A stretch of 64,000 nt of DNA from Hyunsoonleella ulvae (GTDB lineage Bacteria > Bacteroidota > Bacteroidia > Flavobacteriales > Flavobacteriaceae): NCBI RefSeq assembly GCF_016827605.1, contig NZ_JAEPJQ010000005.1:62001-126000 (forward strand), in the 5' to 3' direction. Of the stretch, positions 1-64,000 are shown piece by piece. The translations under genes and the position numbers were made by a program. The notes below the pieces were generated by a model. The model worked only from the letters and a program-made list of their open reading frames with translations. It was not told the origin of the DNA and made no database searches. Each line of letters begins with the position of its first letter. The stretch's first letter is position 1.

Positions 1-1
1 T

Positions 2-3000
2 AATATTCGAAAAAGCAGATATTCAAAAATAATAGCTAGCTATTTAGCTATTCAATTGATATTTACAACCATTCAGCCTTCAAATTTGTTTGCGCTTACT
101 GGTGGTCCATCCCAACCAGAGTTTAATTCCTTTACACCAATAGGAACATCGGATATGGTTGATTTATCTTCAGGAGATTTTAATTACAATATTCCCATTA
201 TGGATGTGGGAGGCTATCCTCTAAACTTAGCTTATAACTCTGGTATTACTATGGATCAAGAAGCTTCTTGGGTTGGTTTAGGTTGGAATTTAAATGTAGG
301 TCAAATAGCTAGAAACGTCCGTGGCATACCAGATGATTTTAAAGGGGATGAAATTAGGTATGAAAATGACATGCGAGAAAATGTTACCGTAGGGGTCAAT
401 TTCAATATTCAACCGGGTTTTTTTGGAAAAGATGCACCTCTAGATATAGGCCTAGGTTTAGGTGTTCAGTATAATAATTATGAAGGTATTTCTTGGAAGC
501 CCTCTTATGGACTAACATATTCAATTAGTGAGAATGTACAATTAGGTGTTAATGTTTCTTCATCTACAGCTGAAGGGCCTACTGTTAGTCCTAATATTTC
601 TATATCCAAAAAGGGAGAGCAATTAGAAGACATGACTGTTTCTACAGCCAGTGGGAACTTAGGTGTTAGTTTTAATTCAAGAAAAGGTTTAGAAAATATG
701 AGTATCTCCGCATCAGGAAGGGTCAATGAAATGCTTAACGCTAGTTCAAATGCTACAACTGGCGAGTTAGAATATGATGTAGGTGAAACTCTACGTAGCG
801 GAAATACAGGAGGGTATATTTCTTTTAATGATCAAAGTTACACACCCACAAAAAGAGCTGGATTAGAAAATAAAAATTTCTCCTTTAGTGGTGGTGCTGG
901 TGTTACTGTATTCGGAGTAGATGTTCAAGCTAGAATTACAGGTTATGGTTCTTATCAAGATATAAGAAACTCAGAAAAAGACAAATATGTCCCAACTTTT
1001 GGTTACGAACATACAGAAGCTAATGAAGGATTAAATGGAATTTTAGATTTTAACAGAGAAAAAGAAAAAGCTTATACACATAATACCACTGTATTGCCTA
1101 TTACAAATTATACTTATGATATTTATGCAATTCAGGGACAAGGAGCTGGGGGCCAATTTAGACCTTTTAGAAGCCAAACAAGTTATGTTTACGATCAAAA
1201 AATTACTGATTATGGAATGGGAGGCAGCTTTGGTATAGAAGCAGATGTTGGTAATTTAGTACATACTGGTTTTGATATTAAAGTATCACCTTCAACTAGT
1301 TATACTAGCAAGTGGGAAGATAAGAACTTTGCCTTACCAAGATTTATTGAAACGGAAAATGACAAGAATGACATTGTTTACGAACCAGTTTATTTTCAAA
1401 CTATTGCAGAATTAGGTTTAGATACAGAACCTGAGATATACAATTCTAAACTATATAAAAACAAGCCTATAAAAATAGGTCTTGGCGGCTCTAGATATAA
1501 CCGCAAAGCATTAGCAGAATTTAGTGTAAAAACTATCAACGATGGTAGTAATGGGACTATAGCAGGTACTGCTAACTACGAAAAACACGATATAAATTCA
1601 ACAATAAAGCGAACAATTCGTAAAAGCAGAAACCAATCGATACATAAAGTCACTAATGCTGAGGCTGAGTATGATAATTTAATTGTAAACAGAGCAAATG
1701 AATTTGATAACCCCCACCACACTGCTGGAATAAAAGTGCTTAAACCTGATGGTAGTACTTATGTATTTGGTAATACAGCCTACAATACTAAAAAAGTTGA
1801 AGCTACTTTTGATATGTCTGGAGTTGGTAATGAAAGTATTGATTGCGCTACAGGTATTATAAGTAATGTTGGAGCTAATACACCTCAAAATGATGGAGGC
1901 GATCCTAGAAGAATAAATGATAATTTAAATAGTGATGCGTTTTTAAATAGAATAACAACGCCTGAGTATGTGCATACCTATTTATTAAGCAGTGTATTAT
2001 CTAGTGATTATGAAGATATTGATGGTAATGGGCCATCGCTTAATGATTTGGGAGCATACACTACTTTTTCCTATAAGACAGCTGATGACAATTATAAATG
2101 GAGAATACCTTATGATGTAAATGAGGCCTCATATAATGAAGGCCTAAAGTCTAAAAATAATGACCAAAAAGGAAATTATTTGTATGGAGAAAAAGAGTTA
2201 GTATACATTGATAAAATTGAAACTAAGACACACGTAGCTGTTTTTAGATTAAAAAACAGAGAAGATGGTAGAGGAGCAAGAGGAGAAACCGCTAATGTAT
2301 CTGAGCCAGGGTATCAACGTGCGATAGACAAAATATATTTATTATCAAGACCAGAGTTTGAGCCTTATAGAGATCAAATAAACAACATAAATGATGATAA
2401 TGCCCCTGTCTATGAAGACTTAGAAAAAATAGCTATTAAGGTGGCTCATTTTGATTATAGTTACATCCTTTGCCCTGGAGTGCCTAATAACCTTAACGGA
2501 GGAGGAAAGCTTACTCTAGAGAAAGTTTATTTTACTTATAGAGGCTCTAATATGGGCATGTACACACCTTACAAATTTAACTATGAAAAAGATTTTGATG
2601 GAGACGCTATTATTGATAATAATGAACCCTATAACTTAAAGGGGTATGACGTATGGGGAAATTATAAAACCAATAGCCCTTCTGCAGGCTGTGAAGCTAA
2701 TGCTCCTATTACTGCTGCAGAGTTCCCCTATACAGATCAAACTAAAGCACTTGCAGATAAAAATGCTAAGCAATGGACATTAACATCAATTGACTTACCA
2801 TCAGGAGGTAAATTAGAAATTGAGACAGAAGCTGACGATTACCAATACGTTCAAAACAAAAAAGTAATGCAAATGTTTAATGTTACTGGTGCTGGAGATA
2901 CAAATAATCCGTCTGACGCACAATTAAACAATACAGTATTATATAATGGAGCAAATCATGCTGAATATATATATGTAAAATTAAGTGATGAGTCAATAGA

Positions 3001-6000
3001 AAACATAACAGATCAAGATTTACTAGATAATTATATAGGAGATCAGATAGGCGAAGCTATTCAATTTAGAATGTTACTAAATATGACCAATAAAGGATGG
3101 CAGTATGATTATGTAACTGGATATTTTGAGTTTGATAATAGCTTGGATTTTAAGGTTATAAAACCAGATAGTGGAGGCACCTTTGCTGCTTTGCCAGTAA
3201 AAAAAATAAAAAAAGAAGGTGGTTTTATAAACAGTAACGCACTTGTTAACCCAATATCTAAAGCTGGGTGGTATTTTGGAAGAACTTATCTAAATAGAGA
3301 AGTTTATAGTTTAGGAGGGGCATCAACAAATACTAAATTTATTGATATAGTTGGTGATTTAGTTTCAAGTCTTGGATCTGTTTTTGAAATATTTCCTGGT
3401 CCAAATGGTAGACTACAAGATAAAGGTTGTGCTCGATTATTTAACCCAGAAAAATCATGGGTACGCTTGTTAAACCCAACTAAGCGAAAGTTAGGAGGAG
3501 GTCTAAGAGTTACAAAAATACAAATGTATGATAATTGGGGAGCAATGACAGATAATCCAACAGATGTACTTTATAACCAGTTTTATGGGCAAGAATATAA
3601 TTATAATAACGAAGATGGAAACACAAGTGGTGTAGCAACTTTTGAACCTACATCTAGTAAGGAAAATCCATTTATAGAGCCTGTATTTGACGAACAAAAT
3701 AACAATCTTAGAGATAAGATAACCGCACCTAAAGAATCTAATTATACAGAAAAACCAATTGGGGAATCCTTTTTTCCATTACCAACTGTAACTTATGGGC
3801 GCGTAGAAGTAAAAAACCTTAAAAGGGTAAAAACAGTAGACGATACAGATATTATTTTAAAAAAACATGCTACAGGTAAAGTAGTAAATGAGTTTTATAC
3901 CTCTTTTGATTTTCCAACAATTACAGACTACACAGATATAAATCCTAAATACCCAGACAATGCTTCTAAGTTGTCTAGTATTTTTAATATTTATGTTAGA
4001 AATCATTATACATTATCTCAAGGGTTTGTTGTTGAAACTAACGACATGAATGGGAAACTAAAAAGACAACGCGTATATGCTGAAGATCAAAACTCTGCAA
4101 TTTCTGGAGTAGATTATAACTATAGTGTGAATGAAGATGGTACGCTTAACAATGTATTACCTACCATTAACAATAAGGGTATTGTTGACAATACACATTT
4201 ATTAGGAGTACACTATGATGTAGTTAACGATTTTAGAGAAAATTACAGCAAATCAGAAACCTTTGGTGTAAATACTAATTTCACTGCATTTCTGGTGGGT
4301 ATTTTCCCTGGTTTTGTGGTACTCCCAGTACCACAGTATGCTTTTCATGAAGATATTTTACGTACTGCTGTTACTACAAAAGTAATACACAAAACAGGTA
4401 TTTTAAAAGAAAAAATAGCTTACGATTTAGGTGCTAGTGTATCTACAGAGAATATTGCTTGGGATGCAAAAACAGGAAATGTACTACTTACCAAAACTAT
4501 TAATGAGTATGATAATTCATACTACAATTTTACATATCCGGCCTATTGGTATTATAAAGGTATGGATTTAGCATCAACAAATTTGGGGCTTGAAGGGTTT
4601 TTGTTATCTACTGAAAAAACCGACGGTAGCTTTAATATTAGATCATTAACATCTGCCACAAACCTTACCAGTAATTTACCCTTATATCCGGGTGATATGT
4701 TATACACCTTATACGAGGAAGCGTTAGAAGAAAATGAAAAGAAGCATGAATTATTATGGGTAGCAGAAGTTACAGACGATGAAGTAAAATTTATGGATAA
4801 AGACGGTAATCTAATTAATCATGAATGCTCACCTTTTACTAAAAACGGACAGGTATACTTTAAAGTTGTACGATCTGGTTACAAAAACCAACAAATGGCA
4901 TCTATGTCATCTGTAACTAGTCAAATAAATCCTATAGATATTGATAATGATGCACACCTACCTAGTGGAGAGTATAATAATTTATCAGATACTTCTTTTA
5001 ATACTAACGAAACTATAAACTCTAACATTATTAATAGTAGTGCTGTTAGGTACAATGAGTATTGGAAACCTCAAGATCAGTTTGGTTTACCACGACTATC
5101 AACAGCTGTTGATGGCCAATTTAATGAGGCTATTAATAATGTTGTTAATAACAGTCCAAACGTAGAAGCTACTGCCTATGGTTTTAACCCTTATATATAC
5201 AATGTAAGAGGAGAATGGCGTGCTATAGAATCTTATGCGTATTTAACCAATAGAAATTCTAATATCGTAAATGCTGGTAATGATCCTAATTTAAAAGATG
5301 ATGGCTATTTTACTGCTTTTGAACCATTTTATAAACTTAATGGCACCAATTGGGAAGTTAATAATACTAATTGGACAACTGCGAGTACTGTAACACAATA
5401 TAGCCCCTATGGTGCAGAGCTTGAAAATAAAGATGCACTAAATAGATACTCTTCTGCCATATACGGTTACGGCTATACTTTGCCAACAGCAGTAGCATCA
5501 AATAACAAATATAGTGAGATTGCTTTTGATGGTTTTGAAGATGGTAACAATAATGCCCCTTTAAACGAAACCTCTGCACTTGTAGATGACGTAAATTTTG
5601 TAACAGGAGAAATAACATATTTTAATAGAGATCACTTTAGCTTTAATACACTAACTGAAGATACTACTGGAAATGGAGAGGTAAGTGCTGAAGAATCGCA
5701 TACTGGCACCCAGAGCTATAAAGTAACAGGAGATCAGGTAAAGGTAACTAGAGACCTTACTGAATTAGAGCATGAATTTAATCCACCTTTATGTCTAGAA
5801 GAAGGCGAATTGCCTCAAATAAAATATTTAGATACAGATCTTAGTCTAATAGTAGATCCTAATCAGGTGGATGATCATGATTCATCTTATGCGGATATCC
5901 TTGATAGTAATGGTCAGGTCATTGGGAATAGTAGTTACATGGGAGGGAATGCAATAAGACAGTTTGAAATACAAATTAGTGCTGATGCAATAGAAGATTT

Positions 6001-6484
6001 AGCTACCATGGATAGAACTTTTCTATTCGTAAATATTAAGAACGAACTTGATTTCCCAATTTGTGGTCAAGATAATCCTCAAGATCCTCAAAATCCACAA
6101 AATGGCTTTACAAATGCTCTATCGACAGTGGTTGAGTTAGAAGATCTAAACAATCCAAATAATGACTCAAGTGTTATAAATGTATTAGAGTGTGATATAT
6201 TTAGTTCCGAAACTAATGATTTTATTAGAGAAAATAATACAAGCCAGCTAATAGAACTTACATTCCCAGATACACCTATTGACAATGAAGACCTTTTAAT
6301 GAAAATAAACTTGAAATTAACTATCGACTACTTGTTGGAAGTGGAAACTTACGATGCCCCTGTTGGATTAGAATTTGATTCAATCGTAGAGTTTCGCTTT
6401 TTAGATGAATATGGTAGAGTACAATCTAACTTACCTTTTAATGATACCCGTTTTACAGTAGATCTAGATGGAGTTACCCCATAA
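2..6484 (+). CDS. Very large secreted RHS-associated protein, 5' end off the window
   Basis: The reading frame is open to the left edge with no ATG, GTG or TTG before base 56, and the residues encoded upstream (basic start, then IASYLAIQLIFTTIQPSNLFA) look like a signal peptide. The true start is therefore probably just outside the window and the TTG at 56 is not the start. About 2160 residues are visible. Near the N-terminus is the block FTPIGTSDMVDLSSGDFNYN followed by a GLGWNLNVGQIAR segment, the type of opening seen in SpvB/TcB/RHS-like secreted proteins of Bacteroidota. The rest is beta-rich, Asn/Thr-rich and repetitive in style without clear YD repeats. No C-terminal type IX sorting domain is evident. 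It is followed 32 bases later by the other RHS-locus genes, so it probably acts with the giant RHS protein at 8524, perhaps as a shell or partner; that role is inference. Confidence 0.75.
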   Translation, partial: NIRKSRYSKIIASYLAIQLIFTTIQPSNLFALTGGPSQPEFNSFTPIGTSDMVDLSSGDFNYNIPIMDVGGYPLNLAYNSGITMDQEASWVGLGWNLNVGQIARNVRGIPDDFKGDEIRYENDMRENVTVGVNFNIQPGFFGKDAPLDIGLGLGVQYNNYEGISWKPSYGLTYSISENVQLGVNVSSSTAEGPTVSPNISISKKGEQLEDMTVSTASGNLGVSFNSRKGLENMSISASGRVNEMLNASSNATTGELEYDVGETLRSGNTGGYISFNDQSYTPTKRAGLENKNFSFSGGAGVTVFGVDVQARITGYGSYQDIRNSEKDKYVPTFGYEHTEANEGLNGILDFNREKEKAYTHNTTVLPITNYTYDIYAIQGQGAGGQFRPFRSQTSYVYDQKITDYGMGGSFGIEADVGNLVHTGFDIKVSPSTSYTSKWEDKNFALPRFIETENDKNDIVYEPVYFQTIAELGLDTEPEIYNSKLYKNKPIKIGLGGSRYNRKALAEFSVKTINDGSNGTIAGTANYEKHDINSTIKRTIRKSRNQSIHKVTNAEAEYDNLIVNRANEFDNPHHTAGIKVLKPDGSTYVFGNTAYNTKKVEATFDMSGVGNESIDCATGIISNVGANTPQNDGGDPRRINDNLNSDAFLNRITTPEYVHTYLLSSVLSSDYEDIDGNGPSLNDLGAYTTFSYKTADDNYKWRIPYDVNEASYNEGLKSKNNDQKGNYLYGEKELVYIDKIETKTHVAVFRLKNREDGRGARGETANVSEPGYQRAIDKIYLLSRPEFEPYRDQINNINDDNAPVYEDLEKIAIKVAHFDYSYILCPGVPNNLNGGGKLTLEKVYFTYRGSNMGMYTPYKFNYEKDFDGDAIIDNNEPYNLKGYDVWGNYKTNSPSAGCEANAPITAAEFPYTDQTKALADKNAKQWTLTSIDLPSGGKLEIETEADDYQYVQNKKVMQMFNVTGAGDTNNPSDAQLNNTVLYNGANHAEYIYVKLSDESIENITDQDLLDNYIGDQIGEAIQFRMLLNMTNKGWQYDYVTGYFEFDNSLDFKVIKPDSGGTFAALPVKKIKKEGGFINSNALVNPISKAGWYFGRTYLNREVYSLGGASTNTKFIDIVGDLVSSLGSVFEIFPGPNGRLQDKGCARLFNPEKSWVRLLNPTKRKLGGGLRVTKIQMYDNWGAMTDNPTDVLYNQFYGQEYNYNNEDGNTSGVATFEPTSSKENPFIEPVFDEQNNNLRDKITAPKESNYTEKPIGESFFPLPTVTYGRVEVKNLKRVKTVDDTDIILKKHATGKVVNEFYTSFDFPTITDYTDINPKYPDNASKLSSIFNIYVRNHYTLSQGFVVETNDMNGKLKRQRVYAEDQNSAISGVDYNYSVNEDGTLNNVLPTINNKGIVDNTHLLGVHYDVVNDFRENYSKSETFGVNTNFTAFLVGIFPGFVVLPVPQYAFHEDILRTAVTTKVIHKTGILKEKIAYDLGASVSTENIAWDAKTGNVLLTKTINEYDNSYYNFTYPAYWYYKGMDLASTNLGLEGFLLSTEKTDGSFNIRSLTSATNLTSNLPLYPGDMLYTLYEEALEENEKKHELLWVAEVTDDEVKFMDKDGNLINHECSPFTKNGQVYFKVVRSGYKNQQMASMSSVTSQINPIDIDNDAHLPSGEYNNLSDTSFNTNETINSNIINSSAVRYNEYWKPQDQFGLPRLSTAVDGQFNEAINNVVNNSPNVEATAYGFNPYIYNVRGEWRAIESYAYLTNRNSNIVNAGNDPNLKDDGYFTAFEPFYKLNGTNWEVNNTNWTTASTVTQYSPYGAELENKDALNRYSSAIYGYGYTLPTAVASNNKYSEIAFDGFEDGNNNAPLNETSALVDDVNFVTGEITYFNRDHFSFNTLTEDTTGNGEVSAEESHTGTQSYKVTGDQVKVTRDLTELEHEFNPPLCLEEGELPQIKYLDTDLSLIVDPNQVDDHDSSYADILDSNGQVIGNSSYMGGNAIRQFEIQISADAIEDLATMDRTFLFVNIKNELDFPICGQDNPQDPQNPQNGFTNALSTVVELEDLNNPNNDSSVINVLECDIFSSETNDFIRENNTSQLIELTFPDTPIDNEDLLMKINLKLTIDYLLEVETYDAPVGLEFDSIVEFRFLDEYGRVQSNLPFNDTRFTVDLDGVTP

Positions 6485-6516
6485 TTGTAATAATTATAAG
6501 TTAATCAACACATAAG

Positions 6517-7788
6517 ATGAGCATGAAAATTTTACATAAAATATTAGTAGGAAGCCTTTGTTTGTTATTCAACTATTCTTTGTACTCTCAACAGTGCCAA
6601 AGTTTAATACCTAACTATCAAAACGACGAGACAAGCACTACAAATAGTTCTAATTTTGAATTAAGCATAGGATCACATGGTTACAATGAAACTAGTCAAC
6701 AAGATTTGTCAATAAGTTTAGCTGGATCAGGATGGTTACAACTTAATACATCTAGCAATTATGCCAACATCATTAGTACTCCATGGAATGGAAACATTAA
6801 GATTATCAGTAATTCAGGGATATATAAAGGGCAAGATCGAGGTTACTTGATATCTCCTCATATCGTAGAAGACACTTACAAAAGCCCTCTTAATTTAGCT
6901 GGATCTGGCACTATGTTAGGAGCAAAAACAGGAGGTGGTATTCATAAAGAATTAAATTTTATAGAAGAAGGTTATTATTACCTTTTTTTCTCTCAATTAA
7001 ATGCTACTAAGGTTAATGAATTAGGAGCAGTAAGTTCTTCAAGGTGGGCAGTAACAATAAATGGAGTAACAAAAAGAAGTATATATATGCCAAATTCAAC
7101 CGATTTTATTGATAATACAGGAAATTGGAAAAGAGCATTCTTAAAATTTTATATACCTAGTGCTGGACCTTACGATATAAAATTTAAAGTAGAGAATATG
7201 AATTCACCTACTTCTGATGAACTTTATGTTGACAACTATTTGTTATTAGATAATATTGAGCTATATAGAGAAGGAGAATGTAACGCACCAGCTAGAGTAA
7301 CGCAGAGAGAAAGCAGTTCTTTTAAACCTGCTCCAGGAAATTATGTGTTAAGTGCATGGGTAAAAGAAGAGCACACTATACAACAAACCTCATATTCTAG
7401 CAATGTAGATATCTCTTTTAATAATGCTACAGATACTTTTCAGTTTTATCCTTCTGGTCACATTATTGATGGGTGGCAACGTATAGAAGGAATTTTTTCA
7501 ATTCCAAATGGTAGTACAGATATACATATCGTGTTAAATAATAACGTAAACCCTAATCCAGTTTATTTTGATGACATACGTATTCATAGAGCAGATGGTT
7601 CAATGAAGAGTTTTGTATACGACCCAATGACGCAACGCCTTATGGCAGAGTTAGACGAAAACAATTATGCAACACTTTATGAATATGACCAAGAAGGTGG
7701 TCTTGTACGTGTTAAAAAAGAAACAGAGAGAGGTATATATACTATACAAGAAACACGATCTGGAAACTCTAAATTGAATACGCCATGA
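6517..7788 (+). CDS. Secreted carbohydrate-binding-like protein with YD-type C-terminus
   Basis: The 423-residue product begins with a signal peptide ending near SLYSQQ. The middle looks like beta-sandwich carbohydrate-binding modules: the segment NYVLSAWVKEE... through GWQRIEGIFSIPNG... and VYFDDIRIHRADGS (about residues 275-365) is typical of CBM-like jelly rolls in Bacteroidota RHS loci. The last ~60 residues (YDPMTQRLMAELDENNYA, then LYEYDQEGGLVRVKKETERG) are of YD-repeat type, which ties the protein to the RHS protein two genes downstream. Its stop overlaps the next start by the four bases ATGA, indicating translational coupling. ATG at 6517 is followed by a second ATG at 6523, either of which could be used. 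The function is not known; a surface or assembly role for the RHS complex is inferred. Confidence 0.75.
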   Translation: MSMKILHKILVGSLCLLFNYSLYSQQCQSLIPNYQNDETSTTNSSNFELSIGSHGYNETSQQDLSISLAGSGWLQLNTSSNYANIISTPWNGNIKIISNSGIYKGQDRGYLISPHIVEDTYKSPLNLAGSGTMLGAKTGGGIHKELNFIEEGYYYLFFSQLNATKVNELGAVSSSRWAVTINGVTKRSIYMPNSTDFIDNTGNWKRAFLKFYIPSAGPYDIKFKVENMNSPTSDELYVDNYLLLDNIELYREGECNAPARVTQRESSSFKPAPGNYVLSAWVKEEHTIQQTSYSSNVDISFNNATDTFQFYPSGHIIDGWQRIEGIFSIPNGSTDIHIVLNNNVNPNPVYFDDIRIHRADGSMKSFVYDPMTQRLMAELDENNYATLYEYDQEGGLVRVKKETERGIYTIQETRSGNSKLNTP

Positions 7789-8516
7789 TACAAAAACTAA
7801 CATTTATATTATTTGCTATGTGTTGTTTAGCTACTCATACTAGCTTTTCACAACAAGAAGATTTAGATGTGCAAAGCTTGATTCAAAAAGTAAAACACTC
7901 CTACGAGGATGAGCATATGTATAGCTTAAATGTAACATATAAGTTGTATGAGAACTCTACGAGCACTACTCCAAAAGAATTTTTTACGGGTAAAATTATA
8001 AGAGATAATAATCAATATTACTCCAAAATAAACAATACAGAGTTTATTCAGTTTACCAATGCATATGTGAAGATTAATCATGATGAAAAAGCAATGCTAT
8101 ATATTAATGAGCCAGCTAAGGAGGTTGAGAGTATTACAGATTTTACAAAATATTTAGCACATTTTAATGAAGCAAATATTGCATTAGAGAATGGAATGTA
8201 TAAATGCGAAATTACTGCTAAACAAGTTACCTTTCTTCCATTTACTAAATTAGTACTATATGTAGATAAGAATAGTTTTAGATTAAAAAAACAAGTTGTA
8301 TATCTCGCGCAGCATTCCATATCAAAAGATAAAAATGGAAAAGATGTTGTCTCTAATCCTAGACTAGAGATTATGTTTACTAACTTCTCGAATAAAGGCA
8401 TCAACAATTCTCAAGATGTTTTCATACTAAATAATTATGTAAACATATCTCAGAATATAATAAATCCATCAAAAAAATTAGAAGCATACCAACTTATCAA
8501 TGCTTCAAAAAACTAG
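7785..8516 (+). CDS. Secreted LolA-like protein of the RHS locus
   Basis: This encodes 243 residues with a signal peptide (MIQKLTFILFAMCCLATHTS, then FSQQ). The body, with repeated strand patterns such as FFTGKIIRDNNQYYSKINN and KLVLYVDKNSFRLKKQVVYL, resembles the LolA/LolB-like half-barrel fold found in many Bacteroidota periplasmic proteins, though no diagnostic catalytic residue is seen. The start ATG overlaps the previous stop (ATGA at 7785-7788), and the giant RHS gene starts 7 bases after this stop or overlaps it if the upstream ATG at 8500 is used. The tight coupling suggests a dedicated periplasmic helper, for example binding a lipidated or hydrophobic partner during export. That role is inference. 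Confidence 0.7.
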   Translation: MIQKLTFILFAMCCLATHTSFSQQEDLDVQSLIQKVKHSYEDEHMYSLNVTYKLYENSTSTTPKEFFTGKIIRDNNQYYSKINNTEFIQFTNAYVKINHDEKAMLYINEPAKEVESITDFTKYLAHFNEANIALENGMYKCEITAKQVTFLPFTKLVLYVDKNSFRLKKQVVYLAQHSISKDKNGKDVVSNPRLEIMFTNFSNKGINNSQDVFILNNYVNISQNIINPSKKLEAYQLINASKN

Positions 8517-8523
8517 AGTTCAC

Positions 8524-11500
8524 ATGAAAATCACATCAATACTTACAACTTCCTCTATGTTTAGAAATTATATCTGTACGTTTCTTGTAGTACTGGCTGT
8601 AAAAAATATTAGCTATGGTCAAGATTATACTTATGAAGTATCAGGAACTTACAATTCTGCATCAATAGATGCTAATGTAGCATCGGGTACATTTCTATCA
8701 AGTCAAGAAGATGCGGAAATTGCGCTCCAAGACAAAGTATCTTTGGCTGATGTCTCATACGTAAAATTAGGAGTGGATCATGATACATCTTTTTCCTACT
8801 GGTACAAGTATACGATAACTTTAGAAATAACACCTATTTTGTCTGATGGTACTGATGGTACTGCTTATCTATTAAATGGAGATGATGCCTTGTCTGTAGA
8901 ATATAACCCTTCTGGGCCTAGCAACAATTATATTGATGTAACACAACACCAAATTCCAAATAGTAACGGCATTAAAATAAAAGTACTAAGTATTACAACT
9001 GAAAATTTGAGCGATACTTCGCAGCCTATAAATACGAGTACATCTCCAACAAATATATATCTAGAAACAGGGTTTCAATCAGAACGCTATTATTTTCAAT
9101 CAAATCAACCCACAAGCTTTACAAGTACTTTAGGTACTTATGTTGATGAAAATAATACAACTGTAAACTGTAACTGCCTAGGTTTAAGTTGGACAACTAT
9201 AGAGGGAGCAATTTCTTATGATCTGGAATGGACATGGGTTGATAATTATGGTAGCGATCCCGAAAATCCAACTCCATTGGATGCAACAGATATTAAGCTA
9301 TCAAATAGTAATTTTGAAAGAAACAGTACTAGAATAAATACCAGTAACTTAAGTTATCAAATACCTTTAATATATTCTCAAGGCTATATTGTATATCGCA
9401 TTAGGGCAGTTGGTAAATTTTTATCAGATCCTACAAAATACAATTATGGAGATTGGAGCTCTGGTATTACATCTAAAACCTATGTTAGTGAATGGAACGA
9501 TAAAACGTTAATAACATCTCATGAAAATAAAAAGAATTGGCAGTTTCAAGCAAGTTATGCTGAAGAAGGTAAGAAAAAAGAAGTAGTAAGTTATTTTGAT
9601 GGAACACTACGAAACAGGCAAACCGTAACTAAAATTAATAGTGACAATAATGCTATTGTGGGTGAGGTAATATATGATAATCAAGGACGTCCAGCAATAG
9701 AAGTATTACCAGTACCAGCTGGAGACAATAGGCTAGATTTTTATCCAGATTTTAATTTAAATATAGATAATGAATTATATACACATAATAATTTTGATTG
9801 GGACTCGGCTGATGCTTCACAATGTGAAATTGATAAAGATAAATTGGGTATGTCCACTCAAAATGGGGCTAGTAAATATTATGGTGTTTTAGATAATATA
9901 ACAAATACATTTCAAGACTACGTACCTGATGCTGAAAATTTCCCCTTTTCTCAAATAGAATATACGCCAGATAATACTGGAAGGATAAGAAGAAAAGGCG
10001 GTGTAGGTGCTGAACACCAATTAGGCTCTGGTCATGAAATGAAGTACTATTATAGTACACCTTCCCAGACCGAACTTACGAGGTTGTTTGGGAGTAATGT
10101 TGGTAATGTTTTACACTATAAAAAAAATATGGTTGTAGACCCTAACAACCAAGTAAGCATAAGCTATATAGATCCACAAGGTAGAACCATAGCTACAGCA
10201 TTAACAGGAGATAATCCACCTGCTCTAGAATCAATAACTAGTGAGAATCAGGCATCACAAGTCTTAGATGTTTTAAACAAGAAGAATGCATCCGATACAG
10301 ATACTGATCTTGATAATAATATAAAATATGCAACTTCCAGATTTGGTAACATACGTGATGGCCTACAAGTATCGAAACAAATAGCAGTTGCTTCAGATGC
10401 TTCTAGTTATGATATAGATTATCAAATTTTGAATGATACACCTTTTACCCCTCAATATTGTTCAACACACATTTACCCATTTGTATACAACCTTACTTTA
10501 AGTCTCAAAGATGATTGTGCTAATGAGTTATTACCATCTACAGTGAATAATATTATAGTAGGTACAGAAAGTCTAGATGGTACGGCTATACCTGTAAATA
10601 CACCATCTACAGTCCAAGACTTAAGTGAAGTGTTTCTAAATACAGGAACTTATACGTTGTATAAAAATCTAACTATTGATGAAAATGTTTTAAACAATTA
10701 TGCTAATGATTATATTTCTCAACTTAAAGATTCAAGTTCAAGTTGCTACATTAATCCAGATGGTTTTGCCCCTGAAGCAGAAATAGAAGGCTGTGATCTT
10801 ACCTGTGATGAGTGTAAAAATGATTTAGGATTACAAAATGAATATATTGAAGATGAATTGAGAAGCTACTACGGTAGTAAGAGTGATTTTGTAATAACAG
10901 GAAATAGTAGTACTGGGTATACTGTAGATACAATTCCTCAATCTGATGATGATAACAACGGAACGGAAGATATCAATCAAGAAGAAGTAGAGATTTTAAT
11001 AATAACTTTTAATCGAGAGTGGGAGTTACTTTATCAGGCATGTGAGCAGTTGGAAGGCTGTAGTGTAACCCCAGTGTTATCTTCCTGTTCTGTAAACACT
11101 GCATTGTTATTGCAAGATATGAGTCCTCTTGGACAATATGGAAGCATTCAAGACAGTGATGACACAGACGATATACTTACCATTAATGACCCATTAAGCA
11201 TATTTAATGAAGCAAACCAGTTAATTATAAATGGGGTTTCTGGTGGAACACACTGGAGATCTCCTGATGCTTATTTTGATTCTTATGGAAATGTAGCAAA
11301 AATAGAAGTTATTCAAAATGCAGATGGAAGCTATATTCCACAAATACAACCAGATGTTACAGTACGTACTGTAAATAATGAGGATGGTACTTTAAAATAT
11401 TTATGGGTACAACCTCAAGATCTCTTATATGTAGAAGACTTTTTATCCTATTGGGAAGACTCTTGGGCAGAATCGCTTATAGAATACCATCCAGAAAATT

Positions 11501-14500
11501 GTTATTTGGAGTATAATACACAGTTGTGTACATTAACATATAACGATTTAGATACAGATGCTTATGATAGCTATATAAATTCTATCACAACCTTTGCCGA
11601 TGCAGTTTCTGCTGGTGTATTTGCAAATGAAGATGATATTTATGATGAAGATCCTTATTTCCATAATACCTTGGGTACACCTTACGAGACTAATGATATA
11701 TTAACTTGGAGACGAGGTATTATGACAGAAGCCATTACAACTAACTATGATGGTAATGCTAATGTAAGCATGTGGCAAATGGCATATATTACAGTAATGT
11801 GTAATGGTATTACAACATGTAATACTCCTTCAAACTTTAGTGAAATAAACAATTTAAGTAATGAGAAGTTAAAAGATAGAATATGGGAAACCTATAGATC
11901 ATTTTATTTGTCACTTAAAGAGAAGATTAAGTATGTTTTTATAAATGTATATGCCAAAAACGAAGGTTGCTATAATGGTTGTATTGGTGTAGAAGGAGCT
12001 TCTACCCTTACCAATGTAATTCGGGATTATGCTCAAAAAGACAACATTGCCAATTACATAAATAACATTACAACCCCACAATTTTGTGATATTACACAAT
12101 CGAGCCTATATATAGAAAAAACAAAACAATTTGTACCAATTGATATTGGATATGATTCTTCTTTAGATATAGACGACCTAATCGAAAACACAGAAGTAGA
12201 TACTGAGGTGGCTGTATATTTACAAACAGGAGAATGTCCACTTTTACAAGATTTAGAGGCGTTTCTAAGTGGTTTTGTTGAAGAGAAAAACTCATCTGGT
12301 ATTCAGCTTAATATTACTCAAAATAGAGTATATGCAGGTCAATACTTATCTTCAGATTTATATGAAGCTTTTGGAGGTATTATTAATGAAACCAGTACTA
12401 TAAATATTAATTCAAATATTAATGGTAGCTCAATTAGTATTTCTATTCCTGAAATAGCTGTGCCATGTGTTAATCCAGTTACTTTAACATTACCTGCTTC
12501 TTCAAGTTTAAGTTGGAGTAACTATAATCCCACAATAGGTACAGGTTGGCATATAATAGGATTATCTAATCTTTATTATGATAACGATTTATCTGATTTT
12601 AGTAACGGTAATACTAATTATGGATTTCAAATATTAGCACGTATTCAGGATGGAACGGAACTCAAAGAAATTGTTTTAACTGGAACTACTTGTACAGCTA
12701 TCGGAGAGTGTTCTACTTTTGATGATGGAGATACCATTGGTGAGGTTATAGATACCAATGTCTCAAATCCTGAGAGTAAGTTTGGATGTACAAGAAAAGC
12801 CAAATTTAAGAGAGACTTTGTAAAACTTTTAAATGTTCTTAATCAAAATAATACAATTAATGGTACTAACATAAGTTTAAATCAATACCCTGCTTATATA
12901 AACAGTATTTTACCAGAGTTTTTTAACGATTTTACAGAGAATCATACAGCTACTTGGAGTTTTAGTTCTTCATCCTATACTGTAGAAGTTTCAGGAAATA
13001 TAACGTTTACCTTTAATGCAGAATCCATAGATATTGCTAATGATCACACATTTGAATATATAACTATTAATGAGGGAGCTTCAGATCAAATAAGTATCTA
13101 TGCCTCTGATGAATTAGGAAATATATATAACGATACTGGTGTTGGTCTTTTAGGAGGAGGGATATCTCCAGGGCTAAATTATTCCTGTTGTCCAGAAGAT
13201 GATGAAGGGCCTCAATTAGTACCAACTTTTACTTTTAGAAAACAAATTAGCAATGGAGGTATTACCGGAGATGGCACACTGGGTAACAGGTTGTATTACA
13301 AAGATGTTACAGTAAAACCATTGGGGATTTCATTTGGATTGAATGAAATTATTGATATAGATTTTGATGCAGGAAGTGGTTATGATAATTTTTTTAATTC
13401 TACTAATCCTGAAGATTTTAATTTTACACTATTTCTTAATGGAGAGGAGTTTACAAGAGAAAATGGCAAATTGGCTATCTCTTTTTTAGAAAACATGGAT
13501 ATTCATGGTTTTGTACATGCAGGTGCACGTAATCGCATATCTTGGAATGCGTATTATCCTTTTGATTTTGAAATGTATAATTTATCGTATGATTACGATC
13601 CACTTGTTGAATTTGATTTTAATGAAGGTACTGGTAATGCATTTTCTTCTCTTGGTTTAGTAGAAATGAATACTAATGAAAATAGCTGGATTACAGACCC
13701 AATACATGGTACAGGTCTAAAATTTAGTGATCAACTAGAGACACATTGGAATCAAATTGATAACTATGGATTATATTTTCTTAAAACAAAAATAAAATTT
13801 ATGGGAGATATACCCGCTCCCCATCCTCTCTATTCCGAATACAATGATGCTGGATTTATTTTACAACTAGATCATCAAGATTCTGCAACAGGTCATTTAA
13901 ACCAATTTGTTGTATTTGCAGAGAGAAGTTCTGATATAATAGGGCAAGATTTAATTAATGGGCTGGGATCTTTCAGTTGGGTTAATGAAAATGAGATTGC
14001 TAATGTGTGTAACTATGACATTAACAATACTGGTTTTACTTTACCAAATGCCGATTGGACTACATCATCAATTAGTTCATCATTCGAAATACGTCTTCCT
14101 TCTATAGGTTATTCAAATGCTGCTATTAACGATACTAGCTGTTATAATCACAACCAATATGGAGCTATAGATAGTCCTAATTATGGTTTTTTTCCTGAAG
14201 ATGTACACCCCTCTCCTGATGGTGGTGCATTTATGGCTTCTTTTCAGTACAGTGATAATGGAACAGATGGATTAAATATAAAAGTACGCGATCTAGAGAT
14301 TGGAGAAACCTATACGATATCATTCTATCAAACTTACTTAGGTTTTTCAGACCATGCTATTACTAATTCTAACCTTAGTTTATCGCCTGCTAAATGGTTG
14401 GTAATTATAGATCGTTATAGCCCTAATGAACAAACTTTAACTACTAGCGATAATATGTCTTTTGCTTCTGGAGCTAAGAGGTGGGAATATGTAGAACATA

Positions 14501-17500
14501 CTTTTGTAGCAACTGATTCTATACATGATTTATATTTTGCAGGTCTTAAAGCAAATTTAGGAACGCCAAAATCCTATATAGGTATTGATGGAATAAAGGT
14601 TACTAAAACCATCGATAATTCTAATGTATCTAGCTCTAATACTAATTGCTTAGCGGACTGTATACCTCAAACAGTAGCACCAATAAGCTCTGATGAAAAA
14701 TATAACGATTTTATAAACTTTTTAGCATTTAATTCAGATGCAGATCCAGAATCTACCAAAATAAACAACTTATATTTCTCAAGTTTACCAAAATTAACAA
14801 CAACAGATCCCAATGATGATGAAACTCTTGAATTCTTTAGGGCATTTAATTATGCGTATTTAGTAGATTCTTATATAGCATATATTGAAGCGTTAAACAT
14901 TACATCAACTTACGATAAATACTACCTTACTATTGCTGAATTTGGAGATACAAATCTAAATTACGGATACGATATGATAGATACTGTAGTAGCCGCCTAT
15001 GTGTCATATACTGGTGGTCACTCAGAAACAGATAATGAAGAAGATATTTATTGGAACGATTATGTTAATACCATTTATATGGTAAATAACTTTGTTTGTC
15101 CACCAGTACCAATGCAACCAAAACAAACATTTGTAATTGAAACTCCTCCAGTAAATCCGTGCGAAAGCTTTAGACTAAGTATTTCTGAAGCTTATAAACA
15201 AGAAGCCTATGAAAGCTATCTTAATGAACTAAAGGAGGAGTTTAAAAGAGAGTATATAAAACAAGGTATTACAAATGTAGAAGAGACACTAACAGCATCA
15301 TATTCTGATAAAGAATACCAATACACATTATACTATTACGATCAAGCAGGTAATCTGGTACAAACCGTAGCACCAGAAGGTGTAGATAAACTAAACGCCA
15401 GTGAAATAGCTAATGGAGATCAACCAGAACATACATTTAAAACACAATACCGTTATAATTCTTTAAACCAATTAGTATGGCAAAGTACACCAGATGGTGG
15501 AGAAACGCGTTTTGCTTATGATGAATTAGGTAGAATTATTGCTTCACAAAATGCAAAACAAATCAAAGGAAATCCTGAAGTAGGTTTTGGCAATTTCTTT
15601 AGTTATACCCAATATGATGAACTAGGTAGAATAATAGAAGCTGGAGAAGTCTTTGACCCGGTTACCATTCAAAATCCAGGAAACAACACTTATAAGAGGG
15701 CAATTGGTGATGATGGAAAATTGTACAGATTGGTAAATGGCGTATACAATCCTGCTAATATTGAAAATAGCTTTCCTCAGTTTCTGGACAGAAAGCAAAT
15801 TACAAAAACTACCTATACAACCACATCATCGCTAGCACAAAGTTTAGGTTTTAATCAATCAACAAATACACGAAATAGAGTAACCTCTGTGATTTACATT
15901 GAAGACTCAAGTTCTGGATTAGATTGTAATAATGCTATTTTTTATGATTATGACATTCACGGTAATGTAAAAAAAATGGGGTATTACGTGTATCTTGGAG
16001 ATCCAAGTGCACAAAAAACTTTAAAAACTACAGAGTACGAGTACGATCTAATAAGCGGTAATGTTAACCAAGTTATTTATCAAAAAGATCAACCAGATCA
16101 ATTTATACATCGTTATCAATATGATGCAGATAATAGGATAACAGCAGTACAAACTTCCAGAGATGGTGTCCTTTGGGAAACAGATGCTTCTTATCAGTAT
16201 TATGAGTATGGACCATTAGCTCGTACTGTGCTAGGGGAACAGCAAGTACAAGGTATAGATTATGCTTACACCATACAAGGCTGGTTAAAAGGAGTAAATG
16301 GAGAAAATGCAGGTGTTAATGATATGGGCAATGATGATGGTACACTTACAGCAAAAGATGCTTTTGGGTTCTCGTTAAACTATTTTAGTGGAGACTATAC
16401 TAATGTTGCAGGAACTACGCCTTTTACAGTAGCTGAGTCCTCAAACCAAAATCCAAATAACTTGTACAATGGTAACATAAAAACAATGGTTACTAGTTTA
16501 ATTGATTTAAATGAAGATGCCTTAAGTGTACTGCAAAACAATTACACTTACGATCAGTTAAATCGTATAAAAACCATGCAGTCATACAATATAGCAAACA
16601 GCAATTTAGTTTATGCATCCAATTATACATATGACAAAAATGGTAACCTCACAAGTTTAGAGCGTGATGCTAACGGAACTCCAATGGATCGTTTATCTTA
16701 TAACTATAACTCCAATCAATTAACTCAAAATTCCACATTACGTAACAACCGCTTGTACAGTGTAGACGATACAGTAGCTGCAAATACCTTTGAAGATATA
16801 GATATTGATGGCGGACAATCCACAGGTGTTTTCGATACCCAATCCGGAGAGTTCAATAATGCCAATTACCAATACGATGCAATAGGGCAACTTATAAGTG
16901 ATGAACAAGAAGGGATTACGAACATAAACTGGCGTGTAGATGGTAAGGTAGAAAGCATTACAAAAGATGATGGTACCATAACAAGTTTTGAATATGATGG
17001 CTTAGGTAACCGCATATCAAAGACACATATACCTTTAGGTAATACCAGTGATGCCACACATACCTATTACATACGTGATGCCCAAGGCAATGTAATGGCT
17101 GTTTATAATAAAGGGCTTGTGGAAGTATCTAATTCTACTACAGCAAATATTCCATCAGGAATTATTTCGGGGACAGAAACTTACCAAGCCAATCAAGATA
17201 TTATCTTTGGCGGAAACGGAACATTTACGGTTACTGCTCCAAATGGAAATATTACTGTAGAAGCTGGTAATTCTATTACTTTAAAACCAGAAACACATAT
17301 AGAGTCAGGAGCAGAAGCACTTTTACAGATTAATCAAAACATTAATATTCCACCTGTAACTGAAATTGTAGGTTTAGAATTATCAGAACATCATATATAC
17401 GGTAGCTCAAGATTAGGGATACAACAATATACAGAGACCCCTACTTTAGTTGCACACACATATAACAATACTATTGGAGATAAACGTTACGAACTAAGTA

Positions 17501-18639
17501 ACCACTTAGGCAATGTTTTAAGTGTAATAAGCGATCGTAAATTATTAAAAAATGGTATATTTACATCAGACGTTCTTTCATATAATGATTACTATCCCTT
17601 CGGTCAAGCCCTACCGGGTAGAAGTGGACAATCTGACGACTATCGTTATGGATTTAATGGTTTTGAAAAAGATGATGAAGTTAAAGGAAGCGGTAATAGT
17701 TACACCACTGAATGGAGACAGTATGACCCAAGAATAGGAAGATGGCTTTCTATAGACCCTGTTTACAAGCCTTTTGAAAGTCCTTATGTGGCTTTTTCTA
17801 ACAACCCAATGTATTATATTGATAGATTAGGAGATGACCCTGAGCCAGCAATTACAGTTTATCAAGGCTTGCTTTACATAACTGTATTGAGCGAGATGTT
17901 ATCAAATATAGCTAGTGTTATTGAAGATGGGACAAAAACAATCGAAGCTATGAATGCTGAGTTGGATTTGGTAAATCAGAAACGTCAGGCATTAGGCTTT
18001 TTTGAAAGAAACAATTTATCATCTTGGATTAACGAGGCTATTTATACTTTTACAGATGAAAAGCTTCAAGAAATGTACGATAACGTAGTTTCTATAACTG
18101 AAGAACGCATAGACGAGTATGAGAGGTTATATTCTTATTACAATGAAATTAATAAAACATTAGCAGAATTTTTAGATAGTGATGTAGCAGAAGAACTTGT
18201 TTTTGAAACCGAAGATGGCGGTTATGAGATTTATAGAAGAATCCCAAACGCATCCACAACCAAATCTCAAGCTACAAATACTAATAATAGCCTTCATAAG
18301 AATAATAATAAGTATAAAGGACATCAAGGGGTTTATGAGATTAAAGTTAATGGAAAGACCTTTAAGTATGGGAAAGCTGATATGACAAATATGAGTTCCA
18401 CTGGTTTACCAAGAAGACTTCAGTCACAAATTAATAAGTTAAAAAAGAAATTCCCCGGAAAACTTATAACTGGTAAGGTAATTTTTAATAGGAAGAATAT
18501 AACAACAAAGAAGATTAAGGAAATAGAAGCTAAAACAGTAAGGAAATACGTTAAAAAGTTTAAGACCTTCCCTAAAGGTAATGTATTGGAAAGAAAAGCA
18601 GCAGAGAGAAAGAAGAAAGCAAAACGAAAGAAAATATGA
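8524..18639 (+). CDS. Giant RHS/YD-repeat protein with GIY-YIG-like nuclease toxin tip
   Basis: About 3371 residues. The chosen start gives MKITSILTTS... and a signal peptide ending near ISYGQ; an in-frame ATG at 8500 overlaps the previous gene and is less likely. Residues ~320-400 (VVSYFDGTLRNRQTVTK) resemble the DUF6443-type lead into YD repeats. Clear YD motifs run from ~2270 (YYYDQAGNLVQTVAPEG) to ~2990. The RHS core lies at ~3035-3105 (YRYGFNGFEKDDE, GRWLSIDPVYKPFESPYVAF, NNPMYYIDRLGDDP), after which the sequence changes character. A helical linker is followed by residues ~3265-3360 with GVYEIKVNGKTFKYGKA, an Arg pair (LPRRLQSQ), a Glu (KEIEAKTVRKY) and a late Asn (FPKGN), the order of conserved residues of GIY-YIG nucleases. 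The tail is strongly basic. By analogy with polymorphic toxins the RHS shell would enclose and release this tip. The next gene overlaps the stop and is a candidate immunity gene. Confidence 0.85.
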   Translation: MKITSILTTSSMFRNYICTFLVVLAVKNISYGQDYTYEVSGTYNSASIDANVASGTFLSSQEDAEIALQDKVSLADVSYVKLGVDHDTSFSYWYKYTITLEITPILSDGTDGTAYLLNGDDALSVEYNPSGPSNNYIDVTQHQIPNSNGIKIKVLSITTENLSDTSQPINTSTSPTNIYLETGFQSERYYFQSNQPTSFTSTLGTYVDENNTTVNCNCLGLSWTTIEGAISYDLEWTWVDNYGSDPENPTPLDATDIKLSNSNFERNSTRINTSNLSYQIPLIYSQGYIVYRIRAVGKFLSDPTKYNYGDWSSGITSKTYVSEWNDKTLITSHENKKNWQFQASYAEEGKKKEVVSYFDGTLRNRQTVTKINSDNNAIVGEVIYDNQGRPAIEVLPVPAGDNRLDFYPDFNLNIDNELYTHNNFDWDSADASQCEIDKDKLGMSTQNGASKYYGVLDNITNTFQDYVPDAENFPFSQIEYTPDNTGRIRRKGGVGAEHQLGSGHEMKYYYSTPSQTELTRLFGSNVGNVLHYKKNMVVDPNNQVSISYIDPQGRTIATALTGDNPPALESITSENQASQVLDVLNKKNASDTDTDLDNNIKYATSRFGNIRDGLQVSKQIAVASDASSYDIDYQILNDTPFTPQYCSTHIYPFVYNLTLSLKDDCANELLPSTVNNIIVGTESLDGTAIPVNTPSTVQDLSEVFLNTGTYTLYKNLTIDENVLNNYANDYISQLKDSSSSCYINPDGFAPEAEIEGCDLTCDECKNDLGLQNEYIEDELRSYYGSKSDFVITGNSSTGYTVDTIPQSDDDNNGTEDINQEEVEILIITFNREWELLYQACEQLEGCSVTPVLSSCSVNTALLLQDMSPLGQYGSIQDSDDTDDILTINDPLSIFNEANQLIINGVSGGTHWRSPDAYFDSYGNVAKIEVIQNADGSYIPQIQPDVTVRTVNNEDGTLKYLWVQPQDLLYVEDFLSYWEDSWAESLIEYHPENCYLEYNTQLCTLTYNDLDTDAYDSYINSITTFADAVSAGVFANEDDIYDEDPYFHNTLGTPYETNDILTWRRGIMTEAITTNYDGNANVSMWQMAYITVMCNGITTCNTPSNFSEINNLSNEKLKDRIWETYRSFYLSLKEKIKYVFINVYAKNEGCYNGCIGVEGASTLTNVIRDYAQKDNIANYINNITTPQFCDITQSSLYIEKTKQFVPIDIGYDSSLDIDDLIENTEVDTEVAVYLQTGECPLLQDLEAFLSGFVEEKNSSGIQLNITQNRVYAGQYLSSDLYEAFGGIINETSTININSNINGSSISISIPEIAVPCVNPVTLTLPASSSLSWSNYNPTIGTGWHIIGLSNLYYDNDLSDFSNGNTNYGFQILARIQDGTELKEIVLTGTTCTAIGECSTFDDGDTIGEVIDTNVSNPESKFGCTRKAKFKRDFVKLLNVLNQNNTINGTNISLNQYPAYINSILPEFFNDFTENHTATWSFSSSSYTVEVSGNITFTFNAESIDIANDHTFEYITINEGASDQISIYASDELGNIYNDTGVGLLGGGISPGLNYSCCPEDDEGPQLVPTFTFRKQISNGGITGDGTLGNRLYYKDVTVKPLGISFGLNEIIDIDFDAGSGYDNFFNSTNPEDFNFTLFLNGEEFTRENGKLAISFLENMDIHGFVHAGARNRISWNAYYPFDFEMYNLSYDYDPLVEFDFNEGTGNAFSSLGLVEMNTNENSWITDPIHGTGLKFSDQLETHWNQIDNYGLYFLKTKIKFMGDIPAPHPLYSEYNDAGFILQLDHQDSATGHLNQFVVFAERSSDIIGQDLINGLGSFSWVNENEIANVCNYDINNTGFTLPNADWTTSSISSSFEIRLPSIGYSNAAINDTSCYNHNQYGAIDSPNYGFFPEDVHPSPDGGAFMASFQYSDNGTDGLNIKVRDLEIGETYTISFYQTYLGFSDHAITNSNLSLSPAKWLVIIDRYSPNEQTLTTSDNMSFASGAKRWEYVEHTFVATDSIHDLYFAGLKANLGTPKSYIGIDGIKVTKTIDNSNVSSSNTNCLADCIPQTVAPISSDEKYNDFINFLAFNSDADPESTKINNLYFSSLPKLTTTDPNDDETLEFFRAFNYAYLVDSYIAYIEALNITSTYDKYYLTIAEFGDTNLNYGYDMIDTVVAAYVSYTGGHSETDNEEDIYWNDYVNTIYMVNNFVCPPVPMQPKQTFVIETPPVNPCESFRLSISEAYKQEAYESYLNELKEEFKREYIKQGITNVEETLTASYSDKEYQYTLYYYDQAGNLVQTVAPEGVDKLNASEIANGDQPEHTFKTQYRYNSLNQLVWQSTPDGGETRFAYDELGRIIASQNAKQIKGNPEVGFGNFFSYTQYDELGRIIEAGEVFDPVTIQNPGNNTYKRAIGDDGKLYRLVNGVYNPANIENSFPQFLDRKQITKTTYTTTSSLAQSLGFNQSTNTRNRVTSVIYIEDSSSGLDCNNAIFYDYDIHGNVKKMGYYVYLGDPSAQKTLKTTEYEYDLISGNVNQVIYQKDQPDQFIHRYQYDADNRITAVQTSRDGVLWETDASYQYYEYGPLARTVLGEQQVQGIDYAYTIQGWLKGVNGENAGVNDMGNDDGTLTAKDAFGFSLNYFSGDYTNVAGTTPFTVAESSNQNPNNLYNGNIKTMVTSLIDLNEDALSVLQNNYTYDQLNRIKTMQSYNIANSNLVYASNYTYDKNGNLTSLERDANGTPMDRLSYNYNSNQLTQNSTLRNNRLYSVDDTVAANTFEDIDIDGGQSTGVFDTQSGEFNNANYQYDAIGQLISDEQEGITNINWRVDGKVESITKDDGTITSFEYDGLGNRISKTHIPLGNTSDATHTYYIRDAQGNVMAVYNKGLVEVSNSTTANIPSGIISGTETYQANQDIIFGGNGTFTVTAPNGNITVEAGNSITLKPETHIESGAEALLQINQNINIPPVTEIVGLELSEHHIYGSSRLGIQQYTETPTLVAHTYNNTIGDKRYELSNHLGNVLSVISDRKLLKNGIFTSDVLSYNDYYPFGQALPGRSGQSDDYRYGFNGFEKDDEVKGSGNSYTTEWRQYDPRIGRWLSIDPVYKPFESPYVAFSNNPMYYIDRLGDDPEPAITVYQGLLYITVLSEMLSNIASVIEDGTKTIEAMNAELDLVNQKRQALGFFERNNLSSWINEAIYTFTDEKLQEMYDNVVSITEERIDEYERLYSYYNEINKTLAEFLDSDVAEELVFETEDGGYEIYRRIPNASTTKSQATNTNNSLHKNNNKYKGHQGVYEIKVNGKTFKYGKADMTNMSSTGLPRRLQSQINKLKKKFPGKLITGKVIFNRKNITTKKIKEIEAKTVRKYVKKFKTFPKGNVLERKAAERKKKAKRKKI

Positions 18640-19097
18640 AAGCATCATTGATGTCAATTTTAGTAGATTCAGATTTAGAATATGAATTTCCATATCAAAT
18701 AGGTCTTTTATTTCATGAAAGGTTTAATAATGTTTTTGAAAAAGAAATCATTATTGCAAATCCTAAGTATAAAGATTGGATTTTAAGCTTAAATTTATCT
18801 CATTCAAAACCTATTAAAGACATATTGTTAAAAGGTCCTGATATTGATAAAAGAAATAAGATTGTTACTTTTTCAATTTTTAATGGAATTATTAAAAAAG
18901 GAATATCTTCTAAAGAAATAACAATTTTTTTCATGGAAAATTTGTTGATAAATTTAAAAGATATATTAGAATTGTTAAAAGTTGAAATTGCTTTTGACTT
19001 AGTAGAATCCTTTTTTGAAAATTTTCTAAATGATTTAAATATTAATTATGAAAAATATATTGACTATTACACCGAAGAAGATGACGAACTATTTTAG
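18636..19097 (+). CDS. Candidate immunity protein for the RHS toxin tip
   Basis: The 153-residue product has no signal peptide, so it is predicted cytoplasmic. It starts inside the stop of the RHS toxin gene (ATGA overlap). It is acidic, especially its C-terminus (YYTEEDDELF), which complements the very basic toxin tail. It is mixed alpha/beta with a helical second half (ITIFFMENLLINLKDILELL). The base composition looks richer in A and T than the preceding RHS core, typical of exchanged toxin/immunity cassettes, although this was not computed. I do not recognise the family. The immunity role is inferred from position, charge and size. Confidence 0.6.
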   Translation: MKASLMSILVDSDLEYEFPYQIGLLFHERFNNVFEKEIIIANPKYKDWILSLNLSHSKPIKDILLKGPDIDKRNKIVTFSIFNGIIKKGISSKEITIFFMENLLINLKDILELLKVEIAFDLVESFFENFLNDLNINYEKYIDYYTEEDDELF

Positions 19098-19341
19098 TTT
19101 TATATTATTGTTTTTTTTAATTAGCTGTACAGATGTTGAAAAGGCAAAAACCTCTGAAGATATTATTGAAGCAGAGAATACTGAAAAATTGGAGAATCTA
19201 AAGATGGAAATTGAGATGCAAAGTATTGATAGGGCAGAAAAAATAGATAGTTTGATTTTCGAGATTGAGAAGTTTAATCAGATGACAAAAGAAACTATCA
19301 AAAATAGCAATGATAGTATTTCAAAAAGTAAATTAAAATAA
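19081..19341 (+). CDS. Small lipoprotein overlapping the candidate immunity gene
   Basis: Starting at ATG 19081, the 86-residue product begins MTNYFSFILLFFLISC, a good lipoprotein signal with a cysteine after LIS. An in-frame ATG at 19048 would place a hydrophilic stretch before the signal and is rejected. The mature part is highly charged and probably a coiled coil (about residues 20-75). The gene overlaps the preceding gene by 17 bases in another frame, so they are probably co-transcribed. It could be a second immunity component in the periplasm or an unrelated cargo gene; its function is unknown. Confidence 0.55.
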   Translation: MTNYFSFILLFFLISCTDVEKAKTSEDIIEAENTEKLENLKMEIEMQSIDRAEKIDSLIFEIEKFNQMTKETIKNSNDSISKSKLK

Positions 19342-19417
19342 TTTTGATTGGTAAAGGCGGTAGAAGTATAATGTAGTGTGCGGAATATTTTAAAATATAA
19401 ATAATTAAGTGATAATT

Positions 19418-19435
19418 GGTATGCCATGGCATACC
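19418..19435. repeat. Perfect 18-bp palindrome
   Basis: GGTATGCCATGGCATACC reads the same on both strands and abuts the first REP-like repeat. It lies ~80 bases after the lipoprotein stop. It could be a protein-binding site or the end of the repeat element; no T-run follows, so it is not a terminator. Confidence 0.6.
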
Positions 19436-19541
19436 CCTGATGGTCCTAGTTTGTAGTTACGGCTACCGCTAGCATTTGCTAGTGGAGGCAAGAGTGAGAA
19501 GAAAAAAAGAAAAGCTTTTACGGCAACGTAAAGGCTTTTTT
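19434..19541 (+). repeat. REP-like repeat, copy 1
   Basis: This ~108-base unit contains GATGGTCCTAGTTTGTAG, then CCGCTAGC-ATTT-GCTAGTGG (an 8-bp stem with one G-U pair), a purine-rich stretch and a GCAA-tetraloop hairpin with T-run. A near-identical unit lies ~1 kb downstream at 20446. The GTAG tetranucleotide before a hairpin is the arrangement described for REP sequences mobilised by RAYT transposases, and a RAYT gene lies nearby at 20625. Confidence 0.7.
19510..19541 (+). terminator. Rho-independent terminator-like hairpin in repeat copy 1
   Basis: AAAAGCTTTTACG, loop GCAA, then CGTAAAGGCTTTT with further Ts. The 13-bp stem has one G-U pair and a GNRA tetraloop, then a T-run. It could end transcription of the RHS locus. 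Confidence 0.65.
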
Positions 19542-19808
19542 AGTTTTAAGGTAACAACTGTTAGTTTTCCTATATTAAGTGTTTCAAAATATAGTGATGT
19601 AGCAATATGGGTAAAGAAATTGGGATGACGTTAAGCATAGTATTAGATGGCTACAGGTACGTAATCAGTATAAAGCGATATCATTTTAAAAGTATTGATA
19701 ATTTACAGAAAAAGCTGGAATTTCATCATCCGATGAAAAGCATGGCGTTTTAGGTATGATTTATGTGTTAAGAAATAATGAGAATTTAATAATTTGTATA
19801 TTTGTAAT
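19542..19808. other. Intergenic stretch with only a doubtful 48-codon ORF
   Basis: Between repeat copy 1 and the antitoxin gene I see no recognisable gene. A 48-codon ATG-to-TAG frame (19607-19753, starting MGKEIGMTLSIVLDGYRY) exists but has no recognised homology or clear ribosome-binding site. Just before the antitoxin start is TATATTTG (19797-19804), which matches the Bacteroidota -7 element TAnnTTTG, but no TTG is found at the right distance upstream. Confidence 0.4.
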
Positions 19809-20051
19809 ATGAGTGCATTAGAATTAAGGCATAAACTGCAAGAGCTGATGAAATATACCAATGATTTGGATTTGGCTAAGGCTTTTGATGAATTTGTTGA
19901 AAAATATAAACGAGAAAAATCTACATCTGTTTTAACCAAGGCACAACAAAAAGAAGTAGAAAGAAGGAGAGAAAAACATTTAGCTGGAGAAGGAAAGTCT
20001 TATACTCTAGAAGAATTCAAGCAAGAGGTTTCTGCGAGATATGGCATATAA
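19809..20051 (+). CDS. Antitoxin of a ParE/RelE-type toxin-antitoxin pair
   Basis: This encodes an 80-residue charged helical protein (MSALELRHKLQELMKYTNDL...) ending with a segment of the type EEFKQEVSARYGI, which resembles the C-terminal toxin-wrapping part of short addiction-module antitoxins. ATG 19809 is preferred over an ATG 15 bases upstream because the latter adds MYICN only and sits inside the -7-like box. It overlaps the toxin gene by 11 bases, the usual antitoxin-first arrangement. It probably neutralises the toxin and may regulate the operon, although no DNA-binding domain is obvious. Confidence 0.7.
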   Translation: MSALELRHKLQELMKYTNDLDLAKAFDEFVEKYKREKSTSVLTKAQQKEVERRREKHLAGEGKSYTLEEFKQEVSARYGI

Positions 20052-20331
20052 TCTTATTGTTAGGGATGATGCTCTTAAAGATGTGTTTGCGAGTTATGAT
20101 TGGTATGAGAAGAAGCAAATTGGATTAGGTAAAAGATTCTATACTGAAGTTCAGAAGATACTTGGCTACATAAAACAATATCCACATCATTATCAAGTTA
20201 AGTTTAAAAATATACGGGAAGGTGTTTTAAAGATATTTCCTTATGTTATTATTTATGAGATTTTAGATAATGATATTATAGTTTATTCTGTATTTCCTAC
20301 CAAAGATAATCCAGATAAGAAACCGAAATAA
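20041..20331 (+). CDS. ParE/RelE superfamily toxin
   Basis: The 96-residue product has the classic layout of the RelE/ParE plasmid-stabilisation fold: an N-terminal strand (YNLIVRDDALKDV), a helical hairpin with DWYEKKQIGLGKRFYTEVQK, the YPHHYQVKFKNIREGVLKIF core, and a final strand pair ending VIIYEILDNDIIVYSVFPT. Such toxins either poison gyrase (ParE) or cleave mRNA on the ribosome (RelE); which applies is not decided by sequence reading. It overlaps the antitoxin gene by 11 bases and is followed by a hairpin terminator. The pair lies between two direct copies of a REP-like repeat. Confidence 0.85.
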   Translation: MAYNLIVRDDALKDVFASYDWYEKKQIGLGKRFYTEVQKILGYIKQYPHHYQVKFKNIREGVLKIFPYVIIYEILDNDIIVYSVFPTKDNPDKKPK

Positions 20332-20361
20332 GTCAGATTTACATTATAAAATTTTAAAGTG

Positions 20362-20390
20362 AAAACCATCTATTTGCTAGGTGGGTTTTT
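20362..20390 (+). terminator. Terminator of the toxin-antitoxin operon
   Basis: AAAACC-ATCTA, loop TTTGC, then TAGGT-G-GGTTTT with extra Ts. An 11-bp stem with one bulged G and one G-U pair lies 30 bases after the toxin stop. Confidence 0.6.
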
Positions 20391-20445
20391 ATATCTTAGA
20401 TTTCGATTAATCTAGTATTAATCATAAGTTCTTTAAAATAAAATA

Positions 20446-20562
20446 ACCCCGATGGTCCTAGTTTGTAGTTCTTGCTACCGCTAGCATTTGCTAGTGGCGG
20501 TAAAGATTAGTACAAGAGTAAGAAAAAAAGAAAAGCTTTTACGGCAACGTAAAGGCTTTTTT
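20446..20562 (+). repeat. REP-like repeat, copy 2
   Basis: Same unit as at 19434: GATGGTCCTAGTTTGTAG, the CCGCTAGC/GCTAGTGG hairpin and the GCAA-loop terminator-like hairpin. It carries a ~10-base insertion (around TAAAGATTAGTA) after the first hairpin. It lies 116 bases after the toxin stop and 60 bases before the RAYT gene. Confidence 0.7.
20531..20562 (+). terminator. Terminator-like hairpin in repeat copy 2
   Basis: Identical in stem and GCAA loop to the hairpin in copy 1, followed by a T-run. Confidence 0.6.
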
Positions 20563-20575
20563 GTTGTTTTTAGTT

Positions 20576-20599
20576 CACTAGCTACAAAGTAGCGGTAGC
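20576..20599 (-). repeat. Degenerate inverted copy of the REP-like core
   Basis: Read on the - strand, this is GCTACCGCTACTTTGTAG followed by CTAGTG, close to the GCTACCGCTAGCATTTGCTAGTGG core of copies 1 and 2. Inverted pairs of REPs around a RAYT gene are common (BIME-like). It ends 25 bases before the RAYT start codon. Confidence 0.5.
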
Positions 20600-20624
20600 T
20601 GTAAAGATTTACTATATTGGCATC

Positions 20625-21182
20625 ATGAGTAGAAATTATAAGTTTCACAACAAAGCAGGTCTATATTTTGTAAGCTTTGCCACCGTAAATTGGATTGACG
20701 TATTTACAAGGCAGATATATTTTAACGTTTTGGTAGACAGTATAAACTATTGCAGGGTAGAAAAAGGTATGGAACTATATTGCTACTGTTTTATGCCTAG
20801 CCATGTGCATTTTATATTCAGGTCAAGAAATGAACAACCCTCAGAACTATTGCGAGACTTTAAACGTCATACGTCTAAAAAAGTAATAGAAGCCATTGCA
20901 AACAATCCACAAGAAAGCAGAAAAGAATGGCTGTTGTGGATGTTTGAACGTGCAGGAAAAAAACAAGGCAATATTTCAAAATACCAATTTTAGCAGCATC
21001 ACAATAAGCCAATAGAGTTATGGAGCGAAAAAGTAATCAAACAGAAAATAGATTATATTCATAATAATCCTGTAGAAAGTGGTTTTGTAACTAATCCTGA
21101 AGATTGGAAATACTCAAGTGCCAGAAATCATCAAGACGACCATACTGTTTTAGAAACAGATGATATTGGATTTTTTCAATAA
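20625..21182 (+). pseudogene. REP-associated tyrosine transposase (RAYT, Y1_Tnp), broken by TAG
   Basis: Reading from ATG 20625 gives an IS200-like Y1 transposase. The N-terminal part has AGLYFVSFATVNWIDVFTR and the HUH motif (FMPSHVHFIFR). A TAG at 20991-20993 interrupts the frame at codon 123, yet the same frame continues for another 62 codons with the expected family C-terminus (NKPIELWSEKVI, DYIHNNPVESGFV, WKYSSARNH) to a TAA at 21180. Family members usually have Trp where the stop is, so TGG to TAG is the likely mutation. The shortened product would lack the helix carrying the likely catalytic Tyr. With REP-like repeats directly upstream, it was probably the enzyme that spread them. Readthrough is possible but unsupported. 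Confidence 0.85.
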
Positions 21183-21213
21183 ACACTAACCGTATTATTA
21201 TTCTTTTTTTTTG

Positions 21214-21235
21214 AGATGTATTTTAGGATACATCT
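21214..21235. repeat. Perfect 8-bp inverted repeat after the RAYT gene
   Basis: AGATGTAT, loop TTTAGG, ATACATCT. A T-run lies upstream, not downstream, so this is not a terminator for the + strand; on the - strand it is followed by C and As. It may be the 3' structure of the RAYT element. Confidence 0.45.
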
Positions 21236-21329
21236 ACGCTCCAAAACCATACATTTAATAAGGCAAAACCCTAACTGTCATTAAGGTAGAGTATATAACT
21301 TTAGCCATAAAAAATTTACTTACCTAAAA

Positions 21330-22097
21330 ATGAAAAAACAGATACTTGTTTTATGCGTGGTTTTAACATGTATAGCGTTTACTACCGATGTGCAAAAGCG
21401 AATGGTAAGAGAAAATGGCTATGATATTGAGTGCTACATCTCTACCAAAAAGTTAAACAATTACAGCTCAGACAAAACATATTACTGGTTTAAGTCTGGT
21501 GGTGTACATCAATCATTAGCAAATGCCGGTGGCAATGTGCTACACGATTCTTATTTAAAGTATTACAGATCTAACCAACTAGCAGAACAAGGTGCTTTTG
21601 ATTATGGCCTAAAAACTGGTATTTGGAAATATTGGGATGAAAACGGACAGCTATTGTTACTAGAACACTGGCATAATGGTTATAAACAAGGCAAATGCAT
21701 AACATATAGCACCAACGGGGATATGGTTTTAGCTGGTACGTATAGACATAATATTAAAGTAGGGCGATGGATAAATTATAAAACTAAAGATACTACGTAC
21801 CACGCAAAAGACACTATTTATACCGAAAAGCCTAAGCTTATGTTGCTTAGTATCCTAAGAAAAAAAGACTCAATTGAAAAAGCAGAAATAAAATTTAATA
21901 GAATTGCCAAACGAAAATTTGATTCTATTGAAAAGGTTAAGATAAAACAAGAAAGGATTGTTAAAAAGCGTAATGACTCAATTGAAAGAGCAAAAAATAA
22001 GCAAGAACGATTAACCAAAAAACGTTTGGATTCTATTGAAAAGGCCAGAGGTAACAAGAAAAGTTTTATTAAGCGCCTATTTAAAAAGAAAGGATAA
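21330..22097 (+). CDS. Exported MORN/YwqK-like protein with basic repeat tail
   Basis: The 255-residue product begins with a signal peptide (MKKQILVLCVVLTCIAFTTD). Residues ~85-150 contain MORN-variant repeats (GLKTGIWKYWDENGQLLLLE, NGYKQGKCITYSTNGD, NIKVGRWINYK) as in YwqK-family proteins. The C-terminal ~75 residues are four copies of an ~18-residue unit around K-x-DSIEKA..K..RI.K(K/R), strongly charged and probably one long helix, ending in a very basic stretch. No enzymatic residues are seen. It stands alone, convergent with the methyltransferase gene, with a gap of 10 bases. Its function is unknown; the tail may bind nucleic acid or peptidoglycan. Confidence 0.65.
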   Translation: MKKQILVLCVVLTCIAFTTDVQKRMVRENGYDIECYISTKKLNNYSSDKTYYWFKSGGVHQSLANAGGNVLHDSYLKYYRSNQLAEQGAFDYGLKTGIWKYWDENGQLLLLEHWHNGYKQGKCITYSTNGDMVLAGTYRHNIKVGRWINYKTKDTTYHAKDTIYTEKPKLMLLSILRKKDSIEKAEIKFNRIAKRKFDSIEKVKIKQERIVKKRNDSIERAKNKQERLTKKRLDSIEKARGNKKSFIKRLFKKKG

Positions 22098-22107
22098 GTG
22101 TGGTTTA

Positions 22108-23286
22108 TTAAATTTTACTACAACTAATAATAATCTTATTACCTTTTGTATCTGTGGTAAAAAAGAGGTAATGGTTGCCTCCATCTTTTAGTTTTAGTTT
22201 TTTTCGAATAGCTTCAACTTTATCAGGAAAATTTCTGGTGGTTACATTGGCTTTATCTATCTTCAGTGTTTTAAAGCGTTTTTTATTATACGGAATTACA
22301 GTATCTATTTTAAATCGTCTTCCAGGAAAATCTATCAAGAATTGGCTAGTATACAAATGAGAATGCGCTTGTAATTTAAAAATATTTAATTGTTTTGATA
22401 CCTGATTAAAACCTCCAGACTTTAAGATAGCTGCATTGGGTTCGTATAAATAGGCTAGGGGTTCGCTATAGCTTACCTCAGATACAATTTCATCATTTAA
22501 ACCAAAGTTAAATGTTTCTATAGCATCGTTTTTTAAATTAGCTGTTTTTATTGCGATAGTACTATCGTAATCTGTTTCTAAAACCCACAATAGTTCTTTC
22601 ACTTCATTTTTTACAGCTACAATATGTATAGTTTTTACATGCTGTAATTCGTTAATTCCTGCCGAAATATCCAATAGAGGCGCAGTTTTTATAAGTATGT
22701 TTTTAGAACGCTGAAATAGTACTTCTAAATGCTTTGGGACATCTGGTAAACAATCCTTAAGAAAGAACACTTTTCCTTTAGAATCGTGACGTCTGGAGGG
22801 GTCTACATAAATCCAATCGTATGTAGTGTTGGTTTCTGATAGTAATGTAATGCCATCAACTTGCCTTGCCTCAATATTTTGAATATTTAGTTGCTTAAAA
22901 TTATGCTTTACAATAGACGACAATGCGGTATTGATTTCACAATGTGTAACAGTTTTAAATCGTTTTGCGAAATAATAGCTGTCTACACCAAAGCCACCGG
23001 TTATATCTATTAAGCTGTTGCCTTTTATGATCTCTGATTTGTATTTTGCTGTTATTTCAGAAGAGGTTTGTTCAATATTTAGCTTATTGGGATAGTAAAT
23101 ATTTTTGGTTTTAAACCATGTGGGAAGCTTTAATTTGCATCGCTTTTTTGCTTCAATATGGTTAACAATTTCGGGGGTTTCTACACCTTCAAAAGTTATG
23201 CCTTTTAAAAGTATTTTATTAATATCAGAATTTAAATTGGAATTTATAAACTCTTGTACTTCAATATTTAAAATTGATGTATTCAA
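22108..23286 (-). CDS. Class I SAM-dependent methyltransferase with THUMP-like domain
   Basis: This encodes 392 residues. Residues ~90-110 contain the SAM-binding motif LIDITGGFGVDSYYFA, and ~155-170 contain WIYVDPSRRHDSKG, the DPSRR signature seen in this family of putative RNA methyltransferases. The C-terminal ~70 residues (VTTRNFPDKVEAIRKKLKLKD, then GGNHYLFFTTDTKGNKIII) match the THUMP-like domain that follows in Bacteroidota members. The target RNA is not known. The start lies 7 bases after the stop of the AI-2E-type transporter gene, so the two are probably co-transcribed in the - direction, near other RNA-modifying genes (TrmH family, RsmE, TsaD). Confidence 0.8.
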   Translation of the reverse strand: MNTSILNIEVQEFINSNLNSDINKILLKGITFEGVETPEIVNHIEAKKRCKLKLPTWFKTKNIYYPNKLNIEQTSSEITAKYKSEIIKGNSLIDITGGFGVDSYYFAKRFKTVTHCEINTALSSIVKHNFKQLNIQNIEARQVDGITLLSETNTTYDWIYVDPSRRHDSKGKVFFLKDCLPDVPKHLEVLFQRSKNILIKTAPLLDISAGINELQHVKTIHIVAVKNEVKELLWVLETDYDSTIAIKTANLKNDAIETFNFGLNDEIVSEVSYSEPLAYLYEPNAAILKSGGFNQVSKQLNIFKLQAHSHLYTSQFLIDFPGRRFKIDTVIPYNKKRFKTLKIDKANVTTRNFPDKVEAIRKKLKLKDGGNHYLFFTTDTKGNKIIISCSKI

Positions 23287-23293
23287 ACAAAAA

Positions 23294-24382
23294 CTATAAG
23301 TCTTTAGTTAACTTTTTAACAATCTTGTTTTCTGATAAAAAGGCTTTTAAAATCACTTTGATAGCCGTGTAAGCTGGCACTGCAATAATAAGACCAACTA
23401 CACCAAATAAAATACCTGTAATTAGTATGACTAAAAAGATTTCTAACGGATGGGATTTTACACTTTTAGAAAAAATGATAGGTTGGCTCCCAAAATTATC
23501 AACCAATTGTCCAATAACAAAAACAAGCAGCACCCAAAAGGTTTTTGGTAAAATAACATCACTAAAACTCTCACCTAAATTACTGGTCATGGTAAGTGTG
23601 AGCATTAAAACAGCACCAATTAATGGTCCCACATAGGGGATAAGGTTTAAAAGCGCACATAAAAATGCTATAACCACTGCATTTTCAACACCAATGATGA
23701 GTAATCCTATCATATAAATGATAAAGAGTATCAATATTTGGAAAATCAAACCAACAAAGTAGCGCGATAGCAAATCCTTAATTTTTGTGGAAGATGTTTT
23801 CCAGCGACTCTCTTTATTGTCAGGGATTAAGGTTAAAATGCTATTTTCAAATAACCTACTATCCTTTAAAAAGAAAAAAGAAATAAAAATCACAGAAAAG
23901 AGCCCTATACTGAAACTGCCGAGTCCACCAATTACAGAGTTTAGAAAATTAGGGATTAAGGAGAAATCTATTTTCGATAATAAATTTGAATCTTTTAAGG
24001 ACTGTTCTACATCAATTTGGTGTAAATCAAAATAAGTTACGATTTCAGCATATAAATTTTCAATATTACCTTGTAATTCTTCAATATTTAGAAGGGATAA
24101 GTTTTGCCCCTGTTTTATAATCAAAGGAATAAATAAACTTACTAGCCCTATAAAAAGTCCCAATAAAAGCGTCATTGTGACTACTACAGCGATGGTGTTT
24201 TTAAATTTAAGCTTTCGCTCTAAAAACAACACAATTGGTCTCCCAATAAGCGATATTACAGCTGCTATAGCAACATATCCAATAACGGACTGTATTTGAT
24301 AAAGAAAATAGAACAGAAGTGCTATACCACAAACAATGGCAATAGCTCTTAGGATGCCGTTCGAGATGATTTTTGAATTCAT
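23294..24382 (-). CDS. AI-2E family transporter (PerM-like membrane protein)
   Basis: The 362-residue integral membrane protein has about eight hydrophobic segments. The arrangement is typical: an N-terminal pair of helices, a soluble loop (~residues 90-150), then LFSVIFISFFFLKD, RYFVGLIFQILILF and the C-terminal half with LNLIPYVGPLIGAVLMLTLT and GILFGVVGLIIAVPAYTAIK, which are hallmark motifs of the family. Members export small molecules or act as antiporters; autoinducer-2 export is shown only for some. It lies between a TrmH-family gene and the THUMP-like methyltransferase gene on the same strand. Confidence 0.9.
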   Translation of the reverse strand: MNSKIISNGILRAIAIVCGIALLFYFLYQIQSVIGYVAIAAVISLIGRPIVLFLERKLKFKNTIAVVVTMTLLLGLFIGLVSLFIPLIIKQGQNLSLLNIEELQGNIENLYAEIVTYFDLHQIDVEQSLKDSNLLSKIDFSLIPNFLNSVIGGLGSFSIGLFSVIFISFFFLKDSRLFENSILTLIPDNKESRWKTSSTKIKDLLSRYFVGLIFQILILFIIYMIGLLIIGVENAVVIAFLCALLNLIPYVGPLIGAVLMLTLTMTSNLGESFSDVILPKTFWVLLVFVIGQLVDNFGSQPIIFSKSVKSHPLEIFLVILITGILFGVVGLIIAVPAYTAIKVILKAFLSENKIVKKLTKDL

Positions 24383-24436
24383 GTAGTAAATATAAACAAT
24401 GCAGATGGAAGCATAAAAAACAGAAGTAAGAAGATG

Positions 24437-24937
24437 TTAGCGCAATTGCTTTGTGATTTCGTATAATGCAATGTTTGTAGCCTGTACAACATTCATACTG
24501 CTATTTTGTCCAAACATATCAATATGTAAGATGTCGTTAGATAGTTTTAAAATGCGCTCTGAAATTCCAAAATTTTCATCGCCAACTACCAAAACAATGG
24601 GATGTTTAGAAGGGAACTTGGCAATATACATAGGGGTACTGTTGCTCGTAATCTCTAAAGCTATAATGTGATAGCCTGAATCTTTGTAGTGTTTTACAGT
24701 GTCTAAAGCCGAATTTTTAATTTGAAAATTAACTGTTTTCTCAGTAGATCTAGAGGTTTTGGTCATTTTTCTTCCCAGGGTAATACCATCGCCACAAAGT
24801 ATGAGTTGTTTTATGCCAAAAGCATCCGAGATTCTAAAAATACTACCAATATTTGATGCATTAGTAACATTGTCGCAAATTAATGTTATTGGGAATGTTT
24901 GTTTAGTAAACGTTGAATTATAGTGGGTAAGTTGCAT
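24437..24937 (-). CDS. TrmH (SpoU) family RNA 2'-O-methyltransferase
   Basis: The 166-residue product is short compared with TrmH proteins that carry extra RNA-binding domains. All three SPOUT motifs are visible: NVTNASNIGSIFRISDAFG (motif 1), PIVLVVGDENFGIS (motif 2) and IDMFGQNSSMNVVQATNIAL (motif 3). These form the trefoil knot that binds SAM and RNA. It probably 2'-O-methylates a ribose in tRNA or rRNA; the exact nucleotide cannot be read off. It starts 5 bases downstream of the stop of the small zinc-ribbon membrane protein, in the same transcription direction. Confidence 0.88.
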   Translation of the reverse strand: MQLTHYNSTFTKQTFPITLICDNVTNASNIGSIFRISDAFGIKQLILCGDGITLGRKMTKTSRSTEKTVNFQIKNSALDTVKHYKDSGYHIIALEITSNSTPMYIAKFPSKHPIVLVVGDENFGISERILKLSNDILHIDMFGQNSSMNVVQATNIALYEITKQLR

Positions 24938-24942
24938 GAATA

Positions 24943-25275
24943 CTACACCATAATTTTATTAAACGCACTAGCCTTTTTTTTCTCATTCATCCAGATAGCT
25001 ATGGGGATGGTACCTGTTAGTGTGGAGATAAAGCCTAGATCCCAAAGCAACACTGTTATTATCACTGCTAAAATGATGCCTCCAATAATTAGATAATAAT
25101 TTGGTTCTGCCATCAGTCTGTTAATATGTCGCTTTGTTTGGTGTCCACAATGTTTACAACGTTTGTTTAGTTCTTCTCCAATTTCAGCTTTTAAATCAAA
25201 TCTGTTATTGGATTTTACTTTAATAGTATTGCTTTTGCCACAAGAAGGAGAACTGCAGTAATATTGTAGCTTCAT
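24943..25275 (-). CDS. Small zinc-ribbon membrane protein
   Basis: This encodes 110 residues. The N-terminal half has paired cysteines (YYCSSPSCGK and RCKHCGHQTKRH, about residues 6-12 and 39-45), suggesting a zinc ribbon. The C-terminal half has two hydrophobic segments (~60-78 and ~80-95). Its start overlaps the stop of the 60-residue gene upstream by four bases (ATGA). I do not recognise a named family. Confidence 0.55.
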   Translation of the reverse strand: MKLQYYCSSPSCGKSNTIKVKSNNRFDLKAEIGEELNKRCKHCGHQTKRHINRLMAEPNYYLIIGGIILAVIITVLLWDLGFISTLTGTIPIAIWMNEKKKASAFNKIMV

Positions 25276-25454
25276 ATTTTATTTGTTTGGTTTAGATAAA
25301 GAATAACTGTGATAGAGATTGTGAGAAATAGAATTAAAAAAATATAAGTTGTTTTTCGTTGCTGTTTTGTTAATTTATTCTTTTGACCTTTATTGATAGT
25401 ATACTCAGAAAAAAAATCAAATATTGAAAATAACATTTCTAAGAAAAAGTTCAT
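25272..25454 (-). CDS. Small single-pass membrane protein
   Basis: The 60-residue product has a hydrophobic, Phe-rich N-terminus, a basic middle (KGQKNKLTKQQRKTTY) and a C-terminal transmembrane segment (IFLILFLTISITVILYL). The ATGA overlap with the next gene argues that it is real. It follows the DUF4159 gene by 22 bases on the same strand. Its function is unknown. Confidence 0.45.
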   Translation of the reverse strand: MNFFLEMLFSIFDFFSEYTINKGQKNKLTKQQRKTTYIFLILFLTISITVILYLNQTNKI

Positions 25455-25476
25455 AAATCAACCAAGATAATTAATT

Positions 25477-26145
25477 TCAATGCTCAAACGCATATTTCAC
25501 AATATTAGCACCCATTTTCAATGCTTTTAGGCGTATGTCTTCAGGATCGTTGTGTACTTCGGGGTCTTCCCAACCATCTCCTAAGTCACTTTCAAAAGTG
25601 AATATTACTATTAATCTATCCTCATAAAAAATACCAAATGCCTGTGGACGCTTACCGTCATGCTCATGAATTTTTGGTAATCCATTGGGAAATTTATAGG
25701 CAATATTAAATATGGGATGCGTTGTAGGTATCTCAACCAAATCTTTATTTGGAAATACTTTTTTAAGTTCTTTTTTCAAAAAAGGTTCCATCCCGTAATT
25801 ATCATCAATATGAAGAAAACCGCCTGAAATCAAATAATTGCGTAAATTTTCAGCATCATCTTCAGTAAAAAACACATTGCCATGCCCTGTCATGTGTAAA
25901 AACGGATACTGGAATATATCTGTACTTCCTGTCTCAACCGTTTCTGGTTTTGTAGTTATTTTAGTGTTTATGTTGTCGTTGCAGAATTTTATCAAATTTG
26001 GTAATGCTGTAGGGTTGCTATACCAGTCGCCACCACCTTTGTATTTTAAAACAGCAATTTCTTGTGCAGAACACGTAGCTGTTAAAAAAATGCCAAATAT
26101 AAACAGCAGTGTAAGATATCGTAAGGATTGACAACTAAAACTCAT
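25477..26145 (-). CDS. DUF4159 domain secreted protein
   Basis: Starting at ATG 26145, the 222-residue product has a signal peptide (LTLLFIFGIFLTATCSAQ). An in-frame ATG at 26172 adds a second hydrophobic stretch and abuts the divergent gene, so it is disfavoured. The mature part matches DUF4159: KYKGGGDWYSNPTALPNL near the start, FLHMTGHGNVFFTEDDAENL, GGFLHIDDNYGMEPF and a C-terminal DLGDGWEDPEVHNDPED. Such proteins have a class-I glutamine-amidotransferase-like fold and unknown activity. In flavobacteria it commonly sits with RsmE and TrmH-family genes, as here. Confidence 0.85.
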   Translation of the reverse strand: MSFSCQSLRYLTLLFIFGIFLTATCSAQEIAVLKYKGGGDWYSNPTALPNLIKFCNDNINTKITTKPETVETGSTDIFQYPFLHMTGHGNVFFTEDDAENLRNYLISGGFLHIDDNYGMEPFLKKELKKVFPNKDLVEIPTTHPIFNIAYKFPNGLPKIHEHDGKRPQAFGIFYEDRLIVIFTFESDLGDGWEDPEVHNDPEDIRLKALKMGANIVKYAFEH

Positions 26146-26170
26146 AATTCCAAAAATAATAAGAAATACC

Positions 26171-26902
26171 ATGCGAAATACTTTTTTAATACCAATTATA
26201 TTTTTGAGTACTTTTTTTTACGCACAGTCTCAAGTTAACCATAACAAACCTCTTGTGGTTTTGGAGTTGTTTACTTCTCAAGGGTGTTCTAGTTGTCCTC
26301 CTGCAGATGTTTTGGTTGATAAGGTACAGGCAGAATACGAAGACAAAATTATAGCACTCTCTTACCATGTGGATTATTGGAATTATATAGGTTGGAAAGA
26401 TCCTTTTAGTAAAGTGTCTTATACAGAGAAGCAAAAAGCTTATGGCAACAAGTTTTACAGTAGGTCTGTTTATACGCCCCAGGTTGTGGTTAATGGGAAG
26501 ACGCATTTTGTGGGGTCTAATGCATCTAAAATGGAAGAAAATGTAACATTATATTCTAAAAAATTACCGAGCAATACGGTTACAATTTCTAATGTAAAAC
26601 GAATGGATGCCAGTCTAAATTTTGATTATATCGTAGATGGAACGCTGTTAGATAGAACCCTGCGATTGGTATTGGTAATTAAAGAACGGGTAACCGATGT
26701 AAAACGTGGCGAGAATAGAAACAGGACTTTAAAAAATTCGAATATTGTAGTTGAAGAAGTGTATTTTAAGTTAGATGACAAGACTGGCAATACGCATTTG
26801 AAAATTCCAAAAATTGTAGACGATAAAGATGATTTAGCTATTGTGGCTCTGGTGCAATCTGAAAATCTAGATATTACAGGAGGCACACAAATAGCTTTAT
26901 AA
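26171..26902 (+). CDS. DUF1223 thioredoxin-like secreted protein
   Basis: The 243-residue product has a signal peptide (LIPIIFLSTFFYAQSQ). The mature N-terminus carries LELFTSQGCSSCPPAD, the CxxC-bearing opening of DUF1223 proteins, followed by ALSYHVDYWNYIGWKDPF and YTPQVVVNGKTHFVGS, which are family signatures. The fold is thioredoxin-like and the Cys pair is intact, so a redox role in the periplasm is plausible but unproven. It is the only + strand gene in a block of - strand genes, diverging from DUF4159 and converging on rsmE with a 9-base gap. Confidence 0.85.
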   Translation: MRNTFLIPIIFLSTFFYAQSQVNHNKPLVVLELFTSQGCSSCPPADVLVDKVQAEYEDKIIALSYHVDYWNYIGWKDPFSKVSYTEKQKAYGNKFYSRSVYTPQVVVNGKTHFVGSNASKMEENVTLYSKKLPSNTVTISNVKRMDASLNFDYIVDGTLLDRTLRLVLVIKERVTDVKRGENRNRTLKNSNIVVEEVYFKLDDKTGNTHLKIPKIVDDKDDLAIVALVQSENLDITGGTQIAL

Positions 26903-26911
26903 ATATTTAAA

Positions 26912-27631
26912 TCAGTTTACTGAACAATCCTCATTGACAAAAGCTACAGAGTGGCATGCTACTATTGCAGCAGTTTCAGTACGCAATCTTGTGTCGCCTA
27001 AAGTAACTGGCATAAAATTCTTCTGCAAAGCCAATTCAATCTCTTCACTACTAAAATCTCCTTCGGGACCAATTAAAATAGTAATACTGGTTGCTGGTTG
27101 CAATTCTGCTTTTAGTGATTTTTTACCGCTATTCTCGCAATGCGCGATAAATAAACTACTGTTGTGGTCTTGTTCAACAAATGCTTTAAACGGTATAGCC
27201 TCATTAAGCTTAGGCTTATAGCAACTTAACGATTGTTTCATTGCTGATTGCAAAATACGCTCAAAACGTTCTGGCTTAATTATTTTACGTTCACTATGGT
27301 CGCAAATAATAGGAGTAATGGCATCTATACCTATCTCGGTAGCTTTCTCTAAAAACCATTCGTATCTGTCATTCATTTTAGTAGGAGCAACAGCTAAATG
27401 CAAAGAATAATCTTTTTGTTTTTCAAAGACTTTTGAAGTTATGGAAACAACACATTTATTTTGAGTAGCTAAAGTGATTTTTGCTGTAAACAACCAACCT
27501 TTGCCATTAGTTATAGTTAAAACATCTCCAACAGATTTACGCAGTACCTTAACAATATGTTTACTTTCTTCCTTTGAGAAAGAAAAATCTTTTGATTCTT
27601 CATTAATGTCTGGACTATAAAAAAGTTGCAT
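26912..27631 (-). CDS. rsmE: 16S rRNA (uracil-1498-N3)-methyltransferase RsmE
   Basis: This encodes 239 residues, the normal RsmE length. An N-terminal PUA-like domain (~1-70) includes HIVKVLRKSVGDVLTITNGK. The C-terminal SPOUT domain contains the family motif ILIGPEGDFSSEEIELAL and LGDTRLRTETAAIVA near the end. It methylates N3 of U1498 in 16S rRNA on the assembled 30S subunit. It overlaps the upstream peptidyl-prolyl isomerase gene by a single base (27631), indicating an operon. Confidence 0.93.
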   Translation of the reverse strand: MQLFYSPDINEESKDFSFSKEESKHIVKVLRKSVGDVLTITNGKGWLFTAKITLATQNKCVVSITSKVFEKQKDYSLHLAVAPTKMNDRYEWFLEKATEIGIDAITPIICDHSERKIIKPERFERILQSAMKQSLSCYKPKLNEAIPFKAFVEQDHNSSLFIAHCENSGKKSLKAELQPATSITILIGPEGDFSSEEIELALQKNFMPVTLGDTRLRTETAAIVACHSVAFVNEDCSVN

Positions 27632-28272
27632 TATTCTAGAGGTTCAACGATTTTTAGGACTTTAATTTCAGAAATATCTTTTGGCTCATGAGATTGAAAC
27701 ACCAAATAATACCATTGTTTTGATGGTACATCAACGGTATAGATATCTTCAAGCACATGATTGTTAGATATAATCGCATTTTCTAACGCTGCAGGCATAC
27801 TTCCTACTGTAAACCAGCCAGTATCACCACCTTTTTTGCGATTTTTATCCATGGAATATTGATTTGCTAATGCACTAAACGGCGTACCATTGTTATATTT
27901 TTCTATTAAGGTTTCTCTTAAAGCATTAATGCTTTCTAAGCTATAGGTGTTTCCGTCTAAAAAGATATAGGCTACACGATAATAAGGGTTTGTACTTTTT
28001 TCTAAGATTTTATAAAGTACTTTTTCGTACGCTGTCTTTTCCGTTTTTACTTGTCCTTTATCTAGTGTAAATAAGGCTTTTGCGAGTTGGGATTTGTGCT
28101 TTTCTTCATTAAACGTAAAAATCTTGCTGTTAAAAGCATATTTATCTTTTATAAATTGTTTGGCTTGCTCCTGTGTTTCAATAGAGGCAAGAGCTTCTTC
28201 TGTGTCGTCTTGGGCAGATAAAGACACAATAGCGCATAAAAAAACGAGTGCAAATAGTAGGTATTGTTTCAT
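27631..28272 (-). CDS. Periplasmic parvulin-type peptidyl-prolyl isomerase
   Basis: The 213-residue product has a signal peptide (MKQYLLFALVFLCAIVSLSA). The C-terminal half is a parvulin domain: FSALANQYSMDKNRKKGGDT, GWFTVGSMPAALENAI and a final strand (WYYLVFQSHEPKD). It probably assists folding of outer-membrane or secreted proteins. It heads an operon with rsmE, overlapping it by one base. Confidence 0.85.
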   Translation of the reverse strand: MKQYLLFALVFLCAIVSLSAQDDTEEALASIETQEQAKQFIKDKYAFNSKIFTFNEEKHKSQLAKALFTLDKGQVKTEKTAYEKVLYKILEKSTNPYYRVAYIFLDGNTYSLESINALRETLIEKYNNGTPFSALANQYSMDKNRKKGGDTGWFTVGSMPAALENAIISNNHVLEDIYTVDVPSKQWYYLVFQSHEPKDISEIKVLKIVEPLE

Positions 28273-28404
28273 GTTTTGTATTAAATTTTTTCAAATTTAA
28301 ATTTTAAACAAAACAATAATTTTTAATACATAAGAAGTTTTTAAGAATTGGTTGTTTACAACTTTGTTGTACTGCTAACTGCAACTGATTACTACTAACT
28401 AATT

Positions 28405-29427
28405 TTATATCTTCAACCTAGCCGAAGCCATAATATCTTGATCAGCAAAATTACCTTCTAAAAACTTTAAATAACCAACAATAGCAATCATAGCTGCATT
28501 ATCTGTGGTATACTCAAACTTAGGGATATAAGTGGTCCATCCAAATTTTTGTTCGCCATCTTTTAAGGCTTTTCTAATTCCTGAGTTAGCCGAAACACCT
28601 CCACCAATGGCAATATGTTTGATACCAGTTTCTTTTGAAGCTTTTTTTAGTTTATCTATTAAAATGCCAATAATGGTGTATTGTATAGAAGCACACACAT
28701 CGTTTATATGTTCATTTATAAAATTTGGGTTTGCCTGTGTTTCTTTTTGAATAAAATACAGAATTGCAGTTTTTAACCCAGAAAAGCTAAAGTTTAGTCC
28801 GTCTACATTAGGTTTTGTAAACTTGTATGCTTTGGGATTCCCTAACTGCGCCCGTCTATCAATTTCTGGGCCAGCAGGGTAACCTAAGCCTAAAATCTTA
28901 CCACTTTTATCATAAGCCTCACCAATAGCATCATCAATAGTCTCTCCAATTACGGTCATATGAAAATGGCTATCTACTTTTACAATTTGCGTGTGGCCAC
29001 CAGAAATAGTCATTGCCAAAAACGGAAACGGGGGCTTTTTAAAACCGGCTTCTTCAATAAAATGCGCTAAAATATGGGCTTGCATATGGTTAACATCAAT
29101 CAAAGGAATGTTTAAACCATAAGCTAAGGATTTAGCAAACGATGTACCTACCAGCAAACTTCCCATAAGTCCTGGGCCCCTGGTAAAAGCAATAGCGCTT
29201 AGTTGCGTTTTATCTATGCCCGCTTCTTTAAGCGCTTGATGCGCTACAGGTACTATATTTTGTTGATGTGCCCTCGAGGCTAATTCTGGCACAACACCAC
29301 CATAGTCTTCATGTATTTTTTGACTCGCCACAACATTACTTAAAACCTTTCCGTTGTGTATTACGGCAGCTGATGTATCATCGCAAGAAGACTCAATCCC
29401 CAGAATATAAATATTTTGTTTTGCCAT
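28405..29427 (-). CDS. tsaD: tRNA N6-adenosine threonylcarbamoyltransferase TsaD
   Basis: At 340 residues it has the typical TsaD length. Motifs are ILGIESSCDDTSAAVI at the N-terminus, DVNHMQAHILAHF (the metal-binding HxxxH), FPFLAMTISGGHTQIV, AGPEIDRRAQ and GGGVSANSGIRKAL near the C-terminus. With TsaB and TsaE it transfers threonylcarbamoyl to A37 of tRNAs that read ANN codons. It diverges from tamB. Confidence 0.95.
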   Translation of the reverse strand: MAKQNIYILGIESSCDDTSAAVIHNGKVLSNVVASQKIHEDYGGVVPELASRAHQQNIVPVAHQALKEAGIDKTQLSAIAFTRGPGLMGSLLVGTSFAKSLAYGLNIPLIDVNHMQAHILAHFIEEAGFKKPPFPFLAMTISGGHTQIVKVDSHFHMTVIGETIDDAIGEAYDKSGKILGLGYPAGPEIDRRAQLGNPKAYKFTKPNVDGLNFSFSGLKTAILYFIQKETQANPNFINEHINDVCASIQYTIIGILIDKLKKASKETGIKHIAIGGGVSANSGIRKALKDGEQKFGWTTYIPKFEYTTDNAAMIAIVGYLKFLEGNFADQDIMASARLKI

Positions 29428-29605
29428 TACTAAATATTAGGCACAATAATTGTTAATTTTGAAATCGAATTTACATCTGTTTTCTTTTGTAAAAACGTAA
29501 ATACAAAACTAGGCATTATTTCTATGTTAAAAAGGGGTAATGGGGTATTAAGTTTTAAAACCAATACGCAACATTAAGAGAGTATTTAAAATATCATATA
29601 AAATT

Positions 29606-32600
29606 TTGGCAATACTGGTATTGCTCTTTGTTATTTTGGTACTTATTTTTACTATTCCTTCTGTACAAACCGGCCTGGGTAACTATGCTACAAAACGTCT
29701 TAACGAAGCTTTTAAAACCAATATTAATATTGAAAAGTTAGGACTTCAATTTAATGGTGATGTAGAGTTAAAAAACATCTATGTTGAAGATTTTAAGCAG
29801 GATACGCTAATCAGCATTAAAGAATTAAATACTTCTATACTTAGTTTTTCAAATTTAATTAACGGTCAGCTTGTGTTTGGAGATATTGATATTATGGATC
29901 TCGTATTCAATATTAAAACCTACAAGGACTACAAAGACACCAACCTAGATATATTTGTAGCAAAATTAGAAGGTGATAACCCCAAAAAGGGAGATGGTAG
30001 TTTTTTATTATCCTCTAGTGATGTTTCCATTTACGATAGTACTTTTAGACTTTTAGATGAAAACAGGGAGACTACCAAGGTTTTAGAATTGAACAACTTA
30101 AATATTAACGCCACTAATTTTCTAATACACGGTAGTGATGTAAGTACCAGAATAAACACCTTGTCTTTTAAAGATAGTAGAGGGGTTAAGGTAGATAACT
30201 TGATGACTAATTTTAAGTACACCTTATCCAGTATGACGTTTGATGCTTTACAGATAAAAACAGCTAATTCCGTTTTAGAGGGGCGTTTAAAGTTTTTTTA
30301 CAAAAGAGAAGATTTACAGTTTTTTACAGATAAAGTGGTGCTTGAGGCTTCTTTTGAAGATTCGAGTGTGCTCATGGACGAGCTAAATACCTTTTATGAT
30401 GAGTTTGGGAAAAACCAAAAAACAACGTTTAGTGTAAACCTCTCTGGCACATTAAATGATTTAACTGCAAAAAATCTAGCACTTACCACTAGTAGCAATA
30501 CTCTAGTTTACGGGGACATTGTTTTTAAAAACCTGTTTAGTAAAGCCTCCAACGATTTTTTAATGGATGGCAAGTTTAAAAACCTTACGTCTACATACAA
30601 AGATTTAAAAGCTTTGTTGCCAAATGTTTTAGGAGCAGCTATCCCATCTTCTTTTGATAGGTTGGGTACATTTAAGATCACTGGAAATTCTAGAGTTACC
30701 GCTTCTGAGGTGGATGCAGATATTGTAATGAATACAGAGTTAGGTTTTGTGAAATCCGACTTACATATTACCAAAATAAACGATATTGATAATGCATCTT
30801 ATAAAGGAAGAATTGTATTAGATACATTTAATTTAGGGACTTTTATAGAAGATCCCAAAGTAGGGCAGGTCTCTCTTGACATGAATGTAAACGGAAGGGG
30901 ATTTCTAGCGGAAACCATTAACACCGAAGTAAAAGGAGATGTATATCAGCTTAATTATAATGATTACAACTACAGCAAAACCCAAGTTTCAGGTAAAATA
31001 AAAAATAAAATATTTGATGGCATTTTACTGGTAAATGATGATAATCTTAAATTGAAGTTTAATGGGTTAATCGATTATTCTGATGCCATCAATAAATATG
31101 ATTTTGTAGCTGAAGTAGACTATGCAGATTTAAACGTCTTAAACTTTGTGAAAAAAGACAGTATTTCAATTTTTAGAAGTACTGTTAGCATGAATATGAA
31201 CAGTAGTAGTTTAGACGATGCGTATGGTAAAATAGCGTTTAGAAATACATCCTACAGAAATGAGCATGATACCTATAACTTTAAGAGTTTTAAGATAGGA
31301 TCTAGATTTGAAGGTAAAACACGATATGTGGATATTAATTCTCCAGATATTATTGAAGGTGGCATAAGCGGAGAGTTTAAGGTTAGGGATATTGTAAAGC
31401 TCTTAGAGAACTCCGTTGGTAATATTTACACAAATTATAAACCGCATAAGGTAGAAGACAATCAAAGAATAGACTTTAATTTAAAAATCTATAACAAAAT
31501 TGTAGAAGTTATATATCCAGAAATAGAACTAGGTAAAAACACCTTTATTCGTGGACGTATTGAGAGTGAGGCAAACCAATTTAGACTTACCTTTAAATCG
31601 CCTCAAATAAAACTATTGGAAAATTTTGCCAAGGGTATCGAGCTACAAGTAGACAATGGCAACCCTTTATTCAACACTTATGTAGAAGTAGATAGTATAA
31701 ATACAAAATACTATAGTGCATCCAAGTTTAGTTTAATTAATGTTACTGTTAATGATACGCTTTTTATACGTTCAGAATTTTCAGGAGGAAAGCGTAATAA
31801 TGATAAGTTTAACCTTAGTTTTTACCACACAATAAATGAAGAGAATAATTCTGTAATCGGTTTTAAGACATCTGATGTCATTGTTAAGGATTATAAATGG
31901 TATATCAATGGTAGTAATGATAAGTATAATAAAATTTCATTTACAAAAGATTTATCTTCTTTAGAAATTGATAGGTTAAAAATAAATCACGGTAATGAAC
32001 AAGTGACTTTATCAGGTTTTGTTAAGGACTCTACCGAAAAGGATTTAAAACTTAAATTTAAAGACGTAAGGCTTTCAAAAATAATCCCTGATATCGATAG
32101 CCTAAAATTAAACGGACGTGTAAATGGTAAATTGGATATTTTACAAACGAATGGTGGATATCTTCCTAACTCTACTGTAGTGATTGATAATTTTAAAGTC
32201 AACAATTTTCCTCTAGGAGATTTCAATGCCCAAATTATAGGTAACGAAGATTTAACCAAGTATAATGTTGATGTTAGTATAATCGATGACATTAAAAGTA
32301 CATTTTCTGCCATAGGTGATATAAATGTAAAACGAAACAATACGAATATAGATGTTGATTTGGAGTTCGATAGGTTTAACTTAAACCCACTAAACCCTCT
32401 GTTATCAGGTATTTTGTCCAATATTAGAGGAGCGGTTACAGGAGAGGCCAATATTATTGGGAATTTAAAACGTCCCGATATAGTAGGGGAACTCAATCTC
32501 GATGGCGGAGGCTTTACGATACCTTACTTAAATGTAGATTATCAATTTAACAATAATGCAGAAGTCGTTCTAGAAGACCAGAGTTTTTTGTTTAAGGATA

Positions 32601-34027
32601 TTTTGTTAACCGATACAAAGTACAATTCTACAGCACGATTAAATGGTAAATTAAGTCATGTAAATTTATCCGATTGGAGGTTGGATTTAGGCCTATCAAC
32701 AGGAAGGCTTTTAGTGCTCGATACCAAAGAAACAGAAGAATCCCTATATTATGGTACTGGGTTTATTGGAGGAACCGCAAGTATTTATGGGCCTACTGAA
32801 GAATTAGTAATTAGTGTAGTAGGAGAAACAAAACGAGGTACGGTATTTAAAATTCCTTTATCAGACACAGAATCATTTGGGGATAATTCCTTCATACACT
32901 TTATAACACCAGAACAAAAGCTGGCACGCGAAAAAGGTGAGGAATTTGTTTTGGAAGATGTAGAAGGATTAGAATTGGATTTTGATTTGGATGTTACACA
33001 AGATGCAGAATTAGAAATAATTATAAATAAAGAAACTGGTCACGCACTTAAAGGCAGGGGAGTTGGCGGTGTTTTAGTTGAAATAAATACTAATGGTAAA
33101 TTTGATATGTGGGGGGACTTCTCCGTATTTGAAGGGGTGTATAATTTTGCATACGGAGGTTTAGTGCAGAAACAGTTTATAGTGCAACCTGGTGGTACCA
33201 TAGCATGGAATGGGGATCCGCTAAGAAACACAACTATAAATATGCTGGCAACCTATAAAACCCAAACGAACCCTTCTCCACTATTAGATAATCCAATAAA
33301 TAGAAGTATTCCTGTGGAATTAAATATTACGCTAACAGGAGATTTAGAACGCCCAAAACCAACTTACGATTTCGAATTTCCTAATGCTAACTCTACTATT
33401 AAGTCAGAGTTACAATACCGTTTGGATTCTGATGCAGAGCGTGAAAGCCAAGCATTATATTTTCTGGCTACAGGAGGGTCATTCCAAAATAGAGGCTCAG
33501 GAGAGTTAAATGTGTCCGGCACCATAGCAGAACGTTTAAATGGTATCGTAAATGGTATCTTTTCTAGCGAGGATGGAAAAGTAAACTTTGGTTTTAATTA
33601 TGAAGCAGGCCAAAATAGGCCAGATTATCAAACTGATGATAGGGTAGTGGCCACATTTCAAACACAAATTAACGATAAAGTATTTTTCAACGGAAGTGTT
33701 GGTGTGCCCGTAGGAGGTGCGGGGGAAACCCAAACCGTTGTTGCTGGGGATTTAGAGATTAATTTTTTATTAAATAAAGAAGGTACCTTATCTGCTAAAG
33801 TTTTTAATAGAGAAGTTGATATTCAGAGTTTTGGTCAAGATATAGGGTATAAACAAGGTGTAGGTTTATCATACAATGTAGATTTCGATACCTTTAAAGA
33901 ACTGATTAGAAGTTTATTTAAAAAGAAACAAAAACCAAAAGCACCTACAAAAGAACAACCTCAGGAAAATGAAGCAGAGGCACTCCCAAGTTTTATAACA
34001 ATAAAATCTTCTGAGAAAAAAGGGTAA
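29606..34027 (+). CDS. tamB: TamB-like inner-membrane-anchored transport protein
   Basis: About 1473 residues. After a hydrophobic anchor (ILVLLFVILVLIFTIPSV) comes a very long stretch of beta-helical, AsmA/TamB-type repeats, and residues ~1040-1440 form the TamB C-terminal domain (GRGVGGVLVEINTNGKFDMW, GVYNFAYGGLVQKQFIVQPG, GTIAWNGDPLRNTTI, LQYRLDSDAERESQALYF). These proteins form hydrophobic conduits across the periplasm for phospholipids or for outer-membrane protein assembly with BamA-family partners. TTG 29606 is the first ordinary start codon in frame, but it would leave no positive charges before the anchor. The open frame extends upstream to 29552 with NIKRVFKISYK, so a rarer codon such as ATT 29573 may be used. 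Confidence 0.88.
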   Translation: MAILVLLFVILVLIFTIPSVQTGLGNYATKRLNEAFKTNINIEKLGLQFNGDVELKNIYVEDFKQDTLISIKELNTSILSFSNLINGQLVFGDIDIMDLVFNIKTYKDYKDTNLDIFVAKLEGDNPKKGDGSFLLSSSDVSIYDSTFRLLDENRETTKVLELNNLNINATNFLIHGSDVSTRINTLSFKDSRGVKVDNLMTNFKYTLSSMTFDALQIKTANSVLEGRLKFFYKREDLQFFTDKVVLEASFEDSSVLMDELNTFYDEFGKNQKTTFSVNLSGTLNDLTAKNLALTTSSNTLVYGDIVFKNLFSKASNDFLMDGKFKNLTSTYKDLKALLPNVLGAAIPSSFDRLGTFKITGNSRVTASEVDADIVMNTELGFVKSDLHITKINDIDNASYKGRIVLDTFNLGTFIEDPKVGQVSLDMNVNGRGFLAETINTEVKGDVYQLNYNDYNYSKTQVSGKIKNKIFDGILLVNDDNLKLKFNGLIDYSDAINKYDFVAEVDYADLNVLNFVKKDSISIFRSTVSMNMNSSSLDDAYGKIAFRNTSYRNEHDTYNFKSFKIGSRFEGKTRYVDINSPDIIEGGISGEFKVRDIVKLLENSVGNIYTNYKPHKVEDNQRIDFNLKIYNKIVEVIYPEIELGKNTFIRGRIESEANQFRLTFKSPQIKLLENFAKGIELQVDNGNPLFNTYVEVDSINTKYYSASKFSLINVTVNDTLFIRSEFSGGKRNNDKFNLSFYHTINEENNSVIGFKTSDVIVKDYKWYINGSNDKYNKISFTKDLSSLEIDRLKINHGNEQVTLSGFVKDSTEKDLKLKFKDVRLSKIIPDIDSLKLNGRVNGKLDILQTNGGYLPNSTVVIDNFKVNNFPLGDFNAQIIGNEDLTKYNVDVSIIDDIKSTFSAIGDINVKRNNTNIDVDLEFDRFNLNPLNPLLSGILSNIRGAVTGEANIIGNLKRPDIVGELNLDGGGFTIPYLNVDYQFNNNAEVVLEDQSFLFKDILLTDTKYNSTARLNGKLSHVNLSDWRLDLGLSTGRLLVLDTKETEESLYYGTGFIGGTASIYGPTEELVISVVGETKRGTVFKIPLSDTESFGDNSFIHFITPEQKLAREKGEEFVLEDVEGLELDFDLDVTQDAELEIIINKETGHALKGRGVGGVLVEINTNGKFDMWGDFSVFEGVYNFAYGGLVQKQFIVQPGGTIAWNGDPLRNTTINMLATYKTQTNPSPLLDNPINRSIPVELNITLTGDLERPKPTYDFEFPNANSTIKSELQYRLDSDAERESQALYFLATGGSFQNRGSGELNVSGTIAERLNGIVNGIFSSEDGKVNFGFNYEAGQNRPDYQTDDRVVATFQTQINDKVFFNGSVGVPVGGAGETQTVVAGDLEINFLLNKEGTLSAKVFNREVDIQSFGQDIGYKQGVGLSYNVDFDTFKELIRSLFKKKQKPKAPTKEQPQENEAEALPSFITIKSSEKKG

Positions 34028-34171
34028 TCATTTGGCATCCACTTGTTTTGTTAATAAAACAGAGCTTTTTGTTAACTAAAACGTTATAGTTTTATAATAC
34101 TATTAAAATATGATATATGTTATAAAAATATAATATTTGTTTAGTAATTTTACCTCGAAATTAAAGCGTTA

Positions 34172-35158
34172 ATGTCAGAAAAAATAAGAAAAATAGGTGT
34201 TTTTACCTCAGGAGGGGATTCTCCTGGAATGAATGCAGCAGTGCGTTCTGTAGTAAGAACTTGTGCCTTTCATAATATAGAGTGTGTAGGTATTTACCAA
34301 GGATATGAGGGAATGATGAAAGGGGATTTTGAAATTTTAGGTCCTAGAAGTGTGAAAGGCATCATCAATAAAGGAGGTACCATACTTAAATCTGCCCGCT
34401 CTAAAGAATTTAGAACTAAGGAAGGTAGACAAAAAGCATACGATCAATTGCAAAAAGCAGAAATAGATGCCTTGGTAGCAATTGGTGGGGATGGAACTTT
34501 TACAGGTGCCATGATTTTTAATCAAGAGTTTAATTTTCCAGTGATGGGTATTCCTGGAACTATCGATAATGATATTTTTGGAACATCACATACCCTGGGC
34601 TTTGATACTGCGCAAAATACAGTAGTAGAAGCTATTGATAAAATTAGGGATACTGCGAGCTCACATAACAGGTTGTTTTTTATAGAGGTTATGGGTCGCG
34701 ATGTTGGCCATATAGCTCTCAATGTAGGTATAGCCGGTGGAGCAGAGGAAATTTTAATCCCAGAGGAAGATTTAGGACTTGATAGATTGGTAGAATCTTT
34801 AAATAAGAGTAGAACATCTGGAAAGTCTTCAAGTATAGTTGTAGTTGCTGAAGGCGACAAAATAGGTAAAAACATATTCGAACTTAAAGAATATGTTGAT
34901 GAAAACATGGAAGGCTACGATGTTAGGGTTTCTGTTTTAGGCCATATGCAGCGTGGTGGAGCCCCATCTTGTTTTGATAGGGTACTTGCCAGTAGAATGG
35001 GGGTAAAGGCTGTAGAGTCCATACTAGAAGGTAAAACAAATTTTATGGTAGGTTTGCTGAATAATGTAATGCAGTTAACACCTTTAGATCAAGCCATAAA
35101 AGGAAAATCAAAAATTAACTTAGAATTACTTCGTGTCTCAGATATAATGAGCACATAA
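34172..35158 (+). CDS. pfkA: ATP-dependent 6-phosphofructokinase
   Basis: At 328 residues this is a standard bacterial PFK. Visible motifs are FTSGGDSPGMNAAVRSVV (ATP site start), ALVAIGGDGTFTGA (nucleotide binding), GIPGTIDNDI (TIDND with the catalytic Asp), EVMGRDVGHIALN (fructose-6-phosphate binding) and GHMQRGGAPSCFDRVLA. It phosphorylates fructose-6-phosphate in glycolysis. The GAPDH gene follows 21 bases later on the same strand, so a glycolytic operon is likely. Confidence 0.96.
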   Translation: MSEKIRKIGVFTSGGDSPGMNAAVRSVVRTCAFHNIECVGIYQGYEGMMKGDFEILGPRSVKGIINKGGTILKSARSKEFRTKEGRQKAYDQLQKAEIDALVAIGGDGTFTGAMIFNQEFNFPVMGIPGTIDNDIFGTSHTLGFDTAQNTVVEAIDKIRDTASSHNRLFFIEVMGRDVGHIALNVGIAGGAEEILIPEEDLGLDRLVESLNKSRTSGKSSSIVVVAEGDKIGKNIFELKEYVDENMEGYDVRVSVLGHMQRGGAPSCFDRVLASRMGVKAVESILEGKTNFMVGLLNNVMQLTPLDQAIKGKSKINLELLRVSDIMST

Positions 35159-35161
35159 TAA

Positions 35162-36181
<1,020 letters not shown>

Positions 36182-36196
36182 TACTTTAAATAACTC

Positions 36197-36232
36197 AAAG
36201 GCTTCGCGATCCTACGGTTGCGAAGCTTTTTT
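36197..36232 (+). terminator. Terminator after gap
   Basis: AAAGGCTTCGC, loop of ~12 bases, GCGAAGCTTTTTT. A ~10-bp stem with a G-U pair and T-run lies 15 bases after the gap stop. Confidence 0.8.
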
Positions 36233-36244
36233 ATTCCCATACTT

Positions 36245-37105
36245 ATGATTTTAATTGTTGATAGTGGTTCTACCAAATCTGATTGGTTAGCAGTAGACAA
36301 AGAAGGAAATAAACTCATGGAAAAAGTTCGCACTAAAGGGCTTAATCCAGCTATTTTAAGTGAAAAAAAGCTACACAAGACAATCCTAAAGAGTGAGGAA
36401 TTAAAAGCACATAAGGATGAGGCCACCCATGTCTTTTTCTATGGTGCTGGTTGTGGTACAGAAAATGCAAGAGAACTACTATCTTCAGTTTTAAAAAGCA
36501 TATTTACCAAAGCTCATGTCGAGGTAAATGAGGACACCCTAGCTGCTGTTTATGCAACAATTAATCATCCAAAAGAGGCTGCAGTAGTTTGTATTATGGG
36601 GACAGGGTCAAACTGTAGCTATTATGATGGAGAACAATTGCACCAACGTATCATCTCCCTTGGTTATACTTTAATGGATGATGCTTCTGGTAATTATTAT
36701 GGTAAACAATTAATTAAGGATTACTATTATAACCATATGCCAGAAAATGTAAAAGTTGCATTTGGGGCTAAGTATAACATGGATGCAGACTTTATAAAAT
36801 ATAATTTATACAAGCAACCAAGTCCCAATGCTTATCTTGCAAGTTTTGCGGAATTTATGTTTTTACACAAAGATTCGGAATACACCATTAAACTTATAAA
36901 GGACGGCATTAGGGAATTTGCAAAAAACATGATTTTTCAATACAAAGAGGAACTAAAAACAGTTCCAGTGCATTTTGCAGGGTCTATCGCCTTTTTTGCA
37001 CAACAAGAAATTAAAGAAGTGGCAGAAGAAATGGGTTTTACAGTTGGTAATTTTGAACGTAGACCCATAGATGGTTTGGTACCTTTCCACACAAAGGATA
37101 TGTAA
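36245..37105 (+). CDS. BadF/BadG-type ATPase, N-acetylglucosamine kinase-like
   Basis: Starting at ATG 36245 the product is 286 residues (MILIVDSGSTKSDWLAVD). An in-frame ATG at 36218 lies inside the gap terminator hairpin and is rejected. The actin-like ATPase signatures are the N-terminal VDSGSTKSDW (phosphate 1), FFYGAGCGTENARELL, VVCIMGTGSNCSYYDG (phosphate 2) and HFAGSIAFFAQQEI near the C-terminus. Bacteroidota members are annotated as N-acetylglucosamine kinases or BadF/BadG/BcrA/BcrD ATPases; the substrate here is inferred only. It converges on guaC with 15 bases between. Confidence 0.8.
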   Translation: MILIVDSGSTKSDWLAVDKEGNKLMEKVRTKGLNPAILSEKKLHKTILKSEELKAHKDEATHVFFYGAGCGTENARELLSSVLKSIFTKAHVEVNEDTLAAVYATINHPKEAAVVCIMGTGSNCSYYDGEQLHQRIISLGYTLMDDASGNYYGKQLIKDYYYNHMPENVKVAFGAKYNMDADFIKYNLYKQPSPNAYLASFAEFMFLHKDSEYTIKLIKDGIREFAKNMIFQYKEELKTVPVHFAGSIAFFAQQEIKEVAEEMGFTVGNFERRPIDGLVPFHTKDM

Positions 37106-37120
37106 TTAATAAGTCCAAAT

Positions 37121-38161
37121 TTATTTAGAATAAACCCTATTTTCCTGTTCGGCAACCCTAATAAAAGTAGTACGCTTAGTAAGCTCTTTCAGTCGAGAAG
37201 CCCCTACATAAGTACAGGTACTACGTAAGCCTCCTAAAATATCTTTTATGGTTTCTGATACCTGTCCGCGGTAAGGCACTTCAACAGTTTTACCTTCACT
37301 AGCTCTGTATTCAGCTACACCACCAGAGTGCTTATCCATTGCTGTAGAAGAACTCATGCCATAGAACTTTCTGTACTGTTTGCCATTACGTTCAATAATA
37401 GTACCACCGCTTTCATCATGTCCCGCAAACATACCACCTAGCATAACAAAATCAGCACCAGCACCAAACGCTTTAGCTACATCACCAGGGGTTGTGCATC
37501 CACCATCGCTAATTATTTGCCCACCTAAACCATGAGCAGCATCAGCACATTCAATAATAGCAGAAAGTTGTGGGTAACCAACACCTGTTTTAACCCTTGT
37601 GGTACATACCGATCCTGGGCCGATACCTACCTTTATAATATCAGCACCAGAGAGTAATAATTCTTCTACCATTTCCCCCGTAACAACATTGCCAGCAATA
37701 ATTACTTTTTCTGGGTAATTATCTCTTGTTTGTTTTACAAAATCAGCAAAATGCTCAGAATACCCATTAGCAACATCGATGCAAATAAATTGTAATTGAG
37801 GATTAGCTTTTATGTTTTCAGAGAGGCGTATCGCATCTTGTTTGCCAATACCAGTGCTTATTGCAATATGGTTTTCAATACCTTTTGGGGATGTATTTAA
37901 AAACGCAGTCCATTCTTCAGTACTGTAGTGCTTGTGTATCGTAGTAAATAGTTGTGCCTCGGTAAGCGCATTTGCCATTTTAAAAGTACCAACAGTATCC
38001 ATATTGGCAGCAATAATTGGTATCCCAGACCAAGTTAATGGGCTATGTAAAAATTTAAATTCCCTAGTAAGATTAACCTCTTTTCGGCTTTTAAGTGTTG
38101 ACCGCTTTGGACGTATCATAACATCCTTAAAACCTAATTTTATATCATATTCAATTCGCAT
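37121..38161 (-). CDS. guaC: GMP reductase
   Basis: Start ATG 38161 gives [20 protein letters not shown], the same opening as known GMP reductases (an ATG 9 bases upstream also exists), and a 346-residue product of the usual size. The catalytic Cys lies in [17 protein letters not shown], the GMP-binding region in [19 protein letters not shown] and [20 protein letters not shown]. It reductively deaminates GMP to IMP with NADPH, feeding guanine nucleotides back to adenine nucleotides. No CBS domains are present, which separates it from most IMP dehydrogenases. Its wording is strikingly like the gammaproteobacterial enzyme. Confidence 0.93.
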
Positions 38162-38290
38162 GAGGCACATATTTTAATAATATTCAAAATTAAGGCTTTT
38201 ATGATTTTAAACCTCTTGAACGAAAATATATTTGATAACATCCATAAATTCATATTGTTTCGTATATTTAATGTTAACTAATTTTTAGCA

Positions 38291-39724
38291 ATGAAATTTC
38301 CTCCCAAATCCAAACAAGGCTTTAGACTGTGGACTATTGGTTCTATTTTTGGGCTTATAACCTTGGGGATTCTATTTTTTGCCGGACGATACATTTCTGA
38401 TAGCGCTGATTATTTCTCAACTTTCGCTTTATTGATTTTCATGACCTTAGTTATTGTAACTGGAGCGTTTTTATATGTATTAAGGTCTCAAATTGATGAT
38501 GGGGTTGTAGAATCTTATTTAAATAATAGAATTAATGAATTAGAAGAAAAATTAGAAACAGTCACTGAGAGTTCTGAACACAAATCTATCTATCTAGAGA
38601 ATATGAGTCATGAAATCCGTATTCCGTTGAGTACAATTATGGGTATGATTCGTATGTTAAAAAATACCGACTTAGATTCAGACCAACAGGCGCAGCTTGA
38701 GATTGCAGAGTATTCCTCAGAACACTTACTACAGCTTATAAATATGATTTTAAATAATTCTAAAAGTGTTGGGGCTGATTTGAAAATAGAACAAGTACCT
38801 ATTCGCTTAAAATCTGATTTTACCAAGCTGTTTAAAATATTTGAATATCAAGCATGGGAAAATAATCTAGAGTTTAGTTATAAATTTTTAATAGATAAGA
38901 AACAGGATTTTTTATTATTGGGAGATATTAGTAAAATACAACAAGTGCTCATTAATATAGTAAACAATGCCATTAAGTTTACCAACAGTGGAAAAATAGA
39001 AATAACTATTGACCATAAAGTAACATATGACAACCTACAAGTGGTTTCATTTTATATTAAAGATACTGGTATTGGTATGAGTGATTTTGAGCAAAACCAA
39101 ACTTTAAAAAGTATAGAAGAGAAAAGCACAATACCATTAAAACATTATCGAGGATCTGGTATAGGGCTTGCAGCAAGTAAAAAACTTATAGAACTCATGG
39201 GAGGAGAGCTTAAGTTTGAAAGTAAGGAGAACGAAGGGTCCACATTTTACTTTAGCTTACAAATGCAAAAAACCCTTAATGTTATAGAAGAACCACCAAA
39301 AGAAGTCCCAATTTTATTAAACAAATATGATTACAAGTTTAGTGTTTTGGTAGCAGAGGATAATAAAATGAACCAAAAAGTACTTCGTTTTTTATTAGAA
39401 CAGCATGGTGCTGAATGTACATTTGTAACCAATGGCCTAGATGCTGTAAACCTTTACAAAGTAATTAACTTTGATATGGTTTTTATGGATATATACATGC
39501 CAAAAATCAATGGATATGAAGCCACAAAAATCATAAAAAATTCTGATAAATACCAGAAGAATAATATACCAATAGTAGCGGTATCAGCAAGTGCTTTTGA
39601 CGAGGACATTAAAAAAGCAAAGGTAGCTGGGGTTGATGAATTTTTAGCAAAACCTATAGATAGTAAAAAACTAAATAGTGTTTTAAGGAAATATGCTTTA
39701 AAAAAAGAGGAGCAGGTGTCTTAA
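38291..39724 (+). CDS. Hybrid sensor histidine kinase with receiver domain
   Basis: The 477-residue product has two N-terminal transmembrane helices (~15-32 and ~41-63) with almost no periplasmic loop. A short coiled coil leads to the HisKA domain, with the phospho-accepting His at ~107 (ENMSHEIRIPLSTIMGM). The HATPase domain has NIVNNAIKFTNSGKIE, DTGIGMS and GSGIGLAASKKLIELMGG. The C-terminal receiver has AEDNKMNQKVLRFLLEQHG and the phosphorylated Asp at ~400 (MVFMDIYMPKINGYEA). The lack of a sensor domain suggests it reads a membrane or intracellular signal, and there is no dedicated response regulator next to it. It converges on ridA with 3 bases between. Confidence 0.92.
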   Translation: MKFPPKSKQGFRLWTIGSIFGLITLGILFFAGRYISDSADYFSTFALLIFMTLVIVTGAFLYVLRSQIDDGVVESYLNNRINELEEKLETVTESSEHKSIYLENMSHEIRIPLSTIMGMIRMLKNTDLDSDQQAQLEIAEYSSEHLLQLINMILNNSKSVGADLKIEQVPIRLKSDFTKLFKIFEYQAWENNLEFSYKFLIDKKQDFLLLGDISKIQQVLINIVNNAIKFTNSGKIEITIDHKVTYDNLQVVSFYIKDTGIGMSDFEQNQTLKSIEEKSTIPLKHYRGSGIGLAASKKLIELMGGELKFESKENEGSTFYFSLQMQKTLNVIEEPPKEVPILLNKYDYKFSVLVAEDNKMNQKVLRFLLEQHGAECTFVTNGLDAVNLYKVINFDMVFMDIYMPKINGYEATKIIKNSDKYQKNNIPIVAVSASAFDEDIKKAKVAGVDEFLAKPIDSKKLNSVLRKYALKKEEQVS

Positions 39725-39727
39725 GTT

Positions 39728-40108
39728 TTACTTCACTGCAATCATACTAATTTCTACGTTTACATGCTTTGGCAATCTGGCCACTTGAACTGTTTCCCTG
39801 GCAGGTGCAGTTTCCTCATTAAAGAAACTACCATACACATCATTAATTATACTAAAGTCATCCATATTAGCTATGAATATTGAAGATTTCACAACATTTT
39901 CAAACGTATAATTGGCTGCATCTAGAACAGCTTTTAGATTTTGCATTACTTGCATAGTTTCAGATTGAATATCATCTAATACCAAATGTCCTGTTTCTGG
40001 GTTTATGGCAATTTGCCCCGATAGATATAACGTGTTTCCTCTCAATATAGCTTGGTTGTATGGTCCTAATGGAGCAGGGGCTTTATCGGTAGTAATTATT
40101 TTTTTCAT
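39728..40108 (-). CDS. ridA: RidA family reactive-intermediate deaminase
   Basis: At 126 residues it has the standard RidA size. It begins with TTDKAPAPLGPYNQAILRGN and LYLSGQIAINPETGHLV, and the C-terminal half contains PARETVQVARLPKHVNVEI, whose Arg is the substrate-binding residue of the family. It hydrolyses reactive enamine/imine intermediates such as 2-aminoacrylate from PLP enzymes. It is followed in the - direction by the kinase gene's convergent end and preceded by lptD 34 bases upstream. Confidence 0.93.
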   Translation of the reverse strand: MKKIITTDKAPAPLGPYNQAILRGNTLYLSGQIAINPETGHLVLDDIQSETMQVMQNLKAVLDAANYTFENVVKSSIFIANMDDFSIINDVYGSFFNEETAPARETVQVARLPKHVNVEISMIAVK

Positions 40109-40142
40109 TAGAATATTCTATGTGTTAAATGATACGATAATC

Positions 40143-42875
40143 CTATAGAGTTTGGTCTGGCTGCCTTCTCTGCTCGTATTTAAGATCCTTAAGAATACTA
40201 GATTTTATCCCAATAAAGAAATTCCATGAGCTTCTAGAGCTAAAAGGCACCCAACTAAAATTCATACGCCAACTTAATAAATCCCGTTCAAAACGTAACT
40301 GTGTAAAGGTAAATCCGTGATTTTTAAAATCGTAACCAGAAGATCCTCCTACAGACCATTTTGGAGACAACTCAATATCCCCAGAAAACATTAGCGAGTG
40401 TGATGCTATTTCACTATTACGTCTTTGATTAGAATAATTTACAGCATAGGCTAGTCTCAGGCTCCATGGCACTTTAAAGTTATAAAATTTATTATCCTCT
40501 TGATCCTCATCTTTCTTGTCAGTATCATCAAAGCGTTTACTTGTATAATCCTCCGAACGCCCAAACAAGTCATCAGCTCTACCACCATTCCTAATATTTT
40601 CCTCTACACTGGCATCTCTAGCATTATCATCTTTTTTATCACCGCTTTTGCTAGAAATAGAGTAGCTCATATTCATATTTGCACTTGTAAGCCTAAACAA
40701 ACTACCTCCATTATCGATATTAAAGGTGTTTATTCTTCTATTATTGTTATCCAAAGCGTAGGGATCTAAAGTTGCACTAAAGTTTACACTTAATTTTTTA
40801 TCAAACAATTGGGTACCACCATTTATTCTTACAGGGCTCCATTGTAAGGAATCGCCAGCAAAATTATATGCGGTAGACACGTTTAAGTTATTTAGGAGTG
40901 TTACTTTTTTAGGTTCGGTTTTTGTAGAATCCTTGTCTCTTACTTTCGCCTCAAAGTTGTTTGATAGTGAAATACCCATTGAACTGGAAAATCGTCTATT
41001 AGGAACTCCAAATAAACTTTGTTCAAAACGAGTGAATTCTACATCATCTCTCGTTGCACCATCAGCAGTTACTACTTCGGTTTCGTAACTATCATAATAC
41101 CTATCAAAAGCAGGATTAATATTGTAACTAATTGCAGGACGCATTACATGCCGTATAGCCTTTAGTTTTTTATCCTCTCCCTTTTTTTCAAAGTTGAACA
41201 TACCATAAATTGTAGTACCTATACTGGTACTAAAGTTATAGGTTCTATAAGAATCAAAGCCTTTTATAGTGTCTGTTATCGTTTCCCTAGTTTCAAAATC
41301 AAAGCGCCTATCTATGGTATTAAATGTCCAAACTTCGTTAAAACTACTACTAGCACTTACACTAAAATGCTTAAACAATTTAAAGTTTGTGCTTAAAGGT
41401 ACAGAGTGCTGAAAACCTGCTTTGGCATCATCAAACATTTCCTTTTTAAAGAATTGAGAATCGGTGGTTTGAATTCTGTTTTCTCCACGCACATTATATT
41501 GAAAGTTGATGTTTTGAATCATTCCCTTCTTAGTCCCAGTTTTAGGAGCAAAAGGAAATACACGTCCCATATTGGCCTGAAATGTAGGGAGCGTCATGTT
41601 TATTTGTTGTGTTTGGGTATTTTGTGAGTGCGTAGCTGTAACACTAAAGTCCACTTGTGGCTCCCCTTGGAATGTCCTAGAATAAGAGACTGATGAAGCT
41701 AAGGTATTATTTAAAAAAGCACCTGTGGTAGCTTGGTTAAGAGAAGCCCTATAAAATGTACTACTTCCTAAGTTTACTGATGCAGAAAACCTTGAATTAG
41801 GACTCGCTTTTGCATCTTGACTGTGAGACCACCGCAAGTTATACACTGTAGTTTTAGAATAGTCGGGGAAACCACGTTCACTAGTTATAAGGTTTTCGTA
41901 TCTAAATCCAAAATTACCACTAAACTTATACCTTAACGCATAAGTGCTCTCCCCCCGGACACCATAACTTCCATTAGTGTAATAATCTCCCATTAGCGCT
42001 AGGTCTATATGCGGACTTATAGCAAAATAATACCCACCATTTTGTAAAAAATAGCCTCTTTCATTTTGTTCTCCAAATGTTGGAATAAGTACTCCAGAGG
42101 CAGCAGTATTCGCTGGCCTTTGTGGAAAGAAGCTAAACGGCATCCATATTGGGGTAGGCACATCGTAGAAGTACATCTGCGCTGGCCCAGTTACAATTTT
42201 TTTCTTAGGTACAATTTTAGCCCTTTTTAGTAGAATATAGTATTCAGGATCATCTAAGTTTTCAGCTGTGGTATATTTGGCATCTTTTATAAAATATACA
42301 GAGTCATTCTCTTTTTTCGTAACCTTAGCTATAACGGTTCCTTCTCCCTGTTCGGTAATACTGTTGTAAATAAGTGCCTTTTGGGTTTTAGTATTAAAAA
42401 CAATAGAGTCAGGTTTTACTATATTTCCTCCTTGATCAAAAACAGGAGCTTGCGTATACGTGCCAGAAGTGTCAACGATACCTCTAGCATAAACTATATT
42501 CCGTTTATAATCTATGGTTATATCTCCTGCCTTGATATTAAGATCTCCATACGTAATCTCTGCCTCATTATAGAGGTACAATTTCTGTTTTCTTTGATTC
42601 ATCGAGGTATAGTCCTGGGCCTTGTAGGTAACTATATGCTCCAAAAACGATTTCTTTTTGGGGTTTATGGAATCTATAACAGTGGTGTCTTGAGGTGTTT
42701 CGGGAACTTCTCGGTTTATAATACTATCTGTGGGTTTTATTAGAGTATCCTGTTCTTTTTTAGGGGTTGCTTCAATAGACTGCCCCTTTTTTGGGATATC
42801 TTGGGCGAAGCTAAAAGTGTTGATAAACACTGTAAAACTCAATGCAAAAAGTATTTTAAATTGGTTTGTACGCAA
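40143..42875 (-). CDS. lptD: LPS-assembly protein LptD (flavobacterial type)
   Basis: This encodes 910 residues with a signal peptide (ILFALSFTVFINTFSFAQD). After a Pro/Thr/Lys-rich linker, residues ~85-190 form an OstA-like jelly roll (ITYGDLNIKAGDITIDYKRN). A long C-terminal beta-barrel contains PTPIWMPFSFFPQRPANTAA and GVLIPTFGEQNERGYFLQN, the LptD signature region of Bacteroidota. It inserts lipopolysaccharide into the outer membrane together with LptE. It diverges from the amidase gene at 43076 with a ~200-base intergenic region holding both promoters; no clear consensus was seen there. Confidence 0.9.
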   Translation of the reverse strand: MRTNQFKILFALSFTVFINTFSFAQDIPKKGQSIEATPKKEQDTLIKPTDSIINREVPETPQDTTVIDSINPKKKSFLEHIVTYKAQDYTSMNQRKQKLYLYNEAEITYGDLNIKAGDITIDYKRNIVYARGIVDTSGTYTQAPVFDQGGNIVKPDSIVFNTKTQKALIYNSITEQGEGTVIAKVTKKENDSVYFIKDAKYTTAENLDDPEYYILLKRAKIVPKKKIVTGPAQMYFYDVPTPIWMPFSFFPQRPANTAASGVLIPTFGEQNERGYFLQNGGYYFAISPHIDLALMGDYYTNGSYGVRGESTYALRYKFSGNFGFRYENLITSERGFPDYSKTTVYNLRWSHSQDAKASPNSRFSASVNLGSSTFYRASLNQATTGAFLNNTLASSVSYSRTFQGEPQVDFSVTATHSQNTQTQQINMTLPTFQANMGRVFPFAPKTGTKKGMIQNINFQYNVRGENRIQTTDSQFFKKEMFDDAKAGFQHSVPLSTNFKLFKHFSVSASSSFNEVWTFNTIDRRFDFETRETITDTIKGFDSYRTYNFSTSIGTTIYGMFNFEKKGEDKKLKAIRHVMRPAISYNINPAFDRYYDSYETEVVTADGATRDDVEFTRFEQSLFGVPNRRFSSSMGISLSNNFEAKVRDKDSTKTEPKKVTLLNNLNVSTAYNFAGDSLQWSPVRINGGTQLFDKKLSVNFSATLDPYALDNNNRRINTFNIDNGGSLFRLTSANMNMSYSISSKSGDKKDDNARDASVEENIRNGGRADDLFGRSEDYTSKRFDDTDKKDEDQEDNKFYNFKVPWSLRLAYAVNYSNQRRNSEIASHSLMFSGDIELSPKWSVGGSSGYDFKNHGFTFTQLRFERDLLSWRMNFSWVPFSSRSSWNFFIGIKSSILKDLKYEQRRQPDQTL

Positions 42876-43075
42876 CGCTTTTAATGTATTTTTGTAAAAG
42901 TATGGCTCGGTTTTTGAAATGCCAAAATTACATATATTTTTCTGGGTTTAATTTATATTTCATTAGAAAAATTTTCATTTGAAATAAACCAAATTATACA
43001 GCCCTTTTGCTTAATCAAAAACTGAACCTTTTTAGGTAAAATTGAATGCTAAATTCAAAATTTAACAATTACCAC

Positions 43076-44218
43076 ATGAAAACGAACATGATATTACGTT
43101 TCGTATGTTTTATAATAGTATTAACATTTAATGTATCTGTTAATGCACAGTCCAACAATAACAAATTGGTTATTGTTTTAGATGCGGGACATGGTGGTAA
43201 AGATTCTGGAACACCAGGAACGAAGAGGTATAAGACCGCCGAAAAAGATATTGCTTTAGATGTAACCCTTGCATTGGGCAAGCTTATAAAAAAGCATATA
43301 CCTAATGTAAAAGTATTATATACAAGAACTAAAGATGTTTACCCTACCTTGAATAAACGCGCTGTTTTTGCAAACGATAACAAGGCAGATTTATTTATAT
43401 CCATACATTGTAATGCGCAACCAGGAGGGAAAGGAACAGCATATGGATCAGAAACCTTTGTTTTAGGGCTTCATAAAAACGCTGCAAACCTTGAAGTTGC
43501 CAAACGCGAAAACTCCGTAATTTATCTAGAAGACAATTATGAGGAAACATATAAAGATTTTAATCCTAACTCGCCTGAGTCTTTAATAAGTTTGATTTTA
43601 GCGCAAGAGGATTATCTAGATCATAGTATAGAGTTGGCAAATTATATAGAAACAGAGTTTAAAGTTACAGGTAAGCGTAAAAGTAGAGGGGTAAAGCAGG
43701 CAGGTTTGTATGTTTTAGCATATACATATATGCCTAGTGTACTTGTGGAATTAGGGTTTTTAACACACAAAAAAGAAGAAGATTATTTAAACTCTAAAAA
43801 AGGAAAGCAAGTAATGACAAAGTCATTATTTAACGCGATAGAAAAATATGTGAATGCTATTTTCCAAAATAAGTTGAAAGCTATTGCGGTTACAGAAAAA
43901 AATGAAAATCCCCAAAACCCTTCTGGTGGAATTATTGAGGAAAACATCATAGAAGGTGTTACTTTCAAGGTTCAAATCGCAGCAAGTTCAAGGGTACTAG
44001 AACCCAAACCCTATAATTTTAAAGGCTTAAAAGATATTTCTCGAATTAGGCAAGGAAACTTATACAAGTATTTTTATGGAAGTACTTCGGATTATAACAA
44101 AGCCAAGTCTTTGGTAAAAGAGGCAAAAGCAAAAGGCTATGCTACCAGTTTTGTAGTAGCTTTCAAGGATGGAAATAGGGTTCCGCTAGCCAATGTTCTA
44201 AAAACAGCCTCGAATTAA
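43076..44218 (+). CDS. N-acetylmuramoyl-L-alanine amidase with SPOR domain
   Basis: ATG 43076 gives MKTNMILRFVCFIIVLTFNV and a signal peptide ending at NAQ; an ATG 30 bases upstream would add a polar stretch before it. The 380-residue product has an Amidase_3 domain with its zinc ligands in VIVLDAGHGGKDSG, TAEKDIALDV and FISIHCNAQPGG, and the catalytic Glu in SVLVELGFLTHKKEE. The C-terminal ~85 residues (VTFKVQIAASSRVLEPKPYN) form a SPOR-like domain that binds denuded septal glycan. It probably splits septal peptidoglycan. The MlaD gene follows on the same strand. Confidence 0.92.
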   Translation: MKTNMILRFVCFIIVLTFNVSVNAQSNNNKLVIVLDAGHGGKDSGTPGTKRYKTAEKDIALDVTLALGKLIKKHIPNVKVLYTRTKDVYPTLNKRAVFANDNKADLFISIHCNAQPGGKGTAYGSETFVLGLHKNAANLEVAKRENSVIYLEDNYEETYKDFNPNSPESLISLILAQEDYLDHSIELANYIETEFKVTGKRKSRGVKQAGLYVLAYTYMPSVLVELGFLTHKKEEDYLNSKKGKQVMTKSLFNAIEKYVNAIFQNKLKAIAVTEKNENPQNPSGGIIEENIIEGVTFKVQIAASSRVLEPKPYNFKGLKDISRIRQGNLYKYFYGSTSDYNKAKSLVKEAKAKGYATSFVVAFKDGNRVPLANVLKTASN

Positions 44219-44269
44219 TAAGTTCCTATCTAAATTTATTTTAAATTTGTTTTTAAAAGAAAGCAGATT

Positions 44270-45208
44270 TTGAAAATATCAAAAGAAGTAAAAACAGGCA
44301 TTTTAGTCTTGTCTGGTATAGTATTATTTATTTTTGGATTCAATTACTTAAAGGGTAAAAATCTACTCGATTCTTCCAGAACGTTTTATACTGAATACAA
44401 CAATGTGGAAGGTTTGGTAGTTTCTACACCAGTAACCATTAACGGGCTAGCTGTTGGTAAGGTTATGGATATAGAATTTAAAGGCGATGGGTCTGGCAAA
44501 TTAAAAGTTACGCTTGTAGTAAATAGTGAATTTGATTTTTCCAAAAACAGTCGCGCAGAATTATACGAAACAGGTTTAATAGGAGGTAAGGCCATTGCAA
44601 TAGTTCCAACTTTTGATGGGGCAGAAAATGCCAAAGATGGCGATGAACTTAAAGGAGGTATTAAAGCTGGCTTAAGTGAGCTAGTTAACCAAAGGCTAAC
44701 ACCATTACAGGAGAAGATAGAAAATATGATGTCTGAAGCTGATGCGCTTTTAGTAAACCTTAATGAGGTTTTTGATGATAAAACGAAGTCTAATTTGAGA
44801 AAAAGTATATCAGGTTTTAACCAATTAATGATTGATTTTAAAAATACATCAACGTCATTAAACATATTAATTTCCAAAGAAGATAGTAAGCTGAACAAGT
44901 CTCTTGATAATTTTGAAAACGTATCTTCAAATTTATCTAAAGTATCAGATTCTATAGCAAGTACAAATATAGCACAGACAGTGAATAACCTTGAGTCTAC
45001 CTTAAAAAATGTAGATGCCATTCTGGCCGATTTAGAACAGGGGGAAGGCTCAATGGGGAAATTACTTAAAGATGAGTCGCTTTATAATAATATGAAAGGC
45101 GCTTCAAAAGAGTTAGAAGAATTATTGCGTGATGTAAAATTACACCCTAAACGTTATTTTAGAATCCTTTCCAAAAAGGAGATACCATATAAAGAAGAAA
45201 CTAACTAA
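44270..45208 (+). CDS. MlaD/MCE family lipid-transport protein
   Basis: The 312-residue product starts with TTG, giving MKISKEVKTGILVLSGIV and one N-terminal transmembrane anchor, as expected for periplasmic MCE proteins. Residues ~38-115 form the MCE domain (VEGLVVSTPVTINGLAVGKV, ELYETGLIGGKAIAIVPTF). The C-terminal region is helical (LEDVEQGEGSMGK-like turn, EELLRDVKLHPKRYF). It probably acts with an ABC transporter in phospholipid traffic between the membranes; the ATPase and permease genes are not in the window. It is followed after 2 bases by the Fe-S membrane protein gene. Confidence 0.9.
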   Translation: MKISKEVKTGILVLSGIVLFIFGFNYLKGKNLLDSSRTFYTEYNNVEGLVVSTPVTINGLAVGKVMDIEFKGDGSGKLKVTLVVNSEFDFSKNSRAELYETGLIGGKAIAIVPTFDGAENAKDGDELKGGIKAGLSELVNQRLTPLQEKIENMMSEADALLVNLNEVFDDKTKSNLRKSISGFNQLMIDFKNTSTSLNILISKEDSKLNKSLDNFENVSSNLSKVSDSIASTNIAQTVNNLESTLKNVDAILADLEQGEGSMGKLLKDESLYNNMKGASKELEELLRDVKLHPKRYFRILSKKEIPYKEETN

Positions 45209-45210
45209 GC

Positions 45211-46524
45211 ATGACTTATTTACCTAATATTCTTTTTGCGATTGCCTTAGTGCTAGGGGTTGGCTACTTTGTAAAAAACATAAAAAAGCTTATCCGCAAC
45301 ATTAAGCTGGGGCATGATGTAGATGCTTCAGATAACAAATCGCAACGCTGGAAAAATGTTATAAATATTGCCTTAGGACAAAGTAAAATGGTACGCCGTC
45401 CGGTATCAGGTATCTTACATCTTGTTGTTTATATAGGTTTTATAATCATTAATATAGAAGTGCTGGAAATCATTATAGATGGTATATTTGGTACACACCG
45501 TATTGGCTTAAAGATATTGCCAGAATCAGTTTATGGTTTTTTAATAGGAACTTTTGAGGTATTGGCATGTTTGGTGTTTGTATCAGTTATTATTTTCTGG
45601 ATTAGAAGAAATGTTTTAAAATTAGCACGCTTTTGGAAAAGTGAAATGACCAGTTGGCCTAAAAACGATGGTAATTTTATTCTATATTTTGAAATGGTAT
45701 TAATGACTCTATTTTTAGTTATGAATGCTACAGACCTAGAATTTCAAGCTTTAAATTCAGGGAATATAGTAAGCCAGCATATAGCACCTTGGTTTTCTGG
45801 TATATCTGAAGCAACACTTTATACTATTGAGAGAGCTGCTTGGTGGTTACACATTTTGGGTATTTTAGTGTTTCTTAATTACCTCTATTTCTCTAAGCAT
45901 CTACATATTTTATTGGCATTCCCTAATGTATTCTATGGAAGCTTAAAACCAAAAGGCGCGTTTAATAATTTGGAAGCGGTTACAAATGAAGTCAAATTAA
46001 TGATGGATCCGGATGCAGACCCATACGCTACTCCTGCTGAAGGTGATGAAGAGGAAGTGCCAGCCAAATTCGGAGCTAGTGATGTGATGGATTTAAATAG
46101 AGTCCAATTACTAAATGCATACACCTGTACAGAATGTGGGCGTTGTACATCGGCATGTCCAGCTAATTTAACAGGTAAAAAACTATCGCCACGTAAAATA
46201 ATGATGGATACCCGCGATAGACTAGAAGAAGTAGGTAAAAACATCGACGCTAATAAAGGCGTGTTTAAAGATGACGGTAAGCAATTATTGGGCGATTACA
46301 TTACATCAGAAGAACTTTGGGCATGTACAACCTGTAATGCCTGTGTAGAAGAATGCCCGGTAAGCATAAATCCTTTGTCTATCATTTTAGATATGAGACG
46401 TTACATGGTTATGGAGCAAAGTGCTGCACCAACCGAACTAAATAATATGATGTCTAACATCGAGAATAACGGAGCTCCTTGGCCATATAACCAAATGGAT
46501 CGCCTAAATTGGAAAGATGAATAA
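45211..46524 (+). CDS. Membrane-bound Fe-S oxidoreductase, 4Fe-4S dicluster type
   Basis: The 437-residue product has about five transmembrane helices in its first 260 residues, with His residues that could bind heme as in NarI/HdrE-like subunits. A soluble domain follows with two 4Fe-4S sites: CTECGRCTSACPANLTGKKL (~residue 308) and CTTCNACVEECPVSINP (~residue 372). Such proteins pass electrons between the quinone pool and a cysteine-rich partner. That partner is probably the CCG-domain protein at 46673, in the same direction. The start lies 2 bases after the MlaD stop. Confidence 0.88.
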   Translation: MTYLPNILFAIALVLGVGYFVKNIKKLIRNIKLGHDVDASDNKSQRWKNVINIALGQSKMVRRPVSGILHLVVYIGFIIINIEVLEIIIDGIFGTHRIGLKILPESVYGFLIGTFEVLACLVFVSVIIFWIRRNVLKLARFWKSEMTSWPKNDGNFILYFEMVLMTLFLVMNATDLEFQALNSGNIVSQHIAPWFSGISEATLYTIERAAWWLHILGILVFLNYLYFSKHLHILLAFPNVFYGSLKPKGAFNNLEAVTNEVKLMMDPDADPYATPAEGDEEEVPAKFGASDVMDLNRVQLLNAYTCTECGRCTSACPANLTGKKLSPRKIMMDTRDRLEEVGKNIDANKGVFKDDGKQLLGDYITSEELWACTTCNACVEECPVSINPLSIILDMRRYMVMEQSAAPTELNNMMSNIENNGAPWPYNQMDRLNWKDE

Positions 46525-46525
46525 T

Positions 46526-46611
46526 TAGGGCGTTACCACGCTAAGGCGCGGTCGGGCTTTCGGCAGTCGCTCTCTGCGAGGAGCTTCAACAAATGCCTCA
46601 ATCCCTAACGC
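46526..46611. repeat. GC-rich structured repeat between the two Fe-S genes
   Basis: This ~86-base block is strikingly richer in G and C than its surroundings. It begins TAGGGCGTTACC and ends TCCCTAACGC, so GCGTTA near the start can pair with TAACGC at the end, and TAGGG with CCCTA. Inside are GGTCGGGCTTTCGGC and a GCTCTC-TGC-GAGGAGC hairpin. The pattern, with GGGCGTTA at one end, a GGTCGGGCTTT core and TCCCTAACGC at the other, is one I recognise as a dispersed element in other flavobacterial genomes. No coding function is seen. Confidence 0.6.
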
Positions 46612-46672
46612 AAATCCGTCGTCAAAATAAAAAGGCATATATAAATTTATTTATAGCTTAAAAACAAACACT

Positions 46673-47464
46673 ATGAGCGAAACACTCAAAGTAAAAACAA
46701 TGGCAGAGTTCATGACAGAAGGTAAGCAACCCGAAATATTATTTTGGGTAGGCTCAGCTGGTAGTTATGATGATCGTGCTAAAAAAATAACTAAGGCTTT
46801 TGTTAAAATTTTAAACGCTGCAAATGTAGATTTTGCTGTGTTAGGGCAGGAGGAAAGTAGTACAGGCGATATAGCAAAACGTGCAGGAAACGAGTTTTTA
46901 TTTCAAATGCAAGCTGTTATGAATATTGAGCTATTAAATGGTTACGACATTAAAACAATAGTAACCTGCGATCCGCATTCCTATAACTGTATTAAAAATG
47001 AATACCCAAGTTTAGGAGGTAATTACGAAGTGTTTCATCATACGCAATATATTAAAGAACTGATTGCCTCTGGAAGGTTAAAAGTATCAGGAGACACCTA
47101 TAAAGGTAAACGTATTACGTTTCATGATCCTTGTTATTTGGGACGTGCCAACAATGAGTATAATGCACCAAGAGACGTACTACAAAATACTAAAGCAAAT
47201 TTAGTAGAGATGAAACGTCACAAGAGTACAGCTTTATGCTGTGGTGCTGGTGGTGCGCAAATGTTTAAAGAACCAGAAAAAGGAGATAAAGACATTAATG
47301 TTTTAAGAACCGAAGATGCCCTAGAAACCAAGCCAAATATTATCGCTACTGGTTGTCCGTATTGTAATACCATGATGACAGATGGCGTAAAAGCAAAAGA
47401 AAAAGAAACAGAAATTGAGGTATTAGATGTTGCAGAACTCATTGCCAATTCCTTTAATGATTAG
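46673..47464 (+). CDS. Cysteine-rich (CCG) domain oxidoreductase subunit
   Basis: The 263-residue product has two CCG-type domains as in HdrB/GlpC-like proteins. The first (~20-100) keeps the fold (ILFWVGSAGSYDDRAKKITK) but has lost the cysteines, while the second carries TCDPHSYNCIKNEYP, FHDPCYLGRANNEYN and ALCCGAGGAQMFKEPEKGD, then ATGCPYCNTMM. It probably completes an electron-transfer module with the membrane Fe-S protein at 45211, from which it is separated by a 148-base gap containing the structured repeat. The substrate is unknown. Confidence 0.85.
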   Translation: MSETLKVKTMAEFMTEGKQPEILFWVGSAGSYDDRAKKITKAFVKILNAANVDFAVLGQEESSTGDIAKRAGNEFLFQMQAVMNIELLNGYDIKTIVTCDPHSYNCIKNEYPSLGGNYEVFHHTQYIKELIASGRLKVSGDTYKGKRITFHDPCYLGRANNEYNAPRDVLQNTKANLVEMKRHKSTALCCGAGGAQMFKEPEKGDKDINVLRTEDALETKPNIIATGCPYCNTMMTDGVKAKEKETEIEVLDVAELIANSFND

Positions 47465-47475
47465 TAGAAGAAAAA

Positions 47476-47958
47476 ATGTTAGTAGATTTTAACTCATTAC
47501 CAGAAGAATCTAGGGTTTGGATATACCAAGCCAACCGTTCATTCACACCAGAAGAGATTATAGAAATTGGACATAAATTAGATGTGTTTATAGAAAACTG
47601 GACTGCTCATGGTAGTAATTTACAAGCAGGATATTCTATTAAATATAAGCGTTTTATAATCATAGGATTAAACCAAAACTTAAATAACGCAACTGGGTGT
47701 TCTATAGATGCCTCAGTGCATTTTATTCAGCAATTAGAAAAGGACTATAAGGTTGATTTAATGGATAAAATGAATGTATCGTATAAGCAAGGGGAATTTA
47801 TAGCTTACAAACCCTTGGCCGATTTTAAGAAAATGGCTAAACAACGTGCAGTTTCTAAAAACACTATTGTGTTTAATAATTTAGTTAACAATATTGCTGA
47901 ATTTAAAGAAAACTGGGAAGTACCAGCTAGTGAAAGTTGGCATGCTAGGTTTTTGTAG
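47476..47958 (+). CDS. Conserved Bacteroidota protein of unknown function
   Basis: The 160-residue product (MLVDFNSLPEESRVWIYQAN) is cytoplasmic with no signal or membrane segment. Close homologues are often labelled ABC transporter ATPase, but there is no Walker A, Walker B or ABC signature here, so that label is not supported. It follows the CCG-domain gene by 11 bases and is probably co-transcribed. Conserved-looking blocks are WTAHGSNLQAGYSIKYKRF and NNATGCSIDASVHFIQQLE, which might form an active site with Cys, Asp and His; this is speculative. Confidence 0.75.
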   Translation: MLVDFNSLPEESRVWIYQANRSFTPEEIIEIGHKLDVFIENWTAHGSNLQAGYSIKYKRFIIIGLNQNLNNATGCSIDASVHFIQQLEKDYKVDLMDKMNVSYKQGEFIAYKPLADFKKMAKQRAVSKNTIVFNNLVNNIAEFKENWEVPASESWHARFL

Positions 47959-47959
47959 T

Positions 47960-48358
47960 TTAAGAACACTTGTATTCATGTCTTTTAATCGCCTCTAGAG
48001 CTTGTTTGTTAACTTCATGCTCTAATTCTGTTTCATTGGGTTGATGTGCTATTTTGCATAAAATCTTATAGACTTTATCATCTAAAATTTTATTAGAAAA
48101 AATTCCAAAAACTCCAACACACCAATATTTCCAAATTTCATCATTTCCAGATAGAATTTGAATAATTTCAGGAGTAATATTTTCGGAAATCGTAACTAAA
48201 TACTCTGCAATAGGATGGGCTACTGGCCAATTCATATCTTTTATCCATTCCAGAAGTTCTGGAACAATAGGTTTTATTTCTTGATATGAAAAATTAAATA
48301 GCTTTTCAGCGGTATCTATATCTAATTTATCTTTAGGAATTAAACTTTTAATGTCCAT
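47960..48358 (-). CDS. DUF5071 protein
   Basis: The 132-residue product begins MDIKSLIPKDKLDIDTAEKL and contains PIVPELLEWIKDMNWPVAHP, the signature of DUF5071, followed by HEAT-like helical pairs. There is no signal peptide. Its function is unknown; related proteins occur near polymorphic-toxin immunity genes in some genomes, but nothing here shows that. It converges on the 47476 gene with 1 base between. Confidence 0.8.
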   Translation of the reverse strand: MDIKSLIPKDKLDIDTAEKLFNFSYQEIKPIVPELLEWIKDMNWPVAHPIAEYLVTISENITPEIIQILSGNDEIWKYWCVGVFGIFSNKILDDKVYKILCKIAHQPNETELEHEVNKQALEAIKRHEYKCS

Positions 48359-48389
48359 ATACTAATTCTGTAAAACTTAAAGGCGGATT

Positions 48390-49139
48390 TTAAACCACTT
48401 TTTTTATCACACGTAATTTATGTGTATGTATATTTTTATCTACATTGTAAATTCCTGAATGGTCTAATCTATCCACTCTTACTTTGCCATGAGCGTGTAT
48501 GATGTAGTTGTCTTTCATGATAATACCCACATGAATAATTTCCCCATCGGCATTATCAAAAAAAGCTAAATCTCCAGGTTCACTTTCTTCAATAAAACTT
48601 AAGGCCTCTCCTTGGGTAGCTTGTTGCGAAGCGTCCCTTAATAATTTATAGCCATTTAGTTTATAAACCATTTGCGTAAACCCAGAGCAATCTATACCAA
48701 AAGGTGTTTTACCTCCCCATAAGTAAGGACTGTTTAGGTAAAGGAAAGCCGTTTGTACAATGTTCTCTTTTTGGATAACACCTGTAGCAGTGTTGCCATC
48801 AAAAGTATGGTTTAATAGTGTTAACCCATTTAGCGTAGACCCTAATTGGATTGGGGATATTTGCTCATTTTCATCTTGAACAAATTCAACTAAATCCATA
48901 GAGAGTTTTAAGGGTTCTGAATTTAAATCATTGTAGTTGTCAACTTCAATATGTTGGTATTGTTTGTTATCAATCCAACCTTCGTACTTATCATAAGCCA
49001 ATCGGATTTTACTCCAATTTTTCCGTTTTTCAAGTACTTTAAACCATTCGCCATACAATACCTGCGACACCAATTCGCTTTTATCAGATGCTTCAAATCG
49101 TAAGGGAACGATACTTAAATTACAAATTCCGTATTGCAT
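48390..49139 (-). CDS. NlpC/P60 family cysteine peptidase with SH3 domain
   Basis: ATG 49139 gives MQYGICNLSIVPLRFEASDK, the usual start of this flavobacterial family, and removes an overlap with the thiolase gene that an ATG at 49157 would create. Of 249 residues, ~1-65 form an SH3-like domain (VLYGEWFKVLEKRKNWSKIR) and ~125-249 an NlpC/P60 domain with the catalytic Cys in PFGIDCSGFTQMVYKL, His in GEIIHVGIIM and a further His in YIIHAHGKV. No signal peptide is seen, although homologues act on cell-wall peptides. It follows the thiolase gene by 4 bases, as in many flavobacteria. Confidence 0.9.
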   Translation of the reverse strand: MQYGICNLSIVPLRFEASDKSELVSQVLYGEWFKVLEKRKNWSKIRLAYDKYEGWIDNKQYQHIEVDNYNDLNSEPLKLSMDLVEFVQDENEQISPIQLGSTLNGLTLLNHTFDGNTATGVIQKENIVQTAFLYLNSPYLWGGKTPFGIDCSGFTQMVYKLNGYKLLRDASQQATQGEALSFIEESEPGDLAFFDNADGEIIHVGIIMKDNYIIHAHGKVRVDRLDHSGIYNVDKNIHTHKLRVIKKVV

Positions 49140-49143
49140 TCGT

Positions 49144-50322
49144 TTAATTGCGTTCAATTACCATAGCAGAAGCACCACCACCGCCATTACATATAGCAGC
49201 GGCACCAACTTTGGCGTTATTTTGTTCTAAAACCTTTAGTAAAGTAATTAAAATCCTAACTCCAGAACAGCCTAATGGATGCCCTAGAGATACAGCTCCG
49301 CCGTTAACATTAACCTTGTTATTAGGTAATCCTAGAATTTTCATATTTGCTAAAGCCACTACGGAAAAAGCTTCATTGAATTCAAAATAGTCTACCTCTT
49401 CTTGGGTAATTCCAGCTTTAGCCAAGGCTTTGGGTAGTGCTTTAGCAGGGGCCGTTGTAAACCATTCAGGTTCGTGGGCAGCATCAGCGTAACTTCTAAT
49501 AGTAGCTAAGATTTTTAACCCTAACGCTTCTGCTTTTGCTTTACTCATTAAAATCACAGCACCTGCACCATCGTTAATGGTAGAGGCATTTGCAGCGGTA
49601 ACGGTACCATCTTTGGTGAAAGCAGGTCGTAAGCTAGGTATTTTATCTAATTTAACTTTTGTAAATTCTTCATCTGTATCAACAATTACAGGTTCGCCTC
49701 TGCGCTGTGGTACTTCTACAGGAACCACTTCATTCTTAAATTTTCCTGCTTCCCACGCAGCAGCTGATCTTTTGTATGACTCAATAGCATAATTATCCTG
49801 GTCCTCACGAGAAAACTCATATTTACTAGCACAAGCATCAGCACACACTCCCATAGCGTTTTGATCGTAAGCATCTACTAAACCGTCACGTTGCAAACCA
49901 TCAATTAAAGTTGTTGGTCCAAATTTAGTTCCAGTTCTTGCATAAAGGTAATGTGGAATTAAACTCATATTTTCCATACCTCCAGCAACTACTATCTCAG
50001 CATCTCCTAAACCAATGGCTTGCGCACCATGCATTACAGCTTTCATTCCAGAAGCGCATACTTTATTTATGGTTGTACATGGCACTGTGTTTGGGATTTC
50101 CGCTCCTAGGGCAGCTTGTCTGGCAGGAGCCTGTCCGTTTCCTGCTTGCACTACATTGCCCATAAATACTTCATCAACCAATTCAGGCTTTAAGTTAATC
50201 TTATCCAATGCACCTTTGATGGCAATAGTGCCTAATTTTGTAGCTGGAACAGTTGATAAAGCACCTAAAAAACTACCAATAGGTGTTCTTGCTACAGATA
50301 CTATAACAACTTCTGTACTCAT
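49144..50322 (-). CDS. Acetyl-CoA C-acyltransferase (thiolase)
   Basis: At 392 residues it is a full-length thiolase. The nucleophilic Cys is in INKVCASGMKAVMHG, then VAGGMENMSLIPH, the acyl-enzyme His region NEAFSVVALAN and GGAVSLGHPLGCSGVRIL, and the second catalytic Cys in AAAICNGGGGASAMVI. It either makes acetoacetyl-CoA or cleaves 3-ketoacyl-CoA in beta-oxidation; sequence alone does not decide. The NlpC/P60 gene follows closely on the same strand. Confidence 0.95.
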   Translation of the reverse strand: MSTEVVIVSVARTPIGSFLGALSTVPATKLGTIAIKGALDKINLKPELVDEVFMGNVVQAGNGQAPARQAALGAEIPNTVPCTTINKVCASGMKAVMHGAQAIGLGDAEIVVAGGMENMSLIPHYLYARTGTKFGPTTLIDGLQRDGLVDAYDQNAMGVCADACASKYEFSREDQDNYAIESYKRSAAAWEAGKFKNEVVPVEVPQRRGEPVIVDTDEEFTKVKLDKIPSLRPAFTKDGTVTAANASTINDGAGAVILMSKAKAEALGLKILATIRSYADAAHEPEWFTTAPAKALPKALAKAGITQEEVDYFEFNEAFSVVALANMKILGLPNNKVNVNGGAVSLGHPLGCSGVRILITLLKVLEQNNAKVGAAAICNGGGGASAMVIERN

Positions 50323-50449
50323 AACTTTAGTTTAAAATTGATAAGGCGAAAATAATCAATTTTTGGTTCATAATATAGGGATTAATTGGATTATAAGATT
50401 CTCTATAACCCATAGAATTTATTACATTTGACAATATTATCTTCTACAC

Positions 50450-52501
50450 ATGAAAGACTTTATAAATAAGTTATATAGAAACCATTCTTTAATCTATAAA
50501 GTTTTATTGTTTATATGTACTACCTTTTTAATTGTGTATTTATTTCCCAAAAGTGGAAAGTTTAAATATAGTTTTGAAAAAGGGAAACCTTGGCAATCTG
50601 AAAACTTATTAGCCCCTTTTGATTTTGCCATAAAGAAATCTGAGGACGAAATAAATGCGGAGAGGAAATCTATAGAAACTAAATCTCCTTTGTATTTTGA
50701 TGTTGATAACACTACAAAGATAAAAGTGTTTCAAGATTATGACGCATCGTTTCCTAATGTGTTTTCCGATTCGCTTACCACCACCACAAATCTTACTACC
50801 TTAAATACTTCGGGTAGACGTATTTTAAGTGAGTTATACAATTTTGGGATACTATCTGATAGTTACGCTTTTAAAGAAGATAGACTTGTAGAAATCATCA
50901 GCGGGAATGTAAAGCAGAAACATACTATTTATAGTAATTTAATTCAACAAGACAAGGTAAAATTGTTGATTGAAAAAAAACTCAATGCTATAGGGTTAGA
51001 TCGTTACACACCTAAGTTCACATCATTGTTTTTTGATATTATAGAGCCAAATCTTACTTATAATAAATCATTTACAGAGAAAGCCCTTCAAGACGAATTA
51101 AATAAAATATCCTACACACGTGGTAGTGTAGAGCGTGGTACACTAATTATTTCCAAAGGTGAAGTGGTAGAAGGCGATAAGTTTCAAAAACTAAAATCAT
51201 TACAATCAGAATACGAATCCCAAGTATGGAATGAAGCCAATTACAATTGGATTTTATTTGCTTACACGGTGTTGGTAGCCCTAGCATTGTTGATGTTGCT
51301 GTTGTTTTTAAGAAAATATAGACTGGAGGTTTTTGAAAACAATACTAAAGTTACTTTTATCTTTTTCAACATATTATTGATGGTTTTTATAACTACAATG
51401 GTTGTGAATTATAATTCAGAATATCTGTATGTGGTGCCACTATGTATGTTACCTCTGGTTTTAAAAGCTTTTTTTGATGCACGTTTGGGTATGTTTGCCC
51501 ATGTAATTACAGTGTTACTATTGGGCTCCATAGTACCCAATAGTTATGAGTATATGTTTTTACAAATTCTTGCTGGTATAGTAACCATATTAACGGTTTC
51601 AGAACTATATAAACGAGCTAATCTGTTTATTTCAGTAGGGCAGATAACGTTAATTTACATTATTGCTTATTTTGCATTTTTTGTGATTCATGAGGGCAGT
51701 ATTGAAACTATAAACTTAACAACATTTTTATTATTTATTCTTTGTGGACTTGCGACTCTGTTTGTACAGCCTTTAATTTATGCCTACGAAAAATTATTTG
51801 GATTAGTGTCTGATGTATCACTTCTAGAATTATCAGATACTAATACAAAGCTTTTAAAGGAATTATCAAACGTATCTCCTGGTACATTCCATCACTCTTT
51901 AAATGTTGCGAATTTAGCCGAAGCCTCTGCCAATGAAATTGGGGCAAACGCCATGTTGGTTAGGGTAGGAGCTCTGTATCACGATATAGGTAAAATGGTA
52001 AACCCAACGTATTTTACTGAAAATCAATCCACAGGAATTAATCCGCATGATGAATTGTCATCAAAAGAAAGTGCAAGAATAATAACAGACCATGTGATAA
52101 ATGGAATTGAAATAGCTAAAAAATATAAGTTACCAGATAGGGTAATCGATTTTATAAGAACGCATCACGGTACAAGTGTTGTGTATTATTTTTATAGGAA
52201 AGCAAAGGAAATTGATGCTAACATTGATGCAGATTTATTCCGATACCCTGGACCTAAACCATTTAGTAAAGAAACTGCTATACTAATGATGTGCGATAGT
52301 GTAGAAGCAGCCTCCAAAAGTTTAAAAAATCCAACATCTACTAAAATTGATGAATTTGTAGAAAACATCATAAATAAACAGATTGACGAGGAGCAATTTT
52401 TGAATGCTAACATTACGTTTAAAGAAATTCAGTCTATAAAAAAAGTGCTAAAACACAAGCTAGCAAACATTTACCATTTGCGCATAGAATATCCAGAATA
52501 A
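50450..52501 (+). CDS. PgpH-like seven-transmembrane HD phosphohydrolase
   Basis: The 683-residue product has one N-terminal transmembrane helix (~15-33), an extracytoplasmic domain (~34-260), a block of seven hydrophobic segments (~262-455) and a C-terminal HD domain. The HD residues are in SPGTFHHSLNVANLAEASAN, VGALYHDIGKMVNPTYF, NPHDELSSKESARIITDHV and IDFIRTHHGTSVVYYF. Listeria PgpH, of this architecture, degrades c-di-AMP, so that activity is likely. TACATTTG (50423-50430) before the gene fits a -7 element, but no well-placed TTG was found. Confidence 0.9.
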   Translation: MKDFINKLYRNHSLIYKVLLFICTTFLIVYLFPKSGKFKYSFEKGKPWQSENLLAPFDFAIKKSEDEINAERKSIETKSPLYFDVDNTTKIKVFQDYDASFPNVFSDSLTTTTNLTTLNTSGRRILSELYNFGILSDSYAFKEDRLVEIISGNVKQKHTIYSNLIQQDKVKLLIEKKLNAIGLDRYTPKFTSLFFDIIEPNLTYNKSFTEKALQDELNKISYTRGSVERGTLIISKGEVVEGDKFQKLKSLQSEYESQVWNEANYNWILFAYTVLVALALLMLLLFLRKYRLEVFENNTKVTFIFFNILLMVFITTMVVNYNSEYLYVVPLCMLPLVLKAFFDARLGMFAHVITVLLLGSIVPNSYEYMFLQILAGIVTILTVSELYKRANLFISVGQITLIYIIAYFAFFVIHEGSIETINLTTFLLFILCGLATLFVQPLIYAYEKLFGLVSDVSLLELSDTNTKLLKELSNVSPGTFHHSLNVANLAEASANEIGANAMLVRVGALYHDIGKMVNPTYFTENQSTGINPHDELSSKESARIITDHVINGIEIAKKYKLPDRVIDFIRTHHGTSVVYYFYRKAKEIDANIDADLFRYPGPKPFSKETAILMMCDSVEAASKSLKNPTSTKIDEFVENIINKQIDEEQFLNANITFKEIQSIKKVLKHKLANIYHLRIEYPE

Positions 52502-52526
52502 AATTGTCAAAAATTAAATAAAATAG

Positions 52527-52557
52527 TTGCGTTCTTATAATGTTTAAATTACATTTG
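52527..52557 (+). promoter_or_regulatory. Bacteroidota primary-sigma promoter for the tRNA operon
   Basis: TTG at 52527-52529, a 20-base spacer and TACATTTG at 52550-52557 match the Bacteroidota consensus TTG/TAnnTTTG. It lies ~40 bases before tRNA-Ser. Confidence 0.75.
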
Positions 52558-52597
52558 CATCCGCAATTTCGATTGCATAAGTTCTTTAGAGGATTTA

Positions 52598-52681
52598 GGA
52601 GAGGTGCCAGAGTGGTAATGGAGCAGATTGCTAATCTGTCAACGCGTAAGTGTTGCCCGGGTTCGAATCCCGGTCTCTCCG
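52598..52681 (+). tRNA. tRNA-Ser (GCT)
   Basis: The acceptor GGAGAGG pairs with TCTCTCC, the anticodon stem-loop is GCAGA-TTGCTAA-TCTGT with anticodon GCT (reads AGC/AGU), a long variable arm is present as expected for serine, and the T arm is CCGGGTTCGAATCCCGG. The discriminator base is G and no CCA is encoded. Confidence 0.95.
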
Positions 52682-52701
52682 CAAAATTTTAAAGATAGCC
52701 T

Positions 52702-52776
52702 CGGGGTGTAGCGTAGCCCGGTTATCGCGCCGCGTTTGGGACGCGGAGGTCGCAGGTTCGAATCCTGCCACCCCGA
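52702..52776 (+). tRNA. tRNA-Pro (TGG)
   Basis: The acceptor CGGGGTG pairs with CACCCCG, the anticodon stem-loop is CCGCG-TTTGGGA-CGCGG with anticodon TGG, and the T arm is GCAGGTTCGAATCCTGC. It is 20 bases after tRNA-Ser in the same transcript. No CCA is encoded. Confidence 0.95.
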
Positions 52777-52800
52777 CTTTTTAACAAATCAATCAGTAAT

Positions 52801-52834
52801 AAAAACTTGGTAATCGTATGATTATCAAGTTTTT
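52801..52834. terminator. Strong hairpin terminator after tRNA-Pro
   Basis: AAAAACTTGGTAATC, loop GTAT, GATTATCAAGTTTTT: a 15-bp stem with one G-U pair. The A-run before and T-run after allow it to work on both strands. Confidence 0.8.
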
Positions 52835-52862
52835 GTCGTTTTAAGACAATTGTTTTATTTGA

Positions 52863-53459
52863 ATTGATATGGTAAAGTACTATGCCAAGATTGAACATGA
52901 ACGTTTTTATAAGGAAACGGACAAAAATATACAGGAGAACCAATCCTATGCCAATAACATATTGGAACTTAAAAAAGAGAGCTGGCAAATAGAACGGGGC
53001 GAGGAAAAAGGGAATGTTGATAGACTGAAACTGAGGATTGCCAAATTAGAAAGGGAAGCTCCGCATCAACAAAATTGTAAACGGCATGAAAAAGGAAGGG
53101 CATCAAACCCATATCCATATCATTGTCAGTAGAAGAGACATGAGCAATTCTTATAGTTTGTCCCCTGGTTCGAAATACAAGGCATCAGAAAAGACTTTTG
53201 ACAAGAAATTTGGATATAACCGGAATTTTGTGGAGAATTACCGAGCAAAGAATATGTTTAAAAAAGACCCAAAGAAGTTCTTTGCTATCATGGCAGGACT
53301 TCCAACAACCGAAAAGCAGGTCACTTTTAGACTATTACATAAATCAGGAATTCACATTCCCAATATCCCTACCAATAGTCACAATTGGCATTCAAGGCGT
53401 TTATGAAGCTTAAAAGAGGGATTGAAAAGGGGATTGGTTCTGGTGCAATAGAAATATAA
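52863..53459 (+). pseudogene. Remnant of a MobB-type relaxase (DUF5712-like)
   Basis: Read across three frames, this is the C-terminal part of a Bacteroidota mobilisation relaxase. Frame 1 (from 52863) reads MVKYYAKIEHERFYKETDKN and on to LEREAPHQQN. Frame 2 (from ~53086) reads MKKEGHQTHIHIIVSRRDMS with the His-rich relaxase motif, then SLSPGSKYKASE, KTFDKKFGYNRNFVENYRAK and KSGIHIPNIPTN. The end is in another frame: LAFKAFMKLKRGIEKGIGSG and a TAA at 53457-53459. The first ~140 residues of the usual protein are absent, ~20 residues appear to be missing between KASE and KTFD, and there are at least two frameshifts. It is clearly dead and marks an old conjugative or mobilisable element next to tRNA-Pro. 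Confidence 0.8.
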
Positions 53460-53508
53460 CCCTAATTTTCTTTTTATTATACGATTTTAAATCTTTTAAG
53501 AAATCCTT

Positions 53509-53538
53509 TTGATCATGTATGGGACATGATTAAATTGC
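53509..53538 (+). promoter_or_regulatory. Candidate promoter with inverted-repeat operator in the spacer
   Basis: TTG at 53509-53511, a 19-base spacer and TAAATTGC at 53531-53538 (a weak match to TAnnTTTG). The spacer itself is ATCATGT-ATGGG-ACATGAT, a perfect 7-bp inverted repeat (53512-53530). It lies 42 bases before the kinase gene. A regulator binding the spacer, as MerR-type proteins do, is possible. Confidence 0.4.
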
Positions 53539-53580
53539 AGGTAAATTTCAAAAAAAATAAGATAAGGAATAACATACTTT

Positions 53581-55773
53581 ATGACCCAAATCAGCAATAT
53601 AAATATAATTTTCTTATTTGTTCTTCTGTGTTTTACAGGAAGCCTACAATCTCAGAATAAAAATATCGATAGCTTAAAAATAAAGTTGGTCAATCATAAA
53701 GCTAACGATTCCGCTCGAGCAGACTTATTATATAAATTGGCATTTTCCTTTTTTCGGACAAATATGGATTCTTCTGAAGTATATCTAGAGAGAGCCGAAA
53801 AGTTAAGCAATGATTTAAACTACATAAAAGGAAAGGCCAACGTGTATTACCTTAAAGGTATACAGGAAAACATAAAATCCAATTACGCTTTAAGTTTAGA
53901 CTTTTTTAAAACGGCATTAAAGCATTACAAATCCATTCAAAATAAAAAAGGAATTGCAAACATTCACACAGCTTTTGGGATAACCCATTATGATCAATCT
54001 CAATACGAGAAAGCCATAGATGCCTATCAAAAAGCGAAAGAAATTTATACCGATTTGGGCGATAAAAGAGAGCTTGCCACCATTTTGATAAACACCGCCA
54101 ACGCCTATTCCGAAATAGGAAATTTTGACGAGAGCATTATCAATTATAAAAACGCATTAAAACATAGTAGGGCTATCCATGATGAGGATGGAGTAGCATT
54201 TGTAAACCTTAACCTTGGTGCACTTTATACAAAACAAGGCAACTACCCATTAGCGATTGATAACTACAACAAGGCTTTAGACTATCATCAAAAATTAGGC
54301 AATACCCTATCTACAGCGAAAACACTTGGCAGTCTAGGTAGGATATACAATTCATTAAAAAAATACGACAAGGCGATAGCCTATTACCAACAATCTATAG
54401 ATGTTGCTCCAAAAGGCCAAAGCAAGCAAAGAACAGCTGTGAACAACGGAAACCTAGGAGATATTTATGCTTCCAAAAAAGCGTATTCAAAAGCACTTGA
54501 GCATTACCAAAAATCGTTAGAAATAAGTCAGGAAATCAATGATTTGAAACAAGCAGCTATAAGCTTGGTCAATATTGGAAAGATACATTTGGAGTTGAAT
54601 AAACCCATAATTGCCCGTAATAGTTTTATTGAAGTTAGGGACATCAGCCAACAGACCAATAATAAGGACATTTATTGTACAAGTCTTTTGGCCATTGCCC
54701 AGACGTATCTATATGATAAACAATACAAAAAGGCACTATCTCTTATTGAAAAAGGACAAAGAATTGCTAAAGAACTAGAATTGTTGGGAAACCAAAAAAA
54801 AGCACATGAGCTCCTCTATGTAGTTTACAAGAATACTGGACAGTTTAAAAAAGCATTGGAAAATTACGAACAATTCAAGGTAATGAGTGACAGTATCTTT
54901 AATAAAGAGAGCATTGAAAAAATCACCCAAATAGAATACGAATATAAGTATAAGACCCAGCTTGAGTCTGCAGAGAAAAGAGAATTGAAATTAACCAAAA
55001 CAGTATTGGAAACATCTAAAGATTTAGAAAAATCCAAACGAAATTACTTGTGGGCAGTTATAGGTTTTCTATTAGTGACTATCATATCTAGTTCAGTTAT
55101 TTTTTATCAAAAATTACGAAATGCGAAAGCCAAAACTCAAAATGTCATTGTAGAGCAAAAACTGTTGCGCTCTCAAATGACACCACATTTTATATTTAAT
55201 TCCCTTTCGGTTTTACAAGGCATGATATTAAACAAAGAAGAAAAAAAATCCATTTCTTACCTGTCAAAATTTTCAAAATTGCTTTATATCGTCCTGGAAA
55301 ACTCAAGAGATAAAACGGTTTTACTTTCACAAGAATTAAAAGCCGTCAAAAATTATTTGGCGCTTCAAAGTCTAGAAAATGAAAATTTTGAATATACCGT
55401 TTCGATAACCGATACCATAGATGAAAATTTATTTAAAATTCCTCCAATGCTTATTCAACCCTTTGTAGAAAACGCCATTGAACATGCGTTTGCAAATCGG
55501 CAAAAAAACAGAATCATTGCCATTAGGCTTACATTTCGAAACAAAAAATTGATTTGCACGGTAATCGATAACGGTATAGGTATCGATGCCTTGAAGAAGA
55601 ACAAAAACCATGATAAAAACTCACTGTCCACAACCATAACTTCAGAACGATTAAAAATGTTATCCAAAGATTTTAAAATGAAAAGTTCAGTTACCGTTGA
55701 AGATAGAAAGAAATATAATGAACAAGGGACTTTGGTTACTTTAATCATTCCTTATATAATACACAACGTATAA
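53581..55773 (+). CDS. TPR-containing LytS-type sensor histidine kinase
   Basis: The 730-residue product has a signal peptide or first membrane segment (NIIFLFVLLCFTGSLQSQ). Residues ~70-440 hold about nine tetratricopeptide repeats (for example YDQSQYEKAIDAYQKAKEIY, then NFDESIINYKNALKHS). After a coiled coil there is a transmembrane helix (~485-505, YLWAVIGFLLVTIISSSVIF). The His_kinase domain (PF06580 type) has its phospho-accepting His at ~536 in MTPHFIFNSLSVLQGM, and the HATPase part has PPMLIQPFVENAIEHAF and DNGIGID. The TPR region probably senses in the periplasm. The LytTR regulator gene follows after 4 bases. Confidence 0.93.
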   Translation: MTQISNINIIFLFVLLCFTGSLQSQNKNIDSLKIKLVNHKANDSARADLLYKLAFSFFRTNMDSSEVYLERAEKLSNDLNYIKGKANVYYLKGIQENIKSNYALSLDFFKTALKHYKSIQNKKGIANIHTAFGITHYDQSQYEKAIDAYQKAKEIYTDLGDKRELATILINTANAYSEIGNFDESIINYKNALKHSRAIHDEDGVAFVNLNLGALYTKQGNYPLAIDNYNKALDYHQKLGNTLSTAKTLGSLGRIYNSLKKYDKAIAYYQQSIDVAPKGQSKQRTAVNNGNLGDIYASKKAYSKALEHYQKSLEISQEINDLKQAAISLVNIGKIHLELNKPIIARNSFIEVRDISQQTNNKDIYCTSLLAIAQTYLYDKQYKKALSLIEKGQRIAKELELLGNQKKAHELLYVVYKNTGQFKKALENYEQFKVMSDSIFNKESIEKITQIEYEYKYKTQLESAEKRELKLTKTVLETSKDLEKSKRNYLWAVIGFLLVTIISSSVIFYQKLRNAKAKTQNVIVEQKLLRSQMTPHFIFNSLSVLQGMILNKEEKKSISYLSKFSKLLYIVLENSRDKTVLLSQELKAVKNYLALQSLENENFEYTVSITDTIDENLFKIPPMLIQPFVENAIEHAFANRQKNRIIAIRLTFRNKKLICTVIDNGIGIDALKKNKNHDKNSLSTTITSERLKMLSKDFKMKSSVTVEDRKKYNEQGTLVTLIIPYIIHNV

Positions 55774-55777
55774 GAAG

Positions 55778-56512
55778 GTGAAAACATTAATAATAGAAGA
55801 CAAAGAGTACATCAGAAAAGGTTTATGCAATCTATTGCAGCTAATAGATGCCAAAGTAGAGGTGATTGGTAAATGCGAATCTGTAAAAGATGCCGTCGTA
55901 GTTGCCAATGCCTGTAAGCCAGACTTGGTTTTTTTAGATATTAACCTTACTGATGGAAGTGGGTTCGACTTTTTAGAACAAACGGAAAATTTATTGTTTA
56001 AAACCATCTTTATCACGGCTTATGAAAAGCATGCGTTGAGGGCTTTGAAAATAGGTGCGGTAGATTATATTTTAAAACCTGTTGATGTAGATGAGTTAAA
56101 GATGGCACTGAAAAAAGTTGCTCAATTGGTCATTCCCGAACAAAAACAGCAATTAGAGATTGCCAAACAGGTTTGGAGTAACGATACCACCAAACTCATT
56201 CTATCCCTCCAAGACAGCTTTCAGGTTATAGATTTAAATGAACTGCTGTTTTGTGGATCGGATAAAGGCTATACCACATTTCATTGTAGAGAAAATAAAA
56301 AATATGTGGTCTCAAAAACTTTAAAGGAATTTGAAGAACGGTTGGCCAAAGCCAATTTTATACGCACCCATCAATCGTTTATGGTCAACCTAAAATTTAT
56401 AGACAAGTATGATAAATCTGGTATTGTCTATTTGAAAAATGGAAAAAAAATACCGGTCTCATCTCGAAAAAAAGAACATTTTTTGTCCACATTCTTGAAC
56501 TGGGATAATTAG
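55778..56512 (+). CDS. LytTR family response regulator
   Basis: The 244-residue product starts with GTG behind an AAGAAGG ribosome-binding site that overlaps the kinase stop region. The receiver domain has the phospho-accepting Asp at ~54 (LVFLDINLTDGSGFDFL), Thr in FITAYEKHALRALKIG and Lys in DYILKPVDVDEL. The C-terminal LytTR DNA-binding domain contains FCGSDKGYTTFHCRENKKY, FIRTHQSFMVNLKFIDKYD and a final IPVSSRKKEHFL. It is the obvious partner of the TPR kinase. Its targets may include the accessory cluster that begins 149 bases downstream; this is inference. Confidence 0.94.
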   Translation: MKTLIIEDKEYIRKGLCNLLQLIDAKVEVIGKCESVKDAVVVANACKPDLVFLDINLTDGSGFDFLEQTENLLFKTIFITAYEKHALRALKIGAVDYILKPVDVDELKMALKKVAQLVIPEQKQQLEIAKQVWSNDTTKLILSLQDSFQVIDLNELLFCGSDKGYTTFHCRENKKYVVSKTLKEFEERLAKANFIRTHQSFMVNLKFIDKYDKSGIVYLKNGKKIPVSSRKKEHFLSTFLNWDN

Positions 56513-56626
56513 TTCTCATTAAAATTGATCTTTTATTACATTACGGATATACCATCAAGTAATGCACTTATTTATTGCTAGGCGGCGAAAATAGTTTACC
56601 TATTTTTTTTACCGGTAATCCCATAT

Positions 56627-56654
56627 ACTTTTATCATCAAAATAATGATAAAGT
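56627..56654. promoter_or_regulatory. Imperfect inverted repeat before the small membrane protein
   Basis: ACTTTTATCAT ... ATGATAAAGT, a 10-bp inverted repeat with one extra T in the left arm and a 7-base centre, ending 6 bases before the ATG at 56661. It could be an operator or an mRNA hairpin near the start. The rest of the 148-base gap upstream shows nothing definite. Confidence 0.35.
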
Positions 56655-56660
56655 AATACT

Positions 56661-56873
56661 ATGGAAAACATTAAACACAAGTTGGGTCAGGCAGGACTTG
56701 TACTTGGCGCAATGGGAATAATATCGATTCTACTCTCAATTTTCAATTACAACATCAGATTGCTCGCATGGGTTGATATCTGGGGCAGTTCCATGGGGTG
56801 GGTAATCCGAATTCTCTTGATACTCGGAGGAGGCGCTTTATACTACTTCTTTGGAAACAACGATGAGGAATAA
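56661..56873 (+). CDS. Small two-helix membrane protein
   Basis: The 70-residue product has two hydrophobic helices (~10-28 and ~46-63, separated by YNIRLLAWVDIWGSSMG) and an acidic end (GNNDEE). No family is recognised. It lies between the LytTR regulator and a lipoprotein gene on the same strand, and may share a transcript with the latter (36-base gap). Confidence 0.6.
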   Translation: MENIKHKLGQAGLVLGAMGIISILLSIFNYNIRLLAWVDIWGSSMGWVIRILLILGGGALYYFFGNNDEE

Positions 56874-56909
56874 TAATCAAAGTAAATAACAATCATAACA
56901 GAAAAGATA

Positions 56910-57476
56910 ATGAAAGCACCGAAATATGTGGCTGTACTACTAATGATAATAGCGCTGGCCTCTTGTGGGGGAGGTATAGGCAACCAACCTATCAATGCTG
57001 ATGGCTTTGCGATTATAGAGAAAGAAATAGAAAACAAGTTTGGTAAGGATGCTTACTTCACTAAAATAACTGTAATGCACTATGAATCTATCGGGAACAC
57101 GGTTTCATTGACGGTTGCAGAAGCACCGGAATCTTTAAAAATGGAAGAATGGAATTTTGTAAGAGGCTCTTGGAAACAAGAATCGGGCATCACCATTGAA
57201 ATTCCAGAGGGCACAAAAGCCTCTGATTTTATGTTTCAGTTAAATGAACAGATTAACCTTTCAAGATTAGGTGGGTTGGTAGAAAAATCAACTGAACAGC
57301 TAACGGCGGAAAAAAATATCGAAAACCCAAGATTAGAAATGGCCTACGTGAATTTTCCTAGGAACGGGGATATTTCAAAAGCAGAATACATAGTTGTACT
57401 GAAACCAGAAAATGGAGGCACAAGTTTCACATTTTCCTATAAGTTGAACGGTGATTTTATAAATATGAGCTACTAA
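56910..57476 (+). CDS. Lipoprotein of unknown function
   Basis: The 188-residue product has a lipoprotein signal (YVAVLLMIIALASC followed by GGG). The mature part is mixed alpha/beta and includes ENKFGKDAYFTKITVMHYES and a C-terminal ending GTSFTFSYKLNGDFINMSY. No family is recognised. It probably sits in the inner or outer membrane facing the periplasm. Confidence 0.65.
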   Translation: MKAPKYVAVLLMIIALASCGGGIGNQPINADGFAIIEKEIENKFGKDAYFTKITVMHYESIGNTVSLTVAEAPESLKMEEWNFVRGSWKQESGITIEIPEGTKASDFMFQLNEQINLSRLGGLVEKSTEQLTAEKNIENPRLEMAYVNFPRNGDISKAEYIVVLKPENGGTSFTFSYKLNGDFINMSY

Positions 57477-57643
57477 AGAATGAAAAAAGCAAACCATCTA
57501 ATTTTAAAGACGGTTTACTTATCGCTAAAAGATGCCCATTGGTATTGCGTACTTCAACAAAACATTAGAGTTAAACTTCAATACTGGATTACGCTTTCTT
57601 TTTAAAAGTGTTATAAGCCAATCCGCCAATAAACCTAAATGAA
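57477..57643. other. Gap with a weak hairpin, no supported gene
   Basis: AAACCATCT...AGACGGTTT (57495-57520) is a short imperfect stem that might partly terminate the lipoprotein transcript. A 40-codon frame starting at 57481 and a short - strand frame ending FIGGLAYNTFKKKA are visible but unsupported. Confidence 0.3.
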
Positions 57644-58849
57644 ATGAACAAGAACAACACCTACTTTCCATCAATACATGATAAAAAAACTGCTACTCGG
57701 CAAGATGAAAAATGGGATGAAGCAATAGCCCTGTTCAACAGTGGACAATATGATAGGGTTTTACCCACAATATTGGATTATGTTGGCAGTCATTTACAAA
57801 ACAAAAAAAATGGCAATACTTATGAAATAGCCCATGGATCTGTAGTAATTACTATTACACAAACGGCAACGGAACTGTTGGTAAAATGTCCTTTCCTGAA
57901 CATAGAAAATGCTAAAAAAGTACCTCTAATGCGCAGGTTGGCAGAAATACGCATGCATCCGCTTAACCTTACCAATGTGTCCTTGAAGGACAAGCTGGTC
58001 TATTTTTCATTCTCCTGTCCCATAAATTTATGTGAACCTTATAAAATTTACGGTGTGCTCAGGGAAATTTGCTACTACGCAGATAGCTACGATGATGAGT
58101 TCATAGAAAAGTTTGACGCTACACATCTTCAAGAACCAAAAACAATTCCTTTTTCCAATGAGCTAAAACAAGAGGCCTACTCCAATTATCAGAAAATTAT
58201 AGAAGAAGGTATACAGCGTTTCAATTATTACATGGAAAATCGGCATGAAAACAATGCCTGGTATACGTTGAACATTACTTTAAAAAGAATAGAGTTTTAC
58301 GCAGAGCCGCAAGGCTATTTACGTACCATAGTAGAAAAAGCCATAGATGGCATTTTTGACAGGAATACCCCTTTCCAGAATCGCCTGCTAAATGGGAAGG
58401 CTAGTTTGGAAAAGTTAAAAAGCTATTCAAACGATAAATTTTCAGAAGATTTATATCAAGTAGAGACATTTATACCCCACAAGTATAGTGGTAAGAAAGA
58501 AAATATTAGGGAAAATTGGGAAGATAGTTATACCGATGCACAAGAAATGATAGCCAATGCCAGATTTGAAGATGCGGCAAATTTGCTGCAATCCTGTTTT
58601 TATAGCCTGTTCTACTACAACTTAGTTGATGAAAACATTAGTAAGCCCATTACTGATGCTTTGGCCCAAGCCAATGGATTGGACTGGAACCAAGCTGCAC
58701 CAATTCTATTAAAAGGAATGGAAGCCATTATGGAAGATAATCTTTTTGGTAACGATTATGGAATGGACCTATCACAAATCATGGGAGAACAAATGCAACA
58801 ATCTATTGCGGCAATGCAGCAAATGATGGCCAACTACAAAACAAATTAA
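57644..58849 (+). CDS. Cytoplasmic protein with YbjN/CesT-like region
   Basis: The 401-residue product has no signal or membrane segment. Residues ~45-165 (YEIAHGSVVITITQTATELL, KVPLMRRLAEIRMHPLNL, KIYGVLREICYYADSYDDEF) look like the YbjN / type III secretion chaperone-like fold. The middle is helical (~170-290). The C-terminus includes another helical pair and a Met/Gln-rich tail (MGEQMQQSIAAMQQMM). The protease gene starts 3 bases after its stop and contains a related-looking C-terminal domain, so the two products may interact. Function is unknown. Confidence 0.65.
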   Translation: MNKNNTYFPSIHDKKTATRQDEKWDEAIALFNSGQYDRVLPTILDYVGSHLQNKKNGNTYEIAHGSVVITITQTATELLVKCPFLNIENAKKVPLMRRLAEIRMHPLNLTNVSLKDKLVYFSFSCPINLCEPYKIYGVLREICYYADSYDDEFIEKFDATHLQEPKTIPFSNELKQEAYSNYQKIIEEGIQRFNYYMENRHENNAWYTLNITLKRIEFYAEPQGYLRTIVEKAIDGIFDRNTPFQNRLLNGKASLEKLKSYSNDKFSEDLYQVETFIPHKYSGKKENIRENWEDSYTDAQEMIANARFEDAANLLQSCFYSLFYYNLVDENISKPITDALAQANGLDWNQAAPILLKGMEAIMEDNLFGNDYGMDLSQIMGEQMQQSIAAMQQMMANYKTN

Positions 58850-58852
58850 GCA

Positions 58853-59935
58853 ATGAGTATCATAAACAACATAGAAAATTCAGTATATAGAATTAATACT
58901 GCCAATGGTTCCGGAACTGGGTTTTATAGCCTACATGACAACATTATTGTAACCAATTATCACGTGGTATCTGGTTGCTTAACGGTAAGTATAGAAGGGC
59001 AGGACAAGAACAGATATTTGGCCAAGGTCATATATATAAACCAAAGAAAGGACATTGCATTTTTGCAAGCAGAACACCTGCCAAAACCTGCCGTAACAAT
59101 ACTTACAGACCATGACAGTGAAACCACTTCTAGAGATAAAGTATTGGTGTTGGGGTATCCGTATGGTATGCCCTTTACGGTTACAGAAGGCATTGTATCC
59201 AATCCTAGACAGATTATTGATGGCAGCAACTTTATACAAACCGATGCTGCAATAAATCCAGGAAACAGTGGTGGCCCGGTAATCAATGAAAAAGGGGAAT
59301 TGGTAGGTATTGTAACATCCAAATTCTCCGATGCAGACAATATGGGTTTTGCAATCCCTATGGAAACACTTCGTGAAGAACTGGAAATTATTGGAGAACT
59401 GTCTGGTGAGTTCACTATAGGTTGCCCAAGTTGCAATGGCTTAATTGAAGAAAAAACGGATTATTGTCCCAATTGCGGAAATGATATCGATGAAAAACTA
59501 TTTGAAGAAAATCCGCTTTCAGATTTCAGTTTAAAAGTAGAAGAAGCCATTACCAAATTAGATTTAGATCCTGTTTTGGCTCGGTCTGGTAGGGAACGTT
59601 GGTATTTTCATCAAGGTAGTGCAGAAATACGAATGTTTGTGTATGATAACAATTATTTATTTGCCACCTCTCCACTAAACGATTTGCCGCGTAAAAATTT
59701 AGCTGAAGTGTACGAGTATATTTTGACCGCCGATACGGGAAAGCATAGATTGTCCATTTCCAACAATCAAATATTCCTTTCCTATCGCATACACATAAGC
59801 GATTTGTATTCAGAGAACAAGGAAGAATTTCTTGAAGAGATTGCCCAACTGGCCATGAAGGCTGATGATCTAGATGATATGTTCGTAAATGACTTTGGTG
59901 CAAAAATGACACATTATAGTAAATCTTGCTCTTAA
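58853..59935 (+). CDS. Trypsin-like serine protease with zinc ribbon and YbjN/CesT-like domain
   Basis: The 360-residue product has no signal peptide, so it appears cytoplasmic, unlike DegP-type proteases. Residues ~1-180 form an S1C/trypsin-like domain with the catalytic triad visible: His in IIVTNYHVVSG, Asp in QRKDIAFLQ and Ser in INPGNSGGPVINEKG. Next is a zinc ribbon (~191-210, CPSCNGLIEEKTDYCPNCG). The C-terminal ~140 residues (SGRERWYFHQGSAEIRMFVY, HRLSISNNQIFLSYRIHI) resemble a YbjN/CesT-like fold. No PDZ domain is present. The fusion suggests regulated proteolysis of a client recruited by the C-terminal domain. Confidence 0.85.
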   Translation: MSIINNIENSVYRINTANGSGTGFYSLHDNIIVTNYHVVSGCLTVSIEGQDKNRYLAKVIYINQRKDIAFLQAEHLPKPAVTILTDHDSETTSRDKVLVLGYPYGMPFTVTEGIVSNPRQIIDGSNFIQTDAAINPGNSGGPVINEKGELVGIVTSKFSDADNMGFAIPMETLREELEIIGELSGEFTIGCPSCNGLIEEKTDYCPNCGNDIDEKLFEENPLSDFSLKVEEAITKLDLDPVLARSGRERWYFHQGSAEIRMFVYDNNYLFATSPLNDLPRKNLAEVYEYILTADTGKHRLSISNNQIFLSYRIHISDLYSENKEEFLEEIAQLAMKADDLDDMFVNDFGAKMTHYSKSCS

Positions 59936-59943
59936 CTAAAATA

Positions 59944-60369
59944 ATGAACCGACTAGTAATGACGAGTTTTTTATTGATGACTTTTTTTGGTAAAGCTCAA
60001 GAGAATCAGAACTCACTGGTCAATAAGACCTTTATAGCCAAAATAGGTTCAATATGTGAAGAAACCCCAGATAACAACCCTTGCGTAGGCGAGGAAATTT
60101 ATCTTGTGCTACACTTTGGCAAAACGTTTGTTGATGTTGTAGAGCAACAAATTTCTTCTTGTGGAGAGGAAACAACCGATCTGATTGGAGAATTTACATG
60201 GAAATGGCAAAAGGGGAGTAGATCAGAAATAATGTTCAACCCTGAAGAGGTAATGCACACTCTTAGGGACAGCGTGGCACTTGAATTAAGCAAAGGACAA
60301 CTCATTGGGAAAAAACCAAATAAAAATAAAAACATAAGTACATACCATTTTCGTGGAAGCGTAAACTAG
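59944..60369 (+). CDS. Small exported protein of unknown function
   Basis: ATG 59944 gives a 141-residue product with signal peptide MNRLVMTSFLLMTFFGKAQ; an in-frame ATG at 59926 overlaps the protease gene. Two cysteine pairs (SICEETPDNNPC and SSCGEETTD) suggest disulphides. The core is beta-rich, with IYLVLHFGKTFVDVVEQ and GEFTWKWQKGSRSEIMF. No family is recognised. It lies in the same operon, 8 bases after the protease. Confidence 0.65.
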   Translation: MNRLVMTSFLLMTFFGKAQENQNSLVNKTFIAKIGSICEETPDNNPCVGEEIYLVLHFGKTFVDVVEQQISSCGEETTDLIGEFTWKWQKGSRSEIMFNPEEVMHTLRDSVALELSKGQLIGKKPNKNKNISTYHFRGSVN

Positions 60370-60418
60370 AATCTTTGCATGCCAGGCTTTAATGTTTTTC
60401 AAACTTATTATATAAAAA

Positions 60419-61447
60419 ATGAAACAGTTTTTAGTTTTAATGACCATTCTGGTGTCGGTAGTCTCTAAAGCACAAACATTATCAAGTTGGGATGAAATAA
60501 AGTTACATCGTTTTGGAACGGAAACCGTGTACAAGTCCATAAATAATAGACCCATTAATGGGCTTTATAAAATAGCATCGGCTAATGGTAGCTACTCAGA
60601 AATTTTTTTTAAAAAAGGAAAAATTCACGGGGTAAGGAAAAATTATAGTTCGGATGAACGCTTAATAAGCACCCAATCATATCTTAATGGAAAACGAGAT
60701 GGGGAATGGACATATTATGACGAAGACGGAAAACCCAAAACCATCGAAAATTATAAGGAGGGACTAAAAACAGGGAAGTGGTGGAAAAAAGCCATGGTAA
60801 ATAGTAGCTATTATACCAGTATATCATTTTATGAAAATAATATCCCCACAGGAAGGTGGATCGAAAAATGGAAGAATGGCACTCTAAAAGAGGAAAGAAT
60901 TTTCAATGGCAAGGGCAGCTACACTCAAAAAAAATACCATGCCAACGGAAAGCTTTATGAACAAAAATCTTACAAAAACTTCAAATTGAACGGTAATCAG
61001 TTCTTGTATTCCAAAGCTGGGATTTTATTAAAAAAAGAATTGTTTGCACATAATGTTTTAGAAAAAAGAGAAAGCTTTTTCGATAACGGTAGACCTCGTG
61101 AAGTTTACAATTTTAAAAACGGAAAACTACATGGCACATGTATAGATTATAAAAGTTCTGGTGCAAAATCGTATGAAGGCATTTATGAAAACGGGTACAA
61201 ATCCGGCGTTTTTAAAAAATATGTGGATAGCAATGGCTGGCTATACTATGAAACTTCATATGAGAACGACGTTGCCAACGGACCTCATAAAACTTATTAC
61301 AGAAGTAAGTTGGTCGAGCAAGAAGGAAATTATTTAAATGGTTCTAAAAACGGAATTTGGAAATTTTACAACATAGCGGGAAAATTGATACGGGAGGTAG
61401 AATACGATATGGGAACAGAAATTATGCGAAGAGAATATAATCATTAA
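60419..61447 (+). CDS. Exported MORN/YwqK-like repeat protein
   Basis: The 342-residue product has a signal peptide (MKQFLVLMTILVSVVSKA). It is nearly all MORN-variant repeats, around ten, of the form G...G.W..Y...G: for example NGKRDGEWTYYDEDGKPK, LKTGKWWKK, NGKLHGTCIDYKSSGAKS, NGYKSGVFKKYVDS and NGSKNGIWKFYNIAGKLI. Proteins of this type are often labelled YwqK-family antitoxins, but no toxin is adjacent and the role here is unknown. It sits 13 bases before lemA. Confidence 0.8.
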   Translation: MKQFLVLMTILVSVVSKAQTLSSWDEIKLHRFGTETVYKSINNRPINGLYKIASANGSYSEIFFKKGKIHGVRKNYSSDERLISTQSYLNGKRDGEWTYYDEDGKPKTIENYKEGLKTGKWWKKAMVNSSYYTSISFYENNIPTGRWIEKWKNGTLKEERIFNGKGSYTQKKYHANGKLYEQKSYKNFKLNGNQFLYSKAGILLKKELFAHNVLEKRESFFDNGRPREVYNFKNGKLHGTCIDYKSSGAKSYEGIYENGYKSGVFKKYVDSNGWLYYETSYENDVANGPHKTYYRSKLVEQEGNYLNGSKNGIWKFYNIAGKLIREVEYDMGTEIMRREYNH

Positions 61448-61460
61448 AAAAGCAAAAATT

Positions 61461-62021
61461 ATGGGAATAGCGATAATAGCAGCAGTCATATTACTGGTTC
61501 TTATAGCGGGAATTGTAATCAATAACCAAATAGTTGCCAGAAAAAACCTAGTGGCACAAGCCTTTGGAAGCATTGAAATCTATCTAAAAAAACGATTTGA
61601 CCTAATCCCTAATCTGGCAGCAACGCTCAATAAATACTTGGCCCATGAAAAAGATATCTTGCTAAAAGTTACAGAGCTTCGGAGTCAAATAGAAAAGGCA
61701 ACCGAACCTAAAGAAAAAATACAGGCTTCCAATAAATTGACCAAAGTGATGAGTGGTCTGAACATTAATGTAGAGAACTACCCAGATTTAAAAGCCGACA
61801 CACAATTTATAAACCTTCAGTTTGAACTGTCGGACATGGAAAACCAGATTTCTGCAGCCCGTAGAGCATTTAATGCTGCAGTTACAAGTTATAACAACAA
61901 AATACAAATGTTTCCGGCCAGTATAATTGCCGGTATGAGAAAAGATAAAGCGGAAACGCTGTTAGAAATCCCAAAAGCAGAACAAAAAGAAGTAAATATC
62001 AACCAACTACTAAACGCATAA
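61461..62021 (+). CDS. LemA family protein
   Basis: The 186-residue product has one N-terminal transmembrane helix (IAIIAAVILLVLIAGIVI). The LemA signature follows: NLVAQAFGSIEIYLKKRFDL, IPNLAATLNKYLAHEKDILL and a helical bundle ending DKAETLLEIPKAEQKEVNIN. LemA proteins are membrane-anchored helical bundles found beside DUF3137 or TPM-domain proteins. A DUF3137 gene follows two genes downstream. The biochemical role is not established. Confidence 0.92.
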   Translation: MGIAIIAAVILLVLIAGIVINNQIVARKNLVAQAFGSIEIYLKKRFDLIPNLAATLNKYLAHEKDILLKVTELRSQIEKATEPKEKIQASNKLTKVMSGLNINVENYPDLKADTQFINLQFELSDMENQISAARRAFNAAVTSYNNKIQMFPASIIAGMRKDKAETLLEIPKAEQKEVNINQLLNA

Positions 62022-62033
62022 AAAATAACAACT

Positions 62034-62846
62034 ATGCAAATGTTACAAAATTTACCATGGTATGGCTATGCGATACTGGCATTAGGAGTTCTCTCCTACG
62101 TATTTAAATATTTTAAAATAGCAAAGGAAGGTCATGATGAAGCCGATTTAAAAAAGGCAAAATTTAAAGTATCCGAAGACAGTAGCTTGACCAAAGAACA
62201 ACAGTTTGCCATTGCGCTCTACACTCCTCTGGCAGAGTGGTGGGGCGCCGACACGAATACCTTGACATTTCTTGACACAAAATCTGCAAATCGCTACTTA
62301 AAAAGATGGCATATAGATACCAAGGAGTCGTACTGGGATCTAACCGAGTATTTTATGAAAGATGGTAGGCGTTGGTACTATAACTTTATATATAATATGA
62401 TGAACACATTACCCGAAGAAGATTGGGAAAAGATAATGAAAGATTATTTTGGTAATAATGAAAGAGCCTTCAACTATCTAAAAGTCTTAAAATCCAATAA
62501 AGCACTGAACGAACTCAAACAAAACGGGCTTTTAACTTTTGATAACGAAATGGATATAAGCATTGCCGGGTACGATGCAGCAATCTTGGTAGGGCATGCC
62601 AGAAAAGCCTATACCACAGGTATAATTACAGAAGAAGAAGCTTTTAAAGTTATCAAATTTGCAAGGGAACTTGCATTGAACCATTTCTCATCTTGGGAAG
62701 AATTTGGAAAAAGCTTCATCCTTGGCTTTGCGTTCGACCAGCAACACCGTGAACGTTCTTATAGAGAGGAAGTCTACCATCTCTACAAACAAGTCTCTGA
62801 ACACCCAGAAAGTCCTTGGAATACCATTAGCTGGCCCAAAAGCTAA
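62034..62846 (+). CDS. DUF1266 domain protein
   Basis: The 270-residue product has one N-terminal hydrophobic segment (LPWYGYAILALGVLSYVFKY). The remaining part fits DUF1266: LAEWWGADTNTLTFLDTKSA, LKRWHIDTKESYWDLTEYFM, ISIAGYDAAILVGHARKAYTTG and FSSWEEFGKSFILGFAFDQQ. The core Trp, Asp and Arg/His residues of the family seem present. Function is unknown. It is placed between lemA and the DUF3137 gene with gaps of 12 and 3 bases. Confidence 0.82.
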   Translation: MQMLQNLPWYGYAILALGVLSYVFKYFKIAKEGHDEADLKKAKFKVSEDSSLTKEQQFAIALYTPLAEWWGADTNTLTFLDTKSANRYLKRWHIDTKESYWDLTEYFMKDGRRWYYNFIYNMMNTLPEEDWEKIMKDYFGNNERAFNYLKVLKSNKALNELKQNGLLTFDNEMDISIAGYDAAILVGHARKAYTTGIITEEEAFKVIKFARELALNHFSSWEEFGKSFILGFAFDQQHRERSYREEVYHLYKQVSEHPESPWNTISWPKS

Positions 62847-62849
62847 ACC

Positions 62850-63920
62850 ATGGAACGTTTAATAGAAAAGGCATATACTGAGGTAAGTAATGAGCTTTCT
62901 TTTATTTACAAAAAAAGAAAACGCACATTGTTCTTTCAAAAAATAATGTGGCTCATCACAGGCCTATATTTTGTATTAATGCTATTGAATATAGCAACCA
63001 ATTATTTTCCAAATTCAGGAAATATTTTTCTAAGCTTTTTTGAACGGTTCAAGGCTACGCCCGAAAATCCTTATGCCAACATGTACCCAATTGTGGGTCT
63101 GGTGGTTTTATTATATGTAACTACGTATTTATTTGCGGGAGCATTTCAAAAATTCAAAATAAGGGAAACGCAAACCATGAACAAAATGGTAAAAATGCTA
63201 TTCCCAAAAGTAAGCTTTGCCCAAAATACAACTGTTCCCACTAATGAAATTGGCCAAAGTAAACTCTTTGCCTGGGTTAAGACAAATGCAACAATGTACA
63301 GTTACGGTCAATTAAGAAGTTCAACAAATGGAAGTATTATCAACATTGCCGACATAGGTATCATTGAAGAAAACGTTTCGAACAAAACAAAGGGTACTTT
63401 AATGCATATTCCTATATTGAATATAGTTGTGATTCTGTACCAGTTTGTTCTTAAGAATATAGTTGCCAACAAATCGGCAGATAATGTCTATTATACCTTT
63501 AGGGGAATGTTTTGCTGGTTAAGGTTTAAGAAATCACTCAATGGGCATACAGTGATCTTAACAAATAACCAGAGTTCTAAATTAAATCGGTTTTTCAGTA
63601 CCAACTTTAAGGAAGAACAAAAAATAAACTTGGAAGACCTTAGGTTTACCAATCAATTTGTAGTTTATGGTACAGATCAGGTAGAAGCGCGTTATGTCTT
63701 GTCTACAGCACTTATGGAGCGAATAGTTTCTTTAAAGGAAAAATTTGACAAACCCATGCTTTTATCTTTCCAGAACCGGCAAATGTATCTTGCTGTAAAA
63801 AATGAAAACGGTCTGTTTTCTTTCCCATCCGGAAAATTGGAAACAGTAAAAATCATAGAAGAACTTGCCAAAGATGTAAATACCGCTTTGCAAATAGCAA
63901 CAGAATTAAAACTGAACTAA
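62850..63920 (+). CDS. DUF3137 membrane protein
   Basis: The 356-residue product has two N-terminal transmembrane helices (~28-50, IMWLITGLYFVLMLLNIA; ~80-100, VGLVVLLYVTTYLFAGAFQK) followed by a soluble domain typical of DUF3137 (FRGMFCWLRFKKSLNGHTVI, FVVYGTDQVEARYVLSTALM, FQNRQMYLAVKNENGLFSFP). DUF3137 and LemA proteins are regular neighbours in bacteria, which supports a joint envelope function. The start codon is 3 bases after the DUF1266 stop. Confidence 0.85.
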   Translation: MERLIEKAYTEVSNELSFIYKKRKRTLFFQKIMWLITGLYFVLMLLNIATNYFPNSGNIFLSFFERFKATPENPYANMYPIVGLVVLLYVTTYLFAGAFQKFKIRETQTMNKMVKMLFPKVSFAQNTTVPTNEIGQSKLFAWVKTNATMYSYGQLRSSTNGSIINIADIGIIEENVSNKTKGTLMHIPILNIVVILYQFVLKNIVANKSADNVYYTFRGMFCWLRFKKSLNGHTVILTNNQSSKLNRFFSTNFKEEQKINLEDLRFTNQFVVYGTDQVEARYVLSTALMERIVSLKEKFDKPMLLSFQNRQMYLAVKNENGLFSFPSGKLETVKIIEELAKDVNTALQIATELKLN

Positions 63921-63967
63921 ATCAGTATGTTTTCTTTAATAGAATTAAGATTGGAACTTAAAAAAGC

Positions 63968-64000
63968 ATGAAACAAAAACGAAACTTTGTTTGTGGATAT
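63968..64000 (+). CDS. Possible start of another gene, cut by the window edge
   Basis: ATG 63968 opens a frame (MKQKRNFVCGY) that runs off the right edge. It overlaps by ATGA the stop of a 14-codon frame (63927-63971, MFSLIELRLELKKA), which could be a short coupled leader. The gene identity cannot be judged from 11 codons. Confidence 0.3.
   Translation, partial: MKQKRNFVCGY

Follow-up and report, generated by a model that had tools for sequence, protein, structure and literature searches.

A giant RHS protein of Hyunsoonleella ulvae with a probable GIY-YIG nuclease tip, and the linked neighbouring gene

Closest described systems and layout of the locus

Polymorphic toxins of the Tox-URI2 clade (PF15653) belong to the GIY-YIG/URI nucleases (Zhang et al. 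2012, PMC3482391), and the portion of that survey drawn on here prints the motif 'Y, KxG, [EQ]', counts RHS proteins among the carriers and describes adjoining immunity genes, naming Imm9, Imm12, Imm39 and Imm44. The R.Hpy188I family follows the pattern (I/V)Y-x9-K-x-G, in which a Lys takes the place of the YIG tyrosine, as stated in an excerpt of PMC2630997. In the TANFOR and BaCT-BaCTic systems, as outlined in an extract of PMC7073777, a giant Bacteroidetes carrier with a variable C-terminal nuclease is found beside an adjoining immunity gene.

The window, i.e. the whole stretch of 64,000 nucleotides from Hyunsoonleella ulvae that was analysed, encodes a large RHS protein, and we consider it probable that the end of this gene is an exchangeable cassette of a GIY-YIG nuclease toxin and its immunity protein, on a carrier that is probably Sec-exported. 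The features discussed below are as follows (positions in the window).

6517..7788, + strand, gene of 423 aa upstream of the LolA3 gene, with an RHS-like C-terminus by eye (ORF listing)
7785..8516, + strand, LolA3-family gene, directly upstream of the RHS gene and overlapping its start (NF053579, E 3.1e-56)
8500..18639, + strand, RHS carrier protein of 3379 aa (ORF; DUF6443, YD repeats and RHS core detected)
9544..9849, + strand, DUF6443 domain, residues 349-450 (PF20041, E 6.4e-14)
17590..17832, + strand, RHS repeat-associated core, residues 3031-3111 (TIGR03696, E 1.6e-10)
17839..18291, + strand, acidic pre-toxin linker (33% identity to the linker of the Seonamhaeicola locus L004)
18292..18636, + strand, tip of 115 aa (residues 3265-3379), probably a GIY-YIG nuclease toxin (relatives, alignment, model, fold matches, motif)
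18334-18336, 18364-18366, 18415-18417 and 18526-18528, + strand, codons of the tip residues Y3279, K3289, R3306 and E3343
18636..19097, + strand, acidic protein of 153 aa, probably the cognate immunity protein (homologue after the tip in 2/2 relatives)
19081..19341, + strand, small lipoprotein-like ORF overlapping the immunity gene (LISC lipobox by eye; start at 19048 in the ORF listing)

A preliminary description of this DNA had recognised a giant RHS protein that runs past its core into a basic tip and is followed by an overlapping small acidic gene, and both observations are borne out, with a net charge of +31 and a pI of 10.8 for the tip, a net charge of -10 and a pI of 4.7 for the 153-residue protein, and an ATGA overlap between the two genes. 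The carrier shows the order of an RHS cassette, namely the TIGR03696 core, the linker and then the tip, and its N-terminus holds a hydrophobic segment that, read by eye, resembles a Sec signal. The combination of a giant Bacteroidetes carrier, a C-terminal nuclease that varies and an adjoining immunity gene recalls TANFOR and BaCT-BaCTic as far as these are covered in the extract of PMC7073777; here, however, the carrier is of the DUF6443/RHS type and the predicted nuclease is of another superfamily. On comparison of the carrier with NCBIfam, no TANFOR model was found among the matches up to E 0.1.

Motif, predicted fold and likely target of the tip

Two other tips, one in Seonamhaeicola (L004) and one in an Omnitrophota MAG (L005), were detected when 84,980 species were scanned with a pattern-based method, which, like the accompanying scans of viral contigs, plasmids and phages, is sensitive to close relatives only. 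In the alignment of the three tips (A1), each contains GVY or AIY and then KYG at a spacing of x9, and all three conform to [IV]Y-x9-KxG with an invariant Arg and an invariant Glu behind it, which (R48 and E85 in A1 numbering) sit in the predicted helices 47-59 and 78-96. The corresponding residues of the RHS protein are Y3279 (GVY), K3289-Y3290-G3291 (KYG), R3306, E3343 and N3361. The residue order of GIY-YIG nucleases proposed in the preliminary description thus stands for Tyr, Arg and Glu, invariant in 3/3 tips, whereas in the second half-motif, which reads KYG, a Lys replaces the YIG tyrosine; the late Asn, also part of that proposal, is present in two of the three tips as aligned, the Omnitrophota tip having a His in the column and an Asn three residues earlier.

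Within the 22,810 residues of the window's stop-to-stop frames of at least 100 aa, [IV]Yx9KxG occurs twice and [IV]Yx9[KY]xG followed by Arg and Glu once. Of 100,000 shuffled tips, 846 contained the bare motif and 221 the form with Arg and Glu behind it. The motif is more than chance. Comparison of the window with the Seonamhaeicola locus gave pS 0.75 and pN 0.22 for the tip and pS 0.63 and pN 0.34 for the immunity protein, values that indicate purifying selection on both.

A fold prediction for the tip, which the preliminary description had put forward as a check, came out in favour of GIY-YIG. The model, built on three sequences, has the topology β-β-α-β-α-α (strands at 15-25 and 28-36, helix at 47-59, strand at 65-77 and helices at 78-96 and 104-120 of A1), which includes the β-β-α-β-α of the GIY-YIG core, and past the Glu helix, at residues 91-110 of A1, its confidence drops to around 53. 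The five best VIA structure matches, at middling scores, are GIY-YIG nucleases of three kinds, PD-T4-3, I-TevI and T4 EndoII. If the tip were instead a basic toxin of another fold or activity, its likeness to GIY-YIG would have to come from chance and a weak model, which seems very improbable given an independent motif of fixed spacing that is kept across two phyla, a pLDDT of 88-94 in the ten-residue blocks 21 to 80, and five leading VIA matches that are all GIY-YIG enzymes.

Since sequence profiles fail to recognise the tip, the assignment to GIY-YIG is based on the motif, the fold and the context. The window tip had no match above the cut-off in Pfam, NCBIfam or PADLOC, PF01541 (GIY-YIG) matched none of the three tips, and the nine matches of PF01541 in the own genome do not include the window tip. 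When the tip profile was compared with those of eight GIY-YIG domains from the own genome, one column was aligned and 156 of 200 column shuffles scored at least as high, and a search of PDB with the tip profile by sequence gave no GIY-YIG entry. The N-terminal GIY-YIG domain of UvrC (1yd5, 1ycz) and I-TevI (1mk0) have the canonical YIG tyrosine where the tip has Lys, and share no significant sequence similarity with it. Other candidates for the tip were judged to be chance, namely 'E8' of PDB entry 8fje (E 0.0017, no single stretch passing alone), PstB (E 0.0066, 15.8 of 343 bits), and the low-scoring MRP-S27 and BD-FAE (E 0.02).

Amongst described toxins, Tox-URI2 shares with the tip the printed motif, RHS carriers and adjoining immunity genes, as given in the available portion of the survey (PMC3482391), and the Omnitrophota tip matches the Pfam model weakly, at 14.3 of 20 bits and E 0.053, below the curated cut-off. 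The window and Seonamhaeicola tips, however, remain without a match to PF15653 at E up to 10, and the tip is not filed as a member. Searches with Tox-URI2 gave no match in 249 same-family genomes, nor in control genomes, and matches in 5 of 395 genomes of the phylum at E 0.01, none of them above the cut-off; on inspection, the three of these five candidates that were translated looked unlike the domain by eye, and the other two contain internal stops. With R.Hpy188I the tip shares the spacing Y-x9-K-x-G, the helix Arg and the metal-binding Glu, a likeness drawn through the published pattern as excerpted from PMC2630997. The position of the late Asn is Gln in R.Hpy188I. Unlike that restriction enzyme, the tip is one domain, about 115 aa long, of an RHS protein.

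In the toxin reading, the RHS shell would carry the tip outside the cell, and the freed tip would enter a neighbouring cell and cut nucleic acid, most likely DNA. By analogy with Hpy188I, the active site would be a Lys variant of GIY-YIG in which Tyr3279 activates water, Lys3289 takes the part of the YIG tyrosine (the R.Hpy188I arrangement), Arg3306 contacts the phosphate and Glu3343 holds one metal ion. The characterised enzymes among the matches (UvrC, I-TevI, T4 EndoII and a 5hmC restriction enzyme) act on DNA. This speaks against an RNA target for a tip of the same fold, an unlikely alternative that leaves the immunity logic unchanged and that draws on the small, strongly basic tip in which no extra DNA-binding domain is visible, as well as on the label GIY-YIG endoribonuclease in a figure legend of a Bacteroidetes toxin survey (PMC7073777). 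A GIY-YIG nuclease tip, with two relatives in the scan of 84,980 species, would add a rare nuclease toxin, and the Lys-for-Tyr active site of R.Hpy188I and Tox-URI2 would gain a small testable example.

The linked neighbour and exchange of the tip

The gene that follows the tip encodes a homologue of the 153-residue protein in both relatives (window and Omnitrophota, E 3e-9; Seonamhaeicola and Omnitrophota, E 4e-5), and the next gene is thus specific to the tip type in 2/2 other loci. The preliminary description had regarded a different neighbour as grounds for giving up its toxin-antidote proposal, which instead gains from this linkage together with the motif and the predicted fold. The three pairs span two phyla, sit on different RHS carriers and show opposite net charges of tip and partner (+31/-10, +30/-14 and +4/-4, the Omnitrophota tip being barely basic), and tip and partner have been exchanged together between Bacteroidota and Omnitrophota.

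We therefore regard the 153-residue protein as most likely the cognate antidote of the tip. It has no signal peptide by eye, the ATGA overlap probably couples its translation to that of the RHS gene, and it would bind and block the tip in the cytoplasm of the producer and its kin. The lipoprotein-like ORF that follows in the window has a similar counterpart at the equivalent place in Seonamhaeicola, with non-significant pairwise similarity (E 0.16), and is possibly a third gene of the cassette. Its presence in both loci could be taken to mean that protection lies elsewhere, for instance in this lipoprotein, and that the 153-residue protein is another cargo or an adaptor. This we hold to be the least probable alternative, as only the 153-residue family is common to all three loci, no lipoprotein-like ORF of at least 60 aa directly follows the partner in the Omnitrophota locus, the equivalent position in the genus holds Imm35 beside its known toxin type, and a nuclease requires a cytoplasmic antidote.

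The family of the antidote had been left unrecognised in the preliminary description, and it stays so after searching, with no Pfam, NCBIfam or PADLOC match above cut-off. No Pfam Imm model matched any of the three immunity proteins, and the 153-residue protein therefore lies outside Imm9, Imm12, Imm39 and Imm44, the immunity families of the Tox-URI2 survey, if these are modelled in the Pfam version searched. MSV199 was considered and rejected, its best match (E 0.029) being below the cut-off and confined to one of the three members. Fold searches of PDB and of viral models produced nothing at E 0.001; YbeY and other zincin-like entries lead the VIA list, at scores too low to exclude that the arrangement is simply a common one, and a zincin-like scaffold is a lead suggested by the predicted structure. 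As best read from the sequences, the toxin is of a kind already known and the antidote family is new to the libraries searched.

Relatives of the pair are sparse. Neither the tip nor the immunity protein was found in viral contigs or plasmids, nor the tip in phages. For the tip, genomes of the same family gave matches in 2 of 397, of which one is the own genome and the other, 52 residues long in a frame with five stops, was dropped as chance, while the phylum gave the own genome (1 of 395), the genus of the Seonamhaeicola locus its own (1/7) and the phylum of the Omnitrophota locus its own (1/145). For the immunity protein, matches in 2 of 388 same-family genomes comprised the own genome and a 36-residue match, a 41-codon frame between other genes that on inspection was chance; in the own genome, one 49-residue match at E 0.7 besides its own locus was dropped.

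The genus and the own genome hold nine further RHS stretches, with 38-67% identity to the query core, that carry different tips; in tblastn with the three tips and the three immunity proteins, none of them gave a match better than E 1.3. One of the nine holds a papain-fold toxin and Imm35, a known pair, in the equivalent positions, and the Seonamhaeicola locus is a row of RHS tip cassettes. Related carriers thus differ in tips and next genes, and the best reading of these sequence comparisons is that the tip of the giant RHS protein is an exchangeable cassette.

LolA3 genes ahead of large RHS genes

For all four large RHS genes examined in the genus, that of the window and those of three further loci, the gene immediately upstream belongs to the LolA3 family. 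A tie to RHS genes of the DUF6443 type was dropped because the smaller RHS gene of L042 has DUF6443 (E 5.5e-43) and no upstream LolA3; LolA3 goes with large RHS genes. ORFs with a C-terminus similar to that of the 423-residue protein precede LolA3 in L038, L039 and L040. Beyond the genus, LolA3 had no match in plasmids or viral contigs. Deletion of this LolA paralogue in F. johnsoniae left gliding and amylase secretion unaffected, according to the portion of PMC11885536 drawn on here.

That LolA3 precedes every large RHS gene examined suggests a function for this LolA paralogue that can be tested. A doubtful but broader proposal is an export module in which LolA3 proteins, as periplasmic carriers, would export the downstream RHS toxin or place it on the surface, perhaps with the lipoprotein, the antidote being of a new family and possibly a dead zincin-like scaffold. 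As an observation in its own right, the association of LolA3 with these genes may outweigh the toxin-antidote finding in importance.

The RHS tip, its next gene and their relatives

When the open reading frames were re-read, the preliminary description of a GIY-YIG type RHS tip with an adjacent immunity candidate (18240-19097) proved correct in coordinates and, but for two details of the tip motif, in content, and the tip and next-gene finding is real. The features concerned are the following.

7785-8516, LolA3-family gene (NF053579, E 3.1e-56), directly upstream of the RHS gene and overlapping its start
8500-18639, RHS gene, 3379 residues
Residues 3031-3111 of the RHS protein, RHS core
18636-19097, gene of the 153-residue protein, acidic (net -10)

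The RHS protein, encoded in a genome of 4.06 Mb, has a hydrophobic N-terminus that resembles a Sec signal by eye, and profile matches identify DUF6443, YD repeats and the RHS core, downstream of which an acidic linker (net -17) leads into the strongly basic tip (net +31). The RHS stop and the start of the next gene overlap as ATGA, and no second tip was detected in the same genome at E 1. The half-motifs and late Asn ascribed to the tip hold in part; in the tip alignment the second half-motif is present as KYG, but its Lys occupies the position of the YIG tyrosine, and the Asn is found in the window tip but is not invariant among relatives.

Across 84,980 species, a pattern-based scan recovered related tips at two loci, one in Seonamhaeicola aphaedonensis (L004; 69% identity to the window tip) and one in an Omnitrophota MAG (L005; 54% in the best segment, 45% across the alignment). 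The proposed link to the adjacent gene was borne out in both (2/2), a homologue of the 153-residue protein being encoded directly after the tip (45% and 24% identity, respectively). BLASTP aligned the immunity proteins of the window and L005 at E 3e-9 and those of L004 and L005 at E 4e-5, the best-kept stretch among the homologues is GPD-x-x-KR-x-K, and a search of each relative's genome at E 0.01 found a single copy of the immunity gene. The ATGA overlap is kept in L004, and a 17-base gap separates the two genes in L005. Because the carriers differ, with the acidic linker common to the window and L004 (33%) and another RHS stub in L005, the tip travels together with the gene behind it. Comparison of the window with L004 suggests purifying selection on both, with pS 0.75 and pN 0.22 in the tip and pS 0.63 and pN 0.34 in the immunity gene.

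The window pair is a well-supported candidate for an RHS nuclease toxin tip with its antidote, which is an already known kind of system. The profile libraries searched recognised neither the immunity family nor the clade of the window tip. A limited literature search found no paper tying Hpy188I to a polymorphic toxin or treating flavobacterial DUF6443 RHS toxin-immunity, and such papers may exist elsewhere.

L004 carries several RHS tip cassettes in a row. In the cassette at 1-1320, the tip contains a RES domain (PF08808, E 1.6e-12) and the 92-aa gene after it has an Xre/MbcA/ParS C-terminal match below the cut-off; the two are apparently a toxin-antitoxin pair reused as RHS toxin and immunity. 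A third cassette (3922-4992), with no Pfam match, shows by eye a metallopeptidase-like motif, HELLHLGG.

RHS carriers across the genus

The RHS core region matched in 5 of 12 genomes of the genus, and among the matches listed are ten RHS stretches, namely the window and nine others, one of them in its own genome. Tip regions were examined in all nine, L030 and L032 being truncated at contig ends, and none gave a tblastn match better than E 1.3 to the three tips or three immunity proteins; other tips therefore sit on carriers whose cores are as much as 67% identical. L033 ends in a papain-fold toxin (PF15644) followed by Imm35 (PF15567), a pairing described in a 2012 survey (PMC3482391), and serves as a positive control, from the same genus and position, for tip and next gene as toxin and immunity.

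The 155-aa genes after the tips of L026 (3208-3675) and L029 (2673-3140), for which Pfam gave nothing at E 0.01, are likely further unnamed immunity families. Outside the window on the same contig lies a second RHS stub (L031, C19:43958-44227, minus strand), in the order HINT-like segment, nucleotidyltransferase-like tip (GS...DDFDID, by eye) and small next gene.

LolA3 and other neighbours

A LolA3-family gene lies directly upstream of 4/4 large RHS genes examined in the genus, window included. The other three RHS genes come from the genus RHS core search, in two genomes, and the genes upstream of them match LolA3 at E 1.3e-44 or better.

L038, 2052-2759, LolA3-family gene
L039, 2779-3501, LolA3-family gene
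L040, 811-1533, LolA3-family gene

These four loci are not independent, because they are homologous and all from one genus. Two smaller RHS genes of the genus (1446 and 1569 aa) lack LolA3 in this position, the ORFs there giving no NCBIfam match. DUF6443 occurs in 4/4 large genes; as a mark separating large from smaller genes it was ruled out by its match in the smaller L042 (E 5.5e-43), L041 falling just below the cut-off. A role of LolA3 in RHS export is offered as a hypothesis. In F. johnsoniae, LolA3 deletion is reported to leave gliding and amylase secretion unchanged (PMC11885536), and by word count the main text of that paper does not mention RHS.

Upstream, and in the same direction as the RHS gene, 56-6484 encodes a giant protein (at least 2142 aa) that resembles RHS proteins by eye and matches nothing in Pfam or NCBIfam at E 0.1. 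A small lipobox-bearing ORF (19081-19341) overlaps the end of the immunity gene, as does one in L004 (3459-3710); between the two, pN is 0.41 and pS 0.71, their pairwise similarity not being significant. Just past the RHS cassette lie a ParE toxin gene (PF05016, E 5.7e-8) and, upstream of it, an antitoxin-like gene (Unstab_antitox, below cut-off), both within 19794-20331, and then an IS200-like Y1 transposase ORF (20625-20993, 122 aa), possibly a remnant, which covers model positions 26-91 of 121.
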